DNA of 64,000 nucleotides from Acidobacteriota bacterium (GTDB taxonomy: Bacteria > Acidobacteriota > Thermoanaerobaculia > Gp7-AA8), in the NCBI GenBank assembly GCA_021781455.1, contig JAJXWV010000077.1, positions 47,292 to 111,291 on the forward strand. Direction: 5' to 3'. The notes below the pieces were generated by a model, which was not told where the DNA came from, searched no databases, and worked only from the letters and a program-made list of their open reading frames with translations. Below, one piece after another: positions 1 through 64,000 of the stretch; position 1 is the first letter of the stretch, and every line of letters starts with the position of its first letter. The translations under genes and the position numbers were made by a program.

Positions 1-195
1 CTCGAATACCCGACCCTGTCGCACCAGGAGATCTTCGACGCGCTGGCGACCTTCTACAAACGGTTCTACTTCCGGCCGGGAAAAATCAGCGAGATCGTGT
101 ACGAGATGGTGACCAGCCCGCACTGGCTGATGCGGCGGCTGCGCGAAGGTGCGGAGTTCTTCCAGTTCCTGCGCGAGCGCGAGGAGAGCGCCTGA
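1..195 (+). CDS. hpnJ: HpnJ C-terminus (hopanoid radical SAM protein), partial
   Basis: Only the last 64 codons are in the window, ending in TGA at 193-195. The residues read LEYPTLSHQEIFDALATF and onward to a Phe- and Arg-rich end, which matches my memory of the C-terminal tail of HpnJ, the B12-binding-type radical SAM enzyme of hopanoid side-chain modification. Family knowledge: HpnJ converts bacteriohopanetetrol glucosamine to the cyclitol ether after HpnI and HpnK have acted. The catalytic CxxxCxxC region lies outside the window, so identity rests on the tail and on the adjacent hpnK. Translation appears coupled to hpnK, whose in-frame reading begins at or just after this stop. Confidence 0.7.
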   Translation, partial: LEYPTLSHQEIFDALATFYKRFYFRPGKISEIVYEMVTSPHWLMRRLREGAEFFQFLREREESA

Positions 196-206
196 GACGG
201 CTCATC

Positions 207-1043
207 GTGACCGGCGACGATTTCGGCTTGTCGGTCGCCGTCAACGAAGCGATCGAAGAGGCGCATGCCCGCGGCATCCTCACGTCCGCGAGCCTGATGA
301 TCGGATCTCCGGCCGCGGCTGACGCAGTAGAGCGCGCCAGGCGCAATCCTTCGCTGCGTGTCGGACTGCACGTGGTGGTCGTGCGGGGAGCACCGGTGCT
401 GGCGCGCCAGCGCATCGACCGCATCGTCGATCGTGAAGGCATGCTGCGGCGCGACCTGGTGAGAGCCAGTTTTCGCTGGGCGCTCGACAGGAAGGCGCGC
501 GCGCAGCTGCACGACGAGATCGAAGCGCAGTTCGAGGCCTACCGCGCCACCGGCCTCTCACTCGACCACGTCGACTCGCACAACCACCTGCACGTTCATC
601 CCATCGTCTTCGATCTCCTGCTCGAGATCGGTCCGCGTTACGGCATGCGCGCGCTGAGAATTCCGGACGAGCCGGCCCTGGCTTCCTACCGTGCGGCCGG
701 CGATCGCTTTTTCTCGCGCGCCGTCTGGCCGCTGTTTCTGGCGCCGTGGATGCGCCGCATGCGGAAACGCGCCCGCCGCGCCGGCCTCGTCACCAACGAT
801 TTCGTTTTCGGAATGCGCGATTCGGGACACGTCACGCGCGACCGCGTCCACGGCTATGTGCGGGTGCTGCCGGAAGGCGTGTCGGAGATCTACGCACATC
901 CTTCGACGAACGGCGCAAACGGCGATCCACTGGCCGCGGGCTACGATCACGCGGGCGAGCTCGCCGCGCTCGTCGACGCCGGCGTGCGCCGCGCCATCGA
1001 CGAAGCGGGCGTCGAGCTCGTAGCGTACGGCGACATCGCGTAA
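207..1043 (+). CDS. hpnK: HpnK, YdjC/ChbG-type deacetylase of hopanoid synthesis
   Basis: The protein has the carbohydrate-deacetylase fold of the YdjC/ChbG family: an N-terminal TGDDFG metal-binding motif and a later HVDSHNHLHVHP motif supplying the metal histidines. HpnK is known to remove the acetyl group from bacteriohopanetetrol N-acetylglucosamine before HpnJ acts, and hpnJ ends 12 bases upstream, which fits. The first normal start codon is GTG at 207, giving 278 residues, but it would clip the first beta strand. In-frame reading upstream gives LRRLIV before TGDDFG, as in relatives, from a CTG at 192 that overlaps the hpnJ stop as CTGA. A CTG start is therefore possible. Soluble, with no signal peptide. 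Confidence 0.88.
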   Translation: MTGDDFGLSVAVNEAIEEAHARGILTSASLMIGSPAAADAVERARRNPSLRVGLHVVVVRGAPVLARQRIDRIVDREGMLRRDLVRASFRWALDRKARAQLHDEIEAQFEAYRATGLSLDHVDSHNHLHVHPIVFDLLLEIGPRYGMRALRIPDEPALASYRAAGDRFFSRAVWPLFLAPWMRRMRKRARRAGLVTNDFVFGMRDSGHVTRDRVHGYVRVLPEGVSEIYAHPSTNGANGDPLAAGYDHAGELAALVDAGVRRAIDEAGVELVAYGDIA

Positions 1044-1044
1044 A

Positions 1045-1141
1045 CCTTCTGTCGGGCACTTCGTGCCCTCGTACGCTGATGCCATCGCTTGCTCCGGCGG
1101 CCTGATGGCCGCCGCTAAATTCTTACGGCGGCTACGCCGCC
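1045..1141 (+). repeat. Dispersed palindromic element, TAAATTCTTA family, copy 1
   Basis: Lies between hpnK and hpnL. It holds three hairpins: GGGCAC/GTGCCC around 1054-1068, a GGCGGCC/GGCCGCC stem, and GGCGGC/GCCGCC after the linker TAAATTCTTA. The same arrangement recurs near 18970, 19129, 35166 and 63538, in both orientations. It looks like a REP/BIME-type non-coding element and could act as a transcript-end stabiliser or terminator. Confidence 0.8.
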
Positions 1142-1271
1142 TTGATTTCACCTTGTGAATTTCTTTCATCGTGGGCGCCGACATCACCGAGGTCTAAGAG
1201 TGATTCACGCTGAGCGGCCGCATGATGTTGCGCGGCGCGGGCGCCGCGGCCACCCGGTCGTCTCCCGCGCC

Positions 1272-1277
1272 TACAAT
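1272..1277 (+). promoter_or_regulatory. Candidate -10 box TACAAT for hpnL
   Basis: TACAAT sits exactly 7 bases before ATG 1285, so a transcript from it would begin at or next to the start codon. No Shine-Dalgarno and no clear -35 are visible. The same geometry is seen at other genes in this window. Confidence 0.5.
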
Positions 1278-1284
1278 GCGGCCG

Positions 1285-2289
1285 ATGGACGCGAACGTGG
1301 ACGATCGGCGCGGCACGATGTTCTGGCTTCGCCGCGCCCTCCTCGCCGCGGGCGCCATCGCCGCGGCGGTGATGTTGTGGAATCTCGACGTGCACGCCGT
1401 CGGGCGCGCCATCGCTCACGTCGGCTGGGGCCTCCTGTTCCTGCTCGCCATCGAGATCGTCCCGGAGATGCTCTTCACCACCGGCTGGCGCTTCGCCTTC
1501 ACCCGCGAGACCTCGAAGTCTTACGGCACCGGCGAGCTCCTCAAACTCTGGGTCACGGGTGAGGGTGTCAACTATCTCGTCCCTTCCGCGACCATCGCCG
1601 GCGAGGTCACGCGCGTGGCCATGCTCAACGACTCCCATCCGGCGGACGTCCGGGCCGGCGCGGTGGTGGTGGCGCGGCTCGCCGGCAGCGTCGGCCAGAT
1701 CGGCTTTCTGCTGGCCGGGTTCGCGCTGATCCTGCCTGGTTTGCCAATGATGCAGGCTCACGGGTGGATCGCCCCCACGGCCGCCGCCCTGCTCCTTCTG
1801 CTGGCCCTCGGCGTGACTCTGTATGCGGTCGCCGGCTGGCGATGGATCAGCTCACCCGTCCCGAACAATTCCGATGCGACACGAAGACGGTTGCTCCGCG
1901 CGGTTCCTAATCACGTGCGCGGCTATTTCGCCGCTCATCCCGTCCGCTTTGTCTGCTCCGCCATCGCCTGCCTCTCTGCCTACGCCTGGGGAGGCGTCGA
2001 AGCTTTCTTCATCTGCCGCTTCATCGGCGTGCCGGTCTCGATGTTCACGGCCATGGCCATCGAAGTGCTCTCCGTGACCATCGACGGAATTCTCTTCCTC
2101 GTTCCGGCGAAGGTCGGGACTCAGGAGCTCGGTAAGACGGCGATCTTCTCAATGCTCGGTCTGCCGCTCAGCTCCGGATTCGCGTTCGGCGTGGTGAGGC
2201 ACATCCGGGAACTGTCGTGGGCGTTGAGCGGTTTTGTCATCTACACGACCGCCGGCGGCGGACGGCAGCAGGCTGCTGCGGGGCGTTAA
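1285..2289 (+). CDS. hpnL: HpnL-like integral membrane protein (LPG synthase TM family)
   Basis: A 334-residue protein with several hydrophobic helices (for example AALLAAGAIAAAVML-like, LLFLLAIEIVPEML-like and TAAALLLLLALGVTLYAV-like stretches). The ELLKLWVTGEGVNYLVP pattern is typical of the lysylphosphatidylglycerol-synthase transmembrane domain family, to which the hopanoid-associated protein HpnL belongs. Position after hpnJ-hpnK and before dxs-ispH supports that name. Function is not established in the family; a flippase or lipid-handling role is inference. I chose ATG 1285 because TACAAT lies 7 bases upstream; reading could be extended in frame to 1222, but that adds a low-complexity Ala/Arg segment. 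Spacing to dxs is 165 bases, holding no other gene. Confidence 0.75.
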   Translation: MDANVDDRRGTMFWLRRALLAAGAIAAAVMLWNLDVHAVGRAIAHVGWGLLFLLAIEIVPEMLFTTGWRFAFTRETSKSYGTGELLKLWVTGEGVNYLVPSATIAGEVTRVAMLNDSHPADVRAGAVVVARLAGSVGQIGFLLAGFALILPGLPMMQAHGWIAPTAAALLLLLALGVTLYAVAGWRWISSPVPNNSDATRRRLLRAVPNHVRGYFAAHPVRFVCSAIACLSAYAWGGVEAFFICRFIGVPVSMFTAMAIEVLSVTIDGILFLVPAKVGTQELGKTAIFSMLGLPLSSGFAFGVVRHIRELSWALSGFVIYTTAGGGRQQAAAGR

Positions 2290-2454
2290 GCACAAGGCGT
2301 CACGGATTCATGACCTCACGGGCCGGTCAGATCCGGCTGCCGCGGCTTTTTAGGCGGATTCGATGTTGTATCATCGATTCTCGCTTCAATTGCATGTGCC
2401 GCAAGGCCCGCGGCACCGTCGCCGCGGTGAGCAGGGGCACCACGAGGTGATTGG

Positions 2455-4386
2455 ATGCTCGACCGGATCAATGATCCAAGAGACCTTGACGCGCTCTCCT
2501 ATCCTCAGGTCGCCGAAGTCGCACAGGAGTGCCGCGACATCATCATCGAGACGATCTCCAAGCGCGGCGGACACCTGGCCTCGAATCTCGGGGCCGTTGA
2601 GCTGACGCTGGCTCTGCACCGCGTCTTTCACAGCCCGAAGGACAAGCTGGTCTGGGACACCTCCAACCAGACCTACACGCACAAGCTCCTCACCGGCCGC
2701 CGCGATGCGTTTGCGTCGATCCGCACTCCGGGCGGCCTTTCCGGGTTCGCCGAACCCAGCGAGAGCGAGCACGACGCCATCTGCGCCGGGCACGCCGGAA
2801 CCGGTCTCGGCTACGCCCTCGGCCTTGCCGCCGCGGTGCAGGACGCACCCGACGATCCTTACGTCGTGGCCATCGTCGGCGACGGCGCGCTGACGTGCGG
2901 AACCAGCTACGAGGCGCTGAACAACATCGTCCACATCAAGCCGAAGCGCCTCGTGGTCGTGGTCAACGACAACGGCTGGTCGATCTCCGAGAACATCGGC
3001 TGGCTGACCCAGTGGCGCAATCGCATCATGCTCAACCCGCTCTACCAGCGCCTGACCGAGTCGGGTCACAGCCTTCTGTCGAAGTTTCCGCTCGGCGAGC
3101 CCGCGTGGGGCGTGGCGCGCCGGATCAAGTCCTCGGTCGAGGGGCTGGTGTTGCCGAACATGATCTGGGAAGAGATCGGCCTGCGATATGTCGGTCCGAT
3201 CGACGGCCACGACCAGCGGGAGCTGGAGGACGGGCTGCGCGCGGTCAAGGAAGTGGCGCGCGACGGCACGCCGGTCGTCCTGCACGTGCTCACTCACAAG
3301 GGTCACGGCTACAGGCTGGCCGAGGAGAATCCGTCGAAGTTTCATCAGCCGGGGACGCCTTCGGCCGCAGCGGGAGGGGCCACGCGTTACACCTACTCGC
3401 AGGTGTTCGCGAAGACTCTGATCCGGCTCATGGAGAAGGATCCTTCGATCGTCGGCATCAGCGCGGCCATGCTCGAGGGAACGGCCCTGGGCGAGGTCAA
3501 GAAGGTATTTCCGAACCGCGTGTTCGACGTCGGCATCGCCGAGGAGCACGCCGTGATCATGGCCGCGGGCATGGCGCGCGGCGGCATGCGGCCGGTGGTC
3601 TCGATCTATTCGACGTTCATGCAGCGGGCCTTCGATCAGATCATCCACGACGTGGCGCTGCAGTCGCTGCCGGTCACGATCTGCATCGATCGTGCGGGGC
3701 TCGTCGGCGACGACGGCAAGACCCATCAGGGAGTGTTCGACATCGGCTACACCCGCGTCGTGCCGAACATGACCGTGGCCGCTCCGCGCGACGAGAACGA
3801 GCTCCAGCACCTGCTGTACACCGCCATCTACTCGGGGCAGCCGTTTGCGCTGCGCTATCCGCGCGGCACCGGGCTCGGCGTCCCGCTCGATCAGGAACTG
3901 AAGATGCTGCCGATGGGCCGCGGCGAAGTGATCCGCCCGGGGCGCGACCTGATGCTCTTTGCCTACGGCTCGATGGTGGCCGTAGCTTCCGAGGCCGCGG
4001 CGAAGCTGTCGCAGCAGGGCATCGATTGCGGCGTGGTGAACGCACGCTACGCCAAACCGCTCGATCGCGATCTCCTGCTGCAGGCCGTGAAGATGTCGAA
4101 GCGCGTCCTCACTCTGGAGGAACATCTGATCACGGGCGGATTCGGTTCCGCCGTTCTGGAGACGCTCAAAGCGGCCGGCGCCGATGCCTCGGCCGTCTGC
4201 GTTCACGGCATCCCCGACCAGTTCATCGAGCACGCCCCGCAGGCTGTGCAGCGGGCGTCGTTCGGTCTCGACGCGAAGGGTGTCATCGCCGCCGTGCTGC
4301 AGCATTTCCCCGATCTGCCACAGCATCTCGCCGAGTCGATCGAGGTCTCCGACGGCGCGCCGCCGCGGGAGAAAGTCACATGGTGA
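2455..4386 (+). CDS. dxs: 1-deoxy-D-xylulose-5-phosphate synthase
   Basis: Makes deoxyxylulose 5-phosphate from pyruvate and glyceraldehyde 3-phosphate, the first step of the MEP isoprenoid pathway; thiamine-diphosphate enzyme, cytosolic. At 643 residues it has normal length. Visible motifs: GGHLASNLGAVELT near residue 40, the thiamine motif GDGALTCGTSYEALNN near 145, the catalytic-Glu motif EEHAV near 365, and DDGKTHQG near 425. Odd: the usual GHSSTS motif before the thiamine site reads GHAGTGLGYALG, so the active-site wall is atypical and a divergent Dxs or related transketolase is possible. Start ATG 2455 has GAGGTGA just upstream. The last 7 bases overlap ispH. The hopanoid neighbours suggest supply of precursors for squalene and hopanoids. 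Confidence 0.9.
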   Translation: MLDRINDPRDLDALSYPQVAEVAQECRDIIIETISKRGGHLASNLGAVELTLALHRVFHSPKDKLVWDTSNQTYTHKLLTGRRDAFASIRTPGGLSGFAEPSESEHDAICAGHAGTGLGYALGLAAAVQDAPDDPYVVAIVGDGALTCGTSYEALNNIVHIKPKRLVVVVNDNGWSISENIGWLTQWRNRIMLNPLYQRLTESGHSLLSKFPLGEPAWGVARRIKSSVEGLVLPNMIWEEIGLRYVGPIDGHDQRELEDGLRAVKEVARDGTPVVLHVLTHKGHGYRLAEENPSKFHQPGTPSAAAGGATRYTYSQVFAKTLIRLMEKDPSIVGISAAMLEGTALGEVKKVFPNRVFDVGIAEEHAVIMAAGMARGGMRPVVSIYSTFMQRAFDQIIHDVALQSLPVTICIDRAGLVGDDGKTHQGVFDIGYTRVVPNMTVAAPRDENELQHLLYTAIYSGQPFALRYPRGTGLGVPLDQELKMLPMGRGEVIRPGRDLMLFAYGSMVAVASEAAAKLSQQGIDCGVVNARYAKPLDRDLLLQAVKMSKRVLTLEEHLITGGFGSAVLETLKAAGADASAVCVHGIPDQFIEHAPQAVQRASFGLDAKGVIAAVLQHFPDLPQHLAESIEVSDGAPPREKVTW

Positions 4387-5369
4387 ACGAGCGGGCGGAG
4401 GGCATCAGGGTGGAGCGGCTGCTGATTGCGGCGCTGCGAGGCTTCTGCGCCGGAGTGGTGCGCGCCATCGACGTGGTCGAGAAGGCGCTGGAGACCTGCG
4501 ACGGGCCCGTCTACGTGCGCAAGGAGATCATCCACAACCGCTACGTCGTCGACGAGCTGCGGCACAAGGGAGCGATCTTCGTCGAGGAGATCGAGCAGGT
4601 TCCCGACGGAGCATGGCTGATTTTTTCGGCGCACGGGATCTCGCCCGCTGTTCGCCTGGCGGCCCGGCAGAAGCGGCTGCGGACGATCGACGCCACGTGC
4701 CCGCTCGTCACGAAGGTGCACATGGAAGTGATCCGCTACTCACGGGCGGGATTCACGATCGTCTTCATCGGACATCGCAATCACGACGAGGCCATTGGAA
4801 CGCTCGGGGAAGCGCCGCAATCGATCTGCCTGGTCGGATCGAAAGAGGAAGCGGAGAGCGTCCGGATTCCCGATCCGGACAAGGTCGTGTACCTGACCCA
4901 GACGACCCTCAGCGTCGACGACACGAGAGAGATCGTCGAGGTCCTTCGACGCCGCTTCCCGAAACTGACCATCCCGCCGAAAGACGACATCTGCTACGCC
5001 ACCCAGAACCGCCAGGACGCGGTGAAGGCGCTCGCGCCGCATGTGGACGCGTTGCTGGTGCTCGGGGCGCCTAACAGCTCGAACTCGCTCCGCCTGTGCG
5101 AGGTCGCTGCCGCCCGCAACCTTCCCGCGCACCTGATCGAGACCGCGGCCGACATCCGCATGGAATGGCTGCAGAACGTCCGCATACTCGGTTTGACCGC
5201 CAGCGCCTCGGCCCCGGAGGTCCTGGTCCGCCAGGTCATCGACTTCGCCCGCGAGCGCCTCGGCGTCACGGAGATCGAAGAGTTCGAGACGGTGAGCGAG
5301 GACGTCCACTTCACGTTGCCGAACGAGCTGATCGGGGCGATGAACGAGAAACGTCGCGCGGTGGGTTGA
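4380..5369 (+). CDS. ispH: 4-hydroxy-3-methylbut-2-enyl diphosphate reductase
   Basis: The last MEP-pathway enzyme, a 4Fe-4S protein reducing HMBPP to IPP and DMAPP. All three cluster cysteines are recognisable: RGFCAG near residue 24, DATCPLV near 105 and DDICYAT near 205. The substrate-binding TASASAPE motif is near 280. The length of 329 residues is typical. ATG 4380 overlaps the dxs stop (ATGGTGA), so translation is likely coupled; a GTG at 4383 is a second possible start. Pairing of first and last MEP genes directly behind hpn genes suggests a lipid-precursor operon. Confidence 0.95.
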   Translation: MVNERAEGIRVERLLIAALRGFCAGVVRAIDVVEKALETCDGPVYVRKEIIHNRYVVDELRHKGAIFVEEIEQVPDGAWLIFSAHGISPAVRLAARQKRLRTIDATCPLVTKVHMEVIRYSRAGFTIVFIGHRNHDEAIGTLGEAPQSICLVGSKEEAESVRIPDPDKVVYLTQTTLSVDDTREIVEVLRRRFPKLTIPPKDDICYATQNRQDAVKALAPHVDALLVLGAPNSSNSLRLCEVAAARNLPAHLIETAADIRMEWLQNVRILGLTASASAPEVLVRQVIDFARERLGVTEIEEFETVSEDVHFTLPNELIGAMNEKRRAVG

Positions 5370-5380
5370 GAGGGCCTGAC

Positions 5381-5553
5381 AGAGAGCGCGGAGGGCAGAG
5401 CGCAGTCCCCCCGTCACTCTCATCAAGGGCAAGACTCCGCGATCGTGCCATCTGGAGACTCTTCGCCGCGCTACGCCGCTCCACCCAACCGCCCACCCGC
5501 GGCTCCGCCGGCTCAGAGTGACGGGAACTGCGCTCTGCCCTCCGCGCTCTCCG
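5381..5553. repeat. Mirrored heptad element (AGCGCGG/AGGGCAG type), MITE-like
   Basis: The left arm at 5381-5420 (AGAGAGCGCGGAGGGCAGAG and on to CCCGTCACTCT) is mirrored by the right arm at 5514-5553 (AGAGTGACGGG, then CTGCGCT, CTGCCCT, CCGCGCT). The arms consist of loose 7-bp units. The 90-base centre has smaller GC palindromes and no reading frame of note. No transposase is nearby. Confidence 0.7.
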
Positions 5554-5610
5554 TTGGCCCGCCGATTGCGATAAGTACCCGACAGTCGTCAACGGTCCAG
5601 GGAGACAAAT

Positions 5611-6639
5611 ATGAATAAACCCAGCAAGTTAGCAGTAGGGTTGGCGGGAACGCTGATCGTTGCCTCGCTGCTCGGAACGTCCGCTTTCGCGGAATCGCGT
5701 CATCATGAGCGGACGGACTCCGGCCAGCGGCAGGGCTCGGCTCGGCAGGAGAACCGATCGCAGGGCTGGACGCGCGGCAATCAGGGAGGTCGCGGGTATG
5801 ACCGCGGCGGCTCGAGGCCGACGCAGAGCTACGACCGTCAGCGGGCGGGGGGATGGAATCGGGGTTCTGTTCAGGCTCCGCAGGCCGTTCAGCCGCAGCG
5901 CGGTCAGTACAACAATCCGCAGCGCGGTCAGTACACCAACCCGCAGCGCGGCCAGTACAACAATCCGCAGCGCGGTCAGTACACCTACCCGCAGCGCGGT
6001 CAGTACAACCAGCAGCAATTCAACAACCGTGGTCCCCGATATGACAATCGCGGCTACGGCAACCGCGGAGGCCAGCAGTACAGCTACCGCGGCACACAGC
6101 GTGGCTCGTACGGCCACTACAGCTATCCATCCCGTGGCGGCCGCGCCGGGATGGTGATGCAGGGACGCATCAGCCGCATCAACCACGAGCGCGGCGGTTA
6201 TCGCGTGTGGCTCGATCGCGGCCGGTACTCGTACTGGGTGCCTGACGCGCGCTTCCGGCTCTGGCCTCTGCGCGTGGGGCTGTCGATTCGCTTCGGCGGA
6301 TGGTGGAACCCTCTGGGCTACTACGACGTGTACGACATGGGTCCGCTGTCGGGTCCGTTCTACACGTCCGGTGATCTGCACGGAGTGGTGGAGAGCGTCG
6401 ACTACGCCCGTGGAACCGTAGTTCTGCGCGACGATCTCTCCGGCAGCTTCGTGACTGCGGTTCTCCGCGGCGGCGATCCGCGGCTCGGCGATCTTCGGCC
6501 CGGCGACTACGTCGATCTTTCCGGCGCATGGACGCGCGGCGGCTACTTCGACGCCTATCAGCTTCAGAATATCCAGAATGGTGGCTACAACGGCGGCTAC
6601 GTCGGCGGCTACGACGACGACGACGGCCCGGGGTATTGA
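5611..6639 (+). CDS. Secreted Gln/Tyr/Gly-rich repeat protein
   Basis: A 342-residue protein with a clear signal peptide (KLAVGLAGTLIVASLLGTSAFA). Residues 30-170 are low-complexity, rich in Arg, Gln, Gly, Tyr and Asn, and include five near-identical 8-residue units of the type PQRGQYNN or PQRGQYTN around residues 96-135. The C-terminal half holds two related beta-rich stretches (one starting GRISRINHERGGYRV, one GVVESVDYARGTVVL) that look like small OB-type or DUF5666-like modules. No catalytic motif is seen and the function is unknown; a surface or matrix protein is a guess. Start ATG has AGGGAG 7 bases upstream. A strong terminator follows at 6704, so this is a single-gene unit. Confidence 0.7.
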   Translation: MNKPSKLAVGLAGTLIVASLLGTSAFAESRHHERTDSGQRQGSARQENRSQGWTRGNQGGRGYDRGGSRPTQSYDRQRAGGWNRGSVQAPQAVQPQRGQYNNPQRGQYTNPQRGQYNNPQRGQYTYPQRGQYNQQQFNNRGPRYDNRGYGNRGGQQYSYRGTQRGSYGHYSYPSRGGRAGMVMQGRISRINHERGGYRVWLDRGRYSYWVPDARFRLWPLRVGLSIRFGGWWNPLGYYDVYDMGPLSGPFYTSGDLHGVVESVDYARGTVVLRDDLSGSFVTAVLRGGDPRLGDLRPGDYVDLSGAWTRGGYFDAYQLQNIQNGGYNGGYVGGYDDDDGPGY

Positions 6640-6703
6640 TCCAGGCCCATCGCGCTTTCAGCAGGCGCAGGCAGGATTTGCCTGCGCCACACGCATCGAA
6701 GAG

Positions 6704-6734
6704 CGCCGGCGGCAACGCCGGCGTTTTCTTTTTC
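6704..6734 (+). terminator. Rho-independent terminator
   Basis: An 8-bp CG-rich stem CGCCGGCG/CGCCGGCG with a GCAA tetraloop (6712-6715) is followed by TTTTCTTTTT. A second perfect hairpin, GGCGCAGGCA/TGCCTGCGCC, lies just before it at about 6664-6688. It ends the secreted-protein gene. Confidence 0.85.
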
Positions 6735-6809
6735 GGGACGTGGTCCGCGACGATGACCAGGCCGTTTCCACCACCACGGCCGAGGCTGGCTTCCGCCCCC
6801 ACGTCACGC

Positions 6810-6815
6810 TAGCAT
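6810..6815 (+). promoter_or_regulatory. Candidate -10 box TAGCAT, leaderless start of cupin gene
   Basis: TAGCAT ends 7 bases before ATG 6823 and there is no Shine-Dalgarno sequence, consistent with a leaderless transcript. No good -35 is seen. Confidence 0.45.
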
Positions 6816-6822
6816 TGGCCTC

Positions 6823-7164
6823 ATGCCGCCACCATTCACGGGGAAACGGATCGCTGCACACGACGCAGCGCGCCATCTCCTTCCGGGCCGACCACCGTTC
6901 GCCCGCGTTTTCGAACACGGCAGCCTGTCGGTGGAGATCTTTTCGCCGAAGAAGATCGACGACCAGCAGCCCCACAGCCGCGACGAGATCTACGTGGTCG
7001 TGAGCGGGCGGGGCGAGTTCGTGCACGGCGACTCGCGCGAAACCGTCGGACCGGGAGATTTCCTCTTCGTCCCCTCCGGCATCGTGCACCGCTTCGAGCA
7101 TTTCAGCGACGACCTCGTGGTCTGGGTCATGTTCTACGGGCCCGAAGGCGGCGAGGCGGCCTGA
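6823..7164 (+). CDS. Small cupin-domain protein
   Basis: A 113-residue single-domain cupin. Cupin motif 1 is seen as PHSRDEIYVVVSGRGEFV (residues about 49-66) with the metal His and Glu, and motif 2 as GPGDFLFVPSGIVHRFE with the second metal His. Small cupins of this kind bind a metal and act as isomerases, dioxygenases or sensors; nothing here defines the substrate. Start chosen at ATG 6823 because of the upstream -10 box. It stands alone between a terminator and a mirrored octad array. Confidence 0.8.
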   Translation: MPPPFTGKRIAAHDAARHLLPGRPPFARVFEHGSLSVEIFSPKKIDDQQPHSRDEIYVVVSGRGEFVHGDSRETVGPGDFLFVPSGIVHRFEHFSDDLVVWVMFYGPEGGEAA

Positions 7165-7172
7165 GTACACCG

Positions 7173-7278
7173 GTCACGAGGTTTCGAGGTCACCAGGTTT
7201 CGAGGCCCGGTTTCGAAACAAGGACGCCTCGTGACCTCGTAACCCCGCAACCACGCAACCTCGTGACCTCGTGACCTC
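7173..7278. repeat. Mirrored octad array (GTCACGAG / CTCGTGAC)
   Basis: Left arm: four consecutive 8-bp units (GTCACGAG, GTTTCGAG, GTCACCAG, GTTTCGAG). Right arm: six units (CTCGTGAC, CTCGTAAC, CCCGCAAC, CACGCAAC, CTCGTGAC, CTCGTGAC). The arms can pair into a long hairpin. The rest of the 329-base gap (7279-7493) has an imperfect inverted repeat CGTGAAT/ATTCACG near 7313-7353 and, before exbB, GGAGAAGG; nothing else is recognisable. Confidence 0.85.
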
Positions 7279-7493
7279 CCGCCATCGTCCACGCCGTTTC
7301 ACTTCTCAAAAATCGTGAATTCGAGGAATACCCTCCCGCAACGAACGATTCACGGCAGCGTTTACGGCTGTTGTGTGGCCGTTCAGCAGATCGGGTCGCT
7401 GTTCGTAGAACGAAGAACGCCCAACCGCCGGATCGTCCCACGGCTGGAATCGGCCTCACCGCGTCGCGCATGAGAAAAGGAGAAGGTTGATCG

Positions 7494-8210
7494 ATGGAAG
7501 GAATGAACGCGAGTTTCAGCCTTCTGGGCATGTGGGCCACCATGAACTGGGTGGCCCGCGGCGTGGTGTTCGTGCTGGCGGCGATGTCGATCTGGTCGCT
7601 GACCATCGCCATCGAAAGAGCCTGGCGGTTTTACAACGCCCGGAACCAGTCCGTGGCCCTGGCGCGCGAGATCACTCCCCTGCTCAAGGAGCACAACCTC
7701 GGTGAAGCCATCATCCGCACCCGCGACTACCGTTTCCGCCACAGTCACCTGGCGCGCGTGCTCAAAGCGGGGCTGACCGAGTTTCAACTCGACGCCTCGC
7801 AGGATTACGACGAGGACTTCGACGTCGTCGAGGCCGGCAAGCGGGCCATCGACCGCGAGGCCATGATGACCTCCTCCGAAATGAAGAAGGGGCTCGGCGC
7901 GCTGGCCACGATCGCCACGACGGCCCCCTTCATCGGCCTGTTCGGGACCGTGGCCGGCATCATCCACGCCTTCCAGGGCATGGCCATCACCGGCTCGGGC
8001 GGTCTCGGTGCCGTCTCGGCCGGTATTGCCGAGGCCCTGGTCACGACCGCCTTCGGATTGTTCGTGGCCATCCCTGCGGTGTGGCTCTACAACTACTTCC
8101 TCAACCGCGTCGACCGCTTCCAGGTGGAGATGGCGAACTCCTCGTCCCAGCTGGTCGACTTCTTCGTGAAGAACGAAGCGCGCGCTCGCGCCAAAGCGGC
8201 CCGGGCCTGA
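7494..8210 (+). CDS. exbB: ExbB/TolQ/MotA-family proton channel subunit
   Basis: A 238-residue inner-membrane protein with three hydrophobic helices: near residues 18-38, near 140-165 (ATIATTAPFIGLFGTVAGII, the conserved TolQ-ExbB proton-path segment) and near 180-205. With an ExbD-type partner it uses the proton gradient to drive an outer-membrane device such as a TonB- or Tol-like protein. Two exbD-like genes follow directly, giving an ExbB-ExbD-ExbD unit. No tonB or tolA is seen in the window, so the energised partner is not known. The start is preceded by GGAGAAGG. Confidence 0.9.
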   Translation: MEGMNASFSLLGMWATMNWVARGVVFVLAAMSIWSLTIAIERAWRFYNARNQSVALAREITPLLKEHNLGEAIIRTRDYRFRHSHLARVLKAGLTEFQLDASQDYDEDFDVVEAGKRAIDREAMMTSSEMKKGLGALATIATTAPFIGLFGTVAGIIHAFQGMAITGSGGLGAVSAGIAEALVTTAFGLFVAIPAVWLYNYFLNRVDRFQVEMANSSSQLVDFFVKNEARARAKAARA

Positions 8211-8222
8211 CGGAGGGGGGCG

Positions 8223-8624
8223 ATGGACTTCGGCAACGGGGGAGAGGTCAAGAGCGACATCAACGTCACGCCGCTCGTCGACGTCTGCCTCGTGCTGCTC
8301 ATCATCTTCATGGTGGTCACGCCGATGCTCCAGCAGGGAGTGGACGTGCTCCTTCCGACCAGCGCGCATGCGGAGAAGAAGGCCGGGAAGGAAGCCGACC
8401 TCGTCATCTCCATCAAGCAGGACGGCACTGTCTTCGTGGGCCAGGACTGGATTCCGGACAGCAAGCTGCCCAAGTACCTCAAGTCCGAGCACGACAAGGA
8501 CGCCACTCGCGTGGTGATGCTCAAGGCGGACAAGCGCCTGAATTTCGGCAAGGTGCGCGCGGTCATGAAGGCCGCCAACGACGCCCAGTTCTCGCAGATA
8601 GCGATCTTGACGGAGAACAAGTGA
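8223..8624 (+). CDS. exbD: ExbD/TolR-family protein, first copy
   Basis: A 133-residue protein with one N-terminal membrane helix: DINVTPLVDVCLVLLIIFMV carries the conserved membrane Asp of ExbD/TolR, followed by a periplasmic domain. It starts 12 bases after exbB. The periplasmic part is 50-60% similar by eye to the second copy downstream, including a G/T-V-x-x-x-G pattern and the C-terminal Q-x-A-x-L end. Two non-identical ExbD subunits are known in some ExbB-ExbD1-ExbD2 systems; here both look intact. Confidence 0.9.
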   Translation: MDFGNGGEVKSDINVTPLVDVCLVLLIIFMVVTPMLQQGVDVLLPTSAHAEKKAGKEADLVISIKQDGTVFVGQDWIPDSKLPKYLKSEHDKDATRVVMLKADKRLNFGKVRAVMKAANDAQFSQIAILTENK

Positions 8625-8714
8625 GTGCTGAGTCCTGAGTGCTGAGTCCTGAGTAAGGCGGCGCTTTTCTCAGGACTCAGGACTCAAGGCTCAGGACTCA
8701 GGACTCAGGACTCG
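8624..8714. repeat. Mirrored heptad array (TGAGTCC / GGACTCA)
   Basis: Begins on the stop codon of the first exbD and ends 2 bases before ATG 8717 of the second. Left units are TGAGTGC/TGAGTCC, right units are CTCAGGA repeated six times with one variant. The downstream ATG has no Shine-Dalgarno sequence. The same family recurs at 25150, 30824, 62663 and 63395. Confidence 0.9.
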
Positions 8715-8716
8715 CA

Positions 8717-9136
<420 letters not shown>

Positions 9137-9154
9137 GGCGCACTACGCCAATTT

Positions 9155-9252
9155 TGGCGGAGGCGTGTCGGAATCGAACCAACCTTTCGACGCTTCCGCG
9201 CCGAAACAACGGTTTTGAAGACCGCGGGAGCCACCAGACCCCATTCGCCTCC
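9155..9252 (-). tRNA. selC: tRNA-Sec (anticodon TCA)
   Basis: Read on the minus strand: acceptor GGAGGCG pairs with CGCCTCC, discriminator G, encoded CCA. The anticodon loop is CTTCAAA, giving anticodon TCA, flanked by a CGGT/ACCG stem. The variable arm is very long, a 9-bp stem TTTCGGCGC/GCGTCGAAA (one G-T pair) closed by GGAA. The T arm is GTTGG-TTCGATT-CCGAC. The 98-nt length, extended variable arm and TCA anticodon are diagnostic of selenocysteine tRNA. It implies selA, selB and selD and at least one selenoprotein elsewhere in the genome; I found no convincing in-frame TGA selenoprotein in this window. Confidence 0.95.
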
Positions 9253-9290
9253 GCAGGTGCGGTGGAATGCGACGATAACACGCGTTTCTT

Positions 9291-9386
9291 CATTCTGGAT
9301 TCTGCGTTCTGCGTTCTGCATTCGGGGTTCATGAATCTCGAACAAAGAAACTGAATTCAGAACGCAGAACGCAGAATTCAGAATGA
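9291..9386. repeat. Mirrored heptad array (ATTCTGC / GCAGAAT)
   Basis: Left units GATTCTG, CGTTCTG, CGTTCTG, CATTCGG; right units GAATTCA, GAACGCA, GAACGCA, GAATTCA. It lies between selC and the pilD promoter and is lower in GC than its surroundings. Confidence 0.85.
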
Positions 9387-9420
9387 CGAAGGCGGGCGCG
9401 CACCGCGGTTGACCATCCCG

Positions 9421-9426
9421 TACAAT
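9421..9426 (+). promoter_or_regulatory. Candidate -10 box TACAAT for pilD
   Basis: TACAAT with exactly 7 bases to ATG 9434 and no Shine-Dalgarno, the same arrangement as at hpnL. No matching -35 at 17 bases. Confidence 0.5.
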
Positions 9427-9433
9427 CCCACCG

Positions 9434-10237
9434 ATGCCGTTCCTCCTCGCCTTCTACGCCTTCGCCATCGGCGCGATGGTCGGCAGCTTCCTCAACGTCG
9501 TCATCCACCGCTGGCCGCGCGAAGAGTCGATCGTCTTCCCGGCCAGCCACTGCCCGCTCTGCCTCACGCCGATCAAGCCTTACGACAACATCCCGATCTT
9601 CAGCTACTTGATCCTGGGCGGCCGCTGCCGCGCCTGCCGCGCGCCGATCTCGCCGCGATATCCCCTGGTGGAGCTGGCCAATGCCCTCTTCTACCTGGCC
9701 GTCTTCGAGCGCACCGGGATCTCATGGGCGTTCGTTCCCATCGCGGCGATGGTGTCGATGGCGATCGTGCTGATCTACATCGACGCGGACGTGCAGATGC
9801 TGCCCGATGCCGTGACGCTTCCCGGGGTCGTGGTGGGCCTCGTCGCAGGGGCGCTGTCGCTGGGCGATCGGGTTCCGGAGCTCGCGCTCAGCACGTCGAT
9901 CGTCGATTCCGCCGGCGGTGCCATCATCGGCCCGGCCGTCATCGCCGTGATCATTCTCGCCTACTGGCTGATCCGGCACGTGGAAGGCATGGGTTGGGGC
10001 GACTCGAAAATGCTGGCCATGATCGGCGCCTGCCTGGGCTGGCAATCGCTGTTCGTGGTTCTCTTTCTCGGCTCGATCCTCGGCGCGCTCATCGGCGTGC
10101 CGCTGGCGCTGCGCAGCGAGAAGGGGATGCAGACGGCCCTCCCCTTCGGCGTCTTTCTCGGCCTGGCCATGCTCGCGGTACTTTTTTTCGGCCATACTCT
10201 GACCTCATGGTGGTTGGTCGCCTCGCAGCCCCGCTGA
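9434..10237 (+). CDS. pilD: Prepilin peptidase / N-methyltransferase (A24 family)
   Basis: Inner-membrane aspartic protease that cuts the leader from type IV prepilins and methylates the new N-terminus. In the 267 residues: GSFLNVVIHRWP N-terminal motif; two zinc-type CxxC pairs (HCPLC, GRCRAC) near residues 37-65; catalytic Asp motifs IYIDADVQMLPD near 115 and GWGDSK near 190; multiple membrane helices. Its substrates are the pseudopilins encoded downstream. The last 31 bases overlap the histidine-kinase gene. Confidence 0.95.
   Translation: MPFLLAFYAFAIGAMVGSFLNVVIHRWPREESIVFPASHCPLCLTPIKPYDNIPIFSYLILGGRCRACRAPISPRYPLVELANALFYLAVFERTGISWAFVPIAAMVSMAIVLIYIDADVQMLPDAVTLPGVVVGLVAGALSLGDRVPELALSTSIVDSAGGAIIGPAVIAVIILAYWLIRHVEGMGWGDSKMLAMIGACLGWQSLFVVLFLGSILGALIGVPLALRSEKGMQTALPFGVFLGLAMLAVLFFGHTLTSWWLVASQPR
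10195..10200 (+). promoter_or_regulatory. Possible -10 box TACTCT inside pilD
   Basis: TACTCT ends 6 bases before ATG 10207 of the kinase gene. It could give a separate leaderless transcript, but because it lies in coding sequence it may be chance. Confidence 0.3.
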
Positions 10238-11898
10238 CCAAAATCGGCTTCCGCCGGGACGTGCGGCTCTTCCTGTCGATCCTGGTCGGGTTTCTGGCGC
10301 TGTTGATCGTGGTCCTCGTGTTTCTTCTGCAATCCTTCGCATACAGCATCGAGGCGGCCACTCTGCAGCGATGGAACGCGATCGCCGACTACTGCGCGGC
10401 CGACCTGACCGCGGCCGCGCGCGGCGGCGACATCGACACGCGAGCGGGCATCCTGGCATCGCGTTACGAACTGGTCCGGATCGAGATCAATGACGGCCGC
10501 TCGACGCGGCAGTTCCCGGGGGGCGCGCCGTCGACGATCGTCAATCCGGTCCGGCGCATCACCACGGCCGGCACGATGACATTCGTCTTCGACGGGTCGC
10601 GACTGCGCTCGTTCGAGAACTCCTTCAAGTACACGGCGGCCATCTGCATCGCCGCGGCGGGATGCGGAATGATCGTCCTCTTCTTCTACCTGCCGCGGAT
10701 CACGCGCCCCATCGAGCTGCTGCTCGACCAGGCGCGGGAGATCAGCGACCGCGCGGCGACCGTCGAGGAGGACAAGTACCTCATCGAGACGTTCCGGATG
10801 ACGATCGACACGCTCAAGGCGCAGGAGCGGGAGCTCCAGCGCCTGCACGACGTGCAGAAGAGCAGGGCGGACGACCTGGAGCGCGTCACCGCCACCCTCA
10901 CGCGCAGCCTCACCTCCGGCTTTATCGCCTGCAATGCCACCGGGCGGATCGTCGACATCAACTCCGCCGCGCGGGAGATGCTGCACCTCGACATGACCGC
11001 GGATTTCGCCGGCGCGTCGCTCGGCGAAGTCGTGCACCATGAGGAGTTCGCCGCGGTCCTCGAGAACGCCATGAGCTCGCGCACGGCGGTGTCGAGAAAG
11101 GAAGTCACGCTCGGCGGTCCCGAATCGATGATGGTCGGCCTGACCACCGTGCCTCTCTTCTCCCACGAGCACGCGTACATCGGGCTGCTGGCGTTGTTCA
11201 CGGACCTGACGCCGATCCGCAGGCTGGAGAACCGCGTCCGGGAGATGGAAAAGCTGGCGGATATCGGCGAAATGTCCGCCGGCATCGCGCACGAGTTCCG
11301 CAACTCCCTCTCCACGATCCTCGGATACGTGAGGCTCTCCCGGCGCGAAGAGCTCGCGGCCACGACCGGCGAGCGGCTTCGGAAAATCGAGGATGAAGCG
11401 GCGCAGCTGCGGGAAGCGGTGGAGCGCTTCCTCAATTTCGCGCGGCCGATGAGCATCGAGCGGCGTCCTCTCGATCTGCTGGCGCTCGTCCGAGCCACCG
11501 CGGATCGCATCGATCTCGAGACTGTCCCCGTGAACATCAGCGGCAATGCCGTCACCTTCAGCGGAGACGCGCCACTCCTCGGCCGGGCCATCGAGAACGT
11601 TCTGCGCAACGCCGTCGAATCGATCCGGCAGAAGGGCGAGCCCGGCGGTCAAATCGACGTTGCGGTCTCGGACGGTCCGCCCGCCGTCACAGTCGCGGAC
11701 AACGGCGTCGGCATCGACTGGCGGAATACCGCGCGGCTGTTCCTCCCGTTCCAGTCAGATAAGCCGGGAGGGTTCGGAATCGGTCTGGCCCTGACACGAA
11801 AGATCGTCGTCATGCACGGCGGCGAGATCCAGATCAGCGGCGAGCCCGGTGTCGGAGCGACCGTGACGATGCGCTTTCCGCCAGCCGACGAAGTCTGA
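10207..11898 (+). CDS. Membrane sensor histidine kinase (PilS/AtoS-like)
   Basis: A 563-residue kinase. Order: N-terminal membrane helix (residues about 17-40), periplasmic sensor of about 100 residues, second helix near 140-162, HAMP-like linker, coiled coil near 200-230, PAS domain near 235-340, HisKA with the phospho-accepting His in GIAHEFRNSLSTILGY, and an ATPase domain with N box ENVLRNAVESI, G1 DNGVGID and G2 GFGIGLALT. The HEFRN H-box and the lack of an adjacent receiver gene fit a NtrB/AtoS/PilS class that pairs with a sigma-54 regulator encoded elsewhere. Overlap with pilD suggests control of pilus genes, which is inference. Confidence 0.88.
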   Translation: MVVGRLAAPLTKIGFRRDVRLFLSILVGFLALLIVVLVFLLQSFAYSIEAATLQRWNAIADYCAADLTAAARGGDIDTRAGILASRYELVRIEINDGRSTRQFPGGAPSTIVNPVRRITTAGTMTFVFDGSRLRSFENSFKYTAAICIAAAGCGMIVLFFYLPRITRPIELLLDQAREISDRAATVEEDKYLIETFRMTIDTLKAQERELQRLHDVQKSRADDLERVTATLTRSLTSGFIACNATGRIVDINSAAREMLHLDMTADFAGASLGEVVHHEEFAAVLENAMSSRTAVSRKEVTLGGPESMMVGLTTVPLFSHEHAYIGLLALFTDLTPIRRLENRVREMEKLADIGEMSAGIAHEFRNSLSTILGYVRLSRREELAATTGERLRKIEDEAAQLREAVERFLNFARPMSIERRPLDLLALVRATADRIDLETVPVNISGNAVTFSGDAPLLGRAIENVLRNAVESIRQKGEPGGQIDVAVSDGPPAVTVADNGVGIDWRNTARLFLPFQSDKPGGFGIGLALTRKIVVMHGGEIQISGEPGVGATVTMRFPPADEV

Positions 11899-11902
11899 AC
11901 TG

Positions 11903-12048
11903 AGAGGCTGTGCAGAAATCCAGGTCGGCGACACCGGCCACTGAATTTTCACCCCTTTTTTCTCTGCGAATCTCTGTGCCTCTGCGTCTCTGTGGTTGAA
12001 ACTCTGGACCGAGGCTCGAGTGGTCGGGGGATTTCCGCACAGCCTCTG
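11903..12048. repeat. MITE-like inverted repeat with octad core
   Basis: Terminal inverted repeats GAGGCTGTGCAGAAATCC (from 11903) and GGATTTCCGCACAGCCTC (ending 12048) enclose a lower-GC stretch made of 8-bp units (TCTCTGCG, AATCTCTG, TGCCTCTG, CGTCTCTG). No reading frame. The rest of the 320-base gap to 12219 contains GATAAT at 12124-12129, a possible -10 for the minor-pilin genes, and GGAGG before ATG 12219. Confidence 0.75.
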
Positions 12049-12218
12049 AGCCCGCCACGGCCATCGCAGAACTGTTACTATTCGTAACACTTTCACGAGA
12101 TTCGCGCTGACGCGAAACAGCGCGGATAATGACAACCAACGCTGGTCCATACACTTATCGCGAACACAGCAGGGCGGCACGTCGCGTGCGTAAAGGGCTG
12201 GCTCAATCGGAGGCTCGC

Positions 12219-12764
12219 ATGACCACTACGACTACGCAACGCGGGTACTCACTGGCCGAGGCGCTGGTGGTGATCGCGATCGTCGGATTGATCTCCGTGA
12301 TCACGGTTCCGCAGTTCATAGCGATGTCTCACGGGATGAAGCTCTCTTCGTCTCTCCGCCAGTTCACGTCCGACATCCGCTCGGCACGAGCGCGGGCGAT
12401 CACCAGGGACCGGTATGCAAAGGTGAGTTTTTCCTCGGGTGTCGGCAACCTGACTTACCACCTTTACGAGGGAACGATCGACCCCGCGACCGGCAACATC
12501 GTGTGGAACGCCACACCGTGGGTGACGCGCAACCTCCAGCAGAGCACGTACTTCGTCGATCCCGCGGCCGCGGCACCGGCCAGCGTCTGCACCGACATCG
12601 ACACCCCCGCGGACGGCGACTACGACATCGTCTTCAATCCCACGGGCGTGCTGCGCAACGCAACGGTGTGCAATCAAATCGTTCTGCGCAGCCAGTTCAC
12701 GGACGTGGCGCACCGGTACTACACGATCAACATCTCGGTCCCCGGCAATCTGACGACCAAATAG
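12219..12764 (+). CDS. Minor pseudopilin, FimT/GspH type
   Basis: A 181-residue type IV prepilin-like protein. The short leader ends at QRG, followed by YSLAEALVVIAIVGLISVITVPQF, the methylation/assembly helix with Glu at position 5 after the cut. The body has RQFTSDIRSARARAITRDR, typical of FimT/GspH proteins. It is the first of four minor pilin genes in a row and would be processed by the PilD encoded upstream. The start ATG 12219 has GGAGG about 7 bases upstream; the reading frame is open further upstream but without conservation to pilins. Confidence 0.85.
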   Translation: MTTTTTQRGYSLAEALVVIAIVGLISVITVPQFIAMSHGMKLSSSLRQFTSDIRSARARAITRDRYAKVSFSSGVGNLTYHLYEGTIDPATGNIVWNATPWVTRNLQQSTYFVDPAAAAPASVCTDIDTPADGDYDIVFNPTGVLRNATVCNQIVLRSQFTDVAHRYYTINISVPGNLTTK

Positions 12765-12778
12765 CAGGAGCTGGCAAG

Positions 12779-13303
12779 ATGCACCATCGCAATTCGGAGC
12801 GCGGGTTCAGCCTCGTCGAGACCCTGATCGCCATGGCGATCCTCGGGACCGTCCTCATTTCGATCCTGACTCTGTTCGTACTCGGCAGGAAGAACGTCTA
12901 CTCGGGCAAGCAGATGTCCCAGGCGGTCGCGGTCGGCACGCGCGTGCTCGAAGACCTCAGCCCGATGACCATCCAGTCGGTCATGACGAACTTCGGGTTC
13001 ACCGACGCAACGGCGCTCACGACCAATGGTGTCGGCGGCGTCAGCTACCCCAATTCCGCCGTCGTGACGACTGTGGGCGCCACGACCGGTTATCTCGGTC
13101 GCTGGGCGCAACTCGTTCCCACCAGCGTCATGACCAACGGCAAGGTCTCCCTCGTGGCGATCCCCACGGACCCGACCAATGCCGGGGCGAAGTGGAGTAC
13201 CGCTCAGTACATGCAAATCATCGTGGTGGTGGAGTGGTTCGAAACCGGCCGTGACCGTACAGCCGTGTTCAGAACGGCGAAGGTTCAGCGTGGACTGGAA
13301 TAG
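12779..13303 (+). CDS. pilV: Minor pseudopilin, PilV/GspI type
   Basis: A 174-residue prepilin with leader MHHRNSERG and cut before FSLVETLIAMAILGTVLISILTL; Glu5 is present. The VETLIA pattern is characteristic of PilV/GspI proteins. The C-terminal domain is small and beta-rich and ends with a strand (QIIVVVEWFE) common to GspI relatives. ATG 12779 follows GCAGGAG. The gene starts 14 bases after the previous one and is followed by the giant PilW-like gene, so the four minor pilins are probably one transcript. Confidence 0.85.
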   Translation: MHHRNSERGFSLVETLIAMAILGTVLISILTLFVLGRKNVYSGKQMSQAVAVGTRVLEDLSPMTIQSVMTNFGFTDATALTTNGVGGVSYPNSAVVTTVGATTGYLGRWAQLVPTSVMTNGKVSLVAIPTDPTNAGAKWSTAQYMQIIVVVEWFETGRDRTAVFRTAKVQRGLE

Positions 13304-13337
13304 CGTGGACTGCAACAGAGAAAACGGAGTGCTCCAG

Positions 13338-16300
13338 ATGAACAGCACAGCACAGAGAACGCAGCGCGGATTCAGCCTTGCCGAGATCCTCGTTGCCGTC
13401 GCCGTCTTCACGATCATCATCCTCGGGGCCCTGATGATGTACGACCGCAGCAACCGCGTCTTCAAGCAGTCGGTCGAAGCGGCGGACATGCAGCAGAACA
13501 CCCGCGTCGCGTACGAGAAGATGGTCGCCGACATGCGGATGATCGGCTACGACTTCGATCGCGACGGCGTGCCCACCGGCGTGCCGGTCGTGCAGTGGCA
13601 GCCCAACGTGGCCTACTCCGCCGGGGCCTTCGTCGTCCCGATCAGCGCGAACGGATTCGTCTACCAGGCGACCAGCACGGGGACGAGCGGCGCGAGCTCG
13701 CCGACCTGGAACACCACCGTGACCGGCGACACCACCGATAACACGATCACGTGGAAAACCGAGTCCCAGATCGCCTTCCAGCAGCCGGACGAGCAGATCG
13801 AGTACGCAGGGCCGAACGCCGTCGTCTTCCGCGGCAACTTCAATTACAGCGATCCGACTACGACCGACAACGGCACCGAGCCCTCCTACGAGACGGCGCA
13901 GTTTCCGGTCGTGACGACGAGCAATCAGGAGATCGTGGCCTACGCATTGAGGTCGATGAAAGCCTCGGCGAACACGGGCTCGATCAGCTTCTATGCGGAC
14001 GTCGCCAAGCCGCGCGCGGCCTATCCCGGCGGCAGCGCGGAAACACTCGTCACGATCAGCGGCATCGACACGTCGCAGAACGAGGCCAACGCTCCCTACC
14101 AGCTGGTGCGGTTCACGCTGCAGGATGACGGCACCGCCAATGGCGGGGCGAACGTCGGCAAGCCCGACGCCGGCACCGTCGTGGCGGAAAACATCCGCAG
14201 CCTGCAGTTCTACTATTACCAGACAGCCGACGGCCAGACGGTTCTCAACAACGCCGGCGTCAATATCGCCACCGGTCACAACGCCGACGGCTCGACATTC
14301 ACCGCCCAGGACACCGCCGGCAATTACACCGGCGCGATCGGCGGCGACGGAAAATACGATCCGGCGAACATCGGCGGCACGACGGACTTCGCCGACCGCC
14401 AGCTGCGCACCAGCATCAAGTCGATCCGTGTCGCGCTTGTCGGCATGAACGCCTCGCAGGACGCCGCATACACGAACGCCACAGAGACGTCGACAGTCGG
14501 CAATCTCAAGAACTACCGGACGTACAGCCTTTCCACGCTCGTCGTACCGCGCAACCTCGGCCTCTCCGGCTCCGGCGAGGCCAGTCCCGTTACGCCCGGC
14601 AACTTCTCCCTTCTGGGCATTTGTGTCGGGTCGTGTACATTGCCGACGCTCTACTGGTCACAACCGACCACCGGAACCGTCGGCTGGTACGAAGTCCATT
14701 GGGACAAAGTCCTGAACGGGCTGTATTCCAAAATGCAGAATGCCGGCCTCAATACGTCCTTGATGGTGACCTCGCCGCCTCTCACGGCGAACCAGCCGTA
14801 CTACTTCTATGTCGCGGCGTGCAATGAGAGCGGCTGCACGAAGTCGCAGAACTACATCCAGGTCACGCCTTACAGCACGACCAAACCCGGCGCGCCGACC
14901 GGGGTAACGACGACTGGCGCGGCCAACGTCATCAACCTCCAGTGGACGCCGCCGACGCTGAACGACACCTCCGCCAATACGCTGAGCTGCACTCCGAGCG
15001 GCAGTGGCAGCACCGACGGCACGGCGATCACCGCGCCCATCAATTACAACGTGTGGCGCAGCACCTCGAAGACATTCAACCCCGCGACGCCGGGTCCCGG
15101 CGACATCCAGGTCGTCAAACCGACGAACGCGAGCCAGATCGTCTTCGCCGGCAGCAACGCCACCTGGGCCGACAACGCTACCAACAATCCCGTGAACGGT
15201 CCCGCTCCGTGCGTCGACTACTACTACCGTGTTCAAACGTACTACCCCGGTTGCACGATCGCGAACTCGGACTACAACCTCGCCACGGCGACTTATGACC
15301 CGACGCTCGCCTACAGCATCTATGCCCCGGCCGTCGGCAATGACGCTCAGGGGCCGGTGCAGATGACGAGCAGCGACACGCCGGGCGCTGCCTCGAATCT
15401 GCAGGTCAATACTGCCGCCTCGAGCTGTAATCCGGCCGCTCCTCCGAACGGCCTCTGCAACGTCGTTCTGACGTGGAACAAGGTGACCCAAAACTCGGCC
15501 GCCCAGCCGATGTCGATCGATGCGTACCAGATCAACCGCTGGCGCTACAACACGTCCAATCCTCTCGCACCGACCCTGCCTTCGACGTTCATAGTCACAG
15601 GTCAGTCTTCCACGAGCGGAAGCCTCGGAACATGGACCGACACCACGATGGAGGACCACGACGCGACCGGACTGAAATGGATCTACCGATACAGCGTGCA
15701 GGCGCTCAACCAGTGCAATAACGCGCTCGGCACTGCGTCGGCGACGGTCGACTATCCGTCGAATTGCCCGGTTCCTGTCGTCTACGCTGCGGGTGCCGAC
15801 CCTGGCGGCGACGGCACATCACCCGGTGACCCGTGGGTCATGAACGGAGGCGATACGATCGACGTCAACGCGCCTCCGGGCAGCACGATCGCGCAGGTCA
15901 ACTACGTCGTGACGGACTCCGGTGGAAACGGAATCGACAACGTGACAACGGCCGCGGGCCCCAACTTCACTTACGCGTGGAAGGACCAGGGCTCTTATGG
16001 CGCGTTGTTCAACGTTGCGATCAACGTGACGTTCAGTACCGGCTGCATCACGCAGACAACCCGCTACGTTGAGCAGAAGCAGCTCGCTTCGTGCCTGACG
16101 GTCGACAGTCCGAACGCCGTATACACCTGCCCTTCGCCCTGCAAGTCCTACACAACTGTGTCGATGACCGTGACCTACACCATTACGAACCCGAACGTGG
16201 ACCCGCTCACGATCACATCCATCTCCCCGAACTCCGGCGTGCACATGTTCTGGGCGCAGCCAGCCTGGGCAACGAACCCAATGACCCTGACCACAGTCGT

Positions 16301-16568
16301 GTACAACGGAACCAAGACGGTCACCGGATCCTTTGCCCCAGGCACATATGACGAGACGGCGGCCAACGTGGCCGCGTTACCGAAGATTCCCGGGAGCGGC
16401 ACGTACACGATCGCGTTCACATTCTCATGGACGCAAGGCGGTATCGTGCCACCGTTCCCCATACCGAGTCCTCTGAGCGATCTGTGCCTTACGTTCACAG
16501 ACAGTGTGCAGACGTTCTCGTGCAATATCGTCGGCCCGACTACGAACAACCCGCAATCGTGCAACTGA
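13338..16568 (+). CDS. Giant PilW-type minor pilin with fibronectin-like modules
   Basis: A 1076-residue protein starting with a prepilin leader (QRG cut, FSLAEILVAVAVFTIIILGALMM helix with Glu5), as in PilW/GspJ. PilW proteins are usually 200-350 residues. Here the first 420 or so residues resemble a PilW body, and the remainder is a chain of beta-sandwich modules: a fibronectin-III-like unit with KPGAPTGV and NVINLQWTPPTL near residue 520, further Thr/Asn/Pro-rich repeats, and Cys-rich segments (CNPAAPPNGLC, CPSPCKSY). It may carry a long stalk or adhesin at the pilus tip. Start ATG 13338 has GGAG 8 bases upstream. No PilY1 gene is present nearby, so this protein might replace its role. Confidence 0.82.
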   Translation: MNSTAQRTQRGFSLAEILVAVAVFTIIILGALMMYDRSNRVFKQSVEAADMQQNTRVAYEKMVADMRMIGYDFDRDGVPTGVPVVQWQPNVAYSAGAFVVPISANGFVYQATSTGTSGASSPTWNTTVTGDTTDNTITWKTESQIAFQQPDEQIEYAGPNAVVFRGNFNYSDPTTTDNGTEPSYETAQFPVVTTSNQEIVAYALRSMKASANTGSISFYADVAKPRAAYPGGSAETLVTISGIDTSQNEANAPYQLVRFTLQDDGTANGGANVGKPDAGTVVAENIRSLQFYYYQTADGQTVLNNAGVNIATGHNADGSTFTAQDTAGNYTGAIGGDGKYDPANIGGTTDFADRQLRTSIKSIRVALVGMNASQDAAYTNATETSTVGNLKNYRTYSLSTLVVPRNLGLSGSGEASPVTPGNFSLLGICVGSCTLPTLYWSQPTTGTVGWYEVHWDKVLNGLYSKMQNAGLNTSLMVTSPPLTANQPYYFYVAACNESGCTKSQNYIQVTPYSTTKPGAPTGVTTTGAANVINLQWTPPTLNDTSANTLSCTPSGSGSTDGTAITAPINYNVWRSTSKTFNPATPGPGDIQVVKPTNASQIVFAGSNATWADNATNNPVNGPAPCVDYYYRVQTYYPGCTIANSDYNLATATYDPTLAYSIYAPAVGNDAQGPVQMTSSDTPGAASNLQVNTAASSCNPAAPPNGLCNVVLTWNKVTQNSAAQPMSIDAYQINRWRYNTSNPLAPTLPSTFIVTGQSSTSGSLGTWTDTTMEDHDATGLKWIYRYSVQALNQCNNALGTASATVDYPSNCPVPVVYAAGADPGGDGTSPGDPWVMNGGDTIDVNAPPGSTIAQVNYVVTDSGGNGIDNVTTAAGPNFTYAWKDQGSYGALFNVAINVTFSTGCITQTTRYVEQKQLASCLTVDSPNAVYTCPSPCKSYTTVSMTVTYTITNPNVDPLTITSISPNSGVHMFWAQPAWATNPMTLTTVVYNGTKTVTGSFAPGTYDETAANVAALPKIPGSGTYTIAFTFSWTQGGIVPPFPIPSPLSDLCLTFTDSVQTFSCNIVGPTTNNPQSCN

Positions 16569-16583
16569 GGCGAGGTGACGCAA

Positions 16584-18890
16584 ATGACTAAGTGGCATAA
16601 GACATCCGTCAGGCGCGGCCACCGGTTCGACCGCGGCTCAGCGATGCTGATCACGCTGATGGTCATCGTCGGCCTGTCTCTGCTGGGCCTCGGCTTCGTG
16701 GCCATTTCCGAGACCGAGAGCGCCATCTCCGTGAATCAGCGCAATTCGCTCCAGACGCAGGCCGCAGCCGAGGCTGGAGCCAGGGCGGTGGCCGACTGGT
16801 TCAATGCACCGAAATGGGCACAGACAGAAGGAATCATGCCGCCGAACGACACGGCGCATCAGGCTACAATCCTCACCACCCGCATCCTGAACGGCTCGAG
16901 TGTAGGGAAATACAAGGTCGGCTCGGTGAACCCGCGATTCTGTGACCGCCCGTTCAAGACGGCCATCGTCGACCGCCTGTACGGCGACGAGCAGCATGCC
17001 GACATCATCATCAACGACACGGTCGATCCCCACACAACGGGCACTTCCGAGCTCGACAAGCTCAATATCGATTTGTTCGGGACCTGGGACGCCAGGATCG
17101 CTCCGGTCATCCGCGAGATCCGCATCTATGCCCCTCCGATGAGCAATGCCACGAACACGGCGGGCTTCTATACCGGCGGGTCGCGATACGGGGTGGCGAC
17201 GATCGCGGTCACGGCCTACCGCCAGGTCAAGAACGTCGGGACGATTTCTCAACACACCACGCGCATCGTCGTGGGCGAGTTTCCGCTGCCTGTGCCTAAC
17301 GGCCCGATTCAGAGCCGCGGCAACATGTCCTTCAACGGGTCGTTTACCGTCAGCTGGGGCATGGAGGCGTCGAACACCAACCTGACGCCGAACAAGTCGC
17401 CGAAAACTCTGCCCTGGGCGAATCCGTGGGAGCTTCCCCACTTCGAGCGCGGCTATGAGTGGCAGACCGGCGGAACTCAGGTGCCCGCGGGAACCTCCGC
17501 GAACCCGATCGCGATGTGGCCGATCGTCGCAGGGTCGTCGCTCGACAGCATCGACTGGTTCTCGGAGCTCGTCGGCAAGACGTACGACGACCCGTGGTTC
17601 GGGTCGCGTGCCATCGGCACGATCAGTGGCGTTGGAACTGGAAGCTGCACCGGCGCCACCCCGATCACCGTCTACCCATGCGGGACTTACGTGCAGAGTG
17701 CAAATGACACCGACCCGGCCTACGCCTCGTTCCAGGGCCAGACGATGAATAACTACCCAACGCAGCAGCTCGTGACCTTCCCGAGCATCCAATACACGTT
17801 CTATAAGCAGATCGCACAGCAGGGCAACGGCCTGCGAGGCCTGTACTACTTCAGCTACAACACGAGCGACGGCCTATTCTATCTGCAGGGAAGATCCGAC
17901 GGACACCCGATGGTCTACTGGGTCAATACGACCACCGGCGGCGCAAACCTCGGCGCAGGGCTCTACTTCTTCGACACGATGACCGGCTCGAATCCGCAGA
18001 ACTCCAACGGCAGCGTCAACACCGCCATCCTGACGCCGGCCGAAGCGTGGAAGTCGAGCAATCTGGGCTCACCGTTCCTGGCCCAGGGCTTTATCTACGC
18101 CAACGCCTCGATCTGGGGCAGCCAGGGCGCCGGTAGCTCCGCGCCACTTAAGGGCTACCAGATGCCGGGCGAACCGTTCCGCGACATCGGCTACCGGAAG
18201 TGGGACCTTTCGACGAACTATTGGTACAAGGATCCGACGACCGGCTCCTACGTCACCGTCGGCGCGAACAACGGCACCGGCCCCAACGTCGATTATCAGG
18301 ACCTCAATGGCAACGGCCGGCTGGACATCGTCACGGTTGCGGCGACCACGACCTCGCATGACCCCACGGCAACGGCGAACCCCACTTACGTTGAGAAGAC
18401 GTGGCAGCCGGGCTGCACCGTGCCGCCTGCGAACTACGACGGCACGAATGCGACTCCGACCGACTGCTCCGAGCCTCACGAGCCATACCTGAATTTCATC
18501 TATCCCGTACCGGGCAGCGGAAAACCCGGCTGTATCAGCAACTGCATCACGACCGGATGGGAAGCCGGTCTCGGAACGCAGCGGCTGAAAGCGACCGGCA
18601 ACACCTGCACCTACACCGACCAGACTCAGTGCACGTCCAACGCATACGATCCGATGGGCGCGGTCCAGAACATGAACGCCGACATCGACGGCATCCTGTT
18701 CAACCAGGGTGACTACAACCCCCAGGGCAACCTGATCGTCTACGGCGCGCTCCTCTTCGGCGGAGCGGCGACGGGAACCGGTACGCCGAACATCTTCTTC
18801 AACTCCAGCCTGCTCGCCGGCACGCCCACGTGGCCCGGCATGCCGCGCGTGATCGTCTACTCGGAGCAGACCGACACGATCGAGAAATAG
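16584..18890 (+). CDS. Giant PilX-type minor pilin
   Basis: A 768-residue protein with an N-terminal helix RGSAMLITLMVIVGLSLLGLGFVAISETE followed by AAAEAGARAVADWFN, the PilX N-terminal pattern. It lacks the canonical G-F-x-x-x-E cleavage motif, as do PilX/GspK proteins. Usual PilX length is 150-250 residues; here a large Asn/Thr/Gly-rich domain is attached, with many Tyr/Trp residues and Cys pairs near residues 355-370 and 640-690. Start ATG 16584 lies 8 bases after GAGG; a GTG at 16575 is an alternative. It ends in front of a strong terminator, so it closes the minor-pilin unit. Confidence 0.8.
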   Translation: MTKWHKTSVRRGHRFDRGSAMLITLMVIVGLSLLGLGFVAISETESAISVNQRNSLQTQAAAEAGARAVADWFNAPKWAQTEGIMPPNDTAHQATILTTRILNGSSVGKYKVGSVNPRFCDRPFKTAIVDRLYGDEQHADIIINDTVDPHTTGTSELDKLNIDLFGTWDARIAPVIREIRIYAPPMSNATNTAGFYTGGSRYGVATIAVTAYRQVKNVGTISQHTTRIVVGEFPLPVPNGPIQSRGNMSFNGSFTVSWGMEASNTNLTPNKSPKTLPWANPWELPHFERGYEWQTGGTQVPAGTSANPIAMWPIVAGSSLDSIDWFSELVGKTYDDPWFGSRAIGTISGVGTGSCTGATPITVYPCGTYVQSANDTDPAYASFQGQTMNNYPTQQLVTFPSIQYTFYKQIAQQGNGLRGLYYFSYNTSDGLFYLQGRSDGHPMVYWVNTTTGGANLGAGLYFFDTMTGSNPQNSNGSVNTAILTPAEAWKSSNLGSPFLAQGFIYANASIWGSQGAGSSAPLKGYQMPGEPFRDIGYRKWDLSTNYWYKDPTTGSYVTVGANNGTGPNVDYQDLNGNGRLDIVTVAATTTSHDPTATANPTYVEKTWQPGCTVPPANYDGTNATPTDCSEPHEPYLNFIYPVPGSGKPGCISNCITTGWEAGLGTQRLKATGNTCTYTDQTQCTSNAYDPMGAVQNMNADIDGILFNQGDYNPQGNLIVYGALLFGGAATGTGTPNIFFNSSLLAGTPTWPGMPRVIVYSEQTDTIEK

Positions 18891-18915
18891 GCCGAGCTCT
18901 CGAGCAGCACCTCCA

Positions 18916-18948
18916 GAAGCGGAGCCGCGAGGCTCCGCTTCGTGTTTC
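18916..18948 (+). terminator. Strong hairpin after minor-pilin unit
   Basis: A perfect 11-bp stem GAAGCGGAGCC/GGCTCCGCTTC with a GCGA tetraloop, then GTGTTTCTG. It lies 26 bases after the PilX-like stop. The U tract is short, so termination strength is uncertain. Confidence 0.7.
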
Positions 18949-18969
18949 TGGGGCGTGCTTCCGCTCGAA

Positions 18970-19067
18970 AGGCGGCGGAGCCGCCGCAAGAATTTAGCGG
19001 CGGCCGTCAGGCCGCCGGAGCGATCGATCGCCTCAGTGTACGAGGGCACGCAGTGCCCGACAGAAAG
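18970..19067 (-). repeat. Dispersed palindromic element, TAAATTCTTA family, copy 2
   Basis: Inverted orientation relative to copy 1: GGCGGCGGAGCCGCCG, AAGAATTTA, the GGCGGCC hairpin and GGGCACGCAGTGCCC. With copy 3 it occupies most of the 458-base gap between the PilX-like gene and pilC; the remainder shows no gene. Confidence 0.8.
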
Positions 19068-19128
19068 CAACGGACCCATCATCTGTCGCGCGCTACGCGG
19101 GCTCGGACGCTGGCTCAGGGCTGCCAGT

Positions 19129-19182
19129 CGGCGGCCTGACGGCCGCCGCTAAATTCTGCCGGCGTCTTCGCCGCCTTTCGGG
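19129..19182 (+). repeat. Dispersed palindromic element, TAAATTCTTA family, copy 3 (partial)
   Basis: CGGCGGCCTGACGGCCGCCG, then TAAATTCTG and a degenerate GCCGGCG/CGCCGCC hairpin. It lacks the GGGCAC hairpin and faces copy 2, so the two form a head-to-head pair. Confidence 0.75.
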
Positions 19183-19348
19183 CGACTCCGCGACGGCGGC
19201 CGCAGCAGGCCTACCCCCGGTGGAAAACCATCGCGCCCTCCCGCACGGACGGAATCTCCCCCCTGCGGAACCCGTTCTGCAAACGACGCCATAGCGAAGG
19301 CGGAACGTTTGGGCCGCTCGGCCGTCCAAACTCAAGACAGATCAGCAG

Positions 19349-20554
19349 ATGCCCGAATTCATCGTTCGAGTCGGTACCCCCGAGGGAGAGATCGTCGAGC
19401 GGCATGTGAAGGCCGCCACGGCGCGTGCTGCGCAGGAAGAGCTGCAGCGGCAGGGCATGCATGTGTTCGCCACGAAGCGCGGGACCGTCCGGCTCTCGGA
19501 TCTCCTGCCGCGCCGGCGCCGCGGTGTCTCGACCGAGCGATTCCTCACGTTCAACCAGGAGCTCCTGGCTCTGGTCAAGGCCGGACTGCCGATCCTGCAG
19601 TCGTTCGACATCATGCTGGAACGGCAGAAGAGCCCCGCCTTCCGGGAGATCCTCGACGACATCCGCGAGCAGCTCAAGTCGGGCGTGGCGCTCTCCGACG
19701 CGTTCGCTTCGTACGGCAACCTCTTCCCGCCGATCTACTCGACCTCGCTCCGTGCTGGCGAGCGTTCCGGCGACCTCGAAGGCGTGCTGCGGCGCTTCCT
19801 CCGCTACCAGAAGATCATCGTCGACCTGCGGAAGAAGGTCATCGGCGCGCTGATCTATCCCAGCGTCCTGATCACGCTCTCCATGGTGATGGTCTTCGTC
19901 ATGTTGACGTACGTGATCCCGAAGTTCGCCGAGTTCTACCAGGGCTTCGACGCGGAGCTGCCGGCGTTCACGCGTTTCATGATCGGGCTGGCGAAGGGGC
20001 TGAAGAACAACATCGTGATGATCGCGATCTTCGTCGTGGCGGCAGCGATCCTGCTGCGTCGATGGGTCACCTCGACGGGCCAGGTGCTGTGGGACCGCTT
20101 CAAGCTGCACATCCCTCTGGCCGGCGGGATTCTCCACCGCTTCGCGCTGATGCAGTTCACGCAGTCGCTGGGAACGCTTCTCACGGGCGGCACGCCGATG
20201 GTGCCGGCCATCGAGATTGCATCGCAGTCGGTGAGCAACCACGAAGTCGGCGGAAAGATCGCGGCCATCGTGCAGAACGTCCGGGAGGGAGAGCCGTTGT
20301 GGCGGTCCCTCGAGTCCACCGGCGTCATCACCGACCTGGCCATCGAGATGATCAAGGTGGGCGAGTCGACCGGCGCCCTGACGGAAATGCTCGCCAACAT
20401 CAGCGAGTTTTACGACGAGGAGATCCAGGCCCGGCTCTCCCGAGTCGTCGCGGCAATCGAGCCGATCATCCTCATCATCATGGGGGGAGTCATCGGCACT
20501 CTCCTGTACGCTTTCTACCTGCCGCTCTTCCGGCTTTCGGGTGTCGCCCAATAA
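19349..20554 (+). CDS. pilC: PilC/GspF inner-membrane platform protein
   Basis: A 401-residue protein with two GspF domains, each about 120 residues (residues 70-190 and 270-395), and three long membrane helices (near 168-195, 217-240 and 372-395). The first 65 residues are a soluble domain with VGTPEGEIVERHVKA and ARAAQEELQRQGMHVF, typical of PilC/GspF. It anchors the assembly ATPase PilB, encoded 5 bases downstream. Start ATG 19349 follows CAGATCAGCAG with no strong Shine-Dalgarno. Confidence 0.95.
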   Translation: MPEFIVRVGTPEGEIVERHVKAATARAAQEELQRQGMHVFATKRGTVRLSDLLPRRRRGVSTERFLTFNQELLALVKAGLPILQSFDIMLERQKSPAFREILDDIREQLKSGVALSDAFASYGNLFPPIYSTSLRAGERSGDLEGVLRRFLRYQKIIVDLRKKVIGALIYPSVLITLSMVMVFVMLTYVIPKFAEFYQGFDAELPAFTRFMIGLAKGLKNNIVMIAIFVVAAAILLRRWVTSTGQVLWDRFKLHIPLAGGILHRFALMQFTQSLGTLLTGGTPMVPAIEIASQSVSNHEVGGKIAAIVQNVREGEPLWRSLESTGVITDLAIEMIKVGESTGALTEMLANISEFYDEEIQARLSRVVAAIEPIILIIMGGVIGTLLYAFYLPLFRLSGVAQ

Positions 20555-20559
20555 CGACC

Positions 20560-22182
20560 ATGGCCACTGATCCACGCTCGCTCTACAAGAACGCCGACCC
20601 CACCGGCGAGGCGGCGCGCGCCCAGCGCATCGCCGAGCAGTACGGGTTCACATACGTCAATCTGGACCACTTCCAGATCGACCACAGCCTGTTCCGCGAC
20701 ATCCCGCTGGAGCTGATGATCCGCTATCAGTTCCTCCCCGAGCGCCGCGAGAACGGGCACATCGCCGTCGTCGTCGGCGATCCCACCGACGTCCTCAAGC
20801 TCGACGAGCTGGAGCTGCTGCTCGGTGCTCCGCTGAAGGTCAAGGTGGCCTCGCCGGCGGCCATCCGCGAGAAGCTGGAGAAGTCCGAATCGACGCAGCG
20901 CGTCCTCGACGAAGCCACGGAAGGCTTCCGCATGCAGCTGGTCGGCGAGGACGAAGAAGGCGAAGAGACCCTGACCATCGACTCCATCACGCAGCAGGAG
21001 TCGTCGCCGATCATCAAGCTTGTCGACTCCATCGTCTTCAACGCCATCCAGCGCCGGGCCTCGGACATTCACATCGAGACCCGCGACAACGAGGTGGTGG
21101 TCAAGTACCGCATCGACGGCGTTCTCTACGAGGCGCTCGATCCCATCGACAAGCGCCACCACGCCACGATCATCTCGCGCATCAAGGTCATGTCCGAGCT
21201 CGACATCGCCGAGAAGCGCATCCCCCAGGACGGCCGCTTCAAGCTGCGCATCACCGGCCGGACCATCGACTTCCGCGTCTCCATCGTCCCGACGGTGCAC
21301 GGCGAGGATTGCGTCATCCGCATCCTCGACAAGGAGTCGATGAACAAGGATTTCAAGAGCCTGCGCCTCGACGTCCTCGGCTTCGATGAAGAGATGCTCG
21401 GCAAGTTCCGTAAGTTCATCAAGGAGCCGTACGGCATGGTGCTGGTCACCGGTCCGACGGGCTCGGGCAAGACCACGACGCTTTATGCCGCGCTCTCCGA
21501 GATCCAGTCGCCGGACGACAAGATCATCACCATCGAGGATCCGGTCGAGTACCAGCTGCGCGGCATCACGCAGATCCCCGTCAACGAGAAAAAGGGGTTG
21601 ACCTTCGCGCGCGGACTGCGCTCGATCCTGCGCCACGACCCCGACAAGATCATGGTCGGCGAGATCCGCGACGAGGAGACCGCCCAGATCGCCGTGCAGT
21701 CCGCACTGACCGGCCACCTCGTCTTCACCACGGTCCACGCCAACAACGTCGTCGACGTCCTGGGACGCTTCCTGAACATGAACGTCGACCTCTACAACTT
21801 CGTCTCGGCGCTGAACTGCATTCTCGCGCAGCGGCTCGTCCGCCGGATCTGCGCAGAGTGCAAGCGCGAGGTGAAGTACCCCGACGCGTTCCTGACGGAG
21901 TCGGGGCTCGACCCGGCCCAGTACCGCAACGTGACCTTCTACGAGGGCGCCGGATGCCTGGAGTGCAACGGCACGGGCTTCCACGGCCGGAATGCCATCT
22001 CGGAACTTCTCGACCTCTCGGATCGTATTCGAGGCATGATTCTCGACCGCCGGCCCGCGTCCGAGATCAAGAAAGCAGCCAAAGAGGAGGGAATGACCTT
22101 CCTCCGCGAATCCGCCCTCAACAAAGTGATGAACGGGACTACGACTCTGAAGGAAATCAACAAAGTCACGTTCGTGGAGTAG
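20560..22182 (+). CDS. pilB: PilB/GspE assembly ATPase
   Basis: A 540-residue ATPase that powers pilus or pseudopilus polymerisation. N-terminal MshEN domain (residues 1-110). ATPase motifs: Walker A GPTGSGKTTT near residue 300, Asp box IITIEDPVEYQL near 326, Walker B/His box RHDPDKIMVGEIRDEETA and GHLVFTTVHANN near 360-395. A zinc-type tetracysteine motif (CAECK and CLECN) lies near 430-470, as in PilB/GspE. It starts 5 bases after the pilC stop. No PilT retraction ATPase is visible, so it cannot be told whether the system retracts. Confidence 0.96.
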   Translation: MATDPRSLYKNADPTGEAARAQRIAEQYGFTYVNLDHFQIDHSLFRDIPLELMIRYQFLPERRENGHIAVVVGDPTDVLKLDELELLLGAPLKVKVASPAAIREKLEKSESTQRVLDEATEGFRMQLVGEDEEGEETLTIDSITQQESSPIIKLVDSIVFNAIQRRASDIHIETRDNEVVVKYRIDGVLYEALDPIDKRHHATIISRIKVMSELDIAEKRIPQDGRFKLRITGRTIDFRVSIVPTVHGEDCVIRILDKESMNKDFKSLRLDVLGFDEEMLGKFRKFIKEPYGMVLVTGPTGSGKTTTLYAALSEIQSPDDKIITIEDPVEYQLRGITQIPVNEKKGLTFARGLRSILRHDPDKIMVGEIRDEETAQIAVQSALTGHLVFTTVHANNVVDVLGRFLNMNVDLYNFVSALNCILAQRLVRRICAECKREVKYPDAFLTESGLDPAQYRNVTFYEGAGCLECNGTGFHGRNAISELLDLSDRIRGMILDRRPASEIKKAAKEEGMTFLRESALNKVMNGTTTLKEINKVTFVE

Positions 22183-22189
22183 CGAGAAA

Positions 22190-22257
22190 AGGGATGAGGG
22201 CAGAGGGCTGATGGATGATGATGAGGTTTTTCATCCCTCATCTCTCACCCTGACTGA
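22190..22257. repeat. Mirrored heptad array (GATGAGG / CCTCATC)
   Basis: Left units GGGATGA, GGGCAGA, GGGCTGA, TGGATGA; right arm CATCCCTCATCTCTCACCC. It fills the space from just after pilB to 1 base before ATG 22259. The pilM start has no Shine-Dalgarno. The array is short and less regular than the others. Confidence 0.65.
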
Positions 22258-22258
22258 T

Positions 22259-23152
22259 ATGGCGAAATCGTTTCCTCCCGACATCGTCGTGCTCGACACG
22301 GACGGATTGCTTCACGCGCGGCTGGCGCGCGGCAAGCGCGACCTGCGCATCCTGCAGTCGAAGACCTACCGGCTGGCCGACGACACCTTCTCGGCCTCGG
22401 TGGTCACGCCGGAGCTGGTGAACGAAGCGTCGCTCGCCGAGGCGCTGCGGCGGCTGCGCGTGGAGACGGGAAGGTGGGACAAGGTCTCGCTGCTCCTGCC
22501 CGATTCCTGGTTCCGGCTCAACCTGCTGGACATCCCGTCGTTCAACGAGCGGCAGAAGGACGCGCTCGACCTCGTGCGCTGGACTCTCAAGCGCACGCTC
22601 CCCATCCCGCCGGAACAGCTGCGCATCGTGTGGCAGGTGATCACGCGGAGCGAGGCATCGGCGAAGGTGCTGGTCATCAGCGCGCTGGAGAAGACACTGG
22701 CCAGGATCGAGCGGATCTTTGCGGATGCCGGAATCGAAGTGGTCATGATCGAGCCTCTCGGGCTCAACGTCTGGAATGCCATTGCCGTCCGGGAGCTGGC
22801 CACGACCAAAGACCGGCTGTTCGTCTACGTGCGGGAGCACGAGTTCACCACCGCCGTGTTCCGCGGGTCGCAGCCGCTGTTCCTCCGTTCGCGCAATCTC
22901 TCCGGCGAGCGATCCGTGCTGCAGGAGATCCGGCTGTCGGCCAACTATCTGCGGGACACCCTGCGCGCGGACGGGTTCGAGAACTGCTACGTGGCCGGCG
23001 ATCGCGACGAAGAGGCCGCGGCGGCCCTGAGCGCGGAGTTCAACGTCGCCGTCCGGAAGGTCAGCCTCCGTGATTTCGTCGAGCAGGTTCCGGCGGATGC
23101 CGCTCCGGTGGAAGCAGAGCTGACCGCCTGCGCAGGAGTGTTCACGGCGTGA
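22259..23152 (+). CDS. pilM: PilM/GspL-like inner-membrane assembly protein, divergent
   Basis: A 297-residue protein in the pilM position, directly before pilN. Similar to PilM in the segment ETGRWDKVSLLLPDSWFRLNLLDIP, in ALDLVRWTLKRTLPIP and in GLNVWNAIAV. The N-terminal actin-like phosphate motif (usually GIDIGSSSVK) reads VVLDTDGLLHARL, so the nucleotide-binding site may be degenerate. PilM recruits PilN at the cytoplasmic face. Start ATG 22259 was chosen as the first Met before conserved sequence; it directly abuts a heptad array. The last 4 bases overlap pilN (GTGA). Confidence 0.8.
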   Translation: MAKSFPPDIVVLDTDGLLHARLARGKRDLRILQSKTYRLADDTFSASVVTPELVNEASLAEALRRLRVETGRWDKVSLLLPDSWFRLNLLDIPSFNERQKDALDLVRWTLKRTLPIPPEQLRIVWQVITRSEASAKVLVISALEKTLARIERIFADAGIEVVMIEPLGLNVWNAIAVRELATTKDRLFVYVREHEFTTAVFRGSQPLFLRSRNLSGERSVLQEIRLSANYLRDTLRADGFENCYVAGDRDEEAAAALSAEFNVAVRKVSLRDFVEQVPADAAPVEAELTACAGVFTA

Positions 23153-23733
23153 GACCGATTCACCTCAACCTCGCAGCGCGTCCGTATCGCGATTACAGGC
23201 CGGTCTACACCGTCGTCGTGGTCGTGTCGCTGCTGATCGCGTTCCTCATGCTCAACAACATCGACACGTACTTCCGGTACGTGCGCAATACGGAGTCCAC
23301 GCGCACCAAGATCGCCCAGCTCGACCGACAGACGGCCGGCGAGCGGGCCCGGGCCCAGGCCGCCGACGCGCTGATCCGGAACGTCGATCTCCCGGCACTC
23401 GATCAGGACGTGCGCTTCATCAACAACCGCCTCGCCCAGCGCGCCTTCTCCTGGAGCAAGCTGCTCGACCGGCTGGAGCAGGTGCTTCCGGCCGACGTCC
23501 GCATCCGCGTCATCAGCCCGTCGTTCGCCGCCAACGGCCTGGTGCACCTTGAGCTGACTTGCGACTCCAAGACCAGCGACGGCACGATCGAGGCGATCAA
23601 CCGCTTCAACCACGATGTGCACTTCGCGAACCCGTTCCCGCACAGCGAAGCGCAGACGACTGCGAATTCGTACGTGTTTGCGATCGGGGTCGACTACAAG
23701 CCTTCCATTCCCAGGCTGGTGGAGAAGCGATGA
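23149..23733 (+). CDS. pilN: PilN-like bitopic assembly protein
   Basis: A 194-residue protein opening with IHLNLAARPYRDYRP, equivalent to the INLL-type PilM-binding N-terminus of PilN, then one membrane helix (VYTVVVVVSLLIAFLML), a coiled coil and a periplasmic ferredoxin-like domain. It starts with GTG overlapping the pilM stop. In pilMNOPQ systems PilN binds PilM inside and PilO outside the membrane. Confidence 0.88.
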   Translation: MRPIHLNLAARPYRDYRPVYTVVVVVSLLIAFLMLNNIDTYFRYVRNTESTRTKIAQLDRQTAGERARAQAADALIRNVDLPALDQDVRFINNRLAQRAFSWSKLLDRLEQVLPADVRIRVISPSFAANGLVHLELTCDSKTSDGTIEAINRFNHDVHFANPFPHSEAQTTANSYVFAIGVDYKPSIPRLVEKR

Positions 23734-23749
23734 TGAATTCCACCACCAC

Positions 23750-23840
23750 CCGGTCACGCGGTTGCGCGGTTGCGCAGTTCCGCGGCGCTGCGGCAGACAT
23801 GTACACCGCGGAACCGCGCAACCGCGGAACCGCGCAACCA
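23750..23840. repeat. Mirrored octad array (CGCGGTTG / CAACCGCG)
   Basis: Left units CGCGGTTG, CGCGGTTG, CGCAGTTC, CGCGGCGC; right units CGCGGAAC, CGCGCAAC, CGCGGAAC, CGCGCAAC. It lies between pilN and pilO, inside an otherwise compact operon. The same unit type recurs at 41187. Confidence 0.85.
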
Positions 23841-23863
23841 GGATCAAAGGCAGGAGCGCACTC

Positions 23864-24439
23864 ATGATCTGGCGCGAGAAACGATTCCTGCTGGCGATTC
23901 TCGGCGTGCTGCTGCTGGGCAATGCCGTCTTCTTCTTCACCTATCGCGTCCAGTACGAGAGCCGGCTCAAGGACCTCGAGGACCGGCGGCAGCAGAGCGA
24001 AGCGCACCTGACCCAGGCCCGCTCCCACCGTCTGGCGGCGGAACGGCGCGTGGCCGTCTACCGCCATGCCCAGCGCGACGTAAAGGACATCTATGACAAG
24101 CAGTGGGGCACCGAGCAGCAGCGCCTGACCGCGCTCATCGGCGAGGTCAAGCGTCTGGCCGTGGCCAGCAACCTGGTCCCCACGTCGATTACCTACTCGC
24201 GCCTGGCGATTCCGCAGGAGCGCAAGGGTTCCACTCCAACTGAAGAAATGGGCATAACCTTCACGGTCAAGGGCGACTATCAGCAGGTACGCCGGCTGAT
24301 CAACCTCCTCGAGCTCTCGAGGCAGTTCGTGATCATCGACCAGGTGTCGCTTTCCGCCCCCGACACGCAGAGCCTGACCCTGACACTTCGATTGAAGACC
24401 CTCTTCCGCGACACGAATCCCGCGGCAAGACAGTTGTGA
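23864..24439 (+). CDS. pilO: PilO-like bitopic assembly protein
   Basis: A 191-residue protein with a cytoplasmic start MIWREKR, one membrane helix (FLLAILGVLLLGNAVFFFTY), a coiled coil (residues 30-70) and a periplasmic domain. It is the expected partner of PilN in the alignment complex. A CAGGAG motif precedes ATG 23864. Its stop overlaps the pilP start (TGATG). Confidence 0.85.
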   Translation: MIWREKRFLLAILGVLLLGNAVFFFTYRVQYESRLKDLEDRRQQSEAHLTQARSHRLAAERRVAVYRHAQRDVKDIYDKQWGTEQQRLTALIGEVKRLAVASNLVPTSITYSRLAIPQERKGSTPTEEMGITFTVKGDYQQVRRLINLLELSRQFVIIDQVSLSAPDTQSLTLTLRLKTLFRDTNPAARQL

Positions 24440-25107
24440 TGGACTGGATGAGCTGGAAAACCTGGACGACGGCCGGACTGATCATCCTCGTGCTCTTCGC
24501 GATCTACACGTTCGCGGCTCCCGAGACACGCAATGACCCTCAGCCGGTTCGGCGTGTGCCCGCCCCTTCGGCAAAGAGCGGGGCCGCTGTGCAGCCGGAC
24601 GCATTCGGCGGCATCGACAGCGTGCACATGGAATGGCTCGAGGCGCAGACCGGCAGCTACAAGAGCGAGCGCAACCTGTTCGCCTTCAAGGAACCGCCCC
24701 CTCCCCCTCCGCCGCCCCCGCCCAAACCCCTGCCCGACAGGGATCACGACGGCGTGCCGGACGTGAAGGACAACTGCCCGGACCTGCCCAACCCCGACCA
24801 GGCGGACAGTGACCACAACGGCATCGGAGATGCCTGCGATACGGCTTGGCAGGAGTACGTGAAGGTGCACCCGCCTCCGCCGCCCAAGCCGGTGCCGCCT
24901 CCGTTCGACTACAAATACATCGGCACGTTCGGCAGCCAGGAAAATCCGATCGCCACGTTCAACCGCAACGGCGAGATCGTCAACATCCGCGTTGGCGACA
25001 CCGTCGACGGGAAGTTCATCCTCCGCAGCATCGGCATCGAATCGGTCGAGATCGGATTCGTCGGCTTTCCTCCCGACGTCCGCCAGCGAATCCCGCTCGC
25101 CCCGTAG
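24439..25107 (+). CDS. pilP: PilP-like protein carrying a thrombospondin type 3 repeat
   Basis: A 222-residue protein in the pilP position. N-terminal membrane helix (AGLIILVLFAIYTFAA) instead of a lipoprotein signal. The C-terminal part, KYIGTFGSQENPIATFNRNGEIVNIRVGD and onward (residues about 156-222), matches the PilP/GspC beta domain that contacts the secretin. Odd: between two proline runs lies a calcium-binding thrombospondin type 3 repeat, DRDHDGVPDVKDNCPD then DSDHNGIGDACD (residues about 99-135), with the paired cysteines. Such repeats are usual in OmpA-like outer-membrane proteins, not in PilP. It may stiffen the linker across the periplasm in a calcium-dependent way, which is inference. 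Confidence 0.82.
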   Translation: MDWMSWKTWTTAGLIILVLFAIYTFAAPETRNDPQPVRRVPAPSAKSGAAVQPDAFGGIDSVHMEWLEAQTGSYKSERNLFAFKEPPPPPPPPPPKPLPDRDHDGVPDVKDNCPDLPNPDQADSDHNGIGDACDTAWQEYVKVHPPPPPKPVPPPFDYKYIGTFGSQENPIATFNRNGEIVNIRVGDTVDGKFILRSIGIESVEIGFVGFPPDVRQRIPLAP

Positions 25108-25149
25108 AAATTCGTGACGTTTCGGCGCACCAGGCGTCACAAGAAGCGT

Positions 25150-25226
25150 AGTGCTGAGTCCTGAGTCCTGAGCGCAACGGGCGCCTGCGGGACTCAGGAC
25201 TCAGCACTCAGGACTCAGGACTCGAG
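25150..25226. repeat. Mirrored heptad array (TGAGTCC / GGACTCA)
   Basis: Left units TGAGTCC repeated; right units CTCAGGA, CTCAGCA, CTCAGGA, CTCAGGA. It ends 1 base before ATG 25228 of the secretin gene, which has no clear Shine-Dalgarno apart from a GAG within the array end. Confidence 0.9.
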
Positions 25227-25227
25227 A

Positions 25228-27759
25228 ATGACAAGACTGAAGACGATCTTCGCAGCGGCCCTCATGGCAGCATCGCTCGCCTCGTGCGTCAGCTACAACG
25301 CCTACCAGAAGGCGCAGAGCGCCGAGCACGTCAAGGACTGGGACTCCGCCGTGGTGCAGTACGAGAAGGCGCTGGCGATCGACCCCGAGAACCTGCGCTA
25401 TCGCATTTCCCTCGATCGCGCGAAGCTGGAAGCCTCCCGCGTCCACTTCGAGAAGGGAAAGACCCTGCGTGCGGCGGCCGAATCAGCCACCGGCACCGAG
25501 CGCATCCGCCTGGCCGAGCTGGCCGCCGCCGAGCTGCAGATCACCATCAAGCTCGACCCAACGAACCAGTACGCCGGCGTGGAGTTCGGCAAAGCGGTAC
25601 GCATGGTCGAGGAGACCCAGGCCCTCCTCAACCACGACACACACTCCCTCGAAGAGATGAAGAAGCGCGCCGACATGACCAAGGCGCAGCCGCCCGTCCT
25701 CAATCCTGCCTCGAACGAACCGATCTCGCTGAGCTTCCCGCACGACACGCCCGTCAAGGACATTTACCGGGCCCTGGGCAATGCCTTCGGCATCAACATC
25801 CTCTTCGACCAGGCGATCAAGGACGACCGTATTTCCATCGAGCTCAAGGACGTTACCGCCCAGCAGGCGCTCGAGCGGGTCATGCAGGCCGCGAATCACT
25901 TCTACAAAGTCCTCGACGAGCACACCATCATCGTAGTCCCCGACAATCCGCAGGCGCGCCGCGACTACGAGGATCTCGTGATCCGCACCTTCTATCTCTC
26001 CAACGGCGACGCCGAGCAGGTCACCAACGTCGTCCGGACCATGCTCGAGGCTCGCAACGTCTTCCCGCTGAAGGCGCTCAACGCCATCACCATCCGCGAC
26101 ACCGCCGACAAAGTCCGCATCGCCGAGAAGATCATCGAGGCCAACGACAAGGCCAAAGCGGAAGTGGTGGTGGACGTCGAACTGCTGCAGATGGATCTTA
26201 ACAAGACCCGCAACCTCGGTATGGACATCAGCGGAACGAGCGGCGTGCTCGCTCCGGGCACCGTCACGACCGACTCGGCCGGCAAGGTCACCTTCTCTCC
26301 GCTGGCCAACACCACTCTGCAGCAACTCCGCGGTCTGACCAGCAGCAACTACATGTTCACGATGCCGACCCTCGAGTACAGCCTGCTCAAGTCCATCGGC
26401 AACGCACAACTGCTGGCCAACCCGGAGCTCAGGATTTCCGAGGGTGAAAAAGCGACGCTGCACATCGGCTCGCGCATTCCGGTCCCGGTGTCTACGTTCG
26501 CCAGCGTCGCCGCCGGCACGACCGGCACCTACGCGCCGGTGACTTCGTTCCAGTATCAGGACGTCGGCATCAAGGTCTCGATCGAGCCACGCGTCCATCA
26601 CAACCGCGAGGTCACCCTCAAGCTGACCGTCGAAGTCTCGAACCAGGGCCCCTCGGTGCCCGGTGGTGCCGGACAGCCCGACCAGCCGACCTTCGCCACC
26701 CGGACCATCGAGTCGACGATCCGGTTGAAGGATGGAGAAACGAACTTCCTGGCCGGACTGATTCAGGACACGAAGACTGACCAGAACACCCAGACGCCGT
26801 TCCTCTCCGATATCCCCATCCTCGGCCGGCTGTTCACCACCCAGAAGGTTGGCGAGCAGCGCACCGACCTCATCCTGACCATGACGCCGCACATCATCCG
26901 CATCCCCGACATCACTGAGGAAGACCTCGCGCCAATGTGGGTGGGTACACAGAACAACATGACGTTCCGGGGCGTCTCGCCACGGGTCGAGTCGCAGTCG
27001 AACATCGACCCGTTCACGCCGGCGACGACCTCTCAGGTCATTGGCGCTCAGTTCCGCGCAAATCCGGGAGGCGCCGCTCCCACACCGCTGGTCACACCGC
27101 AAGGCAGCGTGCCGATCGAGCAGGGCGGCGGCCCCACCAACCCGTTCAATCCGTCGAACGTCACGCCGGCCCCCCAGCGCCCGGGGCGTCCTCCAAATCC
27201 AAATCCACCGGGTGTCCAACCGCAGGCGGCCCTGCCGCCGGCCGCGTCTGCCCAGACCACCATCGAAGCCGCAGAGGCAGACTCATCAGCCTCACCCGCC
27301 ACGCATGTGGCCGCTCTCTCCATGATGGCGAACACCGGAGAGTCGCGGCTCTCGCCGCGCGTCGGTCCACAGCCGTCCGTATTCACCATCAAACCGGGCG
27401 AAGAGAAGCTCTGGCACATCGTGGGGATGGACCTCGACGGTCTGACCGCCCACGACCTGGTGCTGCACTTCGACCCGCGGGCGCTCGACATCTCGCAGGT
27501 CCTGTTCGGTGACGCCATGGTCATCGACCCGAAGTCTCCCCCCGCGGCGACCATCGACATCGACAATGGCGAGATCCGAATCTCCCCCACGAACGGCAAG
27601 CCGCTGGCCTTCAACGGCGGCGGTGACCTGGTGGCTCTGCGTGTCCGCGGCGGAGTAACCGGCGACACCATCATTGTTATGGAGAATCCGGGCTTCCGGA
27701 ATGCCGCAGGCGAAATGGTCGCAGCGGATGTGACCGGTGGCCGGGCGAAAGTCGACTAG
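25228..27759 (+). CDS. pilQ: Secretin PilQ/GspD with TPR-like N-terminus and cohesin-like C-terminus
   Basis: An 843-residue outer-membrane channel protein. Lipoprotein signal with lipobox LASC near residue 20. Residues 25-130 are TPR-like helices (KDWDSAVVQYEKALAIDPEN). N0/N1 secretin domains lie near 170-320 (DTPVKDIYRALGNAFGINILFD). The secretin barrel lies near 375-570, with VPV in the gate region and the end segment PILGRLFTTQKVGEQRTDLILTMTPHIIR. A Pro/Asn-rich linker follows, then residues 710-843 form a cohesin-like domain (FTIKPGEEKLWHIVG, DLVLHFDPRALDISQV). The cohesin tail is not found in classical PilQ. It may bind a dockerin-like partner or the cell surface. Confidence 0.93.
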   Translation: MTRLKTIFAAALMAASLASCVSYNAYQKAQSAEHVKDWDSAVVQYEKALAIDPENLRYRISLDRAKLEASRVHFEKGKTLRAAAESATGTERIRLAELAAAELQITIKLDPTNQYAGVEFGKAVRMVEETQALLNHDTHSLEEMKKRADMTKAQPPVLNPASNEPISLSFPHDTPVKDIYRALGNAFGINILFDQAIKDDRISIELKDVTAQQALERVMQAANHFYKVLDEHTIIVVPDNPQARRDYEDLVIRTFYLSNGDAEQVTNVVRTMLEARNVFPLKALNAITIRDTADKVRIAEKIIEANDKAKAEVVVDVELLQMDLNKTRNLGMDISGTSGVLAPGTVTTDSAGKVTFSPLANTTLQQLRGLTSSNYMFTMPTLEYSLLKSIGNAQLLANPELRISEGEKATLHIGSRIPVPVSTFASVAAGTTGTYAPVTSFQYQDVGIKVSIEPRVHHNREVTLKLTVEVSNQGPSVPGGAGQPDQPTFATRTIESTIRLKDGETNFLAGLIQDTKTDQNTQTPFLSDIPILGRLFTTQKVGEQRTDLILTMTPHIIRIPDITEEDLAPMWVGTQNNMTFRGVSPRVESQSNIDPFTPATTSQVIGAQFRANPGGAAPTPLVTPQGSVPIEQGGGPTNPFNPSNVTPAPQRPGRPPNPNPPGVQPQAALPPAASAQTTIEAAEADSSASPATHVAALSMMANTGESRLSPRVGPQPSVFTIKPGEEKLWHIVGMDLDGLTAHDLVLHFDPRALDISQVLFGDAMVIDPKSPPAATIDIDNGEIRISPTNGKPLAFNGGGDLVALRVRGGVTGDTIIVMENPGFRNAAGEMVAADVTGGRAKVD

Positions 27760-27765
27760 AGACCC

Positions 27766-28245
27766 ATGTCCAGGTGGATGCGCAGCGGTAGCCGAGGATT
27801 CACGATTGCGGAACTGATCACCGTCTGCGCGATCATCACCATCCTCGCCGCCCTGGCCCTGCCGGTGGCCCGCTTCGGGTTGCGCCGGCAGAAGGAGATC
27901 GAGCTCCGGGAGACGCTGCGCAGGATCACCGACGCCATCGACCGGTGGCATGACTACAAAGTGGCAGGGCGGATCAAGGCGCAGTTCTCGATCGACCAGG
28001 GCGACTATCCGAAAGAGCTCAAGGACCTCACCGAGGTCATCGAGCTGCAGCCGGACGGGAAAAAAATACGGCTTCTGCGCGAGCGCGACCTGATCGACCC
28101 GATGACCGGCAAGAGCGAATGGAACACGCTCTCCAGTACCGACGAGCCCGATGCGCAGTCGGGAAGCACGAACAACGTTTTCGAGGTGCACTCGAAGTCG
28201 ACCGCGCTCGCGCTGGACGGCAAGACGCATTACAACGAATGGTGA
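27766..28245 (+). CDS. Type II secretion-like pseudopilin, first copy
   Basis: A 159-residue prepilin, cut expected after SRG, helix FTIAELITVCAIITILAALALPVA with Glu5. The following RQKEIELRETLRRITDAIDRWHDYK resembles the alpha-spine of GspG. The C-terminal part has DLIDPMTGKSEW, equivalent to the calcium-loop region of GspG. It starts 6 bases after the secretin stop. Confidence 0.85.
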   Translation: MSRWMRSGSRGFTIAELITVCAIITILAALALPVARFGLRRQKEIELRETLRRITDAIDRWHDYKVAGRIKAQFSIDQGDYPKELKDLTEVIELQPDGKKIRLLRERDLIDPMTGKSEWNTLSSTDEPDAQSGSTNNVFEVHSKSTALALDGKTHYNEW

Positions 28246-28253
28246 ATAAGGAT

Positions 28254-28335
28254 GGTCGCGAGGTCACGAGGTTGCGAGGTCACGAGGTGGACAGCAGGAT
28301 CACCGCGCAACCTCGCGACCTCGAAACCTCGTGAC
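28254..28335. repeat. Mirrored octad array (GGTCACGA / TCGTGACC)
   Basis: Left units GGTCGCGA, GGTCACGA, GGTTGCGA, GGTCACGA; right units CAACCTCG, CGACCTCG, AAACCTCG, TGAC. It separates the first two pseudopilin genes and belongs to the same family as the array at 7173. Confidence 0.88.
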
Positions 28336-28355
28336 GGGAAGCCGGCGGAAAAATC

Positions 28356-28793
28356 ATGAGAAAGCGTTCTGCGCGCGGACAAGACGGCTTCACCCTCATC
28401 GAGCTGATCACCGTCGTCACGATCATCGGCATCCTCGCCGCCACGGCCATGGTGGCGGTGCGCAACTACGTGCGCAAAGCACAGGAAACCGCGCTCCGCG
28501 ACGACCTCACGCAGATGCGCAAGGCCATCGACAACTTCTACGCCGACAAGCAGCGCTACCCGAGCGATCTCAACGAGCTCGTGCCGAACTACCTCCGCAA
28601 GCTGCCGGTCGACCCCGTCACCAAACAGGTCGACTGGGAAGGCGTGGTCGATCAGCCGGACCCGAACGACCAGTCGAACGACACCAGTTCCGACACCGGC
28701 TCCGACACCGCACAGCAGGGCCCCGGCATCTCCGACGTGAAGTGCAAGGCACCGGGGAAGACTCTGGACAATGTTCCCTATTCGGATCTCTAG
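28356..28793 (+). CDS. GspG-type major pseudopilin
   Basis: A 145-residue prepilin: cut after QDG, FTLIELITVVTIIGILAATAMVAV with Glu5, then KAQETALRDDLTQMRKAIDNFYADKQRYPSDLNELVPNYLRKLPVDP. This DNFYADKQRYPSDLNEL segment is the hallmark of GspG/PilE-like subunits. It may be the major fibre subunit of this system. The C-terminal tail is acidic, Asp/Ser/Thr-rich. The last 23 bases overlap the next gene if that gene starts at 28771. Confidence 0.9.
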   Translation: MRKRSARGQDGFTLIELITVVTIIGILAATAMVAVRNYVRKAQETALRDDLTQMRKAIDNFYADKQRYPSDLNELVPNYLRKLPVDPVTKQVDWEGVVDQPDPNDQSNDTSSDTGSDTAQQGPGISDVKCKAPGKTLDNVPYSDL

Positions 28794-29439
28794 CGGAAGG
28801 ACCGCGGACCGCGGACCGCAGACCGCAGGTGAGCGAGACACTGTCGTGGTCGCGATCTCTCCGCGACTGCGGTCCGGCCAGTCCGGCTTCACCCTGGCCG
28901 GCCTGCTCGTGATCCTCACGGTCATGATGATCTTCATCGCCTACACGGTGCCGGTCCAGTGGTCGAAGATCCTGCAGCGCGAGCGCGAGAAGCAGACCAT
29001 CTTCGTGATGAAGCAATACGCGCGGGCCATCAACGACTATTCGGCCAAGCACGGTATGCCGACCTCGCTCCAGCAGCTCAAGGATGCACGGTTGCCGCGG
29101 GTCATCCGCGGCCCTCGAGGCGAATATGTCGACCCGCTCACCGGAAAGATGGACTGGATCCTGATTCCGCCCGGAGCCGTCGCACCGGTCGCGCCGACCG
29201 CGGGTGTTCCCGGCGCCAACCCCGGCGCCACGCAGACCGCACAACAGCCCCAGTCGAAGATCAACCTGGCGGCCTCACCGAAGGACTACACCGGGCCTTT
29301 CGTCGGCGTGCGCCTCCCGCTGAAGGGACAGTCGATGCTCACCTTCCGCGACAGCGATTCGTACGAGAACTGGTACTACACCGTCGACGATCTGAAGGCC
29401 GACGTCAAAGCGGCGACGGCGGTGAATCCGAATCCTTGA
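28771..29439 (+). CDS. Pseudopilin lacking the conserved Glu5
   Basis: A 222-residue frame. The pilin part is SGFTLAGLLVILTVMMIFIAYTVPVQW followed by a helical spine and a C-terminal domain with VDPLTGKMDW, similar to the first pseudopilin. Position 5 after the cut is Gly rather than Glu, as in some GspK/PilX-like initiators. The start is uncertain: ATG 28771 reads through a run of 7-bp ACCGCGG units at 28794-28830 and gives an unusually long Arg-rich leader. GTG 28846 would give a leader of about 13 residues. Last gene of the pilus block. Confidence 0.75.
   Translation: MFPIRISSGRTADRGPQTAGERDTVVVAISPRLRSGQSGFTLAGLLVILTVMMIFIAYTVPVQWSKILQREREKQTIFVMKQYARAINDYSAKHGMPTSLQQLKDARLPRVIRGPRGEYVDPLTGKMDWILIPPGAVAPVAPTAGVPGANPGATQTAQQPQSKINLAASPKDYTGPFVGVRLPLKGQSMLTFRDSDSYENWYYTVDDLKADVKAATAVNPNP
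28794..28830 (+). repeat. Heptad array (ACCGCGG)
   Basis: Five 7-bp units (two ACCGCGG-type, then ACCGCAG-type). A single mirrored remnant, GACTGCGGTCC, lies at about 28865-28875. The array spans the likely start region of the last pseudopilin gene. Confidence 0.7.
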
Positions 29440-29440
29440 C

Positions 29441-29513
29441 CAGATCGCAGATGGCAGATCGCAGGTGCCGTCGCTCTGAGCAGCGGAACGCCAACCTGCC
29501 CTCTGCGCTCTCG
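29441..29513. repeat. Heptad array (CAGATCG) with degenerate right arm
   Basis: Left units CAGATCG, CAGATGG, CAGATCG, CAGGTGC; right arm CTGCCCT, CTGCGCT, CTCG. It lies between the convergent pseudopilin and M16 peptidase genes and may terminate both. Confidence 0.65.
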
Positions 29514-29516
29514 TCC

Positions 29517-30797
29517 TCACCCCACCGCTTCGCGGAGCGACTCGGCGGAGACGCCGGGGTTCTTCGCGTTCCCGAGCATGGTGAGCGACAGAGAATCGGG
29601 GTCGACGATCGTGGCAGCCACGGCGCGGATGTCGTCGAGGGTCACGGCGTCGACGTGCTCGATGATCTCATCGGGCGAGAACTGCCGGCCGAAGTAGTAC
29701 TCCTGCCGTCCCATTCCGGACATGCGGCTCACGGTCGATTCCAGCGACAGCAGAATCGAGCCCTTCAGGTGCAGTTTTGCCGAGGCCAGCTCGTCTTCGG
29801 TGATGGCCTCCTGCCGGATCCTGCGCATCTCCTCGAGCGTGATGGCCAGGACTCGCTTGAGGTTCTTCGGAGCGCAGGCGGCATAGATGGCTTCGTAGCC
29901 GCCGTGCAGATATCCGTTGTGGTAGGACATGACCGTGTAGACCAGCCCTTCCTTCTCGCGGATGCGCTGGAAGAGGCGCGAGGACATTCCTCCGCCTAAC
30001 ACGGTGTTGAAGATGGCGGCGGCGTAGCGGCCCTCGTCCTGCTGCGGCAGCCCGCGGGAACCGAGGCAGAGGTGAACCTGCTCGAGCTCGCGCTTCTCCC
30101 GCAGGATGACGTGCTGATTGGGCGTGGGCGCCGACCACTCGCGCCGCTCCGGAGCTGCGCTCTCGGCCGGGAAAGCCTTTTCCAGAAACGGGATCAGCTG
30201 CTCGGGACGCACGTTCCCCGATGCGCAGAAGATCACGTTGGCCGGATGGAAGGTCTCGCGATAGTGCTCGATGATCTGATCGCGGCCCAGGTGCCCCACC
30301 GTCTCTTCCGTCCCGAGGATGGGGCGGCCCAGCGGGTGATCGGGCCAGAACGAGCCGACGAAGATCTCGTGGACGAGATCGTCGGGCGTGTCCTCGACCA
30401 TCTTGATCTCCTCGAGGATCACGGAGCGTTCGGATTCGATGTCTTCGGCGCTGAACCGCGGCGAGACGAGGATGTCGGTGAGGAGGTCGAGCGCGGTCAT
30501 GACCTGCTCGTCCAGGACGTGCGCGTAGAACGAGGTGTACTCCTTGCCGGTGAAGGCGTCGACGTCGCCGCCCAGGATGTCGATGATCTGGGCGATGTCG
30601 CTCGTCGAGCGGCGCGCCGTTCCCTTGAACACCAGGTGCTCGAGGAAGTGCGAGGCGCCGCTGTGCTCGACGGCCTCCACCGCCGAGCCGCTGCGGAGGT
30701 AGTAGCCGAGAGCGACGGAGCGGACGTAGGGCAGGGTCTCGATCAACACCGTCAGCCCCGACGGGAGTACGTGCCGCGTCATGTTCAGGGTCTTCAT
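29517..30797 (-). CDS. M16 family zinc peptidase
   Basis: A 426-residue peptidase of the pitrilysin / mitochondrial-processing-peptidase family. The inverted zinc motif HFLEH is near residue 45, with the third ligand Glu about 75 residues on (ESERSVILEEI). The C-terminal inactive-like M16 domain contains LPQQDEGRYAAAIFNTVLGGGMSSRLFQRIREKEGLVY, which includes the R/Y substrate-binding pair. The single-unit length is typical of bacterial processing peptidases such as PqqF-like YmxG. ATG 30797 was chosen because TACAAT lies 10 bases upstream; reading open to 30899 passes through a heptad array and is not conserved. No signal peptide is seen. Confidence 0.92.
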   Translation of the reverse strand: MKTLNMTRHVLPSGLTVLIETLPYVRSVALGYYLRSGSAVEAVEHSGASHFLEHLVFKGTARRSTSDIAQIIDILGGDVDAFTGKEYTSFYAHVLDEQVMTALDLLTDILVSPRFSAEDIESERSVILEEIKMVEDTPDDLVHEIFVGSFWPDHPLGRPILGTEETVGHLGRDQIIEHYRETFHPANVIFCASGNVRPEQLIPFLEKAFPAESAAPERREWSAPTPNQHVILREKRELEQVHLCLGSRGLPQQDEGRYAAAIFNTVLGGGMSSRLFQRIREKEGLVYTVMSYHNGYLHGGYEAIYAACAPKNLKRVLAITLEEMRRIRQEAITEDELASAKLHLKGSILLSLESTVSRMSGMGRQEYYFGRQFSPDEIIEHVDAVTLDDIRAVAATIVDPDSLSLTMLGNAKNPGVSAESLREAVG

Positions 30798-30807
30798 GCG
30801 CGGGTGC

Positions 30808-30813
30808 ATTGTA
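30808..30813 (-). promoter_or_regulatory. Candidate -10 box TACAAT for M16 peptidase
   Basis: On the minus strand TACAAT ends 10 bases before ATG 30797, with no Shine-Dalgarno. The -35 region falls in the heptad array. Confidence 0.45.
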
Positions 30814-30823
30814 GTGGGTCGGA

Positions 30824-30928
30824 AGTCCTGAGTCCTGAGTCCTGAGTCCTGAGAGCCTTCCCCAAGCGAGGCGTGAGCGCTGATCATCAGACTCGCCACT
30901 CAGGACTCAGGACTCAGCACTCAGGACT
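30824..30928. repeat. Mirrored heptad array (TGAGTCC / GGACTCA)
   Basis: Four left units of TCCTGAG and right units CTCAGGA, CTCAGGA, CTCAGCA, CTCAGGA around a 55-base centre. It overlaps the 3' end of the L,D-transpeptidase gene by 8 bases and reaches the promoter of the M16 gene. Confidence 0.9.
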
Positions 30929-32216
30929 GCTTCTTCGCCACCGCCGGCATCCCTTTCGAGCGCGTGTCGACGAATTCCACCGGCGTCCCGACGCTGATGC
31001 GGTGCTCCACTTCGAGCGCGTCCCAGTTGGTCAGGCGGATGCAGCCGTGCGAGGAGGTGTAGCCGATCGAATCGGGATCTTCGTTGCCGTGAATCCCGTA
31101 GTGCGGCTTGCTCAACGCGATCCAGACGATGCCCACCGGCGAGTTCGGGCCCGGCTTCAGATGCGCGTCCGGGTCCGTGTCCGGCACTTCGGCGAAGAGC
31201 GTTGGGTCGTAGTGGAAATACGGATCGGGAACGATACTGACGACTTTCACGGTCTCGTTCGGCGACGGGTCGTACTGGCTGCCCACGGTCGTCGGCGCAT
31301 GAAAGAGCAGCTTTCCCGCGGCGTCGAAGGCGCTGAAGCTGTTTCCGGCGAGCGAGATCACGACCTTCGCGAAGTCCTTCTGATCGGTCGTCATCGCCGG
31401 CCGCACGTTCGGGACGACGATGGCGTCGCCGGCTTTCAGCTCCGAGAACTTCACGTCGGGGTTGAGCAGCTCGAGGAAGTCTTCGGTGGAGTGGAACTCC
31501 TCCGAGAGCTTCTCGCGAATGGACTGGTAGCACATGCACGACAGGTTCTGCTGGTCGTAGACACTGGACGGAATCGTGACGAACGGCCCCTGGACGTCCT
31601 CGGCCGTCAACACCTGGCGTCTGACGACCGGCGCGTAGTGCGCTTCCTGCGCGAGCACCCTGAACGTGTTTTCGTCGACGTCGCCGGTCGTGGGAAGGTT
31701 GCGGGCCCGCTGGTACCACCAGACCGTGATCGCGGAGTTGCGACCCCACCGGCCGTCGATCGATCCGACGGAGAAGTGGAGCTGATCGAGATAGACCTGA
31801 GCGCGCAGCACGGACGGGCCGCGAACGTCGCCGGTGATGGGCACGTCCACCGGCGCGGCGTTGATCGCGTTTGCATCGAGGCCCTTGAAACTCTGCTTCT
31901 GGCCGGTGACAAAGCGGAAGCCTGAAGGGAGGGCCTGAGCTGCTGCCGCAGCGGCCGCGGCCTGTTGCTGCGCCTGCTGGGCATGGAAGGTCTGCAGCTG
32001 CCGCCATTGCTGGTCGAATCGCTCGCGCTCGCGCACTTGCGGCTGGTCGGGCTGGGCGCCCACGGGCACGGTGATGTCGAGCGCATCGGTGACTCTCCTC
32101 GCGGCGCTCCTGGCCTGCTCCTTCGCCTGATGCGTGGTCTCGACCGTCTGCTCCTTGCTGCAAGCGGCGAAGGCGAGGGCGATCGCCACGACGACCGCGA
32201 AGTCTCTGATGCGCAT
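30921..32216 (-). CDS. L,D-transpeptidase (YkuD domain) lipoprotein
   Basis: A 431-residue protein. Lipoprotein signal with lipobox AFAACS near residue 18. Residues about 105-240 include a peptidoglycan-binding-like stretch (VGSIDGRWGRNSAITVWWYQRA). The YkuD catalytic domain spans about 290-425, with the motif IHG then SSHGCIRLTNWDA holding the catalytic Cys and His. Such enzymes make 3-3 crosslinks in peptidoglycan or attach proteins to it. A 10-residue Gln/Ala run (near residue 90) is low complexity. Start ATG 32216 has GGAGGG 11 bases upstream. The stop lies inside a heptad array. Confidence 0.9.
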   Translation of the reverse strand: MRIRDFAVVVAIALAFAACSKEQTVETTHQAKEQARSAARRVTDALDITVPVGAQPDQPQVRERERFDQQWRQLQTFHAQQAQQQAAAAAAAAQALPSGFRFVTGQKQSFKGLDANAINAAPVDVPITGDVRGPSVLRAQVYLDQLHFSVGSIDGRWGRNSAITVWWYQRARNLPTTGDVDENTFRVLAQEAHYAPVVRRQVLTAEDVQGPFVTIPSSVYDQQNLSCMCYQSIREKLSEEFHSTEDFLELLNPDVKFSELKAGDAIVVPNVRPAMTTDQKDFAKVVISLAGNSFSAFDAAGKLLFHAPTTVGSQYDPSPNETVKVVSIVPDPYFHYDPTLFAEVPDTDPDAHLKPGPNSPVGIVWIALSKPHYGIHGNEDPDSIGYTSSHGCIRLTNWDALEVEHRISVGTPVEFVDTRSKGMPAVAKKQS

Positions 32217-32422
32217 GTTCCCGGTTACCCTCCACCTCGCTACCAAAGCAAAGTCGCTGCCGTGACTAGCGCCAAGGTGGCCGTGCACGGGGTCGGGTCG
32301 CTGCGAGCTCGGTTTCGAGCTACAACTCGCGAGTGCGGTCATTGAAACAAGGCATGGAGATCTTTACCACGGCTTACGGCAGGTCCTATGCTGCGCGACA
32401 ACGAGCTCAGCGGTTAGCGGGA

Positions 32423-32842
32423 ATGGCTACGCGTCAGCAATTGAAAGACCTGGCACTCCTGAGGTTGCGGGAGGCCGAAGCGTTATTTGCGGCGGCACTA
32501 TACGATGGCGCAAAGTATCTGTCGGGCTATGTCGTTGAGCTTGCGCTGAAGGCGAGGATATGCCGCCTTCTCGATGCCGATGAGTATCCCGAAAAAGGCG
32601 ACTTGAAGCGAGTCTATGCGGTTCATGATCTCGACCAGTTGCTGTTTCTCGCTGGCCTTAGGAAGGCGGTAGATCCAAGCAATAAGCCGCTCTTCGACAA
32701 CTGGTCAACAGCCGCACTTTGGAAACCAGAACGCCGCTATGACGCGCCTGGTTCCGTGACCAGACAAGATGCAGAAGACATCTTGAACGCGATCCGCGAC
32801 AGCAGCCACGGAGTACTCACATGGATCAAGACGCTTTGGTAG
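32423..32842 (+). CDS. HEPN-domain protein
   Basis: A 139-residue, mostly helical protein. LALLRLREAEALFAAALYDGAKYLSGYVVELALKARICRLL fits the HEPN core (helices 2-3). A later motif, RKAVDPSNKPLFDNW, may contribute to the active face; I do not see a clear Rx4-6H RNase motif. HEPN proteins act as RNase toxins or nucleotide-binding partners, often with an MNT nucleotidyltransferase antitoxin. Here the partner is not MNT. ATG 32423 was chosen because conservation begins there; the frame is open from 32333. The gene has noticeably lower GC than its neighbours and overlaps the next gene by 22 bases. Confidence 0.7.
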   Translation: MATRQQLKDLALLRLREAEALFAAALYDGAKYLSGYVVELALKARICRLLDADEYPEKGDLKRVYAVHDLDQLLFLAGLRKAVDPSNKPLFDNWSTAALWKPERRYDAPGSVTRQDAEDILNAIRDSSHGVLTWIKTLW

Positions 32843-33210
32843 CAGGTCTGAAGAAGCTTGCATCTGACCTCGAAAAGAAAGAAGGCCCGCTGGCCCTGCT
32901 CATGCTGCTGGCGCCGGACCTTGAAACGAACGATGCGTGGAACCTCATCGTCAGCGCTCATGGTTTCGACCGTCAATCGCGTGGCCACGCGGTGAAAGAG
33001 GTATCGGCGTTGCTCCGAGAGAGTGTCAATGAGAGCGAGTGGTCGAGGATTGCGCGAGCGACCGTTCTGCGCACTGATGATCCGTTCGTGCGCGCCATGA
33101 ATTCAGCATTCCGCGCGGAGAATTCGGTCATCAACTTACAGGCGTGTAACGTTTTCGGCATCGATATTCCTCGTGCCGTGCTTCTCGAATCGAAACAAGT
33201 GGCAGCCTAA
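32821..33210 (+). CDS. Uncharacterised partner of HEPN protein
   Basis: A 129-residue protein, family not recognised with confidence. It is predicted alpha/beta: an N-terminal helix (LKKLASDLEKKEGP), a strand-rich LALLMLLAPDL, then DAWNLIVSAHGFD, helices through KEVSALLRESVNESEWSRIARATVL, a DDPFVRAMNSAF segment and INLQACNVFGIDIPRAVLLES. No transmembrane or catalytic motif is visible, and no GSxxxGxxSDxD nucleotidyltransferase motif. It overlaps the HEPN gene end, so the two are translationally coupled and probably form a complex. Lower GC than surrounding genes suggests transfer as a pair. It could be an antitoxin or a defence effector, but the sequence does not decide. Confidence 0.6.
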   Translation: MDQDALVAGLKKLASDLEKKEGPLALLMLLAPDLETNDAWNLIVSAHGFDRQSRGHAVKEVSALLRESVNESEWSRIARATVLRTDDPFVRAMNSAFRAENSVINLQACNVFGIDIPRAVLLESKQVAA

Positions 33211-33341
33211 CATTCTGACTGGCCGCGCACGTGAAGATCCGGCGTTGCCTCCAGTTGCACGGGCGGCGCGCGAATGCGACGCTCAGCCCAGCCACCAGTG
33301 GCGCCGCTCCGACACCCAGCACATCCACCCTCCGAGTCGAG

Positions 33342-33347
33342 TACACT
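33342..33347 (+). promoter_or_regulatory. Candidate -10 box TACACT for recN
   Basis: TACACT ends 10 bases before the GTG start at 33358. There is no Shine-Dalgarno. No LexA-like box was recognised by eye in the 150 bases upstream. Confidence 0.4.
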
Positions 33348-33357
33348 TTTTTGAACC

Positions 33358-35112
33358 GTGATCACGTACCTCAAGGTCCGCAACCTGGCCATCGTGGAAG
33401 AGTTCGTCATCGAGCCGGGGGCGGGGCTGAATGTCCTCACGGGTGAGACCGGTGCCGGCAAGACGCTGCTGATCGACTCGCTGGAGCTCCTTCGCGGAGC
33501 GCGCGGCTCGTCGGAGATGATCCGCGCCGGCAGCGAGAAGATGTCGGCGGAAGCGGTCTTTCACCTGCCCGCCCGCATCGCCGGCCAGCTCGAAGCGGTG
33601 GGCGTGGAGATCGAGCCGGCAGCAGACGGCGTGGAGCTGATTGTCCGGCGCGAGCTGGCTGCCAACGGCCGGGGCCGGGTGCTGGTCAACGGCTCCCCTC
33701 TCTCCGTTCGCGAGCTCAACGAGGCGATGGACGCCGTCCTCGAGATCCACGGGCAGAACGAGTCGCAGAACCGCATCGCCGGCCAGACTTTCCGCGAGCT
33801 CCTCGACGAGTACGCCGGGCACAGCGCAATGCTCGACGCTGCGAGGGCTACGCACGACGCCTGGAAGACGACTGCCGACCGGCTGCGCGAGCTCACCGAC
33901 GCTCAGCGCGATTGTGCCCTTCGCCTCGACCTTCTGAAATACCAGCTGAACGAGATCTCCGCGGCAAAGCTCGATCCGGGCGAGGAAGAATCGCTCCGCG
34001 GCGAACGGGTGCTCCTGGCCAACGCGCGCGAGCTGGCGGAGGCGGCAGGCGGCGCGTTTCTCGTCATCGACGAAGACGAGAGCTCGGCGACCGCGCAGAC
34101 TGCGCGCGCGGCGCATCTGCTCCAGCCGCTCGCCGGCGACATCGCCGAGGTCCGGCGCATCGCCGACGACCTGCAGGACGTGCTCTATCGGCTGCAGGAG
34201 ATCGGCCGTTCGCTCGGCGCGCTTTCTGACTCCATCCGCCACGACCCGAAACGCCTCGACGAGATCGAGGAGCGGCTCGTCACCATCGAGCGCCTGAAGA
34301 AGAAGTACGGCGGCTCGATCGAGGCGGTCCTCGATCACCTCGGGCGCATCCAGGACGAGCACGGCCAGCTCGCGGATTACGAATCGAACGTGGAGAAGCT
34401 TCAGCGCGCCGAAGAGGCGAAGTTCGCCGAGGTTCGCCGCGCGGCGGAATCGTTGTCGGCCTCGAGGAAGAAGGCAGCCCAGTCGCTCGAGCGTGCCGTG
34501 CAGGGTGAGCTCAACGACCTGGCCATGGAGCGGACCACCGTGCGCGTGACGGTCGGAACAGCGGCCGATCGCGATTCGCGGCTGGTCATCGGCGGCGAAG
34601 GAGTGGCCTTCGGTGCCGAGGGCTTCGACCGCATCGACGTCCTCATCGCGCCGAATCGCGGCGAGGAGCCGAAACCGATGCAGCGCATCGCTTCGGGCGG
34701 CGAGCTGTCCCGCATCCAGCTCGCCATCGCCGCGGCGCTCTTCAAGGCCTCCAGCCGGGCCACGGCAGCCACGCTCGTGTTCGACGAGATCGATGCCGGC
34801 ATCGGCGGGCGCGTGGCCGAGGTCGTGGGAAGAAAGCTCCAGGAGCTCGCGGCCAAGAACCAGGTCATCTGTGTGACCCACCTGCCGCAGATCGCCAGCT
34901 TCGGCTCGACGCACTTCTACGTCTGGAAAGAAGACGCCGGCGCACACACGCGGGCGCGCATCCGCAGGCTGGACGACGACGAGGCGCGCGTCCAGGAGAT
35001 CGCGCGCATGCTCGGCGGCGAGAAGATCGCCGCCTCGGCCGTCGCCCACGCGCGGGAGCTGCTCGATTCGGCACGGGCGCGCGGCGGGAAGAGGAAGACG
35101 GTGGCACGGTAG
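33358..35112 (+). CDS. recN: DNA repair protein RecN
   Basis: A 584-residue SMC-like ATPase that acts in recombinational repair of double-strand breaks. Walker A GETGAGKTLLIDSL near residue 30, Q-loop-like LEIHGQNESQNRI near 130, coiled coils near 150-240 and 290-385, ABC signature ASGGELSRIQLAI near 443, Walker B TLVFDEIDAGIGG near 470 and the D-loop/His segment VICVTHLPQIASFG near 505. Length is normal. The GTG start begins ITYLKVRNLAIVEEF, the conserved N-terminus. Stands alone; a palindromic element follows it. Confidence 0.96.
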   Translation: MITYLKVRNLAIVEEFVIEPGAGLNVLTGETGAGKTLLIDSLELLRGARGSSEMIRAGSEKMSAEAVFHLPARIAGQLEAVGVEIEPAADGVELIVRRELAANGRGRVLVNGSPLSVRELNEAMDAVLEIHGQNESQNRIAGQTFRELLDEYAGHSAMLDAARATHDAWKTTADRLRELTDAQRDCALRLDLLKYQLNEISAAKLDPGEEESLRGERVLLANARELAEAAGGAFLVIDEDESSATAQTARAAHLLQPLAGDIAEVRRIADDLQDVLYRLQEIGRSLGALSDSIRHDPKRLDEIEERLVTIERLKKKYGGSIEAVLDHLGRIQDEHGQLADYESNVEKLQRAEEAKFAEVRRAAESLSASRKKAAQSLERAVQGELNDLAMERTTVRVTVGTAADRDSRLVIGGEGVAFGAEGFDRIDVLIAPNRGEEPKPMQRIASGGELSRIQLAIAAALFKASSRATAATLVFDEIDAGIGGRVAEVVGRKLQELAAKNQVICVTHLPQIASFGSTHFYVWKEDAGAHTRARIRRLDDDEARVQEIARMLGGEKIAASAVAHARELLDSARARGGKRKTVAR

Positions 35113-35165
35113 AAAAGAAACCGAGCGCGCACAGCGCGGGACAGATCCCAGGTCTGTTCCCCGAG

Positions 35166-35262
35166 CCTTCTGTCGGGCACTTCGTGCCCTCATACGCTGA
35201 TGCGATGGCTTGTTCCGGCGGCCTGACGGCCGCCGCTAAATTCTTACGGCGGCTCCGCCGCC
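35166..35262 (+). repeat. Dispersed palindromic element, TAAATTCTTA family, copy 4
   Basis: Nearly identical to the copy at 1045, starting CCTTCTGTCGGGCACTTCG. It is followed at 35263-35300 by two tandem 18-bp copies of CTCCGACGAACTCCGCCG. It lies between recN and the Sua5-like gene. Confidence 0.85.
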
Positions 35263-35385
35263 TCCGACGAACTCCGCCGCCTCCGACGAACTCCGCCGCC
35301 TTAAATCTCGGCGCTCTACGGCTGGAGTGCCGTCTTCGACAATTTCGCCGAACCGGCTGAATATCCTGAGGAGCCAAAAAGTTGA

Positions 35386-36057
35386 ATGCGAATGCATGCG
35401 CATCAACAATTCAACATTTCCGCGGCCATGACGAAACAGTGGAACATCAAGGGGCAGCCCACAGCCGACCAACTGGCTGAAATCGCGAACCTGCTTCGTG
35501 CCGGCGGCGTGCTTCTTCTTCCGACGGACACGATTTACGGCCTGCACGCGGTGGTGACCGACGAGCGCGCGGTGTCGCGCATCGCGGAAGTCAAAGGGCG
35601 CGACGAAGGAAAGCCGTTCGTCGTCATCGCGGCATCGCTCGAACAGCTGGAGGCCATCGGGACGATCTTCCCGCCACACGCGCTCAGGGCCCTTCAGTCG
35701 CTCTGGCCCGCGCCGCTGACGGCGATCGTGCCGCTGCGCCGGCCGATCGCGGCGAGCCGCGGAACGTCGACTCTCGCCGTCCGAGTTCCCGATCTCGCAT
35801 GGCTTCGAGGACTCCTTGAAACAATCGGGCCCCTCGCCTCGACGAGCGCGAATCGCAGCGGAGAATCGCCGGTCGAAGTGCCGCATCAACTCGCACGCGA
35901 TTTGCTCGAGAGAGTCGATGGAATCGTCGATTCCGGGCCGCTGTCGAGGGAACCTTCGACCATCGTGGACTTTACCGGCGATGAGCCGCGCGTCATACGC
36001 GATGGTGACGCTTTCTTTACACAGAAAGTGTGGAAAACGCTGCGGAAAACGCTGTGA
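35386..36057 (+). CDS. Sua5/YrdC/YciO family L-threonylcarbamoyladenylate synthase
   Basis: A 223-residue protein (or 209 from ATG 35428). Makes threonylcarbamoyl-AMP for the t6A37 tRNA modification. The KxRxxxxP-type active site is seen as LLLPTDTIYGL near residue 44 and EVKGRDEGKPFVVIA near 70, later SLWPAPLTAIVPLR, STLAVRVPDL and GPLASTSANRSGESP. It lacks the extra C-terminal Sua5 domain. GAGGAG lies 12 bases before ATG 35386; the second Met at 35428 sits after a GTTGAAT/ATTCAAC inverted pair and begins nearer the conserved part. Both starts are possible. Confidence 0.9.
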   Translation: MRMHAHQQFNISAAMTKQWNIKGQPTADQLAEIANLLRAGGVLLLPTDTIYGLHAVVTDERAVSRIAEVKGRDEGKPFVVIAASLEQLEAIGTIFPPHALRALQSLWPAPLTAIVPLRRPIAASRGTSTLAVRVPDLAWLRGLLETIGPLASTSANRSGESPVEVPHQLARDLLERVDGIVDSGPLSREPSTIVDFTGDEPRVIRDGDAFFTQKVWKTLRKTL

Positions 36058-36431
36058 AAATCGCAGAAACCCGCAAAAAAGCGGCCCTTTCAGCGAATTG
36101 CACAACTCATTGGGCGAAGAGCCCAACCCTACTGTTTACCTGCGTTTACCTAAAGTCTCCCCGTCTATTGCACGCGTCTTTGTGCATTCTGCCTGCCGTC
36201 GTTTTCATTTCCACACGCTGATGATGTAAATCCTGTGACAGCACGGTTACGGGCTCGCCCTTGCCTCGTTGCGCCGAACGCAAGCCGGCTCCTGATGACC
36301 GCTCCGATCGGTGCTTTGATTGACACCCATTCATTTGGGCATCCAGCGGCCACAGCCGTAGATCGCCGAGCCATCTGGGCCTTCTTCCGACCAGAATGAC
36401 CGCACTCCTCGTTCGGTTAGAATCGCTCGCC
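36058..36431 (+). other. Intergenic region before hemQ with candidate promoter
   Basis: No gene is seen. A small hairpin TTGGGC/GCCCAA (36113-36129) may end the Sua5-like transcript. TAGAAT at 36418-36423 ends 8 bases before ATG 36432 of hemQ, with ATGACC 16 bases further up as a possible -35, so hemQ is likely leaderless. The middle has moderate GC and no recognisable repeat. Confidence 0.5.
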
Positions 36432-37169
36432 ATGTCGACGACGCTCCAACCCGAGACCCAACCCGCCCAGTCCCAGGACAACGCCACCGCCCGGCAGTTC
36501 GTCAATTTCATGTTTTTCCGGACCGACCGCGCCTTCCGCAGCCAGCCGGCCGACGTGAAAGCGGAAGCCAGGCGCGAGTTCGCGGAGATCGTCCGCCGCT
36601 ACAGCGACCGGCTCATGCTCCTGCCGTACTCCACGCTCGGTCTCAAGTGCGGCGTCGATTTCATGCTCTGGCGCATCGGCTACGATCTCGACCCCTTCCA
36701 GCAGATGGTCGCCGACATCAACAAGTCGGTTCTCGGCCGCTACCTCGACGTCCCGGTGTCGTATTTCTCGATGACCAAGCATTCTCAGTACGTCGAGGAG
36801 CACGTCCATGAAGGACAGGAGGGACGGCGCCTGCGGATCGTGCCGGGTAAGCGCCCGCTGCTGTTCGTCTACCCGTTCGTGAAGACGCGCGACTGGTACC
36901 TGCTCCCTCCGCCGGAGCGGCAGCGCATCATGAACGAGCACATCGCCATCGGCCACAAGTACCCGCGGGTGAAGATCAACACCACCTACTCGTTCGGCCT
37001 CGACGACCAGGACTTCGTGGTCGCCTTCGAAGCCGATTCCGCCGCGGAGTTCCTCGACCTGGTGCAGGAGCTGCGCGAGACGGAGTCTTCGAAGTACACC
37101 GTGCGCGATACGCCGATGTATACCTGCCGGAAATCGACGATCGAGGAGATTCTGCAATCGCTCGGGTAA
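36432..37169 (+). CDS. hemQ: HemQ, coproheme decarboxylase (chlorite-dismutase family)
   Basis: A 245-residue haem protein that oxidatively decarboxylates coproheme III to haem b, the last step of the coproporphyrin-dependent pathway. Recognised from FVNFMFFRTDRAFR at the start, VSYFSMTKHSQYVE, KRPLLFVYPFVKTRDWYLLPPPERQRIMNEHIAIGHKYPRVKINTTYSFGLDDQDFVVAFE-type sequence near residues 136-195 and the C-terminal YTVRDTPMYTCRK. The His in IGHKYP is the expected proximal haem ligand and the Tyr in RDWY the catalytic tyrosine. The Arg of true chlorite dismutases is not evident. No other haem genes are nearby. Confidence 0.92.
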   Translation: MSTTLQPETQPAQSQDNATARQFVNFMFFRTDRAFRSQPADVKAEARREFAEIVRRYSDRLMLLPYSTLGLKCGVDFMLWRIGYDLDPFQQMVADINKSVLGRYLDVPVSYFSMTKHSQYVEEHVHEGQEGRRLRIVPGKRPLLFVYPFVKTRDWYLLPPPERQRIMNEHIAIGHKYPRVKINTTYSFGLDDQDFVVAFEADSAAEFLDLVQELRETESSKYTVRDTPMYTCRKSTIEEILQSLG

Positions 37170-37176
37170 GAGCGTA

Positions 37177-37303
37177 GGGACGCGCAGCAGCGCGTCCGCA
37201 ACTTTCGTCCTTCCGCCGTGCACAGAGTTTTACAAGGGCGCTGCCGCGCACAGTCGCCGGGCTGGGAAGCCCGGCGACCGGCGGGCAGGATGCCCGCACT
37301 CCG
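37177..37303. repeat. Cluster of GC palindromes
   Basis: GGACGCGCAGCAGCGCGTCC (37183-37202), GTCGCCGGGC/GCCCGGCGAC (about 37252-37277) and GCGGGCAGGATGCCCGC (about 37282-37298). The first motif recurs at 42895. They lie between the convergent hemQ and metalloprotease genes and may act as a bidirectional terminator. Confidence 0.75.
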
Positions 37304-37310
37304 AAAAAAA

Positions 37311-40300
37311 CTACTGTCCTGCGAAGAACACCGGATCGCCTGACTTGTTGTCGCTGATCGAGCCGTAGGCGAAGATCGGGGCGCCATCCGAGCGCGCGTG
37401 CAGCGTGAAACTGCCGATCGACGCCGGGGCGATCCCCGGGAACATCGCCGCCAGAGAGCTCTGCATCTGCGATTGCGGCGCAACGGTGACGACCGCTGTG
37501 GCGATCGTCTGGCCCTGCGACGAGAGCAGCGAAACTCCGATTGCGGCCGCGGAATTGCCGCTGTTCACGAAGCCCACGTTGGTCCGGAAGTCCGCGTCGG
37601 AGCGCAGCCCCGGCACGTACTGATCACTGCCGAATGCCGCCACCGGATCGATGGACTGGCCATAGGTCCCTCTACCGGTGGTCGTGGTGTAAGTCCGGCT
37701 CGTGGCGATCGGAGGCGTGGCCGTGTTCCACAGCAGCTGCAGCGCGCCGGTGCCGCTTCCGACACCGAGCCGGCCGACGACGTCGGCGACCACGAGCGTC
37801 CTGCCAGCGCCGACCACAACGTCCGCGACTCCGGCGTTGCGGTTGTCCGCGCCCGCCGCGAGATAACGAAGACCCACCCTCATGTCCGAGCCTGTCGGGT
37901 TGTACAAGGTGAGGTCGCTGCGCCAGTAGGTCCCGTTTGCGCCGGCAGCGCGGCCGACAGCGGGAATCGTCATCGACGTCGCCATCGTGCCCGCAGTGCC
38001 CTGGATGTAGACCGGATCCTGCGTACGGTTGTCGACCACCGAGGCGTAGACGCTGACCGCGTTCGCCGCGGAGGCGAGGACGCGCATCGAGAGCACACCG
38101 TACGAACGGCCGGAGATCACCGGGAAATAGCTCGACAGCGCGGCCTGCTGGAAATTGCCCGGCGGCACGGTGACGACAGTCGAGCCGACCAGCGCCCCGT
38201 TGGCGTCGAACAGGGTCAGCGTCGCGGTGGCCGCGACATTCGAGCGGTTGACCAGTCCGATGTTGGTGCGGAACGAGGAGTCCGACTCCAGCGCCGTCAG
38301 ATACTGCGTCTGGTTCAGGTCGGACACTTCAGGAACCGACTGGCCGTATGTTCCGGCCGCGCCGTTGGTGAACGTGCGACTGGAGACCTTCAGGTTAGGC
38401 GTGGAGGTCGGGCTCGTGGCCTCGATCGCCAGCGCGCCGGCGCCCGACGACATGCCGAAGATGTCGAGGAGAGCATTCGACCAGGTCATGGGCTGCATCG
38501 GACCCAGGAAGAGTGAGCGGGTCTGAATCGTCCCGCCGGCGCCAGGGATGAACATCAGCGTGACATTGGCCGACTCGCCGGCGTTGAAGAGCGTGAGCTC
38601 GGTCCGCCACACCGACCCGCCCACACCGTTCGTCTGGGCGGTGACAGAAACCAGCGAGCGATAGGTCTGGGCGCTCGTGGCCACGCTCACAACCTGCGAG
38701 GCCGTGCTCGAAGAGATGCTGTTCGTCACCGTGACGGACACGGTGTACGCGCCCGGCGCGGCAAAGACATGCGACGGATTCTGCGCGGACGATGTCGAGC
38801 CGTCACCGAACGACCAGGACCACGACCTCGGTGAGCCGCTGGAGCGATCGCTGAAGGCCACGCTGTTGCCCGCTTTCGGTGCGGCGGGACTGAAGGTGAA
38901 CGCCGCCGCAACCGGAGGCGTGGCCGGGGTCGCGTTCGCCACCGTGATCATGTGCGAGACCGCGCTCGACTGCGCATTCCGGTACACGGTCAGCATGACG
39001 TTGTAGGCGCCGGCCACCGGATAGCTCTTCACCGGATTCTGCTGCTGCGAGCCCGTGCCGTCGCCGAAGTTCCAGTACCAGGAGGTAACGCCGCCGGTCG
39101 ATTGATCGGTGAAGGTCACGTTCTGCTGAGTCGTCGGATTCTGCGGGGCATATCCGAATGCGGCGGCGAGTGCCGGCTGGGGCGCCGTCACGGTGACGAC
39201 GTGGCTGGCGGACGACTGGGTGCCGCCGCCCGAGGCGGTCAGCGTGACGTTGTAGGAGCCGGCGGTCGCGTACACGTGGCTTGCCGTCGAGCCGCTGGCG
39301 GTCGCGCCGTCGCCGAACTTCCACGACCAGGCCGTGGCTCCGCCGGTCGACTGATCCGAGAACGTGAACGTCGTCTGCCCCGCCACACCGCTCGTTGGCG
39401 AGACGCTGAACGCGGCCTGCACGCCCGTGCTGCCGGCGCTGAACGTCACGCTGGCGGTGTTCGACGGCGACGAGCTGCCGGCCGAGTTGAAGGCGCTCAC
39501 GTAGAAGCTGTACGTCCCCGCGGCGAAGCCCGTAAGGGTGGCCGAGGTCGTCCCGGCGGCGACGTCCGTGACCTTCGTCCACCCGTTGTTGCCTGCCGAG
39601 TAGAAGATCGACTCACCGGTCTCGTTCGTGGCGTTGTCTTTCCACTGTAGGATCACGTTGGAGCCGGAGATCGTCGCCGTGAGACCCGACGGTGCGGCCG
39701 GAACGGTGGCCGTGGGCGGGGGTGGTGTGGGGCTGCTGCCGCTCGGATAGAGCCAGCGCGCCGCCAGCTGGTCGTCGGCCTGCAGCGCCGGCCCCAGACC
39801 CGTGACCGTCGGGTACATCAGCGCCGTCGAATCCGCGCTGTGCCCGAAGCCGAGCGTATGTCCGAGCTCGTGCGCGCAGATCTGGGCAAGCGTCGTGCTC
39901 GAAATCCCGGCGGTCGACGAGACGCCGTCCTGAATCGTCAGATTGGCTTCGGTGATGTTGTATGCCGTGTAGTTACCTGCGGTGTGTGTGGAGTCGGCCG
40001 TGAACGTCGCCGTCCAGGGGGCGCTGCCGGAGACGCCGTTGAAGCCGCCCAGGCCGACCACTCCGCCCGTGGCTGGGTTCCACGATCCGGCGATGTCGCC
40101 GAACGGATCGTTGAACAGGATTTCGTTGCGGCCGTTCGGTGTGTTCATGCTGTTGGCTGTCGACTCACTGCCCGCATACAGGTAGCGGATTTTCGCTGCG
40201 GTGTAATTGGTCCAGGAGCCCATCGCCGTCTGCACTTCGTTCACGCCGCCGCCGGTGTAGCCGGGCTGCGTGCCGTAGCTGTACCAGTTGGCAGCGCCGC

Positions 40301-40988
40301 CGTTGTCGAAGGTGAACCAGCGATAAACCGTCGGCTCCGAGATCAGTGTGAAGTTGTCCATCACGCGATGATTGACGGGATCGTTGGTCGCGCCCGTATC
40401 GACCACCGGGTTCGCGATGCCGTAGTTCCGAATTCCTCTGCGTCCGGCCACGCGATCCGTGACGAACGCCTCGAACGGCGCCGCCGCACGCTGGATGCTT
40501 CCGGTGCGGATCGGCTGGAAATTGGAGTCGAGCAGCGCTACGTCGGCCCCTTCGTCGTGCCGCGCCCACAACCTCGTGCCGTTGAGGGTCTTCTCCTCGG
40601 TGAACTTTCCGACGAAGAGGTCGACGGTCTGGTAATCGCCGCGCGGCGTGGGCGTCAGGAACAGGAGGACGTGCTCGCCGGCGTGATACTCCGGCGCCCC
40701 GAAGATCTTCGTGATGCGATTGTCGATGACTCCGCCGATCTCGCGGATCGTGACTGTGCTGGCGGCGCTTCCCTTCAGGACCGTGTCGACGGAGACGACG
40801 GTCTCGGTCCAGATGCGGTCGCCGCGGTCGACGGGAGTGCTGCTCTGGACCGTCCCCTCGAGAATGAGAGGGGACTTCGCGACGAGCTGCTCGTCGGTCG
40901 GCATCACGATGGTGGTCGCGAACGCGCCGGCGGCACTGCAGAGAATCGTGAAGATACACGTCAGCCAGTACACCCGAATGTGTCTCAA
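37311..40988 (-). CDS. Secreted matrixin-type metalloprotease with FN3 and PKD domains
   Basis: A 1225-residue protein. Signal peptide RVYWLTCIFTILCSAAGAFA. An approximately 190-residue propeptide-like region, then a metzincin domain with HELGHTLGFGHS near residue 375 and the Met-turn ALMYP. One fibronectin-III domain follows (near 425-515), three PKD domains (each with WSWKFGDG, WYWNFGDGT or WSWSFGDGS) near 520-790, and a C-terminal 430 residues made of two related modules (WRTELTLFNAGES and WRSDLTLYNPTGS types). Probably exported and surface-attached. Start is TTG 40988 preceded by AAGGAG at 7 bases. Confidence 0.93.
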   Translation of the reverse strand: MRHIRVYWLTCIFTILCSAAGAFATTIVMPTDEQLVAKSPLILEGTVQSSTPVDRGDRIWTETVVSVDTVLKGSAASTVTIREIGGVIDNRITKIFGAPEYHAGEHVLLFLTPTPRGDYQTVDLFVGKFTEEKTLNGTRLWARHDEGADVALLDSNFQPIRTGSIQRAAAPFEAFVTDRVAGRRGIRNYGIANPVVDTGATNDPVNHRVMDNFTLISEPTVYRWFTFDNGGAANWYSYGTQPGYTGGGVNEVQTAMGSWTNYTAAKIRYLYAGSESTANSMNTPNGRNEILFNDPFGDIAGSWNPATGGVVGLGGFNGVSGSAPWTATFTADSTHTAGNYTAYNITEANLTIQDGVSSTAGISSTTLAQICAHELGHTLGFGHSADSTALMYPTVTGLGPALQADDQLAARWLYPSGSSPTPPPPTATVPAAPSGLTATISGSNVILQWKDNATNETGESIFYSAGNNGWTKVTDVAAGTTSATLTGFAAGTYSFYVSAFNSAGSSSPSNTASVTFSAGSTGVQAAFSVSPTSGVAGQTTFTFSDQSTGGATAWSWKFGDGATASGSTASHVYATAGSYNVTLTASGGGTQSSASHVVTVTAPQPALAAAFGYAPQNPTTQQNVTFTDQSTGGVTSWYWNFGDGTGSQQQNPVKSYPVAGAYNVMLTVYRNAQSSAVSHMITVANATPATPPVAAAFTFSPAAPKAGNSVAFSDRSSGSPRSWSWSFGDGSTSSAQNPSHVFAAPGAYTVSVTVTNSISSSTASQVVSVATSAQTYRSLVSVTAQTNGVGGSVWRTELTLFNAGESANVTLMFIPGAGGTIQTRSLFLGPMQPMTWSNALLDIFGMSSGAGALAIEATSPTSTPNLKVSSRTFTNGAAGTYGQSVPEVSDLNQTQYLTALESDSSFRTNIGLVNRSNVAATATLTLFDANGALVGSTVVTVPPGNFQQAALSSYFPVISGRSYGVLSMRVLASAANAVSVYASVVDNRTQDPVYIQGTAGTMATSMTIPAVGRAAGANGTYWRSDLTLYNPTGSDMRVGLRYLAAGADNRNAGVADVVVGAGRTLVVADVVGRLGVGSGTGALQLLWNTATPPIATSRTYTTTTGRGTYGQSIDPVAAFGSDQYVPGLRSDADFRTNVGFVNSGNSAAAIGVSLLSSQGQTIATAVVTVAPQSQMQSSLAAMFPGIAPASIGSFTLHARSDGAPIFAYGSISDNKSGDPVFFAGQ

Positions 40989-41186
40989 CTGGATCTCCTT
41001 GTTTTCAGCGGGAAAGTGGGCTCACGCGCGGAGGCGCGGAAAAGTGCTGCGGGCTCGGACAGCGATCGGGACGATTCATGATCGGAAAGTTATTCGGCTA
41101 AACGAGCCTGAGTTTGGCGCATATTCCGAAGCGCCGGCGAGACGGGGATCACGGCGTCACGGAGAGTTCACAGGAGAGCGCAGCGG

Positions 41187-41286
41187 TTGACTGGTTGCGC
41201 GGTTCCGCGGTTCCGGGTGGTGACCCCGTGGCCAGCCCGTTCCCCGAACACCGCGCAACCGCGCAACTCCGTAACCGCGCAACCGT
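41187..41286. repeat. Mirrored octad array (CGCGGTTC / CAACCGCG)
   Basis: Left units GGTTGCGC, GGTTCCGC, GGTTCCGG; right units ACCGCGCA, ACCGCGCA, ACTCCGTA, ACCGCGCA. It occupies the middle of the 326-base gap between the divergent metalloprotease and acetyltransferase genes. The rest of the gap holds the protease ribosome-binding site and nothing else recognised. Confidence 0.85.
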
Positions 41287-41301
41287 ACATCGGCCTCGCG
41301 A

Positions 41302-41307
41302 TAAACT
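41302..41307 (+). promoter_or_regulatory. Candidate -10 box TAAACT for acetyltransferase gene
   Basis: TAAACT ends 7 bases before ATG 41315 with no Shine-Dalgarno; leaderless geometry. Confidence 0.4.
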
Positions 41308-41314
41308 CGAAAGA

Positions 41315-42298
41315 ATGTCCGTCGACCTCATCACCTCAGCCGAAGCACTCGAGGCCGTGGCGCCCGAATGGGATGCCCTCTGGCGCCGGTCGACGGCGGC
41401 AACGCCGTTCCAGTCGCCGCACTGGTGCCTGCCGTGGTGGAAGCGATTCGGCAGCGACGACCCCTTCGCCATCGCCGTGCGGTCGAATGGCGGTCTGGAC
41501 TGTTTCGCTCCTCTCTACATCCTCCGCGACGAAGACTCGGACGAATCGCTCGGCATGTTCCTCGGCACCGGCGTGACCGACTACCTCGACGCGGTCGTCG
41601 CGCCGGGAGCCGACGCTGCGCCGCTCGTCGAGGCCATGACGGCGGCCGACTGCCAGATGTGGGATCTCCAGCAGATGAGGCCCGGCTCGCCGCTGCTCAG
41701 CGCTGCGCTGCCCGATTCATGGAGCGAGAACGTCGAGGATCAGGACGCCTGTCCGGTGCTGCCGATCGAGAACGCCGGCGAGGAGCTGCAGAACCTCCTC
41801 TCCACCCATGCCCGCAAGAAGCTCCGCTACTTTCGGCGCGGCCTGGAACGCGAGGGAGAGGTGCGATACGAGGCAGCCACCATCGAAAACCTTGATGCAT
41901 TCCTCCTCGCGCTCTTCGATCTGCATGGTCTGCGCTGGCAGCGCCGCGGGCTTCCCGGAGTCCTGGCCGACGATGTCATCCGCGAGTTCCATCACGACGT
42001 CGCGCGCCGCATGCTCGACGCCGGTGCGTTGCGCATGTACGCGATGCGCATCGGCGATCGAATCGCTGCGGTGTTCTATGGATTCGCGCACCACGACACG
42101 GTCTACTACTACCTCAGCGGCTACGATCCCGACCTCGAAAAGCTGAGCCTCGGCAACGTGATCGTGGCCCACGCGATCGAGGAGGCCGTCCGCGGCGGCG
42201 CGCGCACGTTCGATTTCCTGCGCGGAGCCGAGGAGTACAAGTACTCGTGGGGAGCCGAGGACCGGGTGAACCGGCGACGGCAGCTGTTCCGGTCTTGA
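41315..42298 (+). CDS. GNAT/FemAB-like acyltransferase (CelD/BcsL type)
   Basis: A 327-residue protein with the double-GNAT layout seen in CelD/BcsL/FemAB-like proteins: an N-terminal region with [24 protein letters not shown], a central [23 protein letters not shown], and a C-terminal catalytic-like half with [55 protein letters not shown], ending [15 protein letters not shown]. Members modify polysaccharides or peptidoglycan-linked amino acids. The substrate cannot be read from the sequence. Its stop overlaps the first base of a heptad array. Confidence 0.85.
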
Positions 42299-42395
42299 GA
42301 TCGCAGAGGGCAGATCGCAGATCGCAGGTGAGGGGCGGATCCGCGCAAGTTGCGTTAACGTACCTGCGATCTGCGATCTGCCATCTGCGATCTCC
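42298..42395. repeat. Mirrored heptad array (GATCGCA / TGCGATC)
   Basis: Left units GATCGCA, GAGGGCA, GATCGCA, GATCGCA; right units TGCGATC, TGCGATC, TGCCATC, TGCGATC. It fills the whole space from the acetyltransferase stop to 1 base before ATG 42397. The ybaK start has no Shine-Dalgarno. Confidence 0.9.
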
Positions 42396-42396
42396 A

Positions 42397-42876
42397 ATGA
42401 AAACCAACGCCGCACGCCTTCTCGACTCCAACGGCATCTCGTACGAAGTGCGCGAGTACGAAGTCGATCCCGACGATCTGCAGGCCGAGTCGGTGGCCCG
42501 GAAGATCGGGATGCCGGCTGAGCAGGTCTTCAAGACGCTGGTGGCGCGCGGCGACAAGCACGGCGTCTGCTTTGCAGTCGTTCCCGGCGACCAGCAGCTC
42601 GATCTGAAGGCGCTGGCACACCTCACCGGCGACAAGAAAATCGATACGGTGTCGCTCAAGGAAGTGCAGCCGCTGACCGGCTACATTCGCGGCGGTGTGA
42701 CGGCGCTGGCAGCGAAGAAGGCGTACCCCGTTTTCGTCGACGAGACCATCGAGCTCTTCGACAGCGTCTCGGTCTCCGCCGGCCTGCGCGGCGCACAGCT
42801 CATCCTCAGTCCCACCGACTACCTGCGCGCGACGAATGCTCAAGTCGGCCCGATCGCCAAGGCGAAGGAAGCGTAG
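42397..42876 (+). CDS. ybaK: YbaK/EbsC family Cys-tRNA(Pro) deacylase
   Basis: A 159-residue editing protein that hydrolyses Cys mischarged on tRNA-Pro. Visible: [21 protein letters not shown] at the N-terminus, [10 protein letters not shown] with the catalytic Lys near residue 45, [15 protein letters not shown], and [22 protein letters not shown] near 93-114, the substrate-pocket GGxSP-like segment in variant form. Length is typical. Confidence 0.93.
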
Positions 42877-42879
42877 GGA

Positions 42880-43024
42880 CGTGGACGCGTAGGGACGCGC
42901 AGCAGCGCGTCCGCAGCCCCCGTTGCCCTTCGTTATACTCAGCCTGCGGGAATGACCCTCGCTGGCCACTTCTTTAAGCTGTCAACCGGCGCGTAGCTTC
43001 CTACCCGCTACCCGCTACCCGCTC
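42880..43024. repeat. GC palindrome and half heptad array before tRNA-Gln
   Basis: GGGACGCGCAGCAGCGCGTCC at 42894-42913 matches the palindrome at 37183. TATACT at 42934-42939 may be the -10 of the tRNA gene. Three heptads TACCCGC stand at 42999-43024 without a mirrored arm. Confidence 0.6.
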
Positions 43025-43027
43025 CGA

Positions 43028-43102
43028 TGGGGAGTCGCCAAGTGGTAAGGCACCGGTCTTTGGAGCCGGCATTCGGTGGTTCGAATCCACCCTCCCCAGC
43101 CA
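43028..43102 (+). tRNA. tRNA-Gln (anticodon TTG)
   Basis: Acceptor TGGGGAG pairs with CTCCCCA, discriminator G, CCA encoded at 43100-43102. D arm TCGCCAAGTGGTAAGGCA, anticodon stem CCGGT/GCCGG with loop CTTTGGA giving anticodon TTG, T arm GGTGG-TTCGAAT-CCACC. Full cloverleaf, 75 nt. Confidence 0.97.
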
Positions 43103-43150
43103 GGTGCTTCTCCGGCACCGAACCTGCTCAAGAGAGCAGCGGAGGCACGC

Positions 43151-43300
43151 ATGCTCTTGATTCTAGGCATCATTCTTCTGATTCTGTGGCTGGCGGGCGT
43201 GATCGCCTTCCACGTCACGGCGTGGTTCATCCACATCGTGCTCGTCATCGCGGTCATCGTGTTCATCCTGCACTTCATCCGGGGCCGCTCGGCACCCTGA
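43151..43300 (+). CDS. Small hydrophobic membrane protein (lmo0937-like)
   Basis: A 49-residue protein with two membrane helices: LLILGIILLILWLAGVIAF and FIHIVLVIAVIVFILHFI. It matches the small lmo0937/DUF5670-type family as I remember it. Function unknown; some members respond to stress. ATG 43151 is preceded by GCGGAGGC, while the longer frame from 43076 starts inside the tRNA. A strong terminator follows. Confidence 0.75.
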   Translation: MLLILGIILLILWLAGVIAFHVTAWFIHIVLVIAVIVFILHFIRGRSAP

Positions 43301-43315
43301 TTTTCCATGCCACAG

Positions 43316-43350
43316 GCCGCCCGCCGCCCCCAGCGGCGGGCGGCTTGTTT
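43316..43350 (+). terminator. Rho-independent terminator
   Basis: A perfect 12-bp stem GCCGCCCGCCGC/GCGGCGGGCGGC with a 5-base loop, then TTGTTT. It ends the small membrane protein transcript 15 bases after the stop. Confidence 0.9.
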
Positions 43351-43419
43351 CGCCCGAAAAAGCTTGTCTGGTATCCTGCCTTTGTTCGTGCTAGATTTTC
43401 TTCCACCTATCTAGCTCTC

Positions 43420-44766
43420 ATGAACAGCCACTACGACGAAGACGCTTTGCTCGAGTACGTCGAAGGCCATTCGACGATCGGCTCGGAGATCGAGCTGCAC
43501 GCGTTGTCGTGTGCTCAATGTGCGGCGGAGATCGAGCACCAGCGCCGCATCATCGGAGCCCTCCGCGAGGAGGAGTCGTGGCAGAAGCCGCACGACCCGG
43601 CCGAGATCCTGGCCGAGCGGCTGGCCGCCATGGCCTCCTTCAAAGAGCGGCTCGATACGGAAGATGCCGAAGCGGCCACGCGGCTGAAGCAGCTCCTCGG
43701 CGGTCCCTCGGCGTGGTGGCGGAACGCCATGCGCAAGGAGCCGGCGGTGCGAACGGCGGGGATGGTGCGCCAGCTCCTGGCCCGGATGCGCGAGCTCCTC
43801 GAGCGCGTCCCTGCCGACGCCCTCATCCTGACCACCCTGGCCACCGAGATCGCCGAAGGTCTGGGGGTGGCGCAGTACCCGTCCGATTTCGTGGTGGGCC
43901 TGCGCGGACAGGCGCTGCGCGACCACGCCTTCGTGCTCTCGTTCATCGGCCGCTACCCTGATGCACGCACCGCGGCAGACCGCGCCGAGCGTCTCTTCAA
44001 ACAGACTCCCGTCCCCGATTACGAGCTGGCACGCCTCGACCTCGTGCGCGCCAACATCCTCCGCGGCATCGAGCGCTATGAAGAGTCGATTACGCTGGCG
44101 AGCCGCGCCGCCGAAACGTTCCTTACCTTCGGTGATCGGCAGTCCCATGCGAACGCGCGGATGTACGAGGGTGCCACGCTGTTCCAGCAGCGCGCTTATT
44201 CGCGAGCGCTCACGGTCTGGCGGTCAATCGAGAACGATCGTTTCCTCACGGACACCGCGCGAGTCCTGCTTGTCCACAACCTCGGCATCTGTTGTCGCGA
44301 GACCGGGCAGCTGGAGAAAGCCGTCCAATATCTGTCCGCGGCCGCTGCAGAGCTCGAGATCATGGGACTGCAGACGCATCTCGTGAGAACTCGGTGGGCA
44401 TTAGGTACGACGCTCACGAGCGCGGGCAGGTACGAGCAGGCGCTGCCACTTCTTCGCGACGCATGGCGGAACTTTGAGGAACTCGAGATGGAAGCCGACG
44501 GTGCACTGGCGGCCCTGGAGCTCGCAGAGGCGCTTCTCGTGCTGAACCGTCCGGACGAAGTGCCCGCGATCTGCCGCGCTCTGCTCGACCGGTTTACGCG
44601 GCTGGGCATGAGCGAGCGCGCCATCGTGGCGCTCGCCTTCCTCCGCGAGAGCGTCGCCAGCGGCCACGCCACGCCGGTTCACGTCCGCCATGTACACGAC
44701 TTCCTGCGCGACCTCCCGGCCGAAGGCGAGCGCCTCAACGCGCCCCCACCCCTTGGCCTGGACTGA
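43420..44766 (+). CDS. Zinc-finger (anti-sigma type) protein with TPR repeats
   Basis: A 448-residue protein. The N-terminus DEDALLEYVEGHSTIGSEIELHALSCAQCAAEIEHQRRI carries the HxxxCxxC zinc motif of anti-sigma factors. Residues about 170-430 are helical TPR-like repeats (ARTAADRAERLFKQTPVPDYELARLDLVRANILRGIERYEESITLASRAAETF). No transmembrane helix is evident, so it may bind its sigma factor in the cytosol and sense a ligand via the TPRs. No sigma factor gene is adjacent. ATG 43420 was chosen as the first start after the terminator; the frame is open further upstream into the tRNA. Followed by two small secreted peptide genes. Confidence 0.75.
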   Translation: MNSHYDEDALLEYVEGHSTIGSEIELHALSCAQCAAEIEHQRRIIGALREEESWQKPHDPAEILAERLAAMASFKERLDTEDAEAATRLKQLLGGPSAWWRNAMRKEPAVRTAGMVRQLLARMRELLERVPADALILTTLATEIAEGLGVAQYPSDFVVGLRGQALRDHAFVLSFIGRYPDARTAADRAERLFKQTPVPDYELARLDLVRANILRGIERYEESITLASRAAETFLTFGDRQSHANARMYEGATLFQQRAYSRALTVWRSIENDRFLTDTARVLLVHNLGICCRETGQLEKAVQYLSAAAAELEIMGLQTHLVRTRWALGTTLTSAGRYEQALPLLRDAWRNFEELEMEADGALAALELAEALLVLNRPDEVPAICRALLDRFTRLGMSERAIVALAFLRESVASGHATPVHVRHVHDFLRDLPAEGERLNAPPPLGLD

Positions 44767-44850
44767 ACGCGCCGACGCCACCCGCCAAGTTTTCGCAGCG
44801 GCAGCCGCTGCGCAATCGAAGACAACAACGCGCAACAAGGAGGAACAACC

Positions 44851-45066
44851 ATGCGCACGAGGTCTCTCTCTCTCGCCATCACCCTGACGGCCATTCTGGC
44901 CACCAGCGTACTGGCGGCCCAGCGCCCACAGCAGCCCAGGACCCAGGACCCGCAGCAGGGTGACGTCACCGTCGTCGAGCGCGTCATCCGCGCAGTCAAG
45001 AAGATCGTCCGTACGTTCGATCAGCCGGCTGTTCCGATCCCCGGCAACGCATCGACGACCACCTAA
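44851..45066 (+). CDS. Small secreted peptide, tandem copy 1
   Basis: A 71-residue protein with a signal peptide RTRSLSLAITLTAILATSVLAA and a mature part of about 48 residues: QRPQQPRTQDPQQGDVTVV, then ERVIRAVKKIVRTFDQPAVP. The family is not recognised. Strong AAGGAGG 8 bases before ATG. The signal-peptide coding region has a (TC)6 run at 44863-44874. The second copy downstream has the same length and the same core. An amphipathic VIRAVKKIV helix followed by a Pro-rich tail suggests a short exported structural or signalling peptide; this is inference. Confidence 0.7.
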   Translation: MRTRSLSLAITLTAILATSVLAAQRPQQPRTQDPQQGDVTVVERVIRAVKKIVRTFDQPAVPIPGNASTTT

Positions 45067-45097
45067 CAGTCCGCCGAATGGAAATCAGGAGAACAAG

Positions 45098-45313
45098 ATG
45101 AAAAAGAAATCTCTCTCTCTCGCCTTCATGTTGTCCGTCGTCCTCAGCACGGCGGTTTTCGCCGCTCCCCGCACGAAGCAGCCGCGCACGCAGGACCCGC
45201 AACAGGGCGACGTCACTGTCGTCGAGCGGGTCATCCGGGCGGTCAAGAAGATCGTCCACACGTTCGATCAGCCCGCCGTCCCGATCCCGGGAACGACGAC
45301 GACCAACGGTTAG
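45098..45313 (+). CDS. Small secreted peptide, tandem copy 2
   Basis: A 71-residue paralogue: signal peptide KKKSLSLAFMLSVVLSTAVFAA, mature core PRTQDPQQGDVTVVERVI and RAVKKIVHTFDQPAVPIPG identical to copy 1 except for one Arg-to-His change. The 3' ends differ (TTTTNG versus NASTTT). It also has a (TC)6 run at 45110-45121. AGGAG lies before ATG 45098. The 31-base gap between the copies and the near-identical core indicate a recent tandem duplication under selection on the core. Confidence 0.7.
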   Translation: MKKKSLSLAFMLSVVLSTAVFAAPRTKQPRTQDPQQGDVTVVERVIRAVKKIVHTFDQPAVPIPGTTTTNG

Positions 45314-45428
45314 CGCAGTCTTGCGCCTCGCGCCGCATGCCCGGCCGGCCCACGGGCCGGTCGGGCTCCGCTTGTCATCCGCTTGTCATCCCGAGGGTGA
45401 GCAACGGATCTGGGCGAGCGGGTGGCAT

Positions 45429-45535
45429 GACGATCTTTCGTATCGCCGCTCTGGAATGCGGCCTTCTTCGCCGTGAAATGGCAGAGGAGATCGAGACGGC
45501 CGTCGCTGTTGACATCCTCTCCGTTCGGATTGCAC
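45429..45535 (-). pseudogene. Remnant of an FG-GAP/calcium-loop-type secreted protein gene
   Basis: On the minus strand one frame reads CNPNGEDVNSDGRLDLLCHF and continues TAKKAAFQSGDT, a pattern common in secreted bacterial proteins with DVNGDGxxDL calcium loops. There is no start, upstream reading is broken by stops and frameshifts (45540-45620 shows DLVVCDD in another register), and after GDT the frame runs into a repeat (45360-45430, TCATCCCGAGGGTGAGCAAC). A CCGGCCGGCCC/GGGCCGG hairpin lies at 45340-45362. The rest of the 333-base gap has no gene. Confidence 0.35.
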
Positions 45536-45646
45536 CTCGAGAGACTGGCTTCGCTGCCGTGCCTCCCTCAAGTTCCCGGCATCGGGCGGCGCTTTGACAA
45601 CCAGTCGTCGCACACGACCAGATCGATCGTGCTGTGCAAAACCATG

Positions 45647-48600
45647 TCACCACTCCTGGCCGTGTTGTATGGCCATCGGAGCGAGCCGCTGCTCCTGCGA
45701 CCAGACCTGCACTTCGCCTAACGAGACGCTGGACGTCCCGGAAGCCTGGATGCGAATGTAGCGGCCCGCGCGGTTCACGGCAAAATGATATGCGTTGAGC
45801 GCTGTGGCACCGGCCCAGAGCGTCGTCACGCCGCTCTGCGCGATCGTGGCCGCGACGTCGTTAGACGTAAGGGCATCATCCGAGACGAACACATAGAAGC
45901 TCGAGGTCTGACAACAGCCGATCCGGTTCCAGAGGTCGATGAACGAGATCGGCTGGACCGAGCCGAGGTCCACCTGCCACCAGGAGCCGGCGGCTGAGCC
46001 GGTGTCGTTGAACGACGCTCCCCTGTCGCCGCCATCGATGTTCCCGTCGACGGCGCGTTCGGCCGACGCGGTGCCGTTGGTCGCGGACTGCGACGCCGAT
46101 GCGCCGCCTGCGAGATTCTCGGCCTGCGCAGTGGACGGTGCGAAAGCCTGCAGCTCGTCGATCCTCAGGAATTCGGTTTTCGACAACTGCACGCGTAAGA
46201 AACGCGCCGGCCGGTTGATGCGCAGCAGCGTTGCGTTGTTGACATAATTCTCGCGGTAGAAGCTGGAGACTCCGGGCTGCGCGCGGGTAGCGGCGAGATC
46301 AGTCGACAGGAAGGGCTCCTCGGAGGTGAGCAGCCAGAATTGTCCAAGCGCGGTGCCGCGCGCCCAGACGACGACATGCTCGACCGGTTGCACGGCGCCG
46401 AGGTCGAGGGCGAGCCAGGGGTCCTTCTCCGATGCCGTCTGCGCGGTACAGAGGTTTCCGCAGTCGGTCGTGGCGCCGTCGACGACAAGCGACGCCGGGG
46501 TCTGCGCACTATACGTCGATGACATCATGACGTTCTTGCCCGCGGCGAGATTGACCCGATTCAGCAGACCGGTACGATCGAACCAGCCTTCGCCGTCAAA
46601 AAGGTAGAACGACATCGAGGCGATGCGGTGCCCCTCCATCCCGATTGCGACCGCGGGGATCTCGAGACGCACCCAGGCACCCGGCTCCGGCAGTGGACCG
46701 ATGCGCATTTGGTTGACCTGTCCGTCGACTCCGTAGAGGATTGCCGGCTCGCCCCAGTACCCACGGTGCGTTGCGCTGCCGGTCTCGTCGCCGACCTCGA
46801 TCATGATCTGGCGCACGGGTCTGCAGGGGTTGAGCAGAACGTCCGTGACGATGACATCGCCGCTCCGGACCGGGAGCTTCTGGGCGATGTAGTCGAAGGA
46901 CTGGTAATGCTTTCCCGCCTGATCGGGAAGATGGCGGGAGCGCGCACCACCGGCAGCCTGGGTTGTGTCCCACGACCAGCTTCCGAAGCTGGTCGCACCG
47001 GCCGGGAGGTCGTCCTCGATCCACACGCGGTCGCCCGCAATGGTCGCGGGCGGCGGCGCCGTGCCCATCGAGCACGAAGCCTTGCCGATGTGGTCGATCC
47101 ACACCTGGCCTCCTTCGACGCTGATCGAGAGGGCGCGCAGCGACTTGCCGGCCGCGCCGATCGTCGAGGCCGGAATCTCCAGGCGCGTCCAGACTCCGCC
47201 CTGCAGCATGCTGGAGATCCGCCTGCGTGCGCTGGCGTTGTCGATGAGGTCGTCGCCCCACGAAGCGCGGATCTCGGTGCTGCCGTCGGACCAGGCGAAC
47301 AGAATCTGCCGCGGCGGATTGCAGGGATCGACGAGCGCGTAGGCGACGAGTATGTCGCTCGAGCCGATGCTGAACGCCGGCGCGCCGGTGAAGGACCACG
47401 TCCGTGTGCCGGCTGCTGGGGCGAACTGGAGCGACTGCGTTCCGCTGGCTGCGTACGTCGACGCGAATGCGGCTCCGGATGCGCCGGCCGTTGCGCCGGA
47501 GGGCATCGCGTCCTCCACCCAGACCGTGTCGCCCTCCGGAATGGCCGCTGCCGCCGGCAAGGCGAGAGTCTCGCAGGCGGTCACGGTCAGAATGGACGAC
47601 TGCGCGTTGCCGTACATCGCCGAGATCGTGACCGGCGTCGTCAGCGCGAGTTGCGCAGTCGAGATCGAGAACGTGGCCGCAGTCGCGCCGGCAGGCACGA
47701 TGACCGTCGACGGGACGGACGCCCACATCGCATTCGAGGTCGCCAGCGCGATCACTGCTCCGCCCGCCGGCGCCACTGCGGCGAGCGTGACGGTTCCGTT
47801 CGCGGCCGTACCGCCGGCGACGCTCGACGGAGAGAGGGAGAGCGACGCAATCCCGCCGCTCGACGGCACGACCTGCAGCAATGCCGACTTCGACGACGTC
47901 ATGACGGTGGCCGTGATCGTCGCCGCCGCCGGCTCCGCGACGCTCGTCGTGCCGACCGTCACTTCAGCCGACAGGGCACCCGGCGCGATGACGATGGACG
48001 ACGGCACGGTCGCCGCGGGATCGGAGCTCGTCAGCGCGACGGGGCACCCGCCGGTGCGCGCCGGCTGCTCGAGGCGAACCGCGACCATTGACGAAGAGCC
48101 TCCCGTGACGGTGGAGGGAAGCACGGCCATCGAGGCGAGGGCGTTGACGTTCGCAATCGCACCGCTCGCGGTGATGACCTCGGACGTGAACGGCGAGGGA
48201 TGCGAGTCGGTCGCGAAGACGGTGAATCCGTCGCCCGGCAGCCCGTCGACCTGGATGCTGAACGAGCCGTCCGCTGCGGCGTTCGTGCTGTAGGCGACCA
48301 GAGTCCGGATGTTCGTGACCGTGATCTTGAGCGGCGTGTCGACATCGCTGACGGCTCCGGCAGGAGCGACCACGAAATCCCCCGCCGTCGTGCTCCGGAC
48401 CGCTATCTCCGTTTTCAGCGCCGCCGCGAACAACGGCGGTGCTTCGTTGTACGTGAGCGTGGAGGCGCTGTCCTTCTCCACGGCGAGCGCCTCGACGACG
48501 TCGAGCGATGACAGAACGGCGTTCCGAAGCTTGACCGAGTCGAAGCGGATGAAGCCTCGATATGCCTGGCCAGCGACCGCGGTCAGCGGATTGCCGGCCA

Positions 48601-51600
48601 CGTCGAGCGTGATCGTCTTCGCGTCGTTGGCCCTGATCAGCCAGGTCTTCGAGCGATCGCCGGCGAAGAAGAGGCGATGGCCGGCGAGCATGTTCGGCGA
48701 CGGGAATGACGCGGCGCTGTCGGTGATCCGGTCCGGCACACCGCCGGTCGAGGAGTTGACCGACGTGATCGTTCCCATGCCGGCCGCCGGGAGAATCGTC
48801 GCCCGCGGGACCGGAGTAGTGACGTTATCGATGATGAGGTCGCCATTCGCCTGTGAGGCGCCTTTGAGATAGATCGTCCCCACCGCTCCTCGCTGCTTGA
48901 CCGTTCCCGCTGTACCGCCGGCGGCCGTGACGTTGGCCCGCGGCAGCGACATCGCCTCGTAGTCAATGACGATGCGCCCTCCCCCGCCCGCTCCGCCGTT
49001 CTCCGGACCTCCGTCGGCCCTGATCGTGCCGGTGCCGTTGAGCGCCGCAACGTCGATGTGGATGCCGCCGCCCGCCCCTCCGGCGGTTCCCGTCACCTTG
49101 TCGGTGCGTCCCGAGGCGTCGATGCGTCCGTCGAGCGTGAGCGTGCCGGCAACCAGCCGGACGATTCCACCGCCCGGACTGTACGCGTCCGACGACATCG
49201 TCTGGCGGCCCCCGGAGCCGCCCGGCTCGTTGGCGTCGAAGAGCGATCCGAACGGCAACGCGACAACATCCTGCGCGTACATCCACCCTCCGGCGCCGCC
49301 GTGGCTGCCGCCGGCGAGGAAGTAGCTGCCGCCGGTTGTCGTGCCACTCGTCGGATCCTTGTACGTGTAGCCCCAGCCGCTCACCTGACCCGCGAAGCCG
49401 CGGCCACTGACGTCGATGCTGCTGTCGCAGGAGACGTAGATCGCCTGCGCCGCGAGATCGAGGCGCTGGATGGCGGCCGGCGTGGTCGGAGGATGGGTGA
49501 TCATGGCTCCGTCGAGTGCCGCGACGAATGTGAATGAGTGATGGCCGGCGATCGTCAGGACGACGCCGGAGCCGTTCGCAAAGATCGCATGGCCGTCGTA
49601 CTGCGCGTCGGCCGCAGCGATGGTGGTGCTCGCCGAGAACATCGCGCCGTTGTAGAGCGTGAGCGTGCTGACGATGTCGGCGGCGTTCCCGGCCACGCTC
49701 GTGGCGACCGCGCGGATCGGCACGGTCGTGCCATCCGACGCCGACGGAACCGTGCAGGTCGCCTCGTAGTTGTCCGCCACGCCGGAAACCGCCGTCGCGG
49801 CAATGACGGTCGCCGGATCGCCGACGAAGAACTCGACTTTCGCGACGCCGTTCGCGACGGTGTTGCCCTTCGCGTAGACGCGCAGCTTCGCGCTCCCGCC
49901 GGCAGGTACAATCGCGCCGGGCGTGCCGCACGTCCAGGCCAGAGCGGGCGCGTTCGGGTCGATCAGCGGCCGCACCTCGATCGTCACTGCCTCCGAAATC
50001 TTCTGATTGCCCTCGTAATCGATGGCAGCAAACGTGAGCGTCTTCGAGACGAGATCGGTCCCGTCGACATTCGGCACCGGAACGGTGGTCGTGAAGACGT
50101 CCGGACGTCCGGACGCCGGCGCGAGGTCGTAGCTCTTCCCATCGATCGTCGCCCAGGCCCGCGCCACCGCGACTTCGGCATCGGTCACGGTCGCTTCGAC
50201 GGCGATCGTGTTGCCGGCTCCTTCGTCGAAGATCTGGCCGGCGGCGGGTTTCGAGATTGCGATCGATGGCGGATTCGGATCTTTCAGGATGCTGACGCTT
50301 CCCGTCCTCGTCACGGCGGCGCGGTTCGGGAACCCGTCCGAGACCGCAAGCGTGAGCTGCACGGTTGTGCCTGACGGAGTGGCCGCCGGAATCGCAACGG
50401 CGAACTGCTGCGAAAGCTCGTTCGCCGCCGGTTCGAGCACGGGCGGTGTCGACGTGACAGTGCCGGCGGTAGAGGTGAGCGTCATCGATTTGACCTCGAT
50501 GTCGTCGGTCGCCTTGGCTGCGGCGACGATCGAATGCCCGGCATACATCGAGGCTGCGGGAACGACGTCGAACTGAGCGATCGAGGGCGGCGTATTCGCA
50601 ACGACGGTGAATGCGACCGGCGTCGTCTCGACGGTTCGGCCGGAGCGCGTCACGGCGCGCAGTCTCATCGTGGCGCCGCCGGGGAGCGCCGTATCGGGGA
50701 TGGAGCTCGTCAGCTGCTTCGACGTCAGCGCATTCGGGTGATTGCCGAACGATTCGACCGCGTCCGCCGTCGCCGCGGAGAGAATCATGCGGACGTGGTC
50801 GATGCCGTCGGCCGCCGCGGCGTCGAAGGTCGCGGTCAGGGTCGAGGCCTGGATGAGATTCGGCCCGACAGGCGTGGTCGCGGTGACATTCAACGCCGGC
50901 TGATCCGATGGCCGCAGGAGCAGTGCCGTCGGGTCGACCGTGACTTTCGCCGGATCGGCGACCGTGTACGGAGCGTCGAACCGCGCCAGCGCCCGCGGAC
51001 CGATGGAGATCGAATCGAAAGTGAGGCCGTCGGCGAGCGTCGTACCGCGTGTGGCGTGGCTCGATTGCGGATACCGGGCATCGAACGACGAGACGATCAG
51101 CTCGCCGAACGCTTCGCCCGCACGCCGCAGGAACACGGTTCCCGCGCCTCCGTCGGTAAAGGTCGCTCCTTCCGATGCCCCACCGTTCCGCCCGCCTCGG
51201 GCCTGCAGCAGAAGGGCGAGATCGTCGTGATCGAAGCGGTCGCCGACGATGACCGAGACTCGGCCTCCGCCGCCGCCGCGCGATTCGTTGTCGGCGCCGT
51301 CGTCGTCGCCCCCGCTGGCGCTGATCGATGCCGCGGCACCGGCAATGAGCGCATGGGCGCTGACCAGCAGGCTTCCACCCGACCCCGCAGCTCCGCGATT
51401 GACACCGCTCTGTCCATCCGCGCGAATCGCGCCGGCAATCGCGAACCGCGACAGCTCTGAGGCACCGCTTCCGCCGCGCAAGGCGATGGCCCCACCGCCC
51501 GACCCGCCCGCTGTGCAGCACGCCGCGCTGCCTCCTCCGCCCGATCCGAGGTCGACCGGCTCGGTGATCGACCCGTACGGCGCGTTCGTGGCGTCGGCCG

Positions 51601-54600
51601 GCGATTCGCCGCCGCTCCCGCCGTACGAAGCGCTGGCCGCGGCCCCTCCTGTGGTCGTCCCGCCGGCGGTCTGGCCGCGCGGTGACTCGTTGCGGCCGCC
51701 GCCGTCGTCGCGCGTCGCCCAGCCGCCGAGGTAGCCGCGGGCGGTGAGGTCGATCGAGGAGTCGGCGTCGACGAACAGGCGATCGGCAATGGTCAGATCG
51801 AGTTTCGTCTGCGTCGGATTGCTGACGACCGCGCCGTCGATCAGCATCAGGTTCTTCAGCGCGAGCGGCACGTAGACGAACAGCCGCGCGGCGGGTCCGC
51901 GCAGGAGGAACGACTTGTTCGCGTAGTCCGCAGCGTTCGACGAGGTGATGGCGAGATCGTTCGAGATCACGGACAGATCCGGCGTGAGCGGATCGACGGT
52001 GATGGGAAGCTCGACGAGATGGGCATCGACGCCGTCGCTGATCGTGGCGGTGATGACGAACGGCGCATTGTCCGCCGGCATGGTCAGGGCCACCTTCGAC
52101 TCGAAGACGTCGGTCGTGCCGCTCTTCGGCGCGGTGAGCGTCACCGCGGCGGCCATGGCGCTGCTGCTGAAGACGACCTGCGTGATGTTGCCTCTGGCGC
52201 GGACGCGCAGGGTCGTGAGCCAGCCGCTTTGTCCCGCCGGGAGTGCCGCTCCGTCGACCGGCGTGATCCAGGAGGCGTTCGGAATGGCCGGATCGTCGAC
52301 GCGGTCGTAGATCACGTCGGTCGATGCGTCCGCAGCGTTGTCCCGGTAGTCGAAAACGCGCACGGCGATGTGGACACGTGTGTCTGCGTTCCGCGCCGGC
52401 ACGGTGATGCTCGTGCGGAACGTCCAGATGCCAGAGAGCGCGTCGAATGTCGACCCGGCGGCCCCGGCGAGGATCGTGACGGGAATGCCGCTCCCGATCG
52501 TGATTACGGCGCGTGCGACGCCGGTGTCGGCATCCATGGCACGCAGCTCGACCGTCAGCGTCTGCCCGTTCCGGTAATGCGTTTCCGCCTTCGGCAGCAG
52601 CGAGGCGACCGCGGGCGCATTCGAATCGGCGAGGACTTCGATCGCAGCGGTCACGGTGGCGGCCTTGTTCGCCGAATCGGTGGCCGTCGCCGTGAGCGTC
52701 GCCGTGCCCTCTTTCAAAGCGTTGGGAACGATGAAGGTGAATGTCGCGGACGGCCAGACGTCGGCGACCGTCGTGCGCGTGATCCTCGTCGAGCCGAGGT
52801 CGATCGCATAGGCCGAGCCATCGCGGTGGGTCCCGGTGAGCCTGAGCGCCACCGTGACCGAGAGCCCTTCGTCACTGAACAAAACCCGCGCGGTGACACT
52901 CCTCTGCGGATAAGCGGATGCGACATCGGTCGTGAGCTCGAGGTCCTTCGGCGGGTCGTTAGGCGCGACGTTCCATGTCCGCGCGGCCGGCGAGGCGCTC
53001 GTGTTGCCCGATAGATCGGTGGCGCTCGCCTTCAGCGTGAATAGAGCCGGCGTTCCGCTCGCCGGTGGCGCCACGAACGTGTAGGCGTATGGCGAGACCC
53101 TGGACCGCGTGATGAACGCACCCGCTTCGTCGAGCCAGTCGACGTACGCGGTGTCGGTTGAGGCCACGAGCGTTCCTTCATCCGTGATCGTCGGGGTCAC
53201 GCTGTAGGCGACGCCGGCAATCAGCGGGTAGCCGTCGGGCACAGGTGAGGAGATCGCGACGACCGGCTTCTTGAGATCGAATGAGAAGTAGTCGAACGTG
53301 CGCGCCGCGGCCTGCACGTTCGGCGGCGATTGCGTGTCTCTCGTCCCGGCGATGGTCAGCCGGTAGTACGCAGACTCGGCGATTACGGATCGCGGCGCAA
53401 CGACCAGCGTCGCAGCATCCACAGCATCGCGGTACGAGGTCACCTCGACGACCGCGATGGGCAATCCCTTGTACGACGCGAGCCGTTCGAGGGTCAGCAC
53501 GCCGCCATTGCCCGTTGCGAACGACGTGGCATCGACGGCCTTGTTGAACTTCACGCGGAAGGTCGTCTGCTGCGGCAGCGGCAGCTCGACTGGCGGCGCA
53601 ATCGAGGTGATCACCGGCTCGGTGTAGTTGGTGGTCGTGAACGTCGAGCCGACCGTGGAAGGCATGGCGTTGGCGCTGCCGTCCTGAATGCCGGCAGCGA
53701 CGACGACGCGGTAGATGACGTTGCTCTTCAGCCGGTATTTCTGTCCTGCAGCGATTTGCGCTGCGGTCGGATCGGGGGCGGTGATCCGCACGAGCAGCGC
53801 TCCATCGGCGGCCCCTTCAGCCGAGATCGCTGTCGAAGGGACTGGCTGGCCGTCGTCGGTGGAGATGAGCTGAAAGTAATTCGCGTTCAGGAACGCCGCC
53901 GCGACCGATTCGCTCAGCGTCACGGCCACGGTGCTGTTCGGGGCAACGTTGTTGGCGTTGTTCGGCGGATCGATCGACACGACGCGCGGCGGCGTGGCGT
54001 CGAGGCGTACGCGGCCGAGGTCGAGGACGCCGCTGCTGCCGTCGGGAATCGATCGGCTGATCGACGCGCCGGTCGTCGTGTCATCCGGCGCGAGGCACTT
54101 CAACGTCACGAAGGTGTCGCCGATCGGAATGGCGTCGAAGCGCCACGAGCCGTTTGCGTCGGTCCGCGTCTCGAGCTGCAGAACGGAGGTGAGCAGCCGG
54201 CTGGTCGCTCTCAGAATGACGCGCGTCCCGGCCGATGGGCCGCCACCCTCCGCGTCGACCCCGCCGGTGATCGACGCGTTGGCGCCGAGGTTGAGCGTGA
54301 ACACGAGCGGAACGGCGTGGCTCCCCAGCGTCCCACTCGCCGACGCGGCTACGCTTCCCTTCGCCGCGCGAACGGAGATCGTGCCGAGAGCGAACCCGTC
54401 GAACGACACCAATCCGGCGGCACCTGTGTTCAGCGTGGCCGAGCGGTTGCTGCCGACGATGGTCACCGTTGCGTCCGCGACCGGCGCGTTTGAGGCATCG
54501 CGAACCGCGACCTGCACCGTGCCGAACGTCGGAAACACGAGGTTGACCGCAGCCTCGAGACTGTTCGCCGGGAAGGCTCCTCCGGCCGCAGCAACACGTC

Positions 54601-57600
54601 CTTCGCCACCCAGCTCCTTGGCCTCGACGGTCCAGCCTCGCTTCGCGAACAGCTTCCGGAACGTCAGGTCGTTCCCCTGCAGCTGGCGCAGATAGGCGCC
54701 GCCCTGGGTCACTTTGATGTCGGTCAGCGGCGCGAGCGCTCCCGCATGACCGGCATCGTCCGGAAGAAACACCTTCACGTTGAGCGACGCCATTCGCTCG
54801 AGCTCCAGCGCGAGCCCGCTTCGCTCGGGATACAGCTTGCTGATGAACGAGCTCTGCCTGTCGCTGCCCCTCCCGCTTTCGATCTCGAACGCGTCGACCG
54901 TGAAGTTCCCCTCGGGAACTCCGTCGAAAACGAACGCGCCATTCGCGTCCGTCGATGCGCGCGTCGTCAGCGACATCTGCCTCAGCGTCACAGGCGCACC
55001 CTTCACAGGTGCCTCGGCCGGCACACCTTCCGGATCGCGCACGACGCCGCTCACCTTCCCGCGAATCTCCAGCGTGACGGTGACGTTCGAAGGGACATCG
55101 CGGACCACGGCGAAGTCGGCGCCCGTTCCGGTGGCGCCGAGGATCTTCGAGTACGCGCGCACCGAATAAGTCCCGGCAGCGGGCACCTCGTCGAACAGGG
55201 TGAGTCCGTTGCCGTCCGTGGTCGTGAAATCGAAACCGCTCCCGTTGCGGATCAGCGACACCTCGGCGTTCGGCACACGGGCGAAGGCGTTCTGCGGATC
55301 GACGACGGCCACGCTGACCGAGCCGGTGCCCGATCCGCCGATCGCAACCACGAGATTCTGCTGGGATGTGTCGCCCTCGAAGCGGATCTCGCCCTGCAGA
55401 TCGCCGCGAAGCTCCTGGACATCGGGCGAAACGGCCGTGATGCGGAACCCGCCGGTGAAGACATTTCCAACGGCGAAGTGTCCCGTCTTGTCGGCGAGAA
55501 GCGGATCGGCCGGCGAGCCGAAGGTGCGGTAAGGCCACGCCAGCTCGCGCAGCCAGTATTTCGCCAGCGGCACCGGGATGCCCCCGCCATCGACAACGCG
55601 CCCTTCGACCGATGATTGCTCGCGGAGGACGACCGCGAGATTTTCGACGAGGCCGCCGCTCTGCGGAGTCCTCGAATCAACGAAGCCTGTTCGGTAGATT
55701 CCGTCCTGCGAGGCTTCGGCGATGACGCGGAAGGATTGATTCGCTGCGACTCCGTCGAAGTGGAATGCGCCGGCGGCATCCGTTGTGACCGGCAGGATGT
55801 TTGCCGCCGCCGCTTCGAGCCGCACCGACGCTCCGGCCACAGGCGTCTGCCCGTCGAAGTTGAACAGGCGCCCGCGTACCTCCGTCATCGCGCTCAGGCG
55901 CAGCGTCACGGTCTGCGAATCGCCGTCGTACCCGAGCCTCGTCGAGGCACTGGCGTACCCGGCCGGGTGATCGATTGTTGCGGCGACGATGTCCTTGCCC
56001 GCTGGAATGCGGAGAGCGGTGACATAGCCTGTCGCCGGATCAGGCTCCAGCCGGTGCTCGGTCATCACGGCGCTCAGCTCGCTCTCGTCCCAGCTCATGT
56101 AGGTCAGGTTCACGGGGCCGGTCGCCGGGGCGTAGCACGGCGGAGTGCCGCATGGTTGCGCCACTTCGATCTTCGCGACCACCGTTCCCTGCCCCGGAAG
56201 ATGGAGATCGGCGACGCCGATCTGGCCGTCGAAATCGACGCGCACCGAGCCGCGGGCGCTCTGCTCGCCGTAGGGCGACTTAGCGTCCCGCGGCACGGCC
56301 CAGACGTCGTATCCCTGCGGAACGCTGACCTTCGCCAGCTCGTAGACGCCCGGTGTGACCTCGTCGAAATCGACGGGCGGGTAATACGCAGCGAGCACGC
56401 GATATCCGGTGACGGGCTCGCCGCGCGCGCCCGTCAGCCGGACGCGCATCGTCGCCGTGCCCGCCGGCTCTGACGAACGGAGACGAACGCTGAATGGATT
56501 CGATCCGGGAACCAGCGTCGGAAGCACGAACGTTCCGCGGCGGCCGGTGGAGGGATCGAACACCTGCATCGACTTCACCGCGCCGAATGACGGCGGCACC
56601 GCGGGGTAGACGTACTTGCCGTCGGCACCGGCCGTCGTCGGGGCCAGTCCGACGATCGTGAGGACGGCGCCCGGGACCGGCTGGTCCTTCGAAAGGTCAT
56701 TCATCGCCACGGGATCGTCGCGGGTGATCGAGCCCTCCAGCGTCACGGTTGCCGTCGCCTCCGTCTTCGTCGGCACGTGCAGCACGATGACCTGGTCGAC
56801 GACCGCGTCCGGTTTGACGTCGAGATCGATGGCCGCGCTCTCGCTGGTCAGGTTGAACTCGGAGGCGAGGATGGAGATGAATCCCGCGGGAACTCGCGAG
56901 AACTCGGCGCGGCCACCGGCGTCGGTCGTTGCGTCGACAACGCCGTAGCCGCGGCTCCAGACGCCGACGTGTGCGTTCGGCACGAGCGACTTCGCGGGAT
57001 CAGTTTCGTCCGATCGGCGTACCGTCACGCGCACCGACGCCGTGCCCGGAAAATCGCTCAGCTGAATGACGAGGTCCTGCGTGACCGTTTCGCCCGCGAT
57101 GCGGATCTGGTTCGTCGCGTAGGCCGTCCGCCCGGCCGCATCGGTGACGATGAACGTGAGCGGACCGACCGGCAGATCGGAGATCGAGTAGCGCCCGCTC
57201 ACGTCCGTTGTCCCGCGGCGGAACTCCTGGAACACCGGACTGCTGACCGTCACGCTCGTGTTGGCGACGACCGCACCGTCGCTCGTCCTGACTGTCCCGG
57301 TCGCGGTGCCGCGGCCGAGGAACATCAGGTTGACCGTCTGCACCTGGCCCGGGAGTCGGATCGTCCCTCGCGCCTCGGTGTACTTCCCCTCGGCCGACGC
57401 GCTCAGGAGATAGTTGCCGGTTTGCCCGGCGTCGATGTCGCGCGGGATGAACTCGAAGAGGAACGCCCCCTGGTCGGTGGTCGTGTCGTACTGGTAACTC
57501 GTTCCGCTGATGAGCTGGACCGGAGTCGAGGGCACGACGCTGTTGTCTGCGCGGAGAAGGCGGCCGAAGAGAATGCCACCCGGGCGCTTGTTGTCGACGC

Positions 57601-60439
57601 GCGGGACGATTCCGCTGAACGTCGAAGCGGTGCCGGTCACCGCGTCGGTGATCGCATCGGCGGCAATGGCGTACGAGGCGTTCGTCGACAGTGCCTTGTC
57701 GAAACTGATGTTGACGATCGAGCCGTCGTCCTGGAGCGACGCGCCGGGGATGAACGTCTGCGAGGCGGAGTTGCGGCGCGTGACCTGGTAGGCGATCGAA
57801 TCGATCTTCGTCGTCAGGCCGAACGCGTCGCGGAGCTTCGCCGCATCCGACACCGTGACCGGCCGGTTGAAGAGCAGCGACACGACGTGGCCGGCATCGT
57901 CGAGGTGAAGGTCCTGTGCGGCCGCGATCGCGCGCAGCGGCGTCTGCGCGACGGGATTCACGAGCGGAGCCGCGGTGCCGCCGCTGACGACCAGCGTCCG
58001 GCTGCCGCGTGCGACCGTCACCGCGACCGGCGATCCGGGCTTCGCTCCCGTCACCTCGAAGGTGGACCGCAGGAATGCGCCGGCGGCCGTATCCGGCCAG
58101 ACGAGATCGATCGTGAAGCGATCCGATTGTGGAACGACCGAGAGCTGGAGATCTTCTTTCCAGCGGCCGACGAGCGCCATCTCCCCGCTCTCGGTCGAGG
58201 AGGCCAGCCTCGTCAGCTCGGCGAACGGCATCCCGCGGATCCAGCCGCCCGGCGCCTCGGCAGGGACGTCGAGGCGCGTTGCCGTGGTGGCACTGGTCAG
58301 CGACAACGCCAGCGGGCGTTCGATACCGCTGACGGGCGGCGCGTGCACAACCGCAAGGAAGTAGTGCGAGCGATGGCAGGTCGCCGCCGCAAAATCGTCG
58401 ACGAATTGCGAGATCGACTTGCCGGACGGGAGACCGTTGACCTCGACCTGCCGCGCCATCGCCGCCGCCGCCTTCCGCCCGTTCTCCTCGGAACGCCGCA
58501 GCTGGTCCCATTCGGCGAGCTCCGGCGTCAGGCGGTCGATCCGCTCCGCGTTGTCGAGCAAGTCGAGCGCGAGGTTGAAGAGCGGATCGCGGTTCTCCGC
58601 GGGATCGGCGGCATTGACGTCCTGGCGCGAGACGAAGATCCGCTGCCCCGCGCGCGTGAGGTCCTGAGCGCGGCGGAAGACGTCGGTGCGGATCACGCGT
58701 GGAAACTTCGCGGTGGCCGTGGTCAGCGGCGCGGTCGCCAGGCTGTAGCCGAGCCCGAGGAGAGAGAGGTTGGCGTCGACGAACGAGGAATCGAGATAGC
58801 GGGCGTACCACGGCATCACGAGCGTCGCCGGAGAAAGCGGGATGCCGGAGGCGCTGACGCCCATGGTCAGCTTCACTTCGATCGCTGCGGCCGCGTCCGA
58901 CGCCGCGCCTGCCGCCGCGAAGATGTGGCCGTCGATCCCGGCCTTCAGCTTGTACGGCAGCGACTTCATCTCGCCCGGCGCGAGGGTCAGCTCCGCGACT
59001 GGGGTTCCCTCGGTTCGACAGACGCCTGATGTATAGCCCTGCCCGCACTGCGCGATTTCCGCGGTGTCGATCCGCAGCGATCTCGACTGCGGGCTGAGGT
59101 TCGTAATGAACGCGTATGCGGTGTACGGCTCATCTTTTCTTATGACGTCGGGGTGCGAAAACGCAATGTGGAAGCGCGGGTCCGACACGACGATCGACGA
59201 GCTGGCCTTGCCGTGCAGGCGGACGTCGGCCTGGTTCGGCGCCTTGTATGTGGCGCGGATGTCGACATCGATGGTGTGTGTGCCCGCTTTCAATGCTTCG
59301 AGCGTCCAGTCGCCCGTCCCTTGCGCGCCGGCGACCAGGAACGTCGTGCCGGTGGTCTTGTCGACGATCGGAAGCGGCTGGCCGATGCCGATGGCGGGCG
59401 TCGCCTTCGCTACCCGCAGCGTGAGAGGGGCGTCGAGCGTCGCGGAGATCGAGTCGAGCCGGATCTCGCTGTCAGGCGGAGCGACATTGGAGATCTGGAG
59501 GACCACGAGGAAGAAATCGTGCAAGACCCCGAATCCTGTGGGGATGACGATCGCCGCCGGGATCGAGGGCTTCTTCGGCGTCTGATCCTTCTCTGCGAAC
59601 GGCGCAGATGGCGTGAAAGGCACGTCTTCCGGCTCGTCGGCGAGAAACACCGGATAGGTGCTGGGAGGCTGGAATCGCGGCGGGATGTTGTTCGAGGTCA
59701 GCACCGGCAGCGGGTAGGCGTTTGGCGCGGGCGGGACGATGATCTCGTGCGTCGTCCTGGAGACGATTACGTCGTACGGAATGGTGACGCTCTGTCCGGG
59801 GCCGAGGGAGAGCACGATCGAGTAGGACCAGACCTCGTAGTTGCGCGGATCGACGGTGATGCCGCGGGCGCGCAATTCGTCGGCGGAGAGCTGGCGCACC
59901 GTCACCTGCGTCGACATCACTTCGACGACGACGATCGTCGCGAACGACGGCACCGCCTGCTGCACGAACTGCCCGGACGACGTGAGCAGGCGGATGTTCT
60001 GGAGCGCGTACTCGCCCTTTTCGTGCAACCCGGGGAGCGCAAATTTCTGTCCCGGCTGGGTGAAGAGGGCGATCGGCGATTCGATCCCGGGGCCTGTCAG
60101 GTCGCCGGCGACGGTTAGATCAGGGACAGGCAGTGCCTGCTCATTTTGTTTTCCACCAAAGATCGTCTGGATGTACGCGCCGATGTCGACGCCGGTCGTC
60201 ACCTGTTTCGTGTCGACCTCGAGCGAGATCCCCGCGATCGCGAGATCCGCGCGGGCGAGCTCGCTGGCGCGGGCAGAGGCTGCCAGAGCGATTGCGAGAA
60301 GGATCGCCAGGATCGCCCACGGCCTGGTGTGGCGCAGACATTCCTGTCTGCGCCCCTCCTGTCCGGCGCAGACAGAAATGTCTGTGCCACACGCGACTCC
60401 TCCCCTCCCGTCGAGACGGATAGCGGCCGTGAATCGCAC
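45647..60439 (-). CDS. Giant surface protein of about 4930 residues, Ig-like / CarboxypepD-reg / discoidin
   Basis: One uninterrupted gene of 14.8 kb. From GTG 60439 (AGGAG 9 bases upstream) the product has an unusual 40-residue N-terminal stretch, then a signal segment PWAILAILLAIALAASARA. Coding order by nucleotides: a unique N-terminal region to about 57.6 kb; a run of carboxypeptidase-regulatory/Cna-B-like modules (57.6-54.1 kb) with TDVSGRYSISDLP-type signatures; an SbsA-like Ig unit (TPPRVVSIDPPNNANNVAPN) near 54.0 kb; many Ig/cadherin-like modules (53.6-50.0 kb); two glycine-rich modules (near 51.7-51.1 and 49.4-48.9 kb); a pair of about 160-residue units with VWVEDAMPSGAT and VWIEDDLPAGAT; and two C-terminal discoidin (F5/8 C) domains from about 46.56 kb to the end. 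Likely exported and carbohydrate-binding; no anchor or protease domain is seen. Confidence 0.85.
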   Translation of the reverse strand: MRFTAAIRLDGRGGVACGTDISVCAGQEGRRQECLRHTRPWAILAILLAIALAASARASELARADLAIAGISLEVDTKQVTTGVDIGAYIQTIFGGKQNEQALPVPDLTVAGDLTGPGIESPIALFTQPGQKFALPGLHEKGEYALQNIRLLTSSGQFVQQAVPSFATIVVVEVMSTQVTVRQLSADELRARGITVDPRNYEVWSYSIVLSLGPGQSVTIPYDVIVSRTTHEIIVPPAPNAYPLPVLTSNNIPPRFQPPSTYPVFLADEPEDVPFTPSAPFAEKDQTPKKPSIPAAIVIPTGFGVLHDFFLVVLQISNVAPPDSEIRLDSISATLDAPLTLRVAKATPAIGIGQPLPIVDKTTGTTFLVAGAQGTGDWTLEALKAGTHTIDVDIRATYKAPNQADVRLHGKASSSIVVSDPRFHIAFSHPDVIRKDEPYTAYAFITNLSPQSRSLRIDTAEIAQCGQGYTSGVCRTEGTPVAELTLAPGEMKSLPYKLKAGIDGHIFAAAGAASDAAAAIEVKLTMGVSASGIPLSPATLVMPWYARYLDSSFVDANLSLLGLGYSLATAPLTTATAKFPRVIRTDVFRRAQDLTRAGQRIFVSRQDVNAADPAENRDPLFNLALDLLDNAERIDRLTPELAEWDQLRRSEENGRKAAAAMARQVEVNGLPSGKSISQFVDDFAAATCHRSHYFLAVVHAPPVSGIERPLALSLTSATTATRLDVPAEAPGGWIRGMPFAELTRLASSTESGEMALVGRWKEDLQLSVVPQSDRFTIDLVWPDTAAGAFLRSTFEVTGAKPGSPVAVTVARGSRTLVVSGGTAAPLVNPVAQTPLRAIAAAQDLHLDDAGHVVSLLFNRPVTVSDAAKLRDAFGLTTKIDSIAYQVTRRNSASQTFIPGASLQDDGSIVNISFDKALSTNASYAIAADAITDAVTGTASTFSGIVPRVDNKRPGGILFGRLLRADNSVVPSTPVQLISGTSYQYDTTTDQGAFLFEFIPRDIDAGQTGNYLLSASAEGKYTEARGTIRLPGQVQTVNLMFLGRGTATGTVRTSDGAVVANTSVTVSSPVFQEFRRGTTDVSGRYSISDLPVGPLTFIVTDAAGRTAYATNQIRIAGETVTQDLVIQLSDFPGTASVRVTVRRSDETDPAKSLVPNAHVGVWSRGYGVVDATTDAGGRAEFSRVPAGFISILASEFNLTSESAAIDLDVKPDAVVDQVIVLHVPTKTEATATVTLEGSITRDDPVAMNDLSKDQPVPGAVLTIVGLAPTTAGADGKYVYPAVPPSFGAVKSMQVFDPSTGRRGTFVLPTLVPGSNPFSVRLRSSEPAGTATMRVRLTGARGEPVTGYRVLAAYYPPVDFDEVTPGVYELAKVSVPQGYDVWAVPRDAKSPYGEQSARGSVRVDFDGQIGVADLHLPGQGTVVAKIEVAQPCGTPPCYAPATGPVNLTYMSWDESELSAVMTEHRLEPDPATGYVTALRIPAGKDIVAATIDHPAGYASASTRLGYDGDSQTVTLRLSAMTEVRGRLFNFDGQTPVAGASVRLEAAAANILPVTTDAAGAFHFDGVAANQSFRVIAEASQDGIYRTGFVDSRTPQSGGLVENLAVVLREQSSVEGRVVDGGGIPVPLAKYWLRELAWPYRTFGSPADPLLADKTGHFAVGNVFTGGFRITAVSPDVQELRGDLQGEIRFEGDTSQQNLVVAIGGSGTGSVSVAVVDPQNAFARVPNAEVSLIRNGSGFDFTTTDGNGLTLFDEVPAAGTYSVRAYSKILGATGTGADFAVVRDVPSNVTVTLEIRGKVSGVVRDPEGVPAEAPVKGAPVTLRQMSLTTRASTDANGAFVFDGVPEGNFTVDAFEIESGRGSDRQSSFISKLYPERSGLALELERMASLNVKVFLPDDAGHAGALAPLTDIKVTQGGAYLRQLQGNDLTFRKLFAKRGWTVEAKELGGEGRVAAAGGAFPANSLEAAVNLVFPTFGTVQVAVRDASNAPVADATVTIVGSNRSATLNTGAAGLVSFDGFALGTISVRAAKGSVAASASGTLGSHAVPLVFTLNLGANASITGGVDAEGGGPSAGTRVILRATSRLLTSVLQLETRTDANGSWRFDAIPIGDTFVTLKCLAPDDTTTGASISRSIPDGSSGVLDLGRVRLDATPPRVVSIDPPNNANNVAPNSTVAVTLSESVAAAFLNANYFQLISTDDGQPVPSTAISAEGAADGALLVRITAPDPTAAQIAAGQKYRLKSNVIYRVVVAAGIQDGSANAMPSTVGSTFTTTNYTEPVITSIAPPVELPLPQQTTFRVKFNKAVDATSFATGNGGVLTLERLASYKGLPIAVVEVTSYRDAVDAATLVVAPRSVIAESAYYRLTIAGTRDTQSPPNVQAAARTFDYFSFDLKKPVVAISSPVPDGYPLIAGVAYSVTPTITDEGTLVASTDTAYVDWLDEAGAFITRSRVSPYAYTFVAPPASGTPALFTLKASATDLSGNTSASPAARTWNVAPNDPPKDLELTTDVASAYPQRSVTARVLFSDEGLSVTVALRLTGTHRDGSAYAIDLGSTRITRTTVADVWPSATFTFIVPNALKEGTATLTATATDSANKAATVTAAIEVLADSNAPAVASLLPKAETHYRNGQTLTVELRAMDADTGVARAVITIGSGIPVTILAGAAGSTFDALSGIWTFRTSITVPARNADTRVHIAVRVFDYRDNAADASTDVIYDRVDDPAIPNASWITPVDGAALPAGQSGWLTTLRVRARGNITQVVFSSSAMAAAVTLTAPKSGTTDVFESKVALTMPADNAPFVITATISDGVDAHLVELPITVDPLTPDLSVISNDLAITSSNAADYANKSFLLRGPAARLFVYVPLALKNLMLIDGAVVSNPTQTKLDLTIADRLFVDADSSIDLTARGYLGGWATRDDGGGRNESPRGQTAGGTTTGGAAASASYGGSGGESPADATNAPYGSITEPVDLGSGGGGSAACCTAGGSGGGAIALRGGSGASELSRFAIAGAIRADGQSGVNRGAAGSGGSLLVSAHALIAGAAASISASGGDDDGADNESRGGGGGRVSVIVGDRFDHDDLALLLQARGGRNGGASEGATFTDGGAGTVFLRRAGEAFGELIVSSFDARYPQSSHATRGTTLADGLTFDSISIGPRALARFDAPYTVADPAKVTVDPTALLLRPSDQPALNVTATTPVGPNLIQASTLTATFDAAAADGIDHVRMILSAATADAVESFGNHPNALTSKQLTSSIPDTALPGGATMRLRAVTRSGRTVETTPVAFTVVANTPPSIAQFDVVPAASMYAGHSIVAAAKATDDIEVKSMTLTSTAGTVTSTPPVLEPAANELSQQFAVAIPAATPSGTTVQLTLAVSDGFPNRAAVTRTGSVSILKDPNPPSIAISKPAAGQIFDEGAGNTIAVEATVTDAEVAVARAWATIDGKSYDLAPASGRPDVFTTTVPVPNVDGTDLVSKTLTFAAIDYEGNQKISEAVTIEVRPLIDPNAPALAWTCGTPGAIVPAGGSAKLRVYAKGNTVANGVAKVEFFVGDPATVIAATAVSGVADNYEATCTVPSASDGTTVPIRAVATSVAGNAADIVSTLTLYNGAMFSASTTIAAADAQYDGHAIFANGSGVVLTIAGHHSFTFVAALDGAMITHPPTTPAAIQRLDLAAQAIYVSCDSSIDVSGRGFAGQVSGWGYTYKDPTSGTTTGGSYFLAGGSHGGAGGWMYAQDVVALPFGSLFDANEPGGSGGRQTMSSDAYSPGGGIVRLVAGTLTLDGRIDASGRTDKVTGTAGGAGGGIHIDVAALNGTGTIRADGGPENGGAGGGGRIVIDYEAMSLPRANVTAAGGTAGTVKQRGAVGTIYLKGASQANGDLIIDNVTTPVPRATILPAAGMGTITSVNSSTGGVPDRITDSAASFPSPNMLAGHRLFFAGDRSKTWLIRANDAKTITLDVAGNPLTAVAGQAYRGFIRFDSVKLRNAVLSSLDVVEALAVEKDSASTLTYNEAPPLFAAALKTEIAVRSTTAGDFVVAPAGAVSDVDTPLKITVTNIRTLVAYSTNAAADGSFSIQVDGLPGDGFTVFATDSHPSPFTSEVITASGAIANVNALASMAVLPSTVTGGSSSMVAVRLEQPARTGGCPVALTSSDPAATVPSSIVIAPGALSAEVTVGTTSVAEPAAATITATVMTSSKSALLQVVPSSGGIASLSLSPSSVAGGTAANGTVTLAAVAPAGGAVIALATSNAMWASVPSTVIVPAGATAATFSISTAQLALTTPVTISAMYGNAQSSILTVTACETLALPAAAAIPEGDTVWVEDAMPSGATAGASGAAFASTYAASGTQSLQFAPAAGTRTWSFTGAPAFSIGSSDILVAYALVDPCNPPRQILFAWSDGSTEIRASWGDDLIDNASARRRISSMLQGGVWTRLEIPASTIGAAGKSLRALSISVEGGQVWIDHIGKASCSMGTAPPPATIAGDRVWIEDDLPAGATSFGSWSWDTTQAAGGARSRHLPDQAGKHYQSFDYIAQKLPVRSGDVIVTDVLLNPCRPVRQIMIEVGDETGSATHRGYWGEPAILYGVDGQVNQMRIGPLPEPGAWVRLEIPAVAIGMEGHRIASMSFYLFDGEGWFDRTGLLNRVNLAAGKNVMMSSTYSAQTPASLVVDGATTDCGNLCTAQTASEKDPWLALDLGAVQPVEHVVVWARGTALGQFWLLTSEEPFLSTDLAATRAQPGVSSFYRENYVNNATLLRINRPARFLRVQLSKTEFLRIDELQAFAPSTAQAENLAGGASASQSATNGTASAERAVDGNIDGGDRGASFNDTGSAAGSWWQVDLGSVQPISFIDLWNRIGCCQTSSFYVFVSDDALTSNDVAATIAQSGVTTLWAGATALNAYHFAVNRAGRYIRIQASGTSSVSLGEVQVWSQEQRLAPMAIQHGQEW
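60331..60392. repeat. Perfect-type palindromic element within the 5' end of the giant gene
   Basis: GTGTGGCGCAGACATTCCTG, TCTGCGCC, a short loop CCTCCTGTCC, then GGCGCAGACA and GAAATGTCTGTGCCACAC: two arms of about 26 bases, each itself palindromic. It sits between the GTG start and the signal-peptide codons, in frame, adding about 20 residues including three cysteines. Confidence 0.8.
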
Positions 60440-60589
60440 GAGAACCGGCTCCTGCTCAGTGTCAGTGGGAATTGCTGAAGTAATTCGAAAATAAAAGGAA
60501 ACCGTATCGGTGCCGTCAGGGCGAGACAACGGCGATGCGTGCCAGATCGCGCCGATCCGTGCCACGGCCGAGGCAGCCGTGATTGCAGT

Positions 60590-60680
60590 CACCCGGGACT
60601 GCGGGCGTCTCGCCCGCCTGCGGCCGGGCATCCCGTCCGACCGCTGCGAGACGAAGTCGCCGGGCTGGAACGCCCGCAGT
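60590..60680. repeat. GC palindromes between the giant gene and tyrA
   Basis: GGGACTGCGGGCGTCTCGCC near 60595, CGCAGTCC near 60674 and internal GGCGG/CGCC pairs form an imperfect mirrored structure. It resembles the palindromes at 37252 and 61438. Confidence 0.6.
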
Positions 60681-60692
60681 CCTTGGCGGTGA

Positions 60693-60698
60693 GAGAAT
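60693..60698 (+). promoter_or_regulatory. Candidate -10 box GAGAAT for tyrA
   Basis: GAGAAT ends 8 bases before ATG 60707; no Shine-Dalgarno. It is a weaker match than the other candidates (G for T at position 1). Confidence 0.35.
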
Positions 60699-60706
60699 CT
60701 GCGGCC

Positions 60707-61438
60707 ATGAACGTCACCATCGCCGGGCTCGGTCTCATCGGCGGATCGCTGGGAAAGGCTCTGCGGCGGCAGGGATGGCGCGTCGTGTACCTCGATCCGG
60801 CGGTTTCGATTGAAGACGCCGGCGACGCTGCCGACGAGCGGCTCGAATCGTCAGGCGGCGAGCTGGTCGTCCTCGCCGCGCCCGTCGACGCCTCGATCCG
60901 CATGCTCCACGAGCTGCGCGGCAGCACGGCCACCGTGACCTCGGTCTGCAGCGTCATGGCCCCGCTCGTCGACGCCGCGAAAGGGGTGCGCTTCATCGCC
61001 GGCCATCCCTTCGCCGGCTCCGAGCGCGCCGGCATCTCCGCCGCGCGTCCGGACCTGTTCGAAGGCAAGCCGTGGTTCCTCGACGCGCACGATGCGCAGA
61101 TCGAGCAGATGGTGCGCGATGCGGGCGCCGAACCGGTGTACCTCGATGCTCGACAGCACGACGACATCGTTGCCCTGACCAGCCACCTTCCGCAGCTCCT
61201 CGCCACCGCTCTCGCTTCGCTCATCGAGCACCGCCACATCGACGAGCGCTTCCTCGGCAGCGGCGTCCGCAGCATGCTGCGCCTCGCCGGCAGTTCGTAC
61301 GACGTCTGGCGCCCGGTGCTCGAGTCGAACGAAGAGAACATCCGCAGCTGCCTGGCCGAGCTCGAGGAAACGATGCGCGCAATCAGCGCCGACGATTTCG
61401 ACCGGGCGCGGCAGTTGTACGAGCGGATTGCGAAGTAG
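60707..61438 (+). CDS. tyrA: Prephenate dehydrogenase
   Basis: A 243-residue NAD(P)-binding enzyme of tyrosine synthesis. Rossmann motif GLGLIGGSLG at residues 6-15; the active-site His in AGHPFAGSERAGI near 87 and LTSHLPQLLATAL near 155, both typical of TyrA. Shorter than most (270-370) and without an ACT domain, so no obvious feedback site. It is convergent with the aroQ-aroF operon, so chorismate mutase, DAHP synthase and TyrA lie together. Confidence 0.92.
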   Translation: MNVTIAGLGLIGGSLGKALRRQGWRVVYLDPAVSIEDAGDAADERLESSGGELVVLAAPVDASIRMLHELRGSTATVTSVCSVMAPLVDAAKGVRFIAGHPFAGSERAGISAARPDLFEGKPWFLDAHDAQIEQMVRDAGAEPVYLDARQHDDIVALTSHLPQLLATALASLIEHRHIDERFLGSGVRSMLRLAGSSYDVWRPVLESNEENIRSCLAELEETMRAISADDFDRARQLYERIAK

Positions 61439-61627
61439 GAGTGCGGGCGTCCCGCCCGCACCGGCGGGACGTCTCGTCCCGCCGTCCAGGACACCAACAG
61501 CGCCGGGCGGGACGCCCGGCGCGTGCGGGCGGGACGCCCGCACCGGCGGGACGTCTCGTCCCGCCGTCCAGGACACCAACAGCGCCGGGCGGGACGTCCG
61601 GCGCGTGCGGGCGGGACGCCCGCACTC
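61438..61627. repeat. Two-copy 82-bp tandem repeat of GC palindromes
   Basis: Each unit has GTGCGGGCGT/CCCGCCCGCAC-type and GGCGGGACGTCTCGTCCCGCC hairpins plus the linker GTCCAGGACACCAACAGCG. The copies start about 82 bases apart (CACCGGCGGG at 61459 and 61541) and differ at few positions. It fills the space between the convergent tyrA and aroF stops. Confidence 0.9.
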
Positions 61628-61632
61628 CAGCG

Positions 61633-62649
61633 TTAGGCCAGCGTCCTTCGCACCGCCGGGACGATGATCCGCAGCTCGTCCATCAGCTCCACGAACTGCT
61701 CGGGGTAGAGCGACTGCGGGCCGTCGCAGAGCGCCTTCTCGGGCTCGATGTGAACCTCCACCAATACGCCGTCCGCTCCTGCGGCCACGCTGGCGCGCGT
61801 CAGCGGCATGACCTTGTCGCGGCGGCCCGTGGCGTGCGACGGGTCGACGATGATCGGCAGGTGCGAGAGCTTCTGCACCACCGGGATCGCCGAGATGTCG
61901 AGCGTGTTGCGCGTGTAGGTCTCGAACGTGCGGATGCCGCGCTCGCAGAGGATGATCTCGTAGTTGCCGCCGGCCATGATGTACTCGGCCGCCAGCAGCC
62001 ACTCCTGGATCGTGGCCGACATCCCGCGCTTGAGCAGCACCGGCTTCCGCACCTGCCCCACCGCGGACAGCAGGTTGAAGTTCTGCATGTTGCGCGCGCC
62101 GATCTGCAGCACGTCCACGTACTCCAGCGCCGATTCGATCTGGCTGATCTCCATGACCTCGGAGATCGTGGTCATGCCGAACTCCTTGCCCGCGGCGCGG
62201 AGCATCTTCAGCCCCTCGATGCCGAGGCCCTGGAACGAGTAGGGCGAGGTGCGCGGCTTGTAGGCGCCGCCGCGCAGGACCTTGGCGCCGGCCTTGGCCA
62301 CGGCGCGCGCGGTGCCGAAGAGCTGCTTCTCGTTCTCGATGGTGCAGGGGCCGGCCATGACCACGACGTCACGGCCTCCGACCTTGCAGACGCCGAGGTC
62401 CACGACGGTGCGCTCGCGCTTGAAGGTGTGGCTGGTCAGCTTGAAAGGCTCGCTGACACGGACGACTTCCTGCACGCCATCGAGCAGCTCGAACTCGCGG
62501 GTGTCGAGGGAGGCCACGTCGCCGACTACGCCGAGAATCGTGTGGTCGCTTCCGGTGGAGCGGTGGACATCGAATCCCCGGCTGATGAGCTTGCCGACGA
62601 CGTTCTCGATCTTTTCCTGGTCGATGCTCTTTTCCATCACGATGATCAT
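61633..62649 (-). CDS. aroF: 3-deoxy-7-phosphoheptulonate synthase, type I-beta
   Basis: The first enzyme of the shikimate pathway (338 residues). An N-terminal ACT/ferredoxin-like regulatory domain (MIIVMEKSIDQEKIENVVGKL, residues 1-70) allows feedback inhibition. Catalytic barrel motifs: VVMAGPCTIENEKQLFG with the metal Cys, KVLRGGAYKPRTSPYSFQG, VLQIGARNMQNF, PVLLKRGMSATIQEW, IVDPSHATGRRDKV with the metal His, and GADGVLVEVHIEPEKALCDG. GGAG lies 8 bases before ATG. It is downstream of chorismate mutase in one transcript, separated by a heptad array. Confidence 0.95.
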   Translation of the reverse strand: MIIVMEKSIDQEKIENVVGKLISRGFDVHRSTGSDHTILGVVGDVASLDTREFELLDGVQEVVRVSEPFKLTSHTFKRERTVVDLGVCKVGGRDVVVMAGPCTIENEKQLFGTARAVAKAGAKVLRGGAYKPRTSPYSFQGLGIEGLKMLRAAGKEFGMTTISEVMEISQIESALEYVDVLQIGARNMQNFNLLSAVGQVRKPVLLKRGMSATIQEWLLAAEYIMAGGNYEIILCERGIRTFETYTRNTLDISAIPVVQKLSHLPIIVDPSHATGRRDKVMPLTRASVAAGADGVLVEVHIEPEKALCDGPQSLYPEQFVELMDELRIIVPAVRRTLA

Positions 62650-62662
62650 TGGTTCTCCAGTC

Positions 62663-62758
62663 CTATCCTGAGTCCTGAGTCCTGAGTGTTAGCTTCTGAG
62701 TCCGTTCCTGAACGGGGTCAATCCCACTCAGGACTCAGCGCTCAGGACTCAGGACTCC
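62663..62758. repeat. Mirrored heptad array (TGAGTCC / GGACTCA) inside the aroQ-aroF operon
   Basis: Left units TCCTGAG repeated three times; right units CTCAGGA, CTCAGCG, CTCAGGA, CTCAGGA. The stop codon of the chorismate mutase gene is formed inside the array, and the array lies just before the aroF ribosome-binding site. Confidence 0.9.
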
Positions 62759-63063
62759 GAGGCTTCGCGCTCGACGCGGCGCGATTCGTCGATGATGCGT
62801 TCGAAGAGGCGGCGGACGGCGGCGGCGGACAGAGGGCCGTCGGACCACCGCTCCACGTTTTCCAGCACGTGCTTCTCGCGTTCGGGTGAATAGATGGGCA
62901 GCTGCAGCACGCCCTTCAGCTCGCCGATCTCGATGGCGTACCTGGCGCGCTGGTTCAGGAGCCTGACCAGCACCTCGTCCACGCGATCGATGGCCTCACG
63001 GAGGCGCACCAGCTCGGCGGGAGCGGCGGTTGTCTGCTGCAGATGACTTTCACTTTCGGCCAT
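62749..63063 (-). CDS. aroQ: Chorismate mutase, AroQ type
   Basis: A 104-residue helical protein. ELVRLREAIDRVDEVLVRLLNQRARYAIEIGELKG with the catalytic Arg and Lys, then SPEREKHVLENVERW and VRRLFERIIDESRRVE, is the AroQ pattern. Converts chorismate to prephenate for Phe and Tyr. ATG 63063 lies 3 bases after the U-run of a terminator hairpin; the 3' arm AGAGG is the only Shine-Dalgarno-like element, so the hairpin could block both transcription and ribosome entry. Expression is probably controlled by the upstream leader peptide. Confidence 0.93.
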   Translation of the reverse strand: MAESESHLQQTTAAPAELVRLREAIDRVDEVLVRLLNQRARYAIEIGELKGVLQLPIYSPEREKHVLENVERWSDGPLSAAAVRRLFERIIDESRRVEREASES

Positions 63064-63066
63064 AAC

Positions 63067-63094
63067 AAAAAACCTCTTCCCCGTGAGGAAGAAG
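63067..63094 (-). terminator. Attenuator terminator before aroQ
   Basis: On the minus strand CTTCTTCC pairs with GGAAGAGG (one G-U pair) around TCACGG, followed by TTTTTTG. It ends 3 bases before the aroQ start codon. The 5' arm can alternatively pair with GGAAGGGG transcribed from 63121-63128. Confidence 0.85.
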
Positions 63095-63117
63095 TCTGAA
63101 ATGTGCCGAACCGTTTC

Positions 63118-63139
63118 GCGCCCCTTCCGTGCGGGGCGC
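63118..63139 (-). promoter_or_regulatory. Alternative hairpin in the aroQ leader (antiterminator switch)
   Basis: GCGCCCC/GGGGCGC form a perfect 7-bp stem. The first arm can also pair with GGGGCG at 63150-63155, just after the leader peptide stop. Its central GGAAGGGG can pair with the terminator arm CTTCTTCC. The set gives mutually exclusive structures as in classical attenuators. Confidence 0.65.
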
Positions 63140-63159
63140 AGTCGAACGTCGCCCCTGAG

Positions 63160-63210
63160 CTAGCTGTAATAGCCGTAAAAGCTGCGGTAGGCGCGGGCGT
63201 TCGGGGTCAT
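63160..63210 (-). CDS. Tyr/Phe-rich leader peptide (16 residues) of the aroQ-aroF operon
   Basis: Reads MTPNARAYRSFYGYYS then TAG. Four Tyr and one Phe in 16 residues, with FYGYY next to the stop. It is followed by three competing stems and a terminator before aroQ. This is the usual layout of a ribosome-mediated amino-acid attenuator. Start is 9 bases after the -10 box, so it is nearly leaderless; no Shine-Dalgarno is seen. Model: when Tyr-tRNA is scarce the ribosome stalls on the Tyr codons, leaving GGGGCG after the stop free, which leads to the antiterminator; when Tyr is plentiful the ribosome reaches the stop and covers it, so the terminator forms. Confidence 0.8.
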   Translation of the reverse strand: MTPNARAYRSFYGYYS

Positions 63211-63219
63211 GAGGCGGTC

Positions 63220-63249
63220 AGGGTAGACGGGGGGCAAGGATCACGTCAA
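63220..63249 (-). promoter_or_regulatory. Promoter of the aroQ-aroF operon
   Basis: On the minus strand -35 TTGACG (63249-63244) and -10 TACCCT (63225-63220) are separated by 18 bases. It is the best sigma-70-type promoter in the window and drives the leader peptide. Confidence 0.75.
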
Positions 63250-63394
63250 GAAGATTCTTCGGGCCCGTGGCGCGGCCGGTCCCCTCGCCCGCGTGCTTTG
63301 CGGAAGACCCGCTCGGGAACTTCGGTATTGTTCAGAGTCTTCACACCTGCGCGACTTCGCCGACCTCGGCAAACCACCCCAACCGGGCGAACGA

Positions 63395-63494
63395 TTGAGT
63401 GCTGAGTACTGAGTGCTGAGTACTGAGTACTGAGTACTGAGTGCTGAGTACTGAGTCGTGTTGGCGCGCACTCAGTACTCAGCACTCAGCACTT
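63395..63494. repeat. Mirrored heptad array (TGAGTAC/TGAGTGC type)
   Basis: The longest left arm in the window: nine or so units of CTGAGTA or CTGAGTG, then a short spacer and right units CTCAGTA, CTCAGCA, CTCAGCA. It is located upstream of the aroQ promoter, with no gene within it. Confidence 0.9.
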
Positions 63495-63537
63495 CGAGAT
63501 GCATGTGAAGAGATGATCGCCGGCCGGCGCTTCGATC

Positions 63538-63594
63538 GGGCGGCGGAGCCGCCGTAAGAATTTACAGTAAATTCTTGCGGCGACTTCGCCGCCC
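63538..63594 (-). repeat. Dispersed palindromic element, TAAATTCTTA family, copy 5 (variant)
   Basis: GGGCGGCGGAGCCGCCGTAAGAATTTA joined to TAAATTCTTGCGGCGACTTCGCCGCC, a head-to-head pair of half-elements. The GGCGGCC hairpin is missing. Confidence 0.8.
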
Positions 63595-63667
63595 CTCCAG
63601 TCGGCTCTCTCTCTGCTGCTTTCGTGATCCAGATCACCAAAACTGCGCCTAACGCGCGGATGCTCTG

Positions 63668-63907
63668 TTGTTCACGCCCGCGTCACCTCGAAAACGTGTT
63701 ACCCATCCGAACGGTCAGGTCGTCATCGCCGACCGCAGCGGCACCGGGTTCAAGGCAGGCGACGCGTTCGACCAGACCATCACCATTGGCGCGCCGGGAA
63801 CCTTCACCTATTTCTGCACGCATCCGACCTGCGGCAGTGGACACGGCAACATGATCGGCACCTTCGATGTAGGCGATCCCACGCCGACGACCGGCCCGAA
63901 GTACTAG
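63668..63907 (+). pseudogene. Truncated cupredoxin-like (blue copper) protein
   Basis: A 79-residue frame from TTG 63668. The C-terminal GTFTYFCTHPTCGSGHGNMIGTFDV resembles the copper loop of plastocyanin-type cupredoxins (Cys, His and Met ligands in order). The first strands and the N-terminal His are missing, as is any signal peptide. A TAA at 63650 blocks reading upstream. It may be a remnant or the frameshifted end of a longer gene. The following 93 bases to the window end hold nothing recognised. Confidence 0.4.
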
Positions 63908-64000
63908 TGGCCTGTATCGGCTGAATTGGTACCACCTGGCCTGGTCTCGACGCCGTGAGCTTCGTTGCGCCTCCTCAGCATAGTCACCGCTATGCCTGCG

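Follow-up and report, generated by a model that had tools for sequence, protein, structure and literature searches.

Architecture of the aroQ-aroF leader region

The window, that is, the whole 64,000-nucleotide stretch of DNA that was analysed, carries the genes for a chorismate mutase (aroQ) and a DAHP synthase (aroF), preceded by a compact region in which a preliminary description had recognised a promoter, a leader peptide and a chain of alternative stems. Direct reading of the sequence positions confirmed these features, all on the minus strand as described:

63249-63244 (-): -35 box, TTGACG; TTGAC is the -35 sequence in the 27 of 36 elements that have a promoter-like pair
between the boxes (-): spacer of 18 nt
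63225-63220 (-): -10 box, TACCCT, 9 nt 5' of the leader ATG
63160-63210 (-): leader ORF MTPNARAYRSFYGYYS, 16 residues; ATG at 63210, stop codon TAG at 63162-63160
63155-63150 (-): segment A, GGGGCG; predicted from folding and a duplex test to be the partner of B while a ribosome is stalled upstream
63139-63133 (-): segment B, GCGCCCC; alternative partners A and C
63128-63118 (-): segment C, GGAAGGGGCGC; alternative partners B (hairpin) and D (antiterminator)
63094-63087 (-): segment D, CTTCTTCC; alternative partners C (antiterminator) and E (terminator)
63080-63073 (-): segment E, GGAAGAGG; 3' arm of the terminator-like hairpin, with two-sided changes in D:E
63072-63067 (-): six T, tail of the terminator-like hairpin, followed by three more bases and the aroQ ATG at 63063
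62749-63063 (-): aroQ, chorismate mutase; best model TIGR01807, 64.4 bits, below its cut-off of 69.55
61633-62649 (-): aroF, DAHP synthase; NF006421, 489.9 bits (cut-off 335); B. subtilis type by TIGR01361

The Tyr and Phe codons of the leader lie mostly in its second half, and no Shine-Dalgarno match precedes it. The GAGG at 63076-63073, which forms part of segment E and lies 9 nt 5' of the aroQ ATG, is the sole Shine-Dalgarno-like sequence in front of that gene. A site scan of the window detected a terminator-like site between the leader ORF and aroQ, where termination is predicted, and the folding of positions 63064-63218 beats 199 of 200 dinucleotide shuffles (z -3.1). A consensus promoter scan of the window gave no sites at the aroQ leader; the promoter is called on the strength of its recurrence in relatives, a promoter-like pair being present in 10 of 12 aroQ elements. 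The Rfam attenuator leader families and the T-box gave no covariance-model match at this position (63xxx) of the window or in seven related loci.

Several other features of the window were noted. Arrays of 7-base units (TGAGTAC, ACTCAGG, TGAGTCC and others) occupy positions 63396-63456, 62726-62757, 8622-8713, 25190-25223 and 30824-30928, such that one stands upstream of the putative attenuator promoter and one between aroQ and aroF; judged by eye, four relatives (L003, L004, L005 and L007) also have 7-base arrays, often of other sequence, upstream of the same promoter. An 82-base repeat (2.3 copies, 61441-61625) separates aroF from a convergent tyrA-like gene, and an open frame of 4994 codons (45647-60631, minus strand) appears by eye to encode a giant, repeat-rich exported protein. 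A tRNA-Sec gene at 9155-9252 (minus strand; Rfam 71.1 bits, also found by ARAGORN) implies that the genome likely makes selenoproteins.

Conservation of the element at aroQ loci

The family to which the window belongs comprises 18 genomes, the nearest named relatives of which are Acidobacteriota of the Thermoanaerobaculia/"gp7". AroQ was matched in 14 of the 18 genomes, at 15 loci, and at 12 of these 15 the leader ORF, segments A to E and the terminator lie just 5' of aroQ. The element is absent at the other three (L011, L013 and L031), and the L013 contig has only 109 nt upstream of the gene. The copy at L031 (G001:C133) is a second aroQ, without attenuator, on the same contig as the first and some 5.5 kb away from it. 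Model R1, built from aroQ elements of the family as described below, was run on 68 loci of more distant aroQ relatives from other lineages and found no element there (one match, E 0.5).

The leaders of the 12 aroQ elements are 12-16 residues long and contain 4 to 6 Tyr and Phe residues each. Conservation of these codons in relatives had been proposed as a check on the attenuator, and they are indeed kept in all 12. If the leader acts in attenuation, the amino acid at which the ribosome stalls could be Phe instead of Tyr. In Corynebacterium glutamicum, an attenuator with a Phe-Tyr-Phe leader precedes the DAHP synthase gene aroF (PMC4046766, PMC11802643), and the account of this aroR-aroF system in PMC11802643 has it answering Phe, not Tyr, limitation. 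At least one Phe is present in 11 of the 12 aroQ leaders, and L002 has more Phe than Tyr. Set against this, Tyr dominates (45 Tyr vs 18 Phe over the 12 leaders) and L008 has six Tyr and no Phe, which makes it rather improbable that Phe is the effective signal and that the Tyr codons matter little.

Ten of the 12 aroQ elements have a promoter-like pair (L004 and L005 are without a clear -35 box), as do 27 of all 36 elements when those at other operons, described below, are included; four of the nine that lack it are outside the order. In 25 of the 27 the -10 box ends 6-12 nt before the leader start, and in two the distance is 19 nt. The sequences AGGA, GGAG and GAGG were sought 4-16 nt before the leader start and were found in none of the 36. 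Together, the promoter spacing and the lack of a Shine-Dalgarno match predict that translation of the leader is leaderless or nearly so. Formation of a leader peptide without a ribosome-binding site is reported for ilvBNC, to judge from the title of a reference in PMC4046766. At L006, L008, L010 and L018 the attenuator promoter lies, by eye, within the 3' end of trpA, so that trp transcripts would traverse the attenuator too.

Alternative pairing and predicted dependence on ribosome position

Whole-element alignments made with MAFFT put segment D one base out of register, and model R1 was built from the six of the 12 aroQ sequences that were in register; the later alignments were made by R1, and the pair counts that follow lean toward its structure. 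In the model-based alignment of 28 elements, pairing in B:C and D:E holds for 98.2% of 446 cells. Two-sided changes occur at 6 of their 16 pairs, five of them in D:E, and 0 of 500 shuffles scored as high, in keeping with the compensatory stem changes that the preliminary description had suggested looking for. The antiterminator helix C:D is likewise kept (96.9% of 195 cells paired); it shows no two-sided changes and its covariation is not above shuffles. Duplex tests covered 31 of the 36 elements, five without a standard B being omitted, and found A:B better than shuffles (p<=0.05) in 21 and C:D in 8. A C:D helix of other sequence can be drawn by eye in more distant families (loci L132, L156 and L160), where folding supports dependence on ribosome position for L132, supports it weakly for L156 and does not for L160. 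In the window's genome the B:C stem pattern taken by itself lacks specificity, occurring at 25 sites compared with 19 for a control.

The effect of ribosome position was modelled by equilibrium folding of the RNA as it stands before E is made, with a ribosome set either on the last sensor codons or on the stop codon. For the window, a ribosome on the Tyr codons gives the antiterminator a probability of 0.93, and one on the stop codon a probability of 0.18. Over all 36 elements, the mean sensor-minus-stop difference is 0.30, as against 0.035 when the stretch from the stop codon to D is shuffled, and values above 0.05 are reached in 26; because the elements are related, p-values of the folding test are not independent. 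The remaining ten show no gain above 0.05. Among these ten are the aroQ element L009, in which the difference is reversed (-0.27), and L146, the His element found in the genome of the window, in which there is none (-0.01). Without a ribosome the antiterminator state has a probability of 0.26 in the window, which is thus predicted to be mostly off, and of 0.01 to 1.00 in the others. The Trp element L185 (G011:C36) has neither A nor B, and its segment C adjoins the stop codon; with values of 1.00 (sensor) and 0.05 (stop), it is, in the folding model, a natural deletion that leaves the logic of the switch intact.

These observations suggest the following course of events. Transcription would start about 0-5 nt 5' of the leader ATG. 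When Tyr is sufficient, the ribosome would reach the stop codon and cover A, B:C and D:E would form, and transcription would end. When Tyr is short, the ribosome would stall on the Tyr run, A:B and C:D would form, and transcription would continue into aroQ-aroF. Release of E would also free GAGG, the apparent Shine-Dalgarno sequence of aroQ, which the same hairpin may mask. In the his attenuator, a segment that follows the leader stop codon is covered by the stopped ribosome. Segment A, covered by a ribosome halted at UAG, would correspond to it, and the position of the first pairing region after the stop codon, which had been thought an unusual order, is therefore an ordinary one that resembles the his-type chain.

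Ten of the 12 aroQ elements have a single Shine-Dalgarno-like purine stretch (GAGG or GGGG) in front of the gene, inside E and 7-10 nt from the ATG, from which it appears that the terminator would also hide the Shine-Dalgarno sequence. Control could then be mainly translational, D:E masking the aroQ ribosome-binding site and termination contributing little. The aroQ elements keep a T-run directly behind the stem, however, of which a purely translational switch has no need; moreover, L003 and L004 retain both hairpin and T-run despite a GGAG further down. Mainly translational control is thus considered unlikely, and transcription attenuation is the preferred reading. The sequence marks of such an attenuator are present here: a short leader ORF with many codons for the downstream amino acid in all 12 aroQ elements, a predicted intrinsic terminator between leader ORF and first gene and, in silico, a mutually exclusive antiterminator that depends on ribosome position in 26 of 36 elements and not in ten. 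The earlier suggestion that the alternative pairings amount to attenuation is in this way upheld by the codons, by B:C and D:E and by the folding, and is left without support from two-sided changes at C:D.

Elements with His or Trp runs at other operons

Model R1, although derived from aroQ elements alone, finds the same segments B, C, D and E elsewhere in the window's family, with His runs before hisZ in 10 genomes and with Trp runs before a bifunctional aroD-aroE gene (aroDE) in 8. After inspection, the family elements number 12 at aroQ, 10 at hisZ, 8 at aroDE and one composite (in G006). HMM scoring of the first genes identified hisZ in 10 of 10 cases, with hisZ models as best match yet with scores below the model cut-offs, and aroDE in seven of the eight, with a fragment as the remaining case. 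All three kinds, Tyr/Phe (aroQ), His (hisZ) and Trp (aroDE), are present in the genome of the window, where the His leader MNLRTSARHHHRHHHLV stands before hisZ-hisG-hisD and the Trp leader MNASLRLWWWPSSE before aroDE-trpE.

Of 148 genomes of the class over which R1 was run, 41 gave a match at E <= 1. A second model, R2, was built from 28 elements and matched 47 of the 148 class genomes at E <= 0.1 and 25 of 396 genomes of the phylum at E <= 0.001; many of these matches consist of the terminator part alone, and the account here covers inspected loci, leaving out others such as G286:C193 and G453:C70. Leaders with Trp or His runs in front of aroDE or hisZ occur in G018, from the same order as the window, in G061, G069, G094, G096, G098, G053, G143 and G145 from the class, and in G346 and G209 from the phylum. 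Candidates that lacked either a leader ORF with a codon run or a matching gene were dropped, namely L159 (of 20 loci), L186, L189, L190 and L191 (of 8), L133-L137 (of L132-L137), L206 and L208-L212 (of L203-L212), 9 of the 11 loci L213-L223, and both L229 and L230.

Leader codons and operon content

The correspondence between leader and operon was tested by comparing the last 12 residues of 39 leaders with the genes that follow, the first and second genes being HMM-scored, under 100,000 permutations. His is present in the leaders of all 20 operons that contain his genes or hisS and in 2 of the 19 others, Trp in all 12 with pathway genes and in 9 of the 27 others, and Tyr or Phe in 14 of 14 vs 9 of 25; the counts for the others treat a pathway as absent if no gene of it was seen, and nine of the ten family hisZ operons were read only to hisZ, so that a trp gene beyond could be missed. 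For each of His, Trp and Tyr/Phe, 0 of 100,000 permutations gave as strong an association, a result favoured by the choice, where several short ORFs were possible, of the one that ends just 5' of segment A and holds the run. An earlier version with 36 leaders, for which some genes were called by eye, gave the same result. The 39 leave out G004 (aroDE, a 146-residue fragment without match), G143 (a hisZ fragment without match), and G145 and G209, where the next gene had no score.

Some leaders combine codon runs, in merged operons in particular:

G006: MTGKASRNSYYGWWHYRS (YYGWWHY run), before aroDE-hisS-trpE..trpD-trpC-trpF-trpB-trpA-aroQ-aroF
G013: SHWWWHGRR, before aroDE-hisS-trpE
G098: GWWHGVHHHGDF, before aroDE..hisG..trpE
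G094: WLRWHHHGLS, before hisZ..trpE
G061: GGWWHGVHHHGR, before aroDE-hisZ-hisG-hisD

G006 has no separate element at aroQ, and a single one stands at the front of the merged operon. It was predicted beforehand that genomes of another family with trpA-aroQ and without an aroQ element would have Tyr codons in the front leader. The prediction held in G044, where VKVSASSCWYWYWSDTR (CWYWYW), with Trp and Tyr and without His, precedes aroDE-trpE..trpA-aroQ; the T tail of the terminator-like hairpin is weaker there, and the aroQ of this genome had no match at 1e-20 in the family scan and was assigned by a separate search. The blind test consists of G044 alone, since in G029, the second such genome, the contig starts inside trpE (by eye).

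Seen by itself, the window shows only a terminator-like site with an ORF upstream, much as would be expected of a constitutive intrinsic terminator beside an unrelated small-protein gene. Such an arrangement would not lead the codon run to vary with the downstream pathway while the switch stays constant, and this explanation is accordingly regarded as highly improbable. Collectively, the comparative and folding results point, with a probability of roughly 0.88, to the 186 bases before aroQ-aroF being a ribosome-mediated attenuator that would be on when charged tRNA-Tyr (and likely tRNA-Phe) is scarce, and a member of a family in which the leader codons match the products of the operon.

One origin or several

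Within the order, the GCGCCCC/GGGGCGC stem is nearly invariant across the aroQ, His and Trp kinds (28 elements), whereas elements of more distant families have other sequences at the B:C stem, and this favours copying within the order. Leader heads, the parts that precede the codon runs, were compared between kinds in three ways, and in none did their mean similarity exceed that of shuffles; their use as proof of common descent is unsupported overall. The exception is a single identity of 14 nt shared by an aroQ and a Trp leader head, which none of 100 shuffles attained. The unremarkable likeness of the leader heads is what would be expected had the His, Trp and Tyr/Phe elements arisen separately and converged on the same stems. 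This is a possibility to be taken seriously, if a less probable one, given that the near-invariance of the stem across three kinds, the different stems of distant families and the 14-nt identity all speak against it. Copying of the attenuator module among operons is, on the sequence comparisons, likely. The fuller scenario is put forward with modest confidence: one module would have been copied within Acidobacteriota genomes with its codon run swapped, giving Tyr/Phe, His and Trp versions at three operons and multi-input versions (Tyr+Trp+His, Trp+His, Trp+Tyr) in merged operons, so that the leader would read as a list of the products.

Relation to known attenuators and significance

The mechanism of attenuation itself is known and classical. 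The his and pheA attenuators of E. coli and Salmonella consist of a chain of alternative helices read by ribosome position, together with a run of cognate codons, and the Acidobacteriota elements are predicted to follow the same helix-chain logic, with the same kind of codon run. We know of no stem sequence common to attenuators of different pathways in E. coli or Salmonella, whereas here one switch is common to three pathways. Attenuators of different operons have, to our knowledge, been treated as separate inventions.

The closest described system is aroR-aroF of C. glutamicum (Neshat et al., 2014, as related in PMC11802643, PMC4046766 and PMC3890552), which likewise has a leader with aromatic codons before a DAHP synthase gene and in which stalling is proposed to allow read-through; it differs in belonging to another phylum and in its reported response to Phe, not Tyr, and the likeness drawn here is one of description. 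The preliminary description knew of no attenuator for a chorismate mutase/DAHP synthase pair in a lineage like this one, a view that needs qualifying to the extent that an aroF attenuator exists in another phylum (PMC4046766, PMC11802643). In Sinorhizobium meliloti, the trpL transcript begins at the leader ATG and is thus leaderless, and it is subject to transcription attenuation, but it is described as responding to Trp only and belongs to the Alphaproteobacteria (PMC7298713). Leader peptides with His runs before his genes were found by comparison in Firmicutes, although in the accounts cited they have no module in common with Trp or Tyr/Phe elements (PMC9413887, PMC2965389). The open-licence PMC literature yielded no description of a codon-swapped attenuator family in Acidobacteriota.

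With these elements the Acidobacteriota gain a concrete set of predicted attenuators, in which the content of an operon can be predicted from a peptide of some 15 residues and vice versa, as in the G044 test. A fixed switch and layout, combined with a codon run that varies with the pathway, would amount to a natural codon-swap experiment for attenuation of the Yanofsky type.
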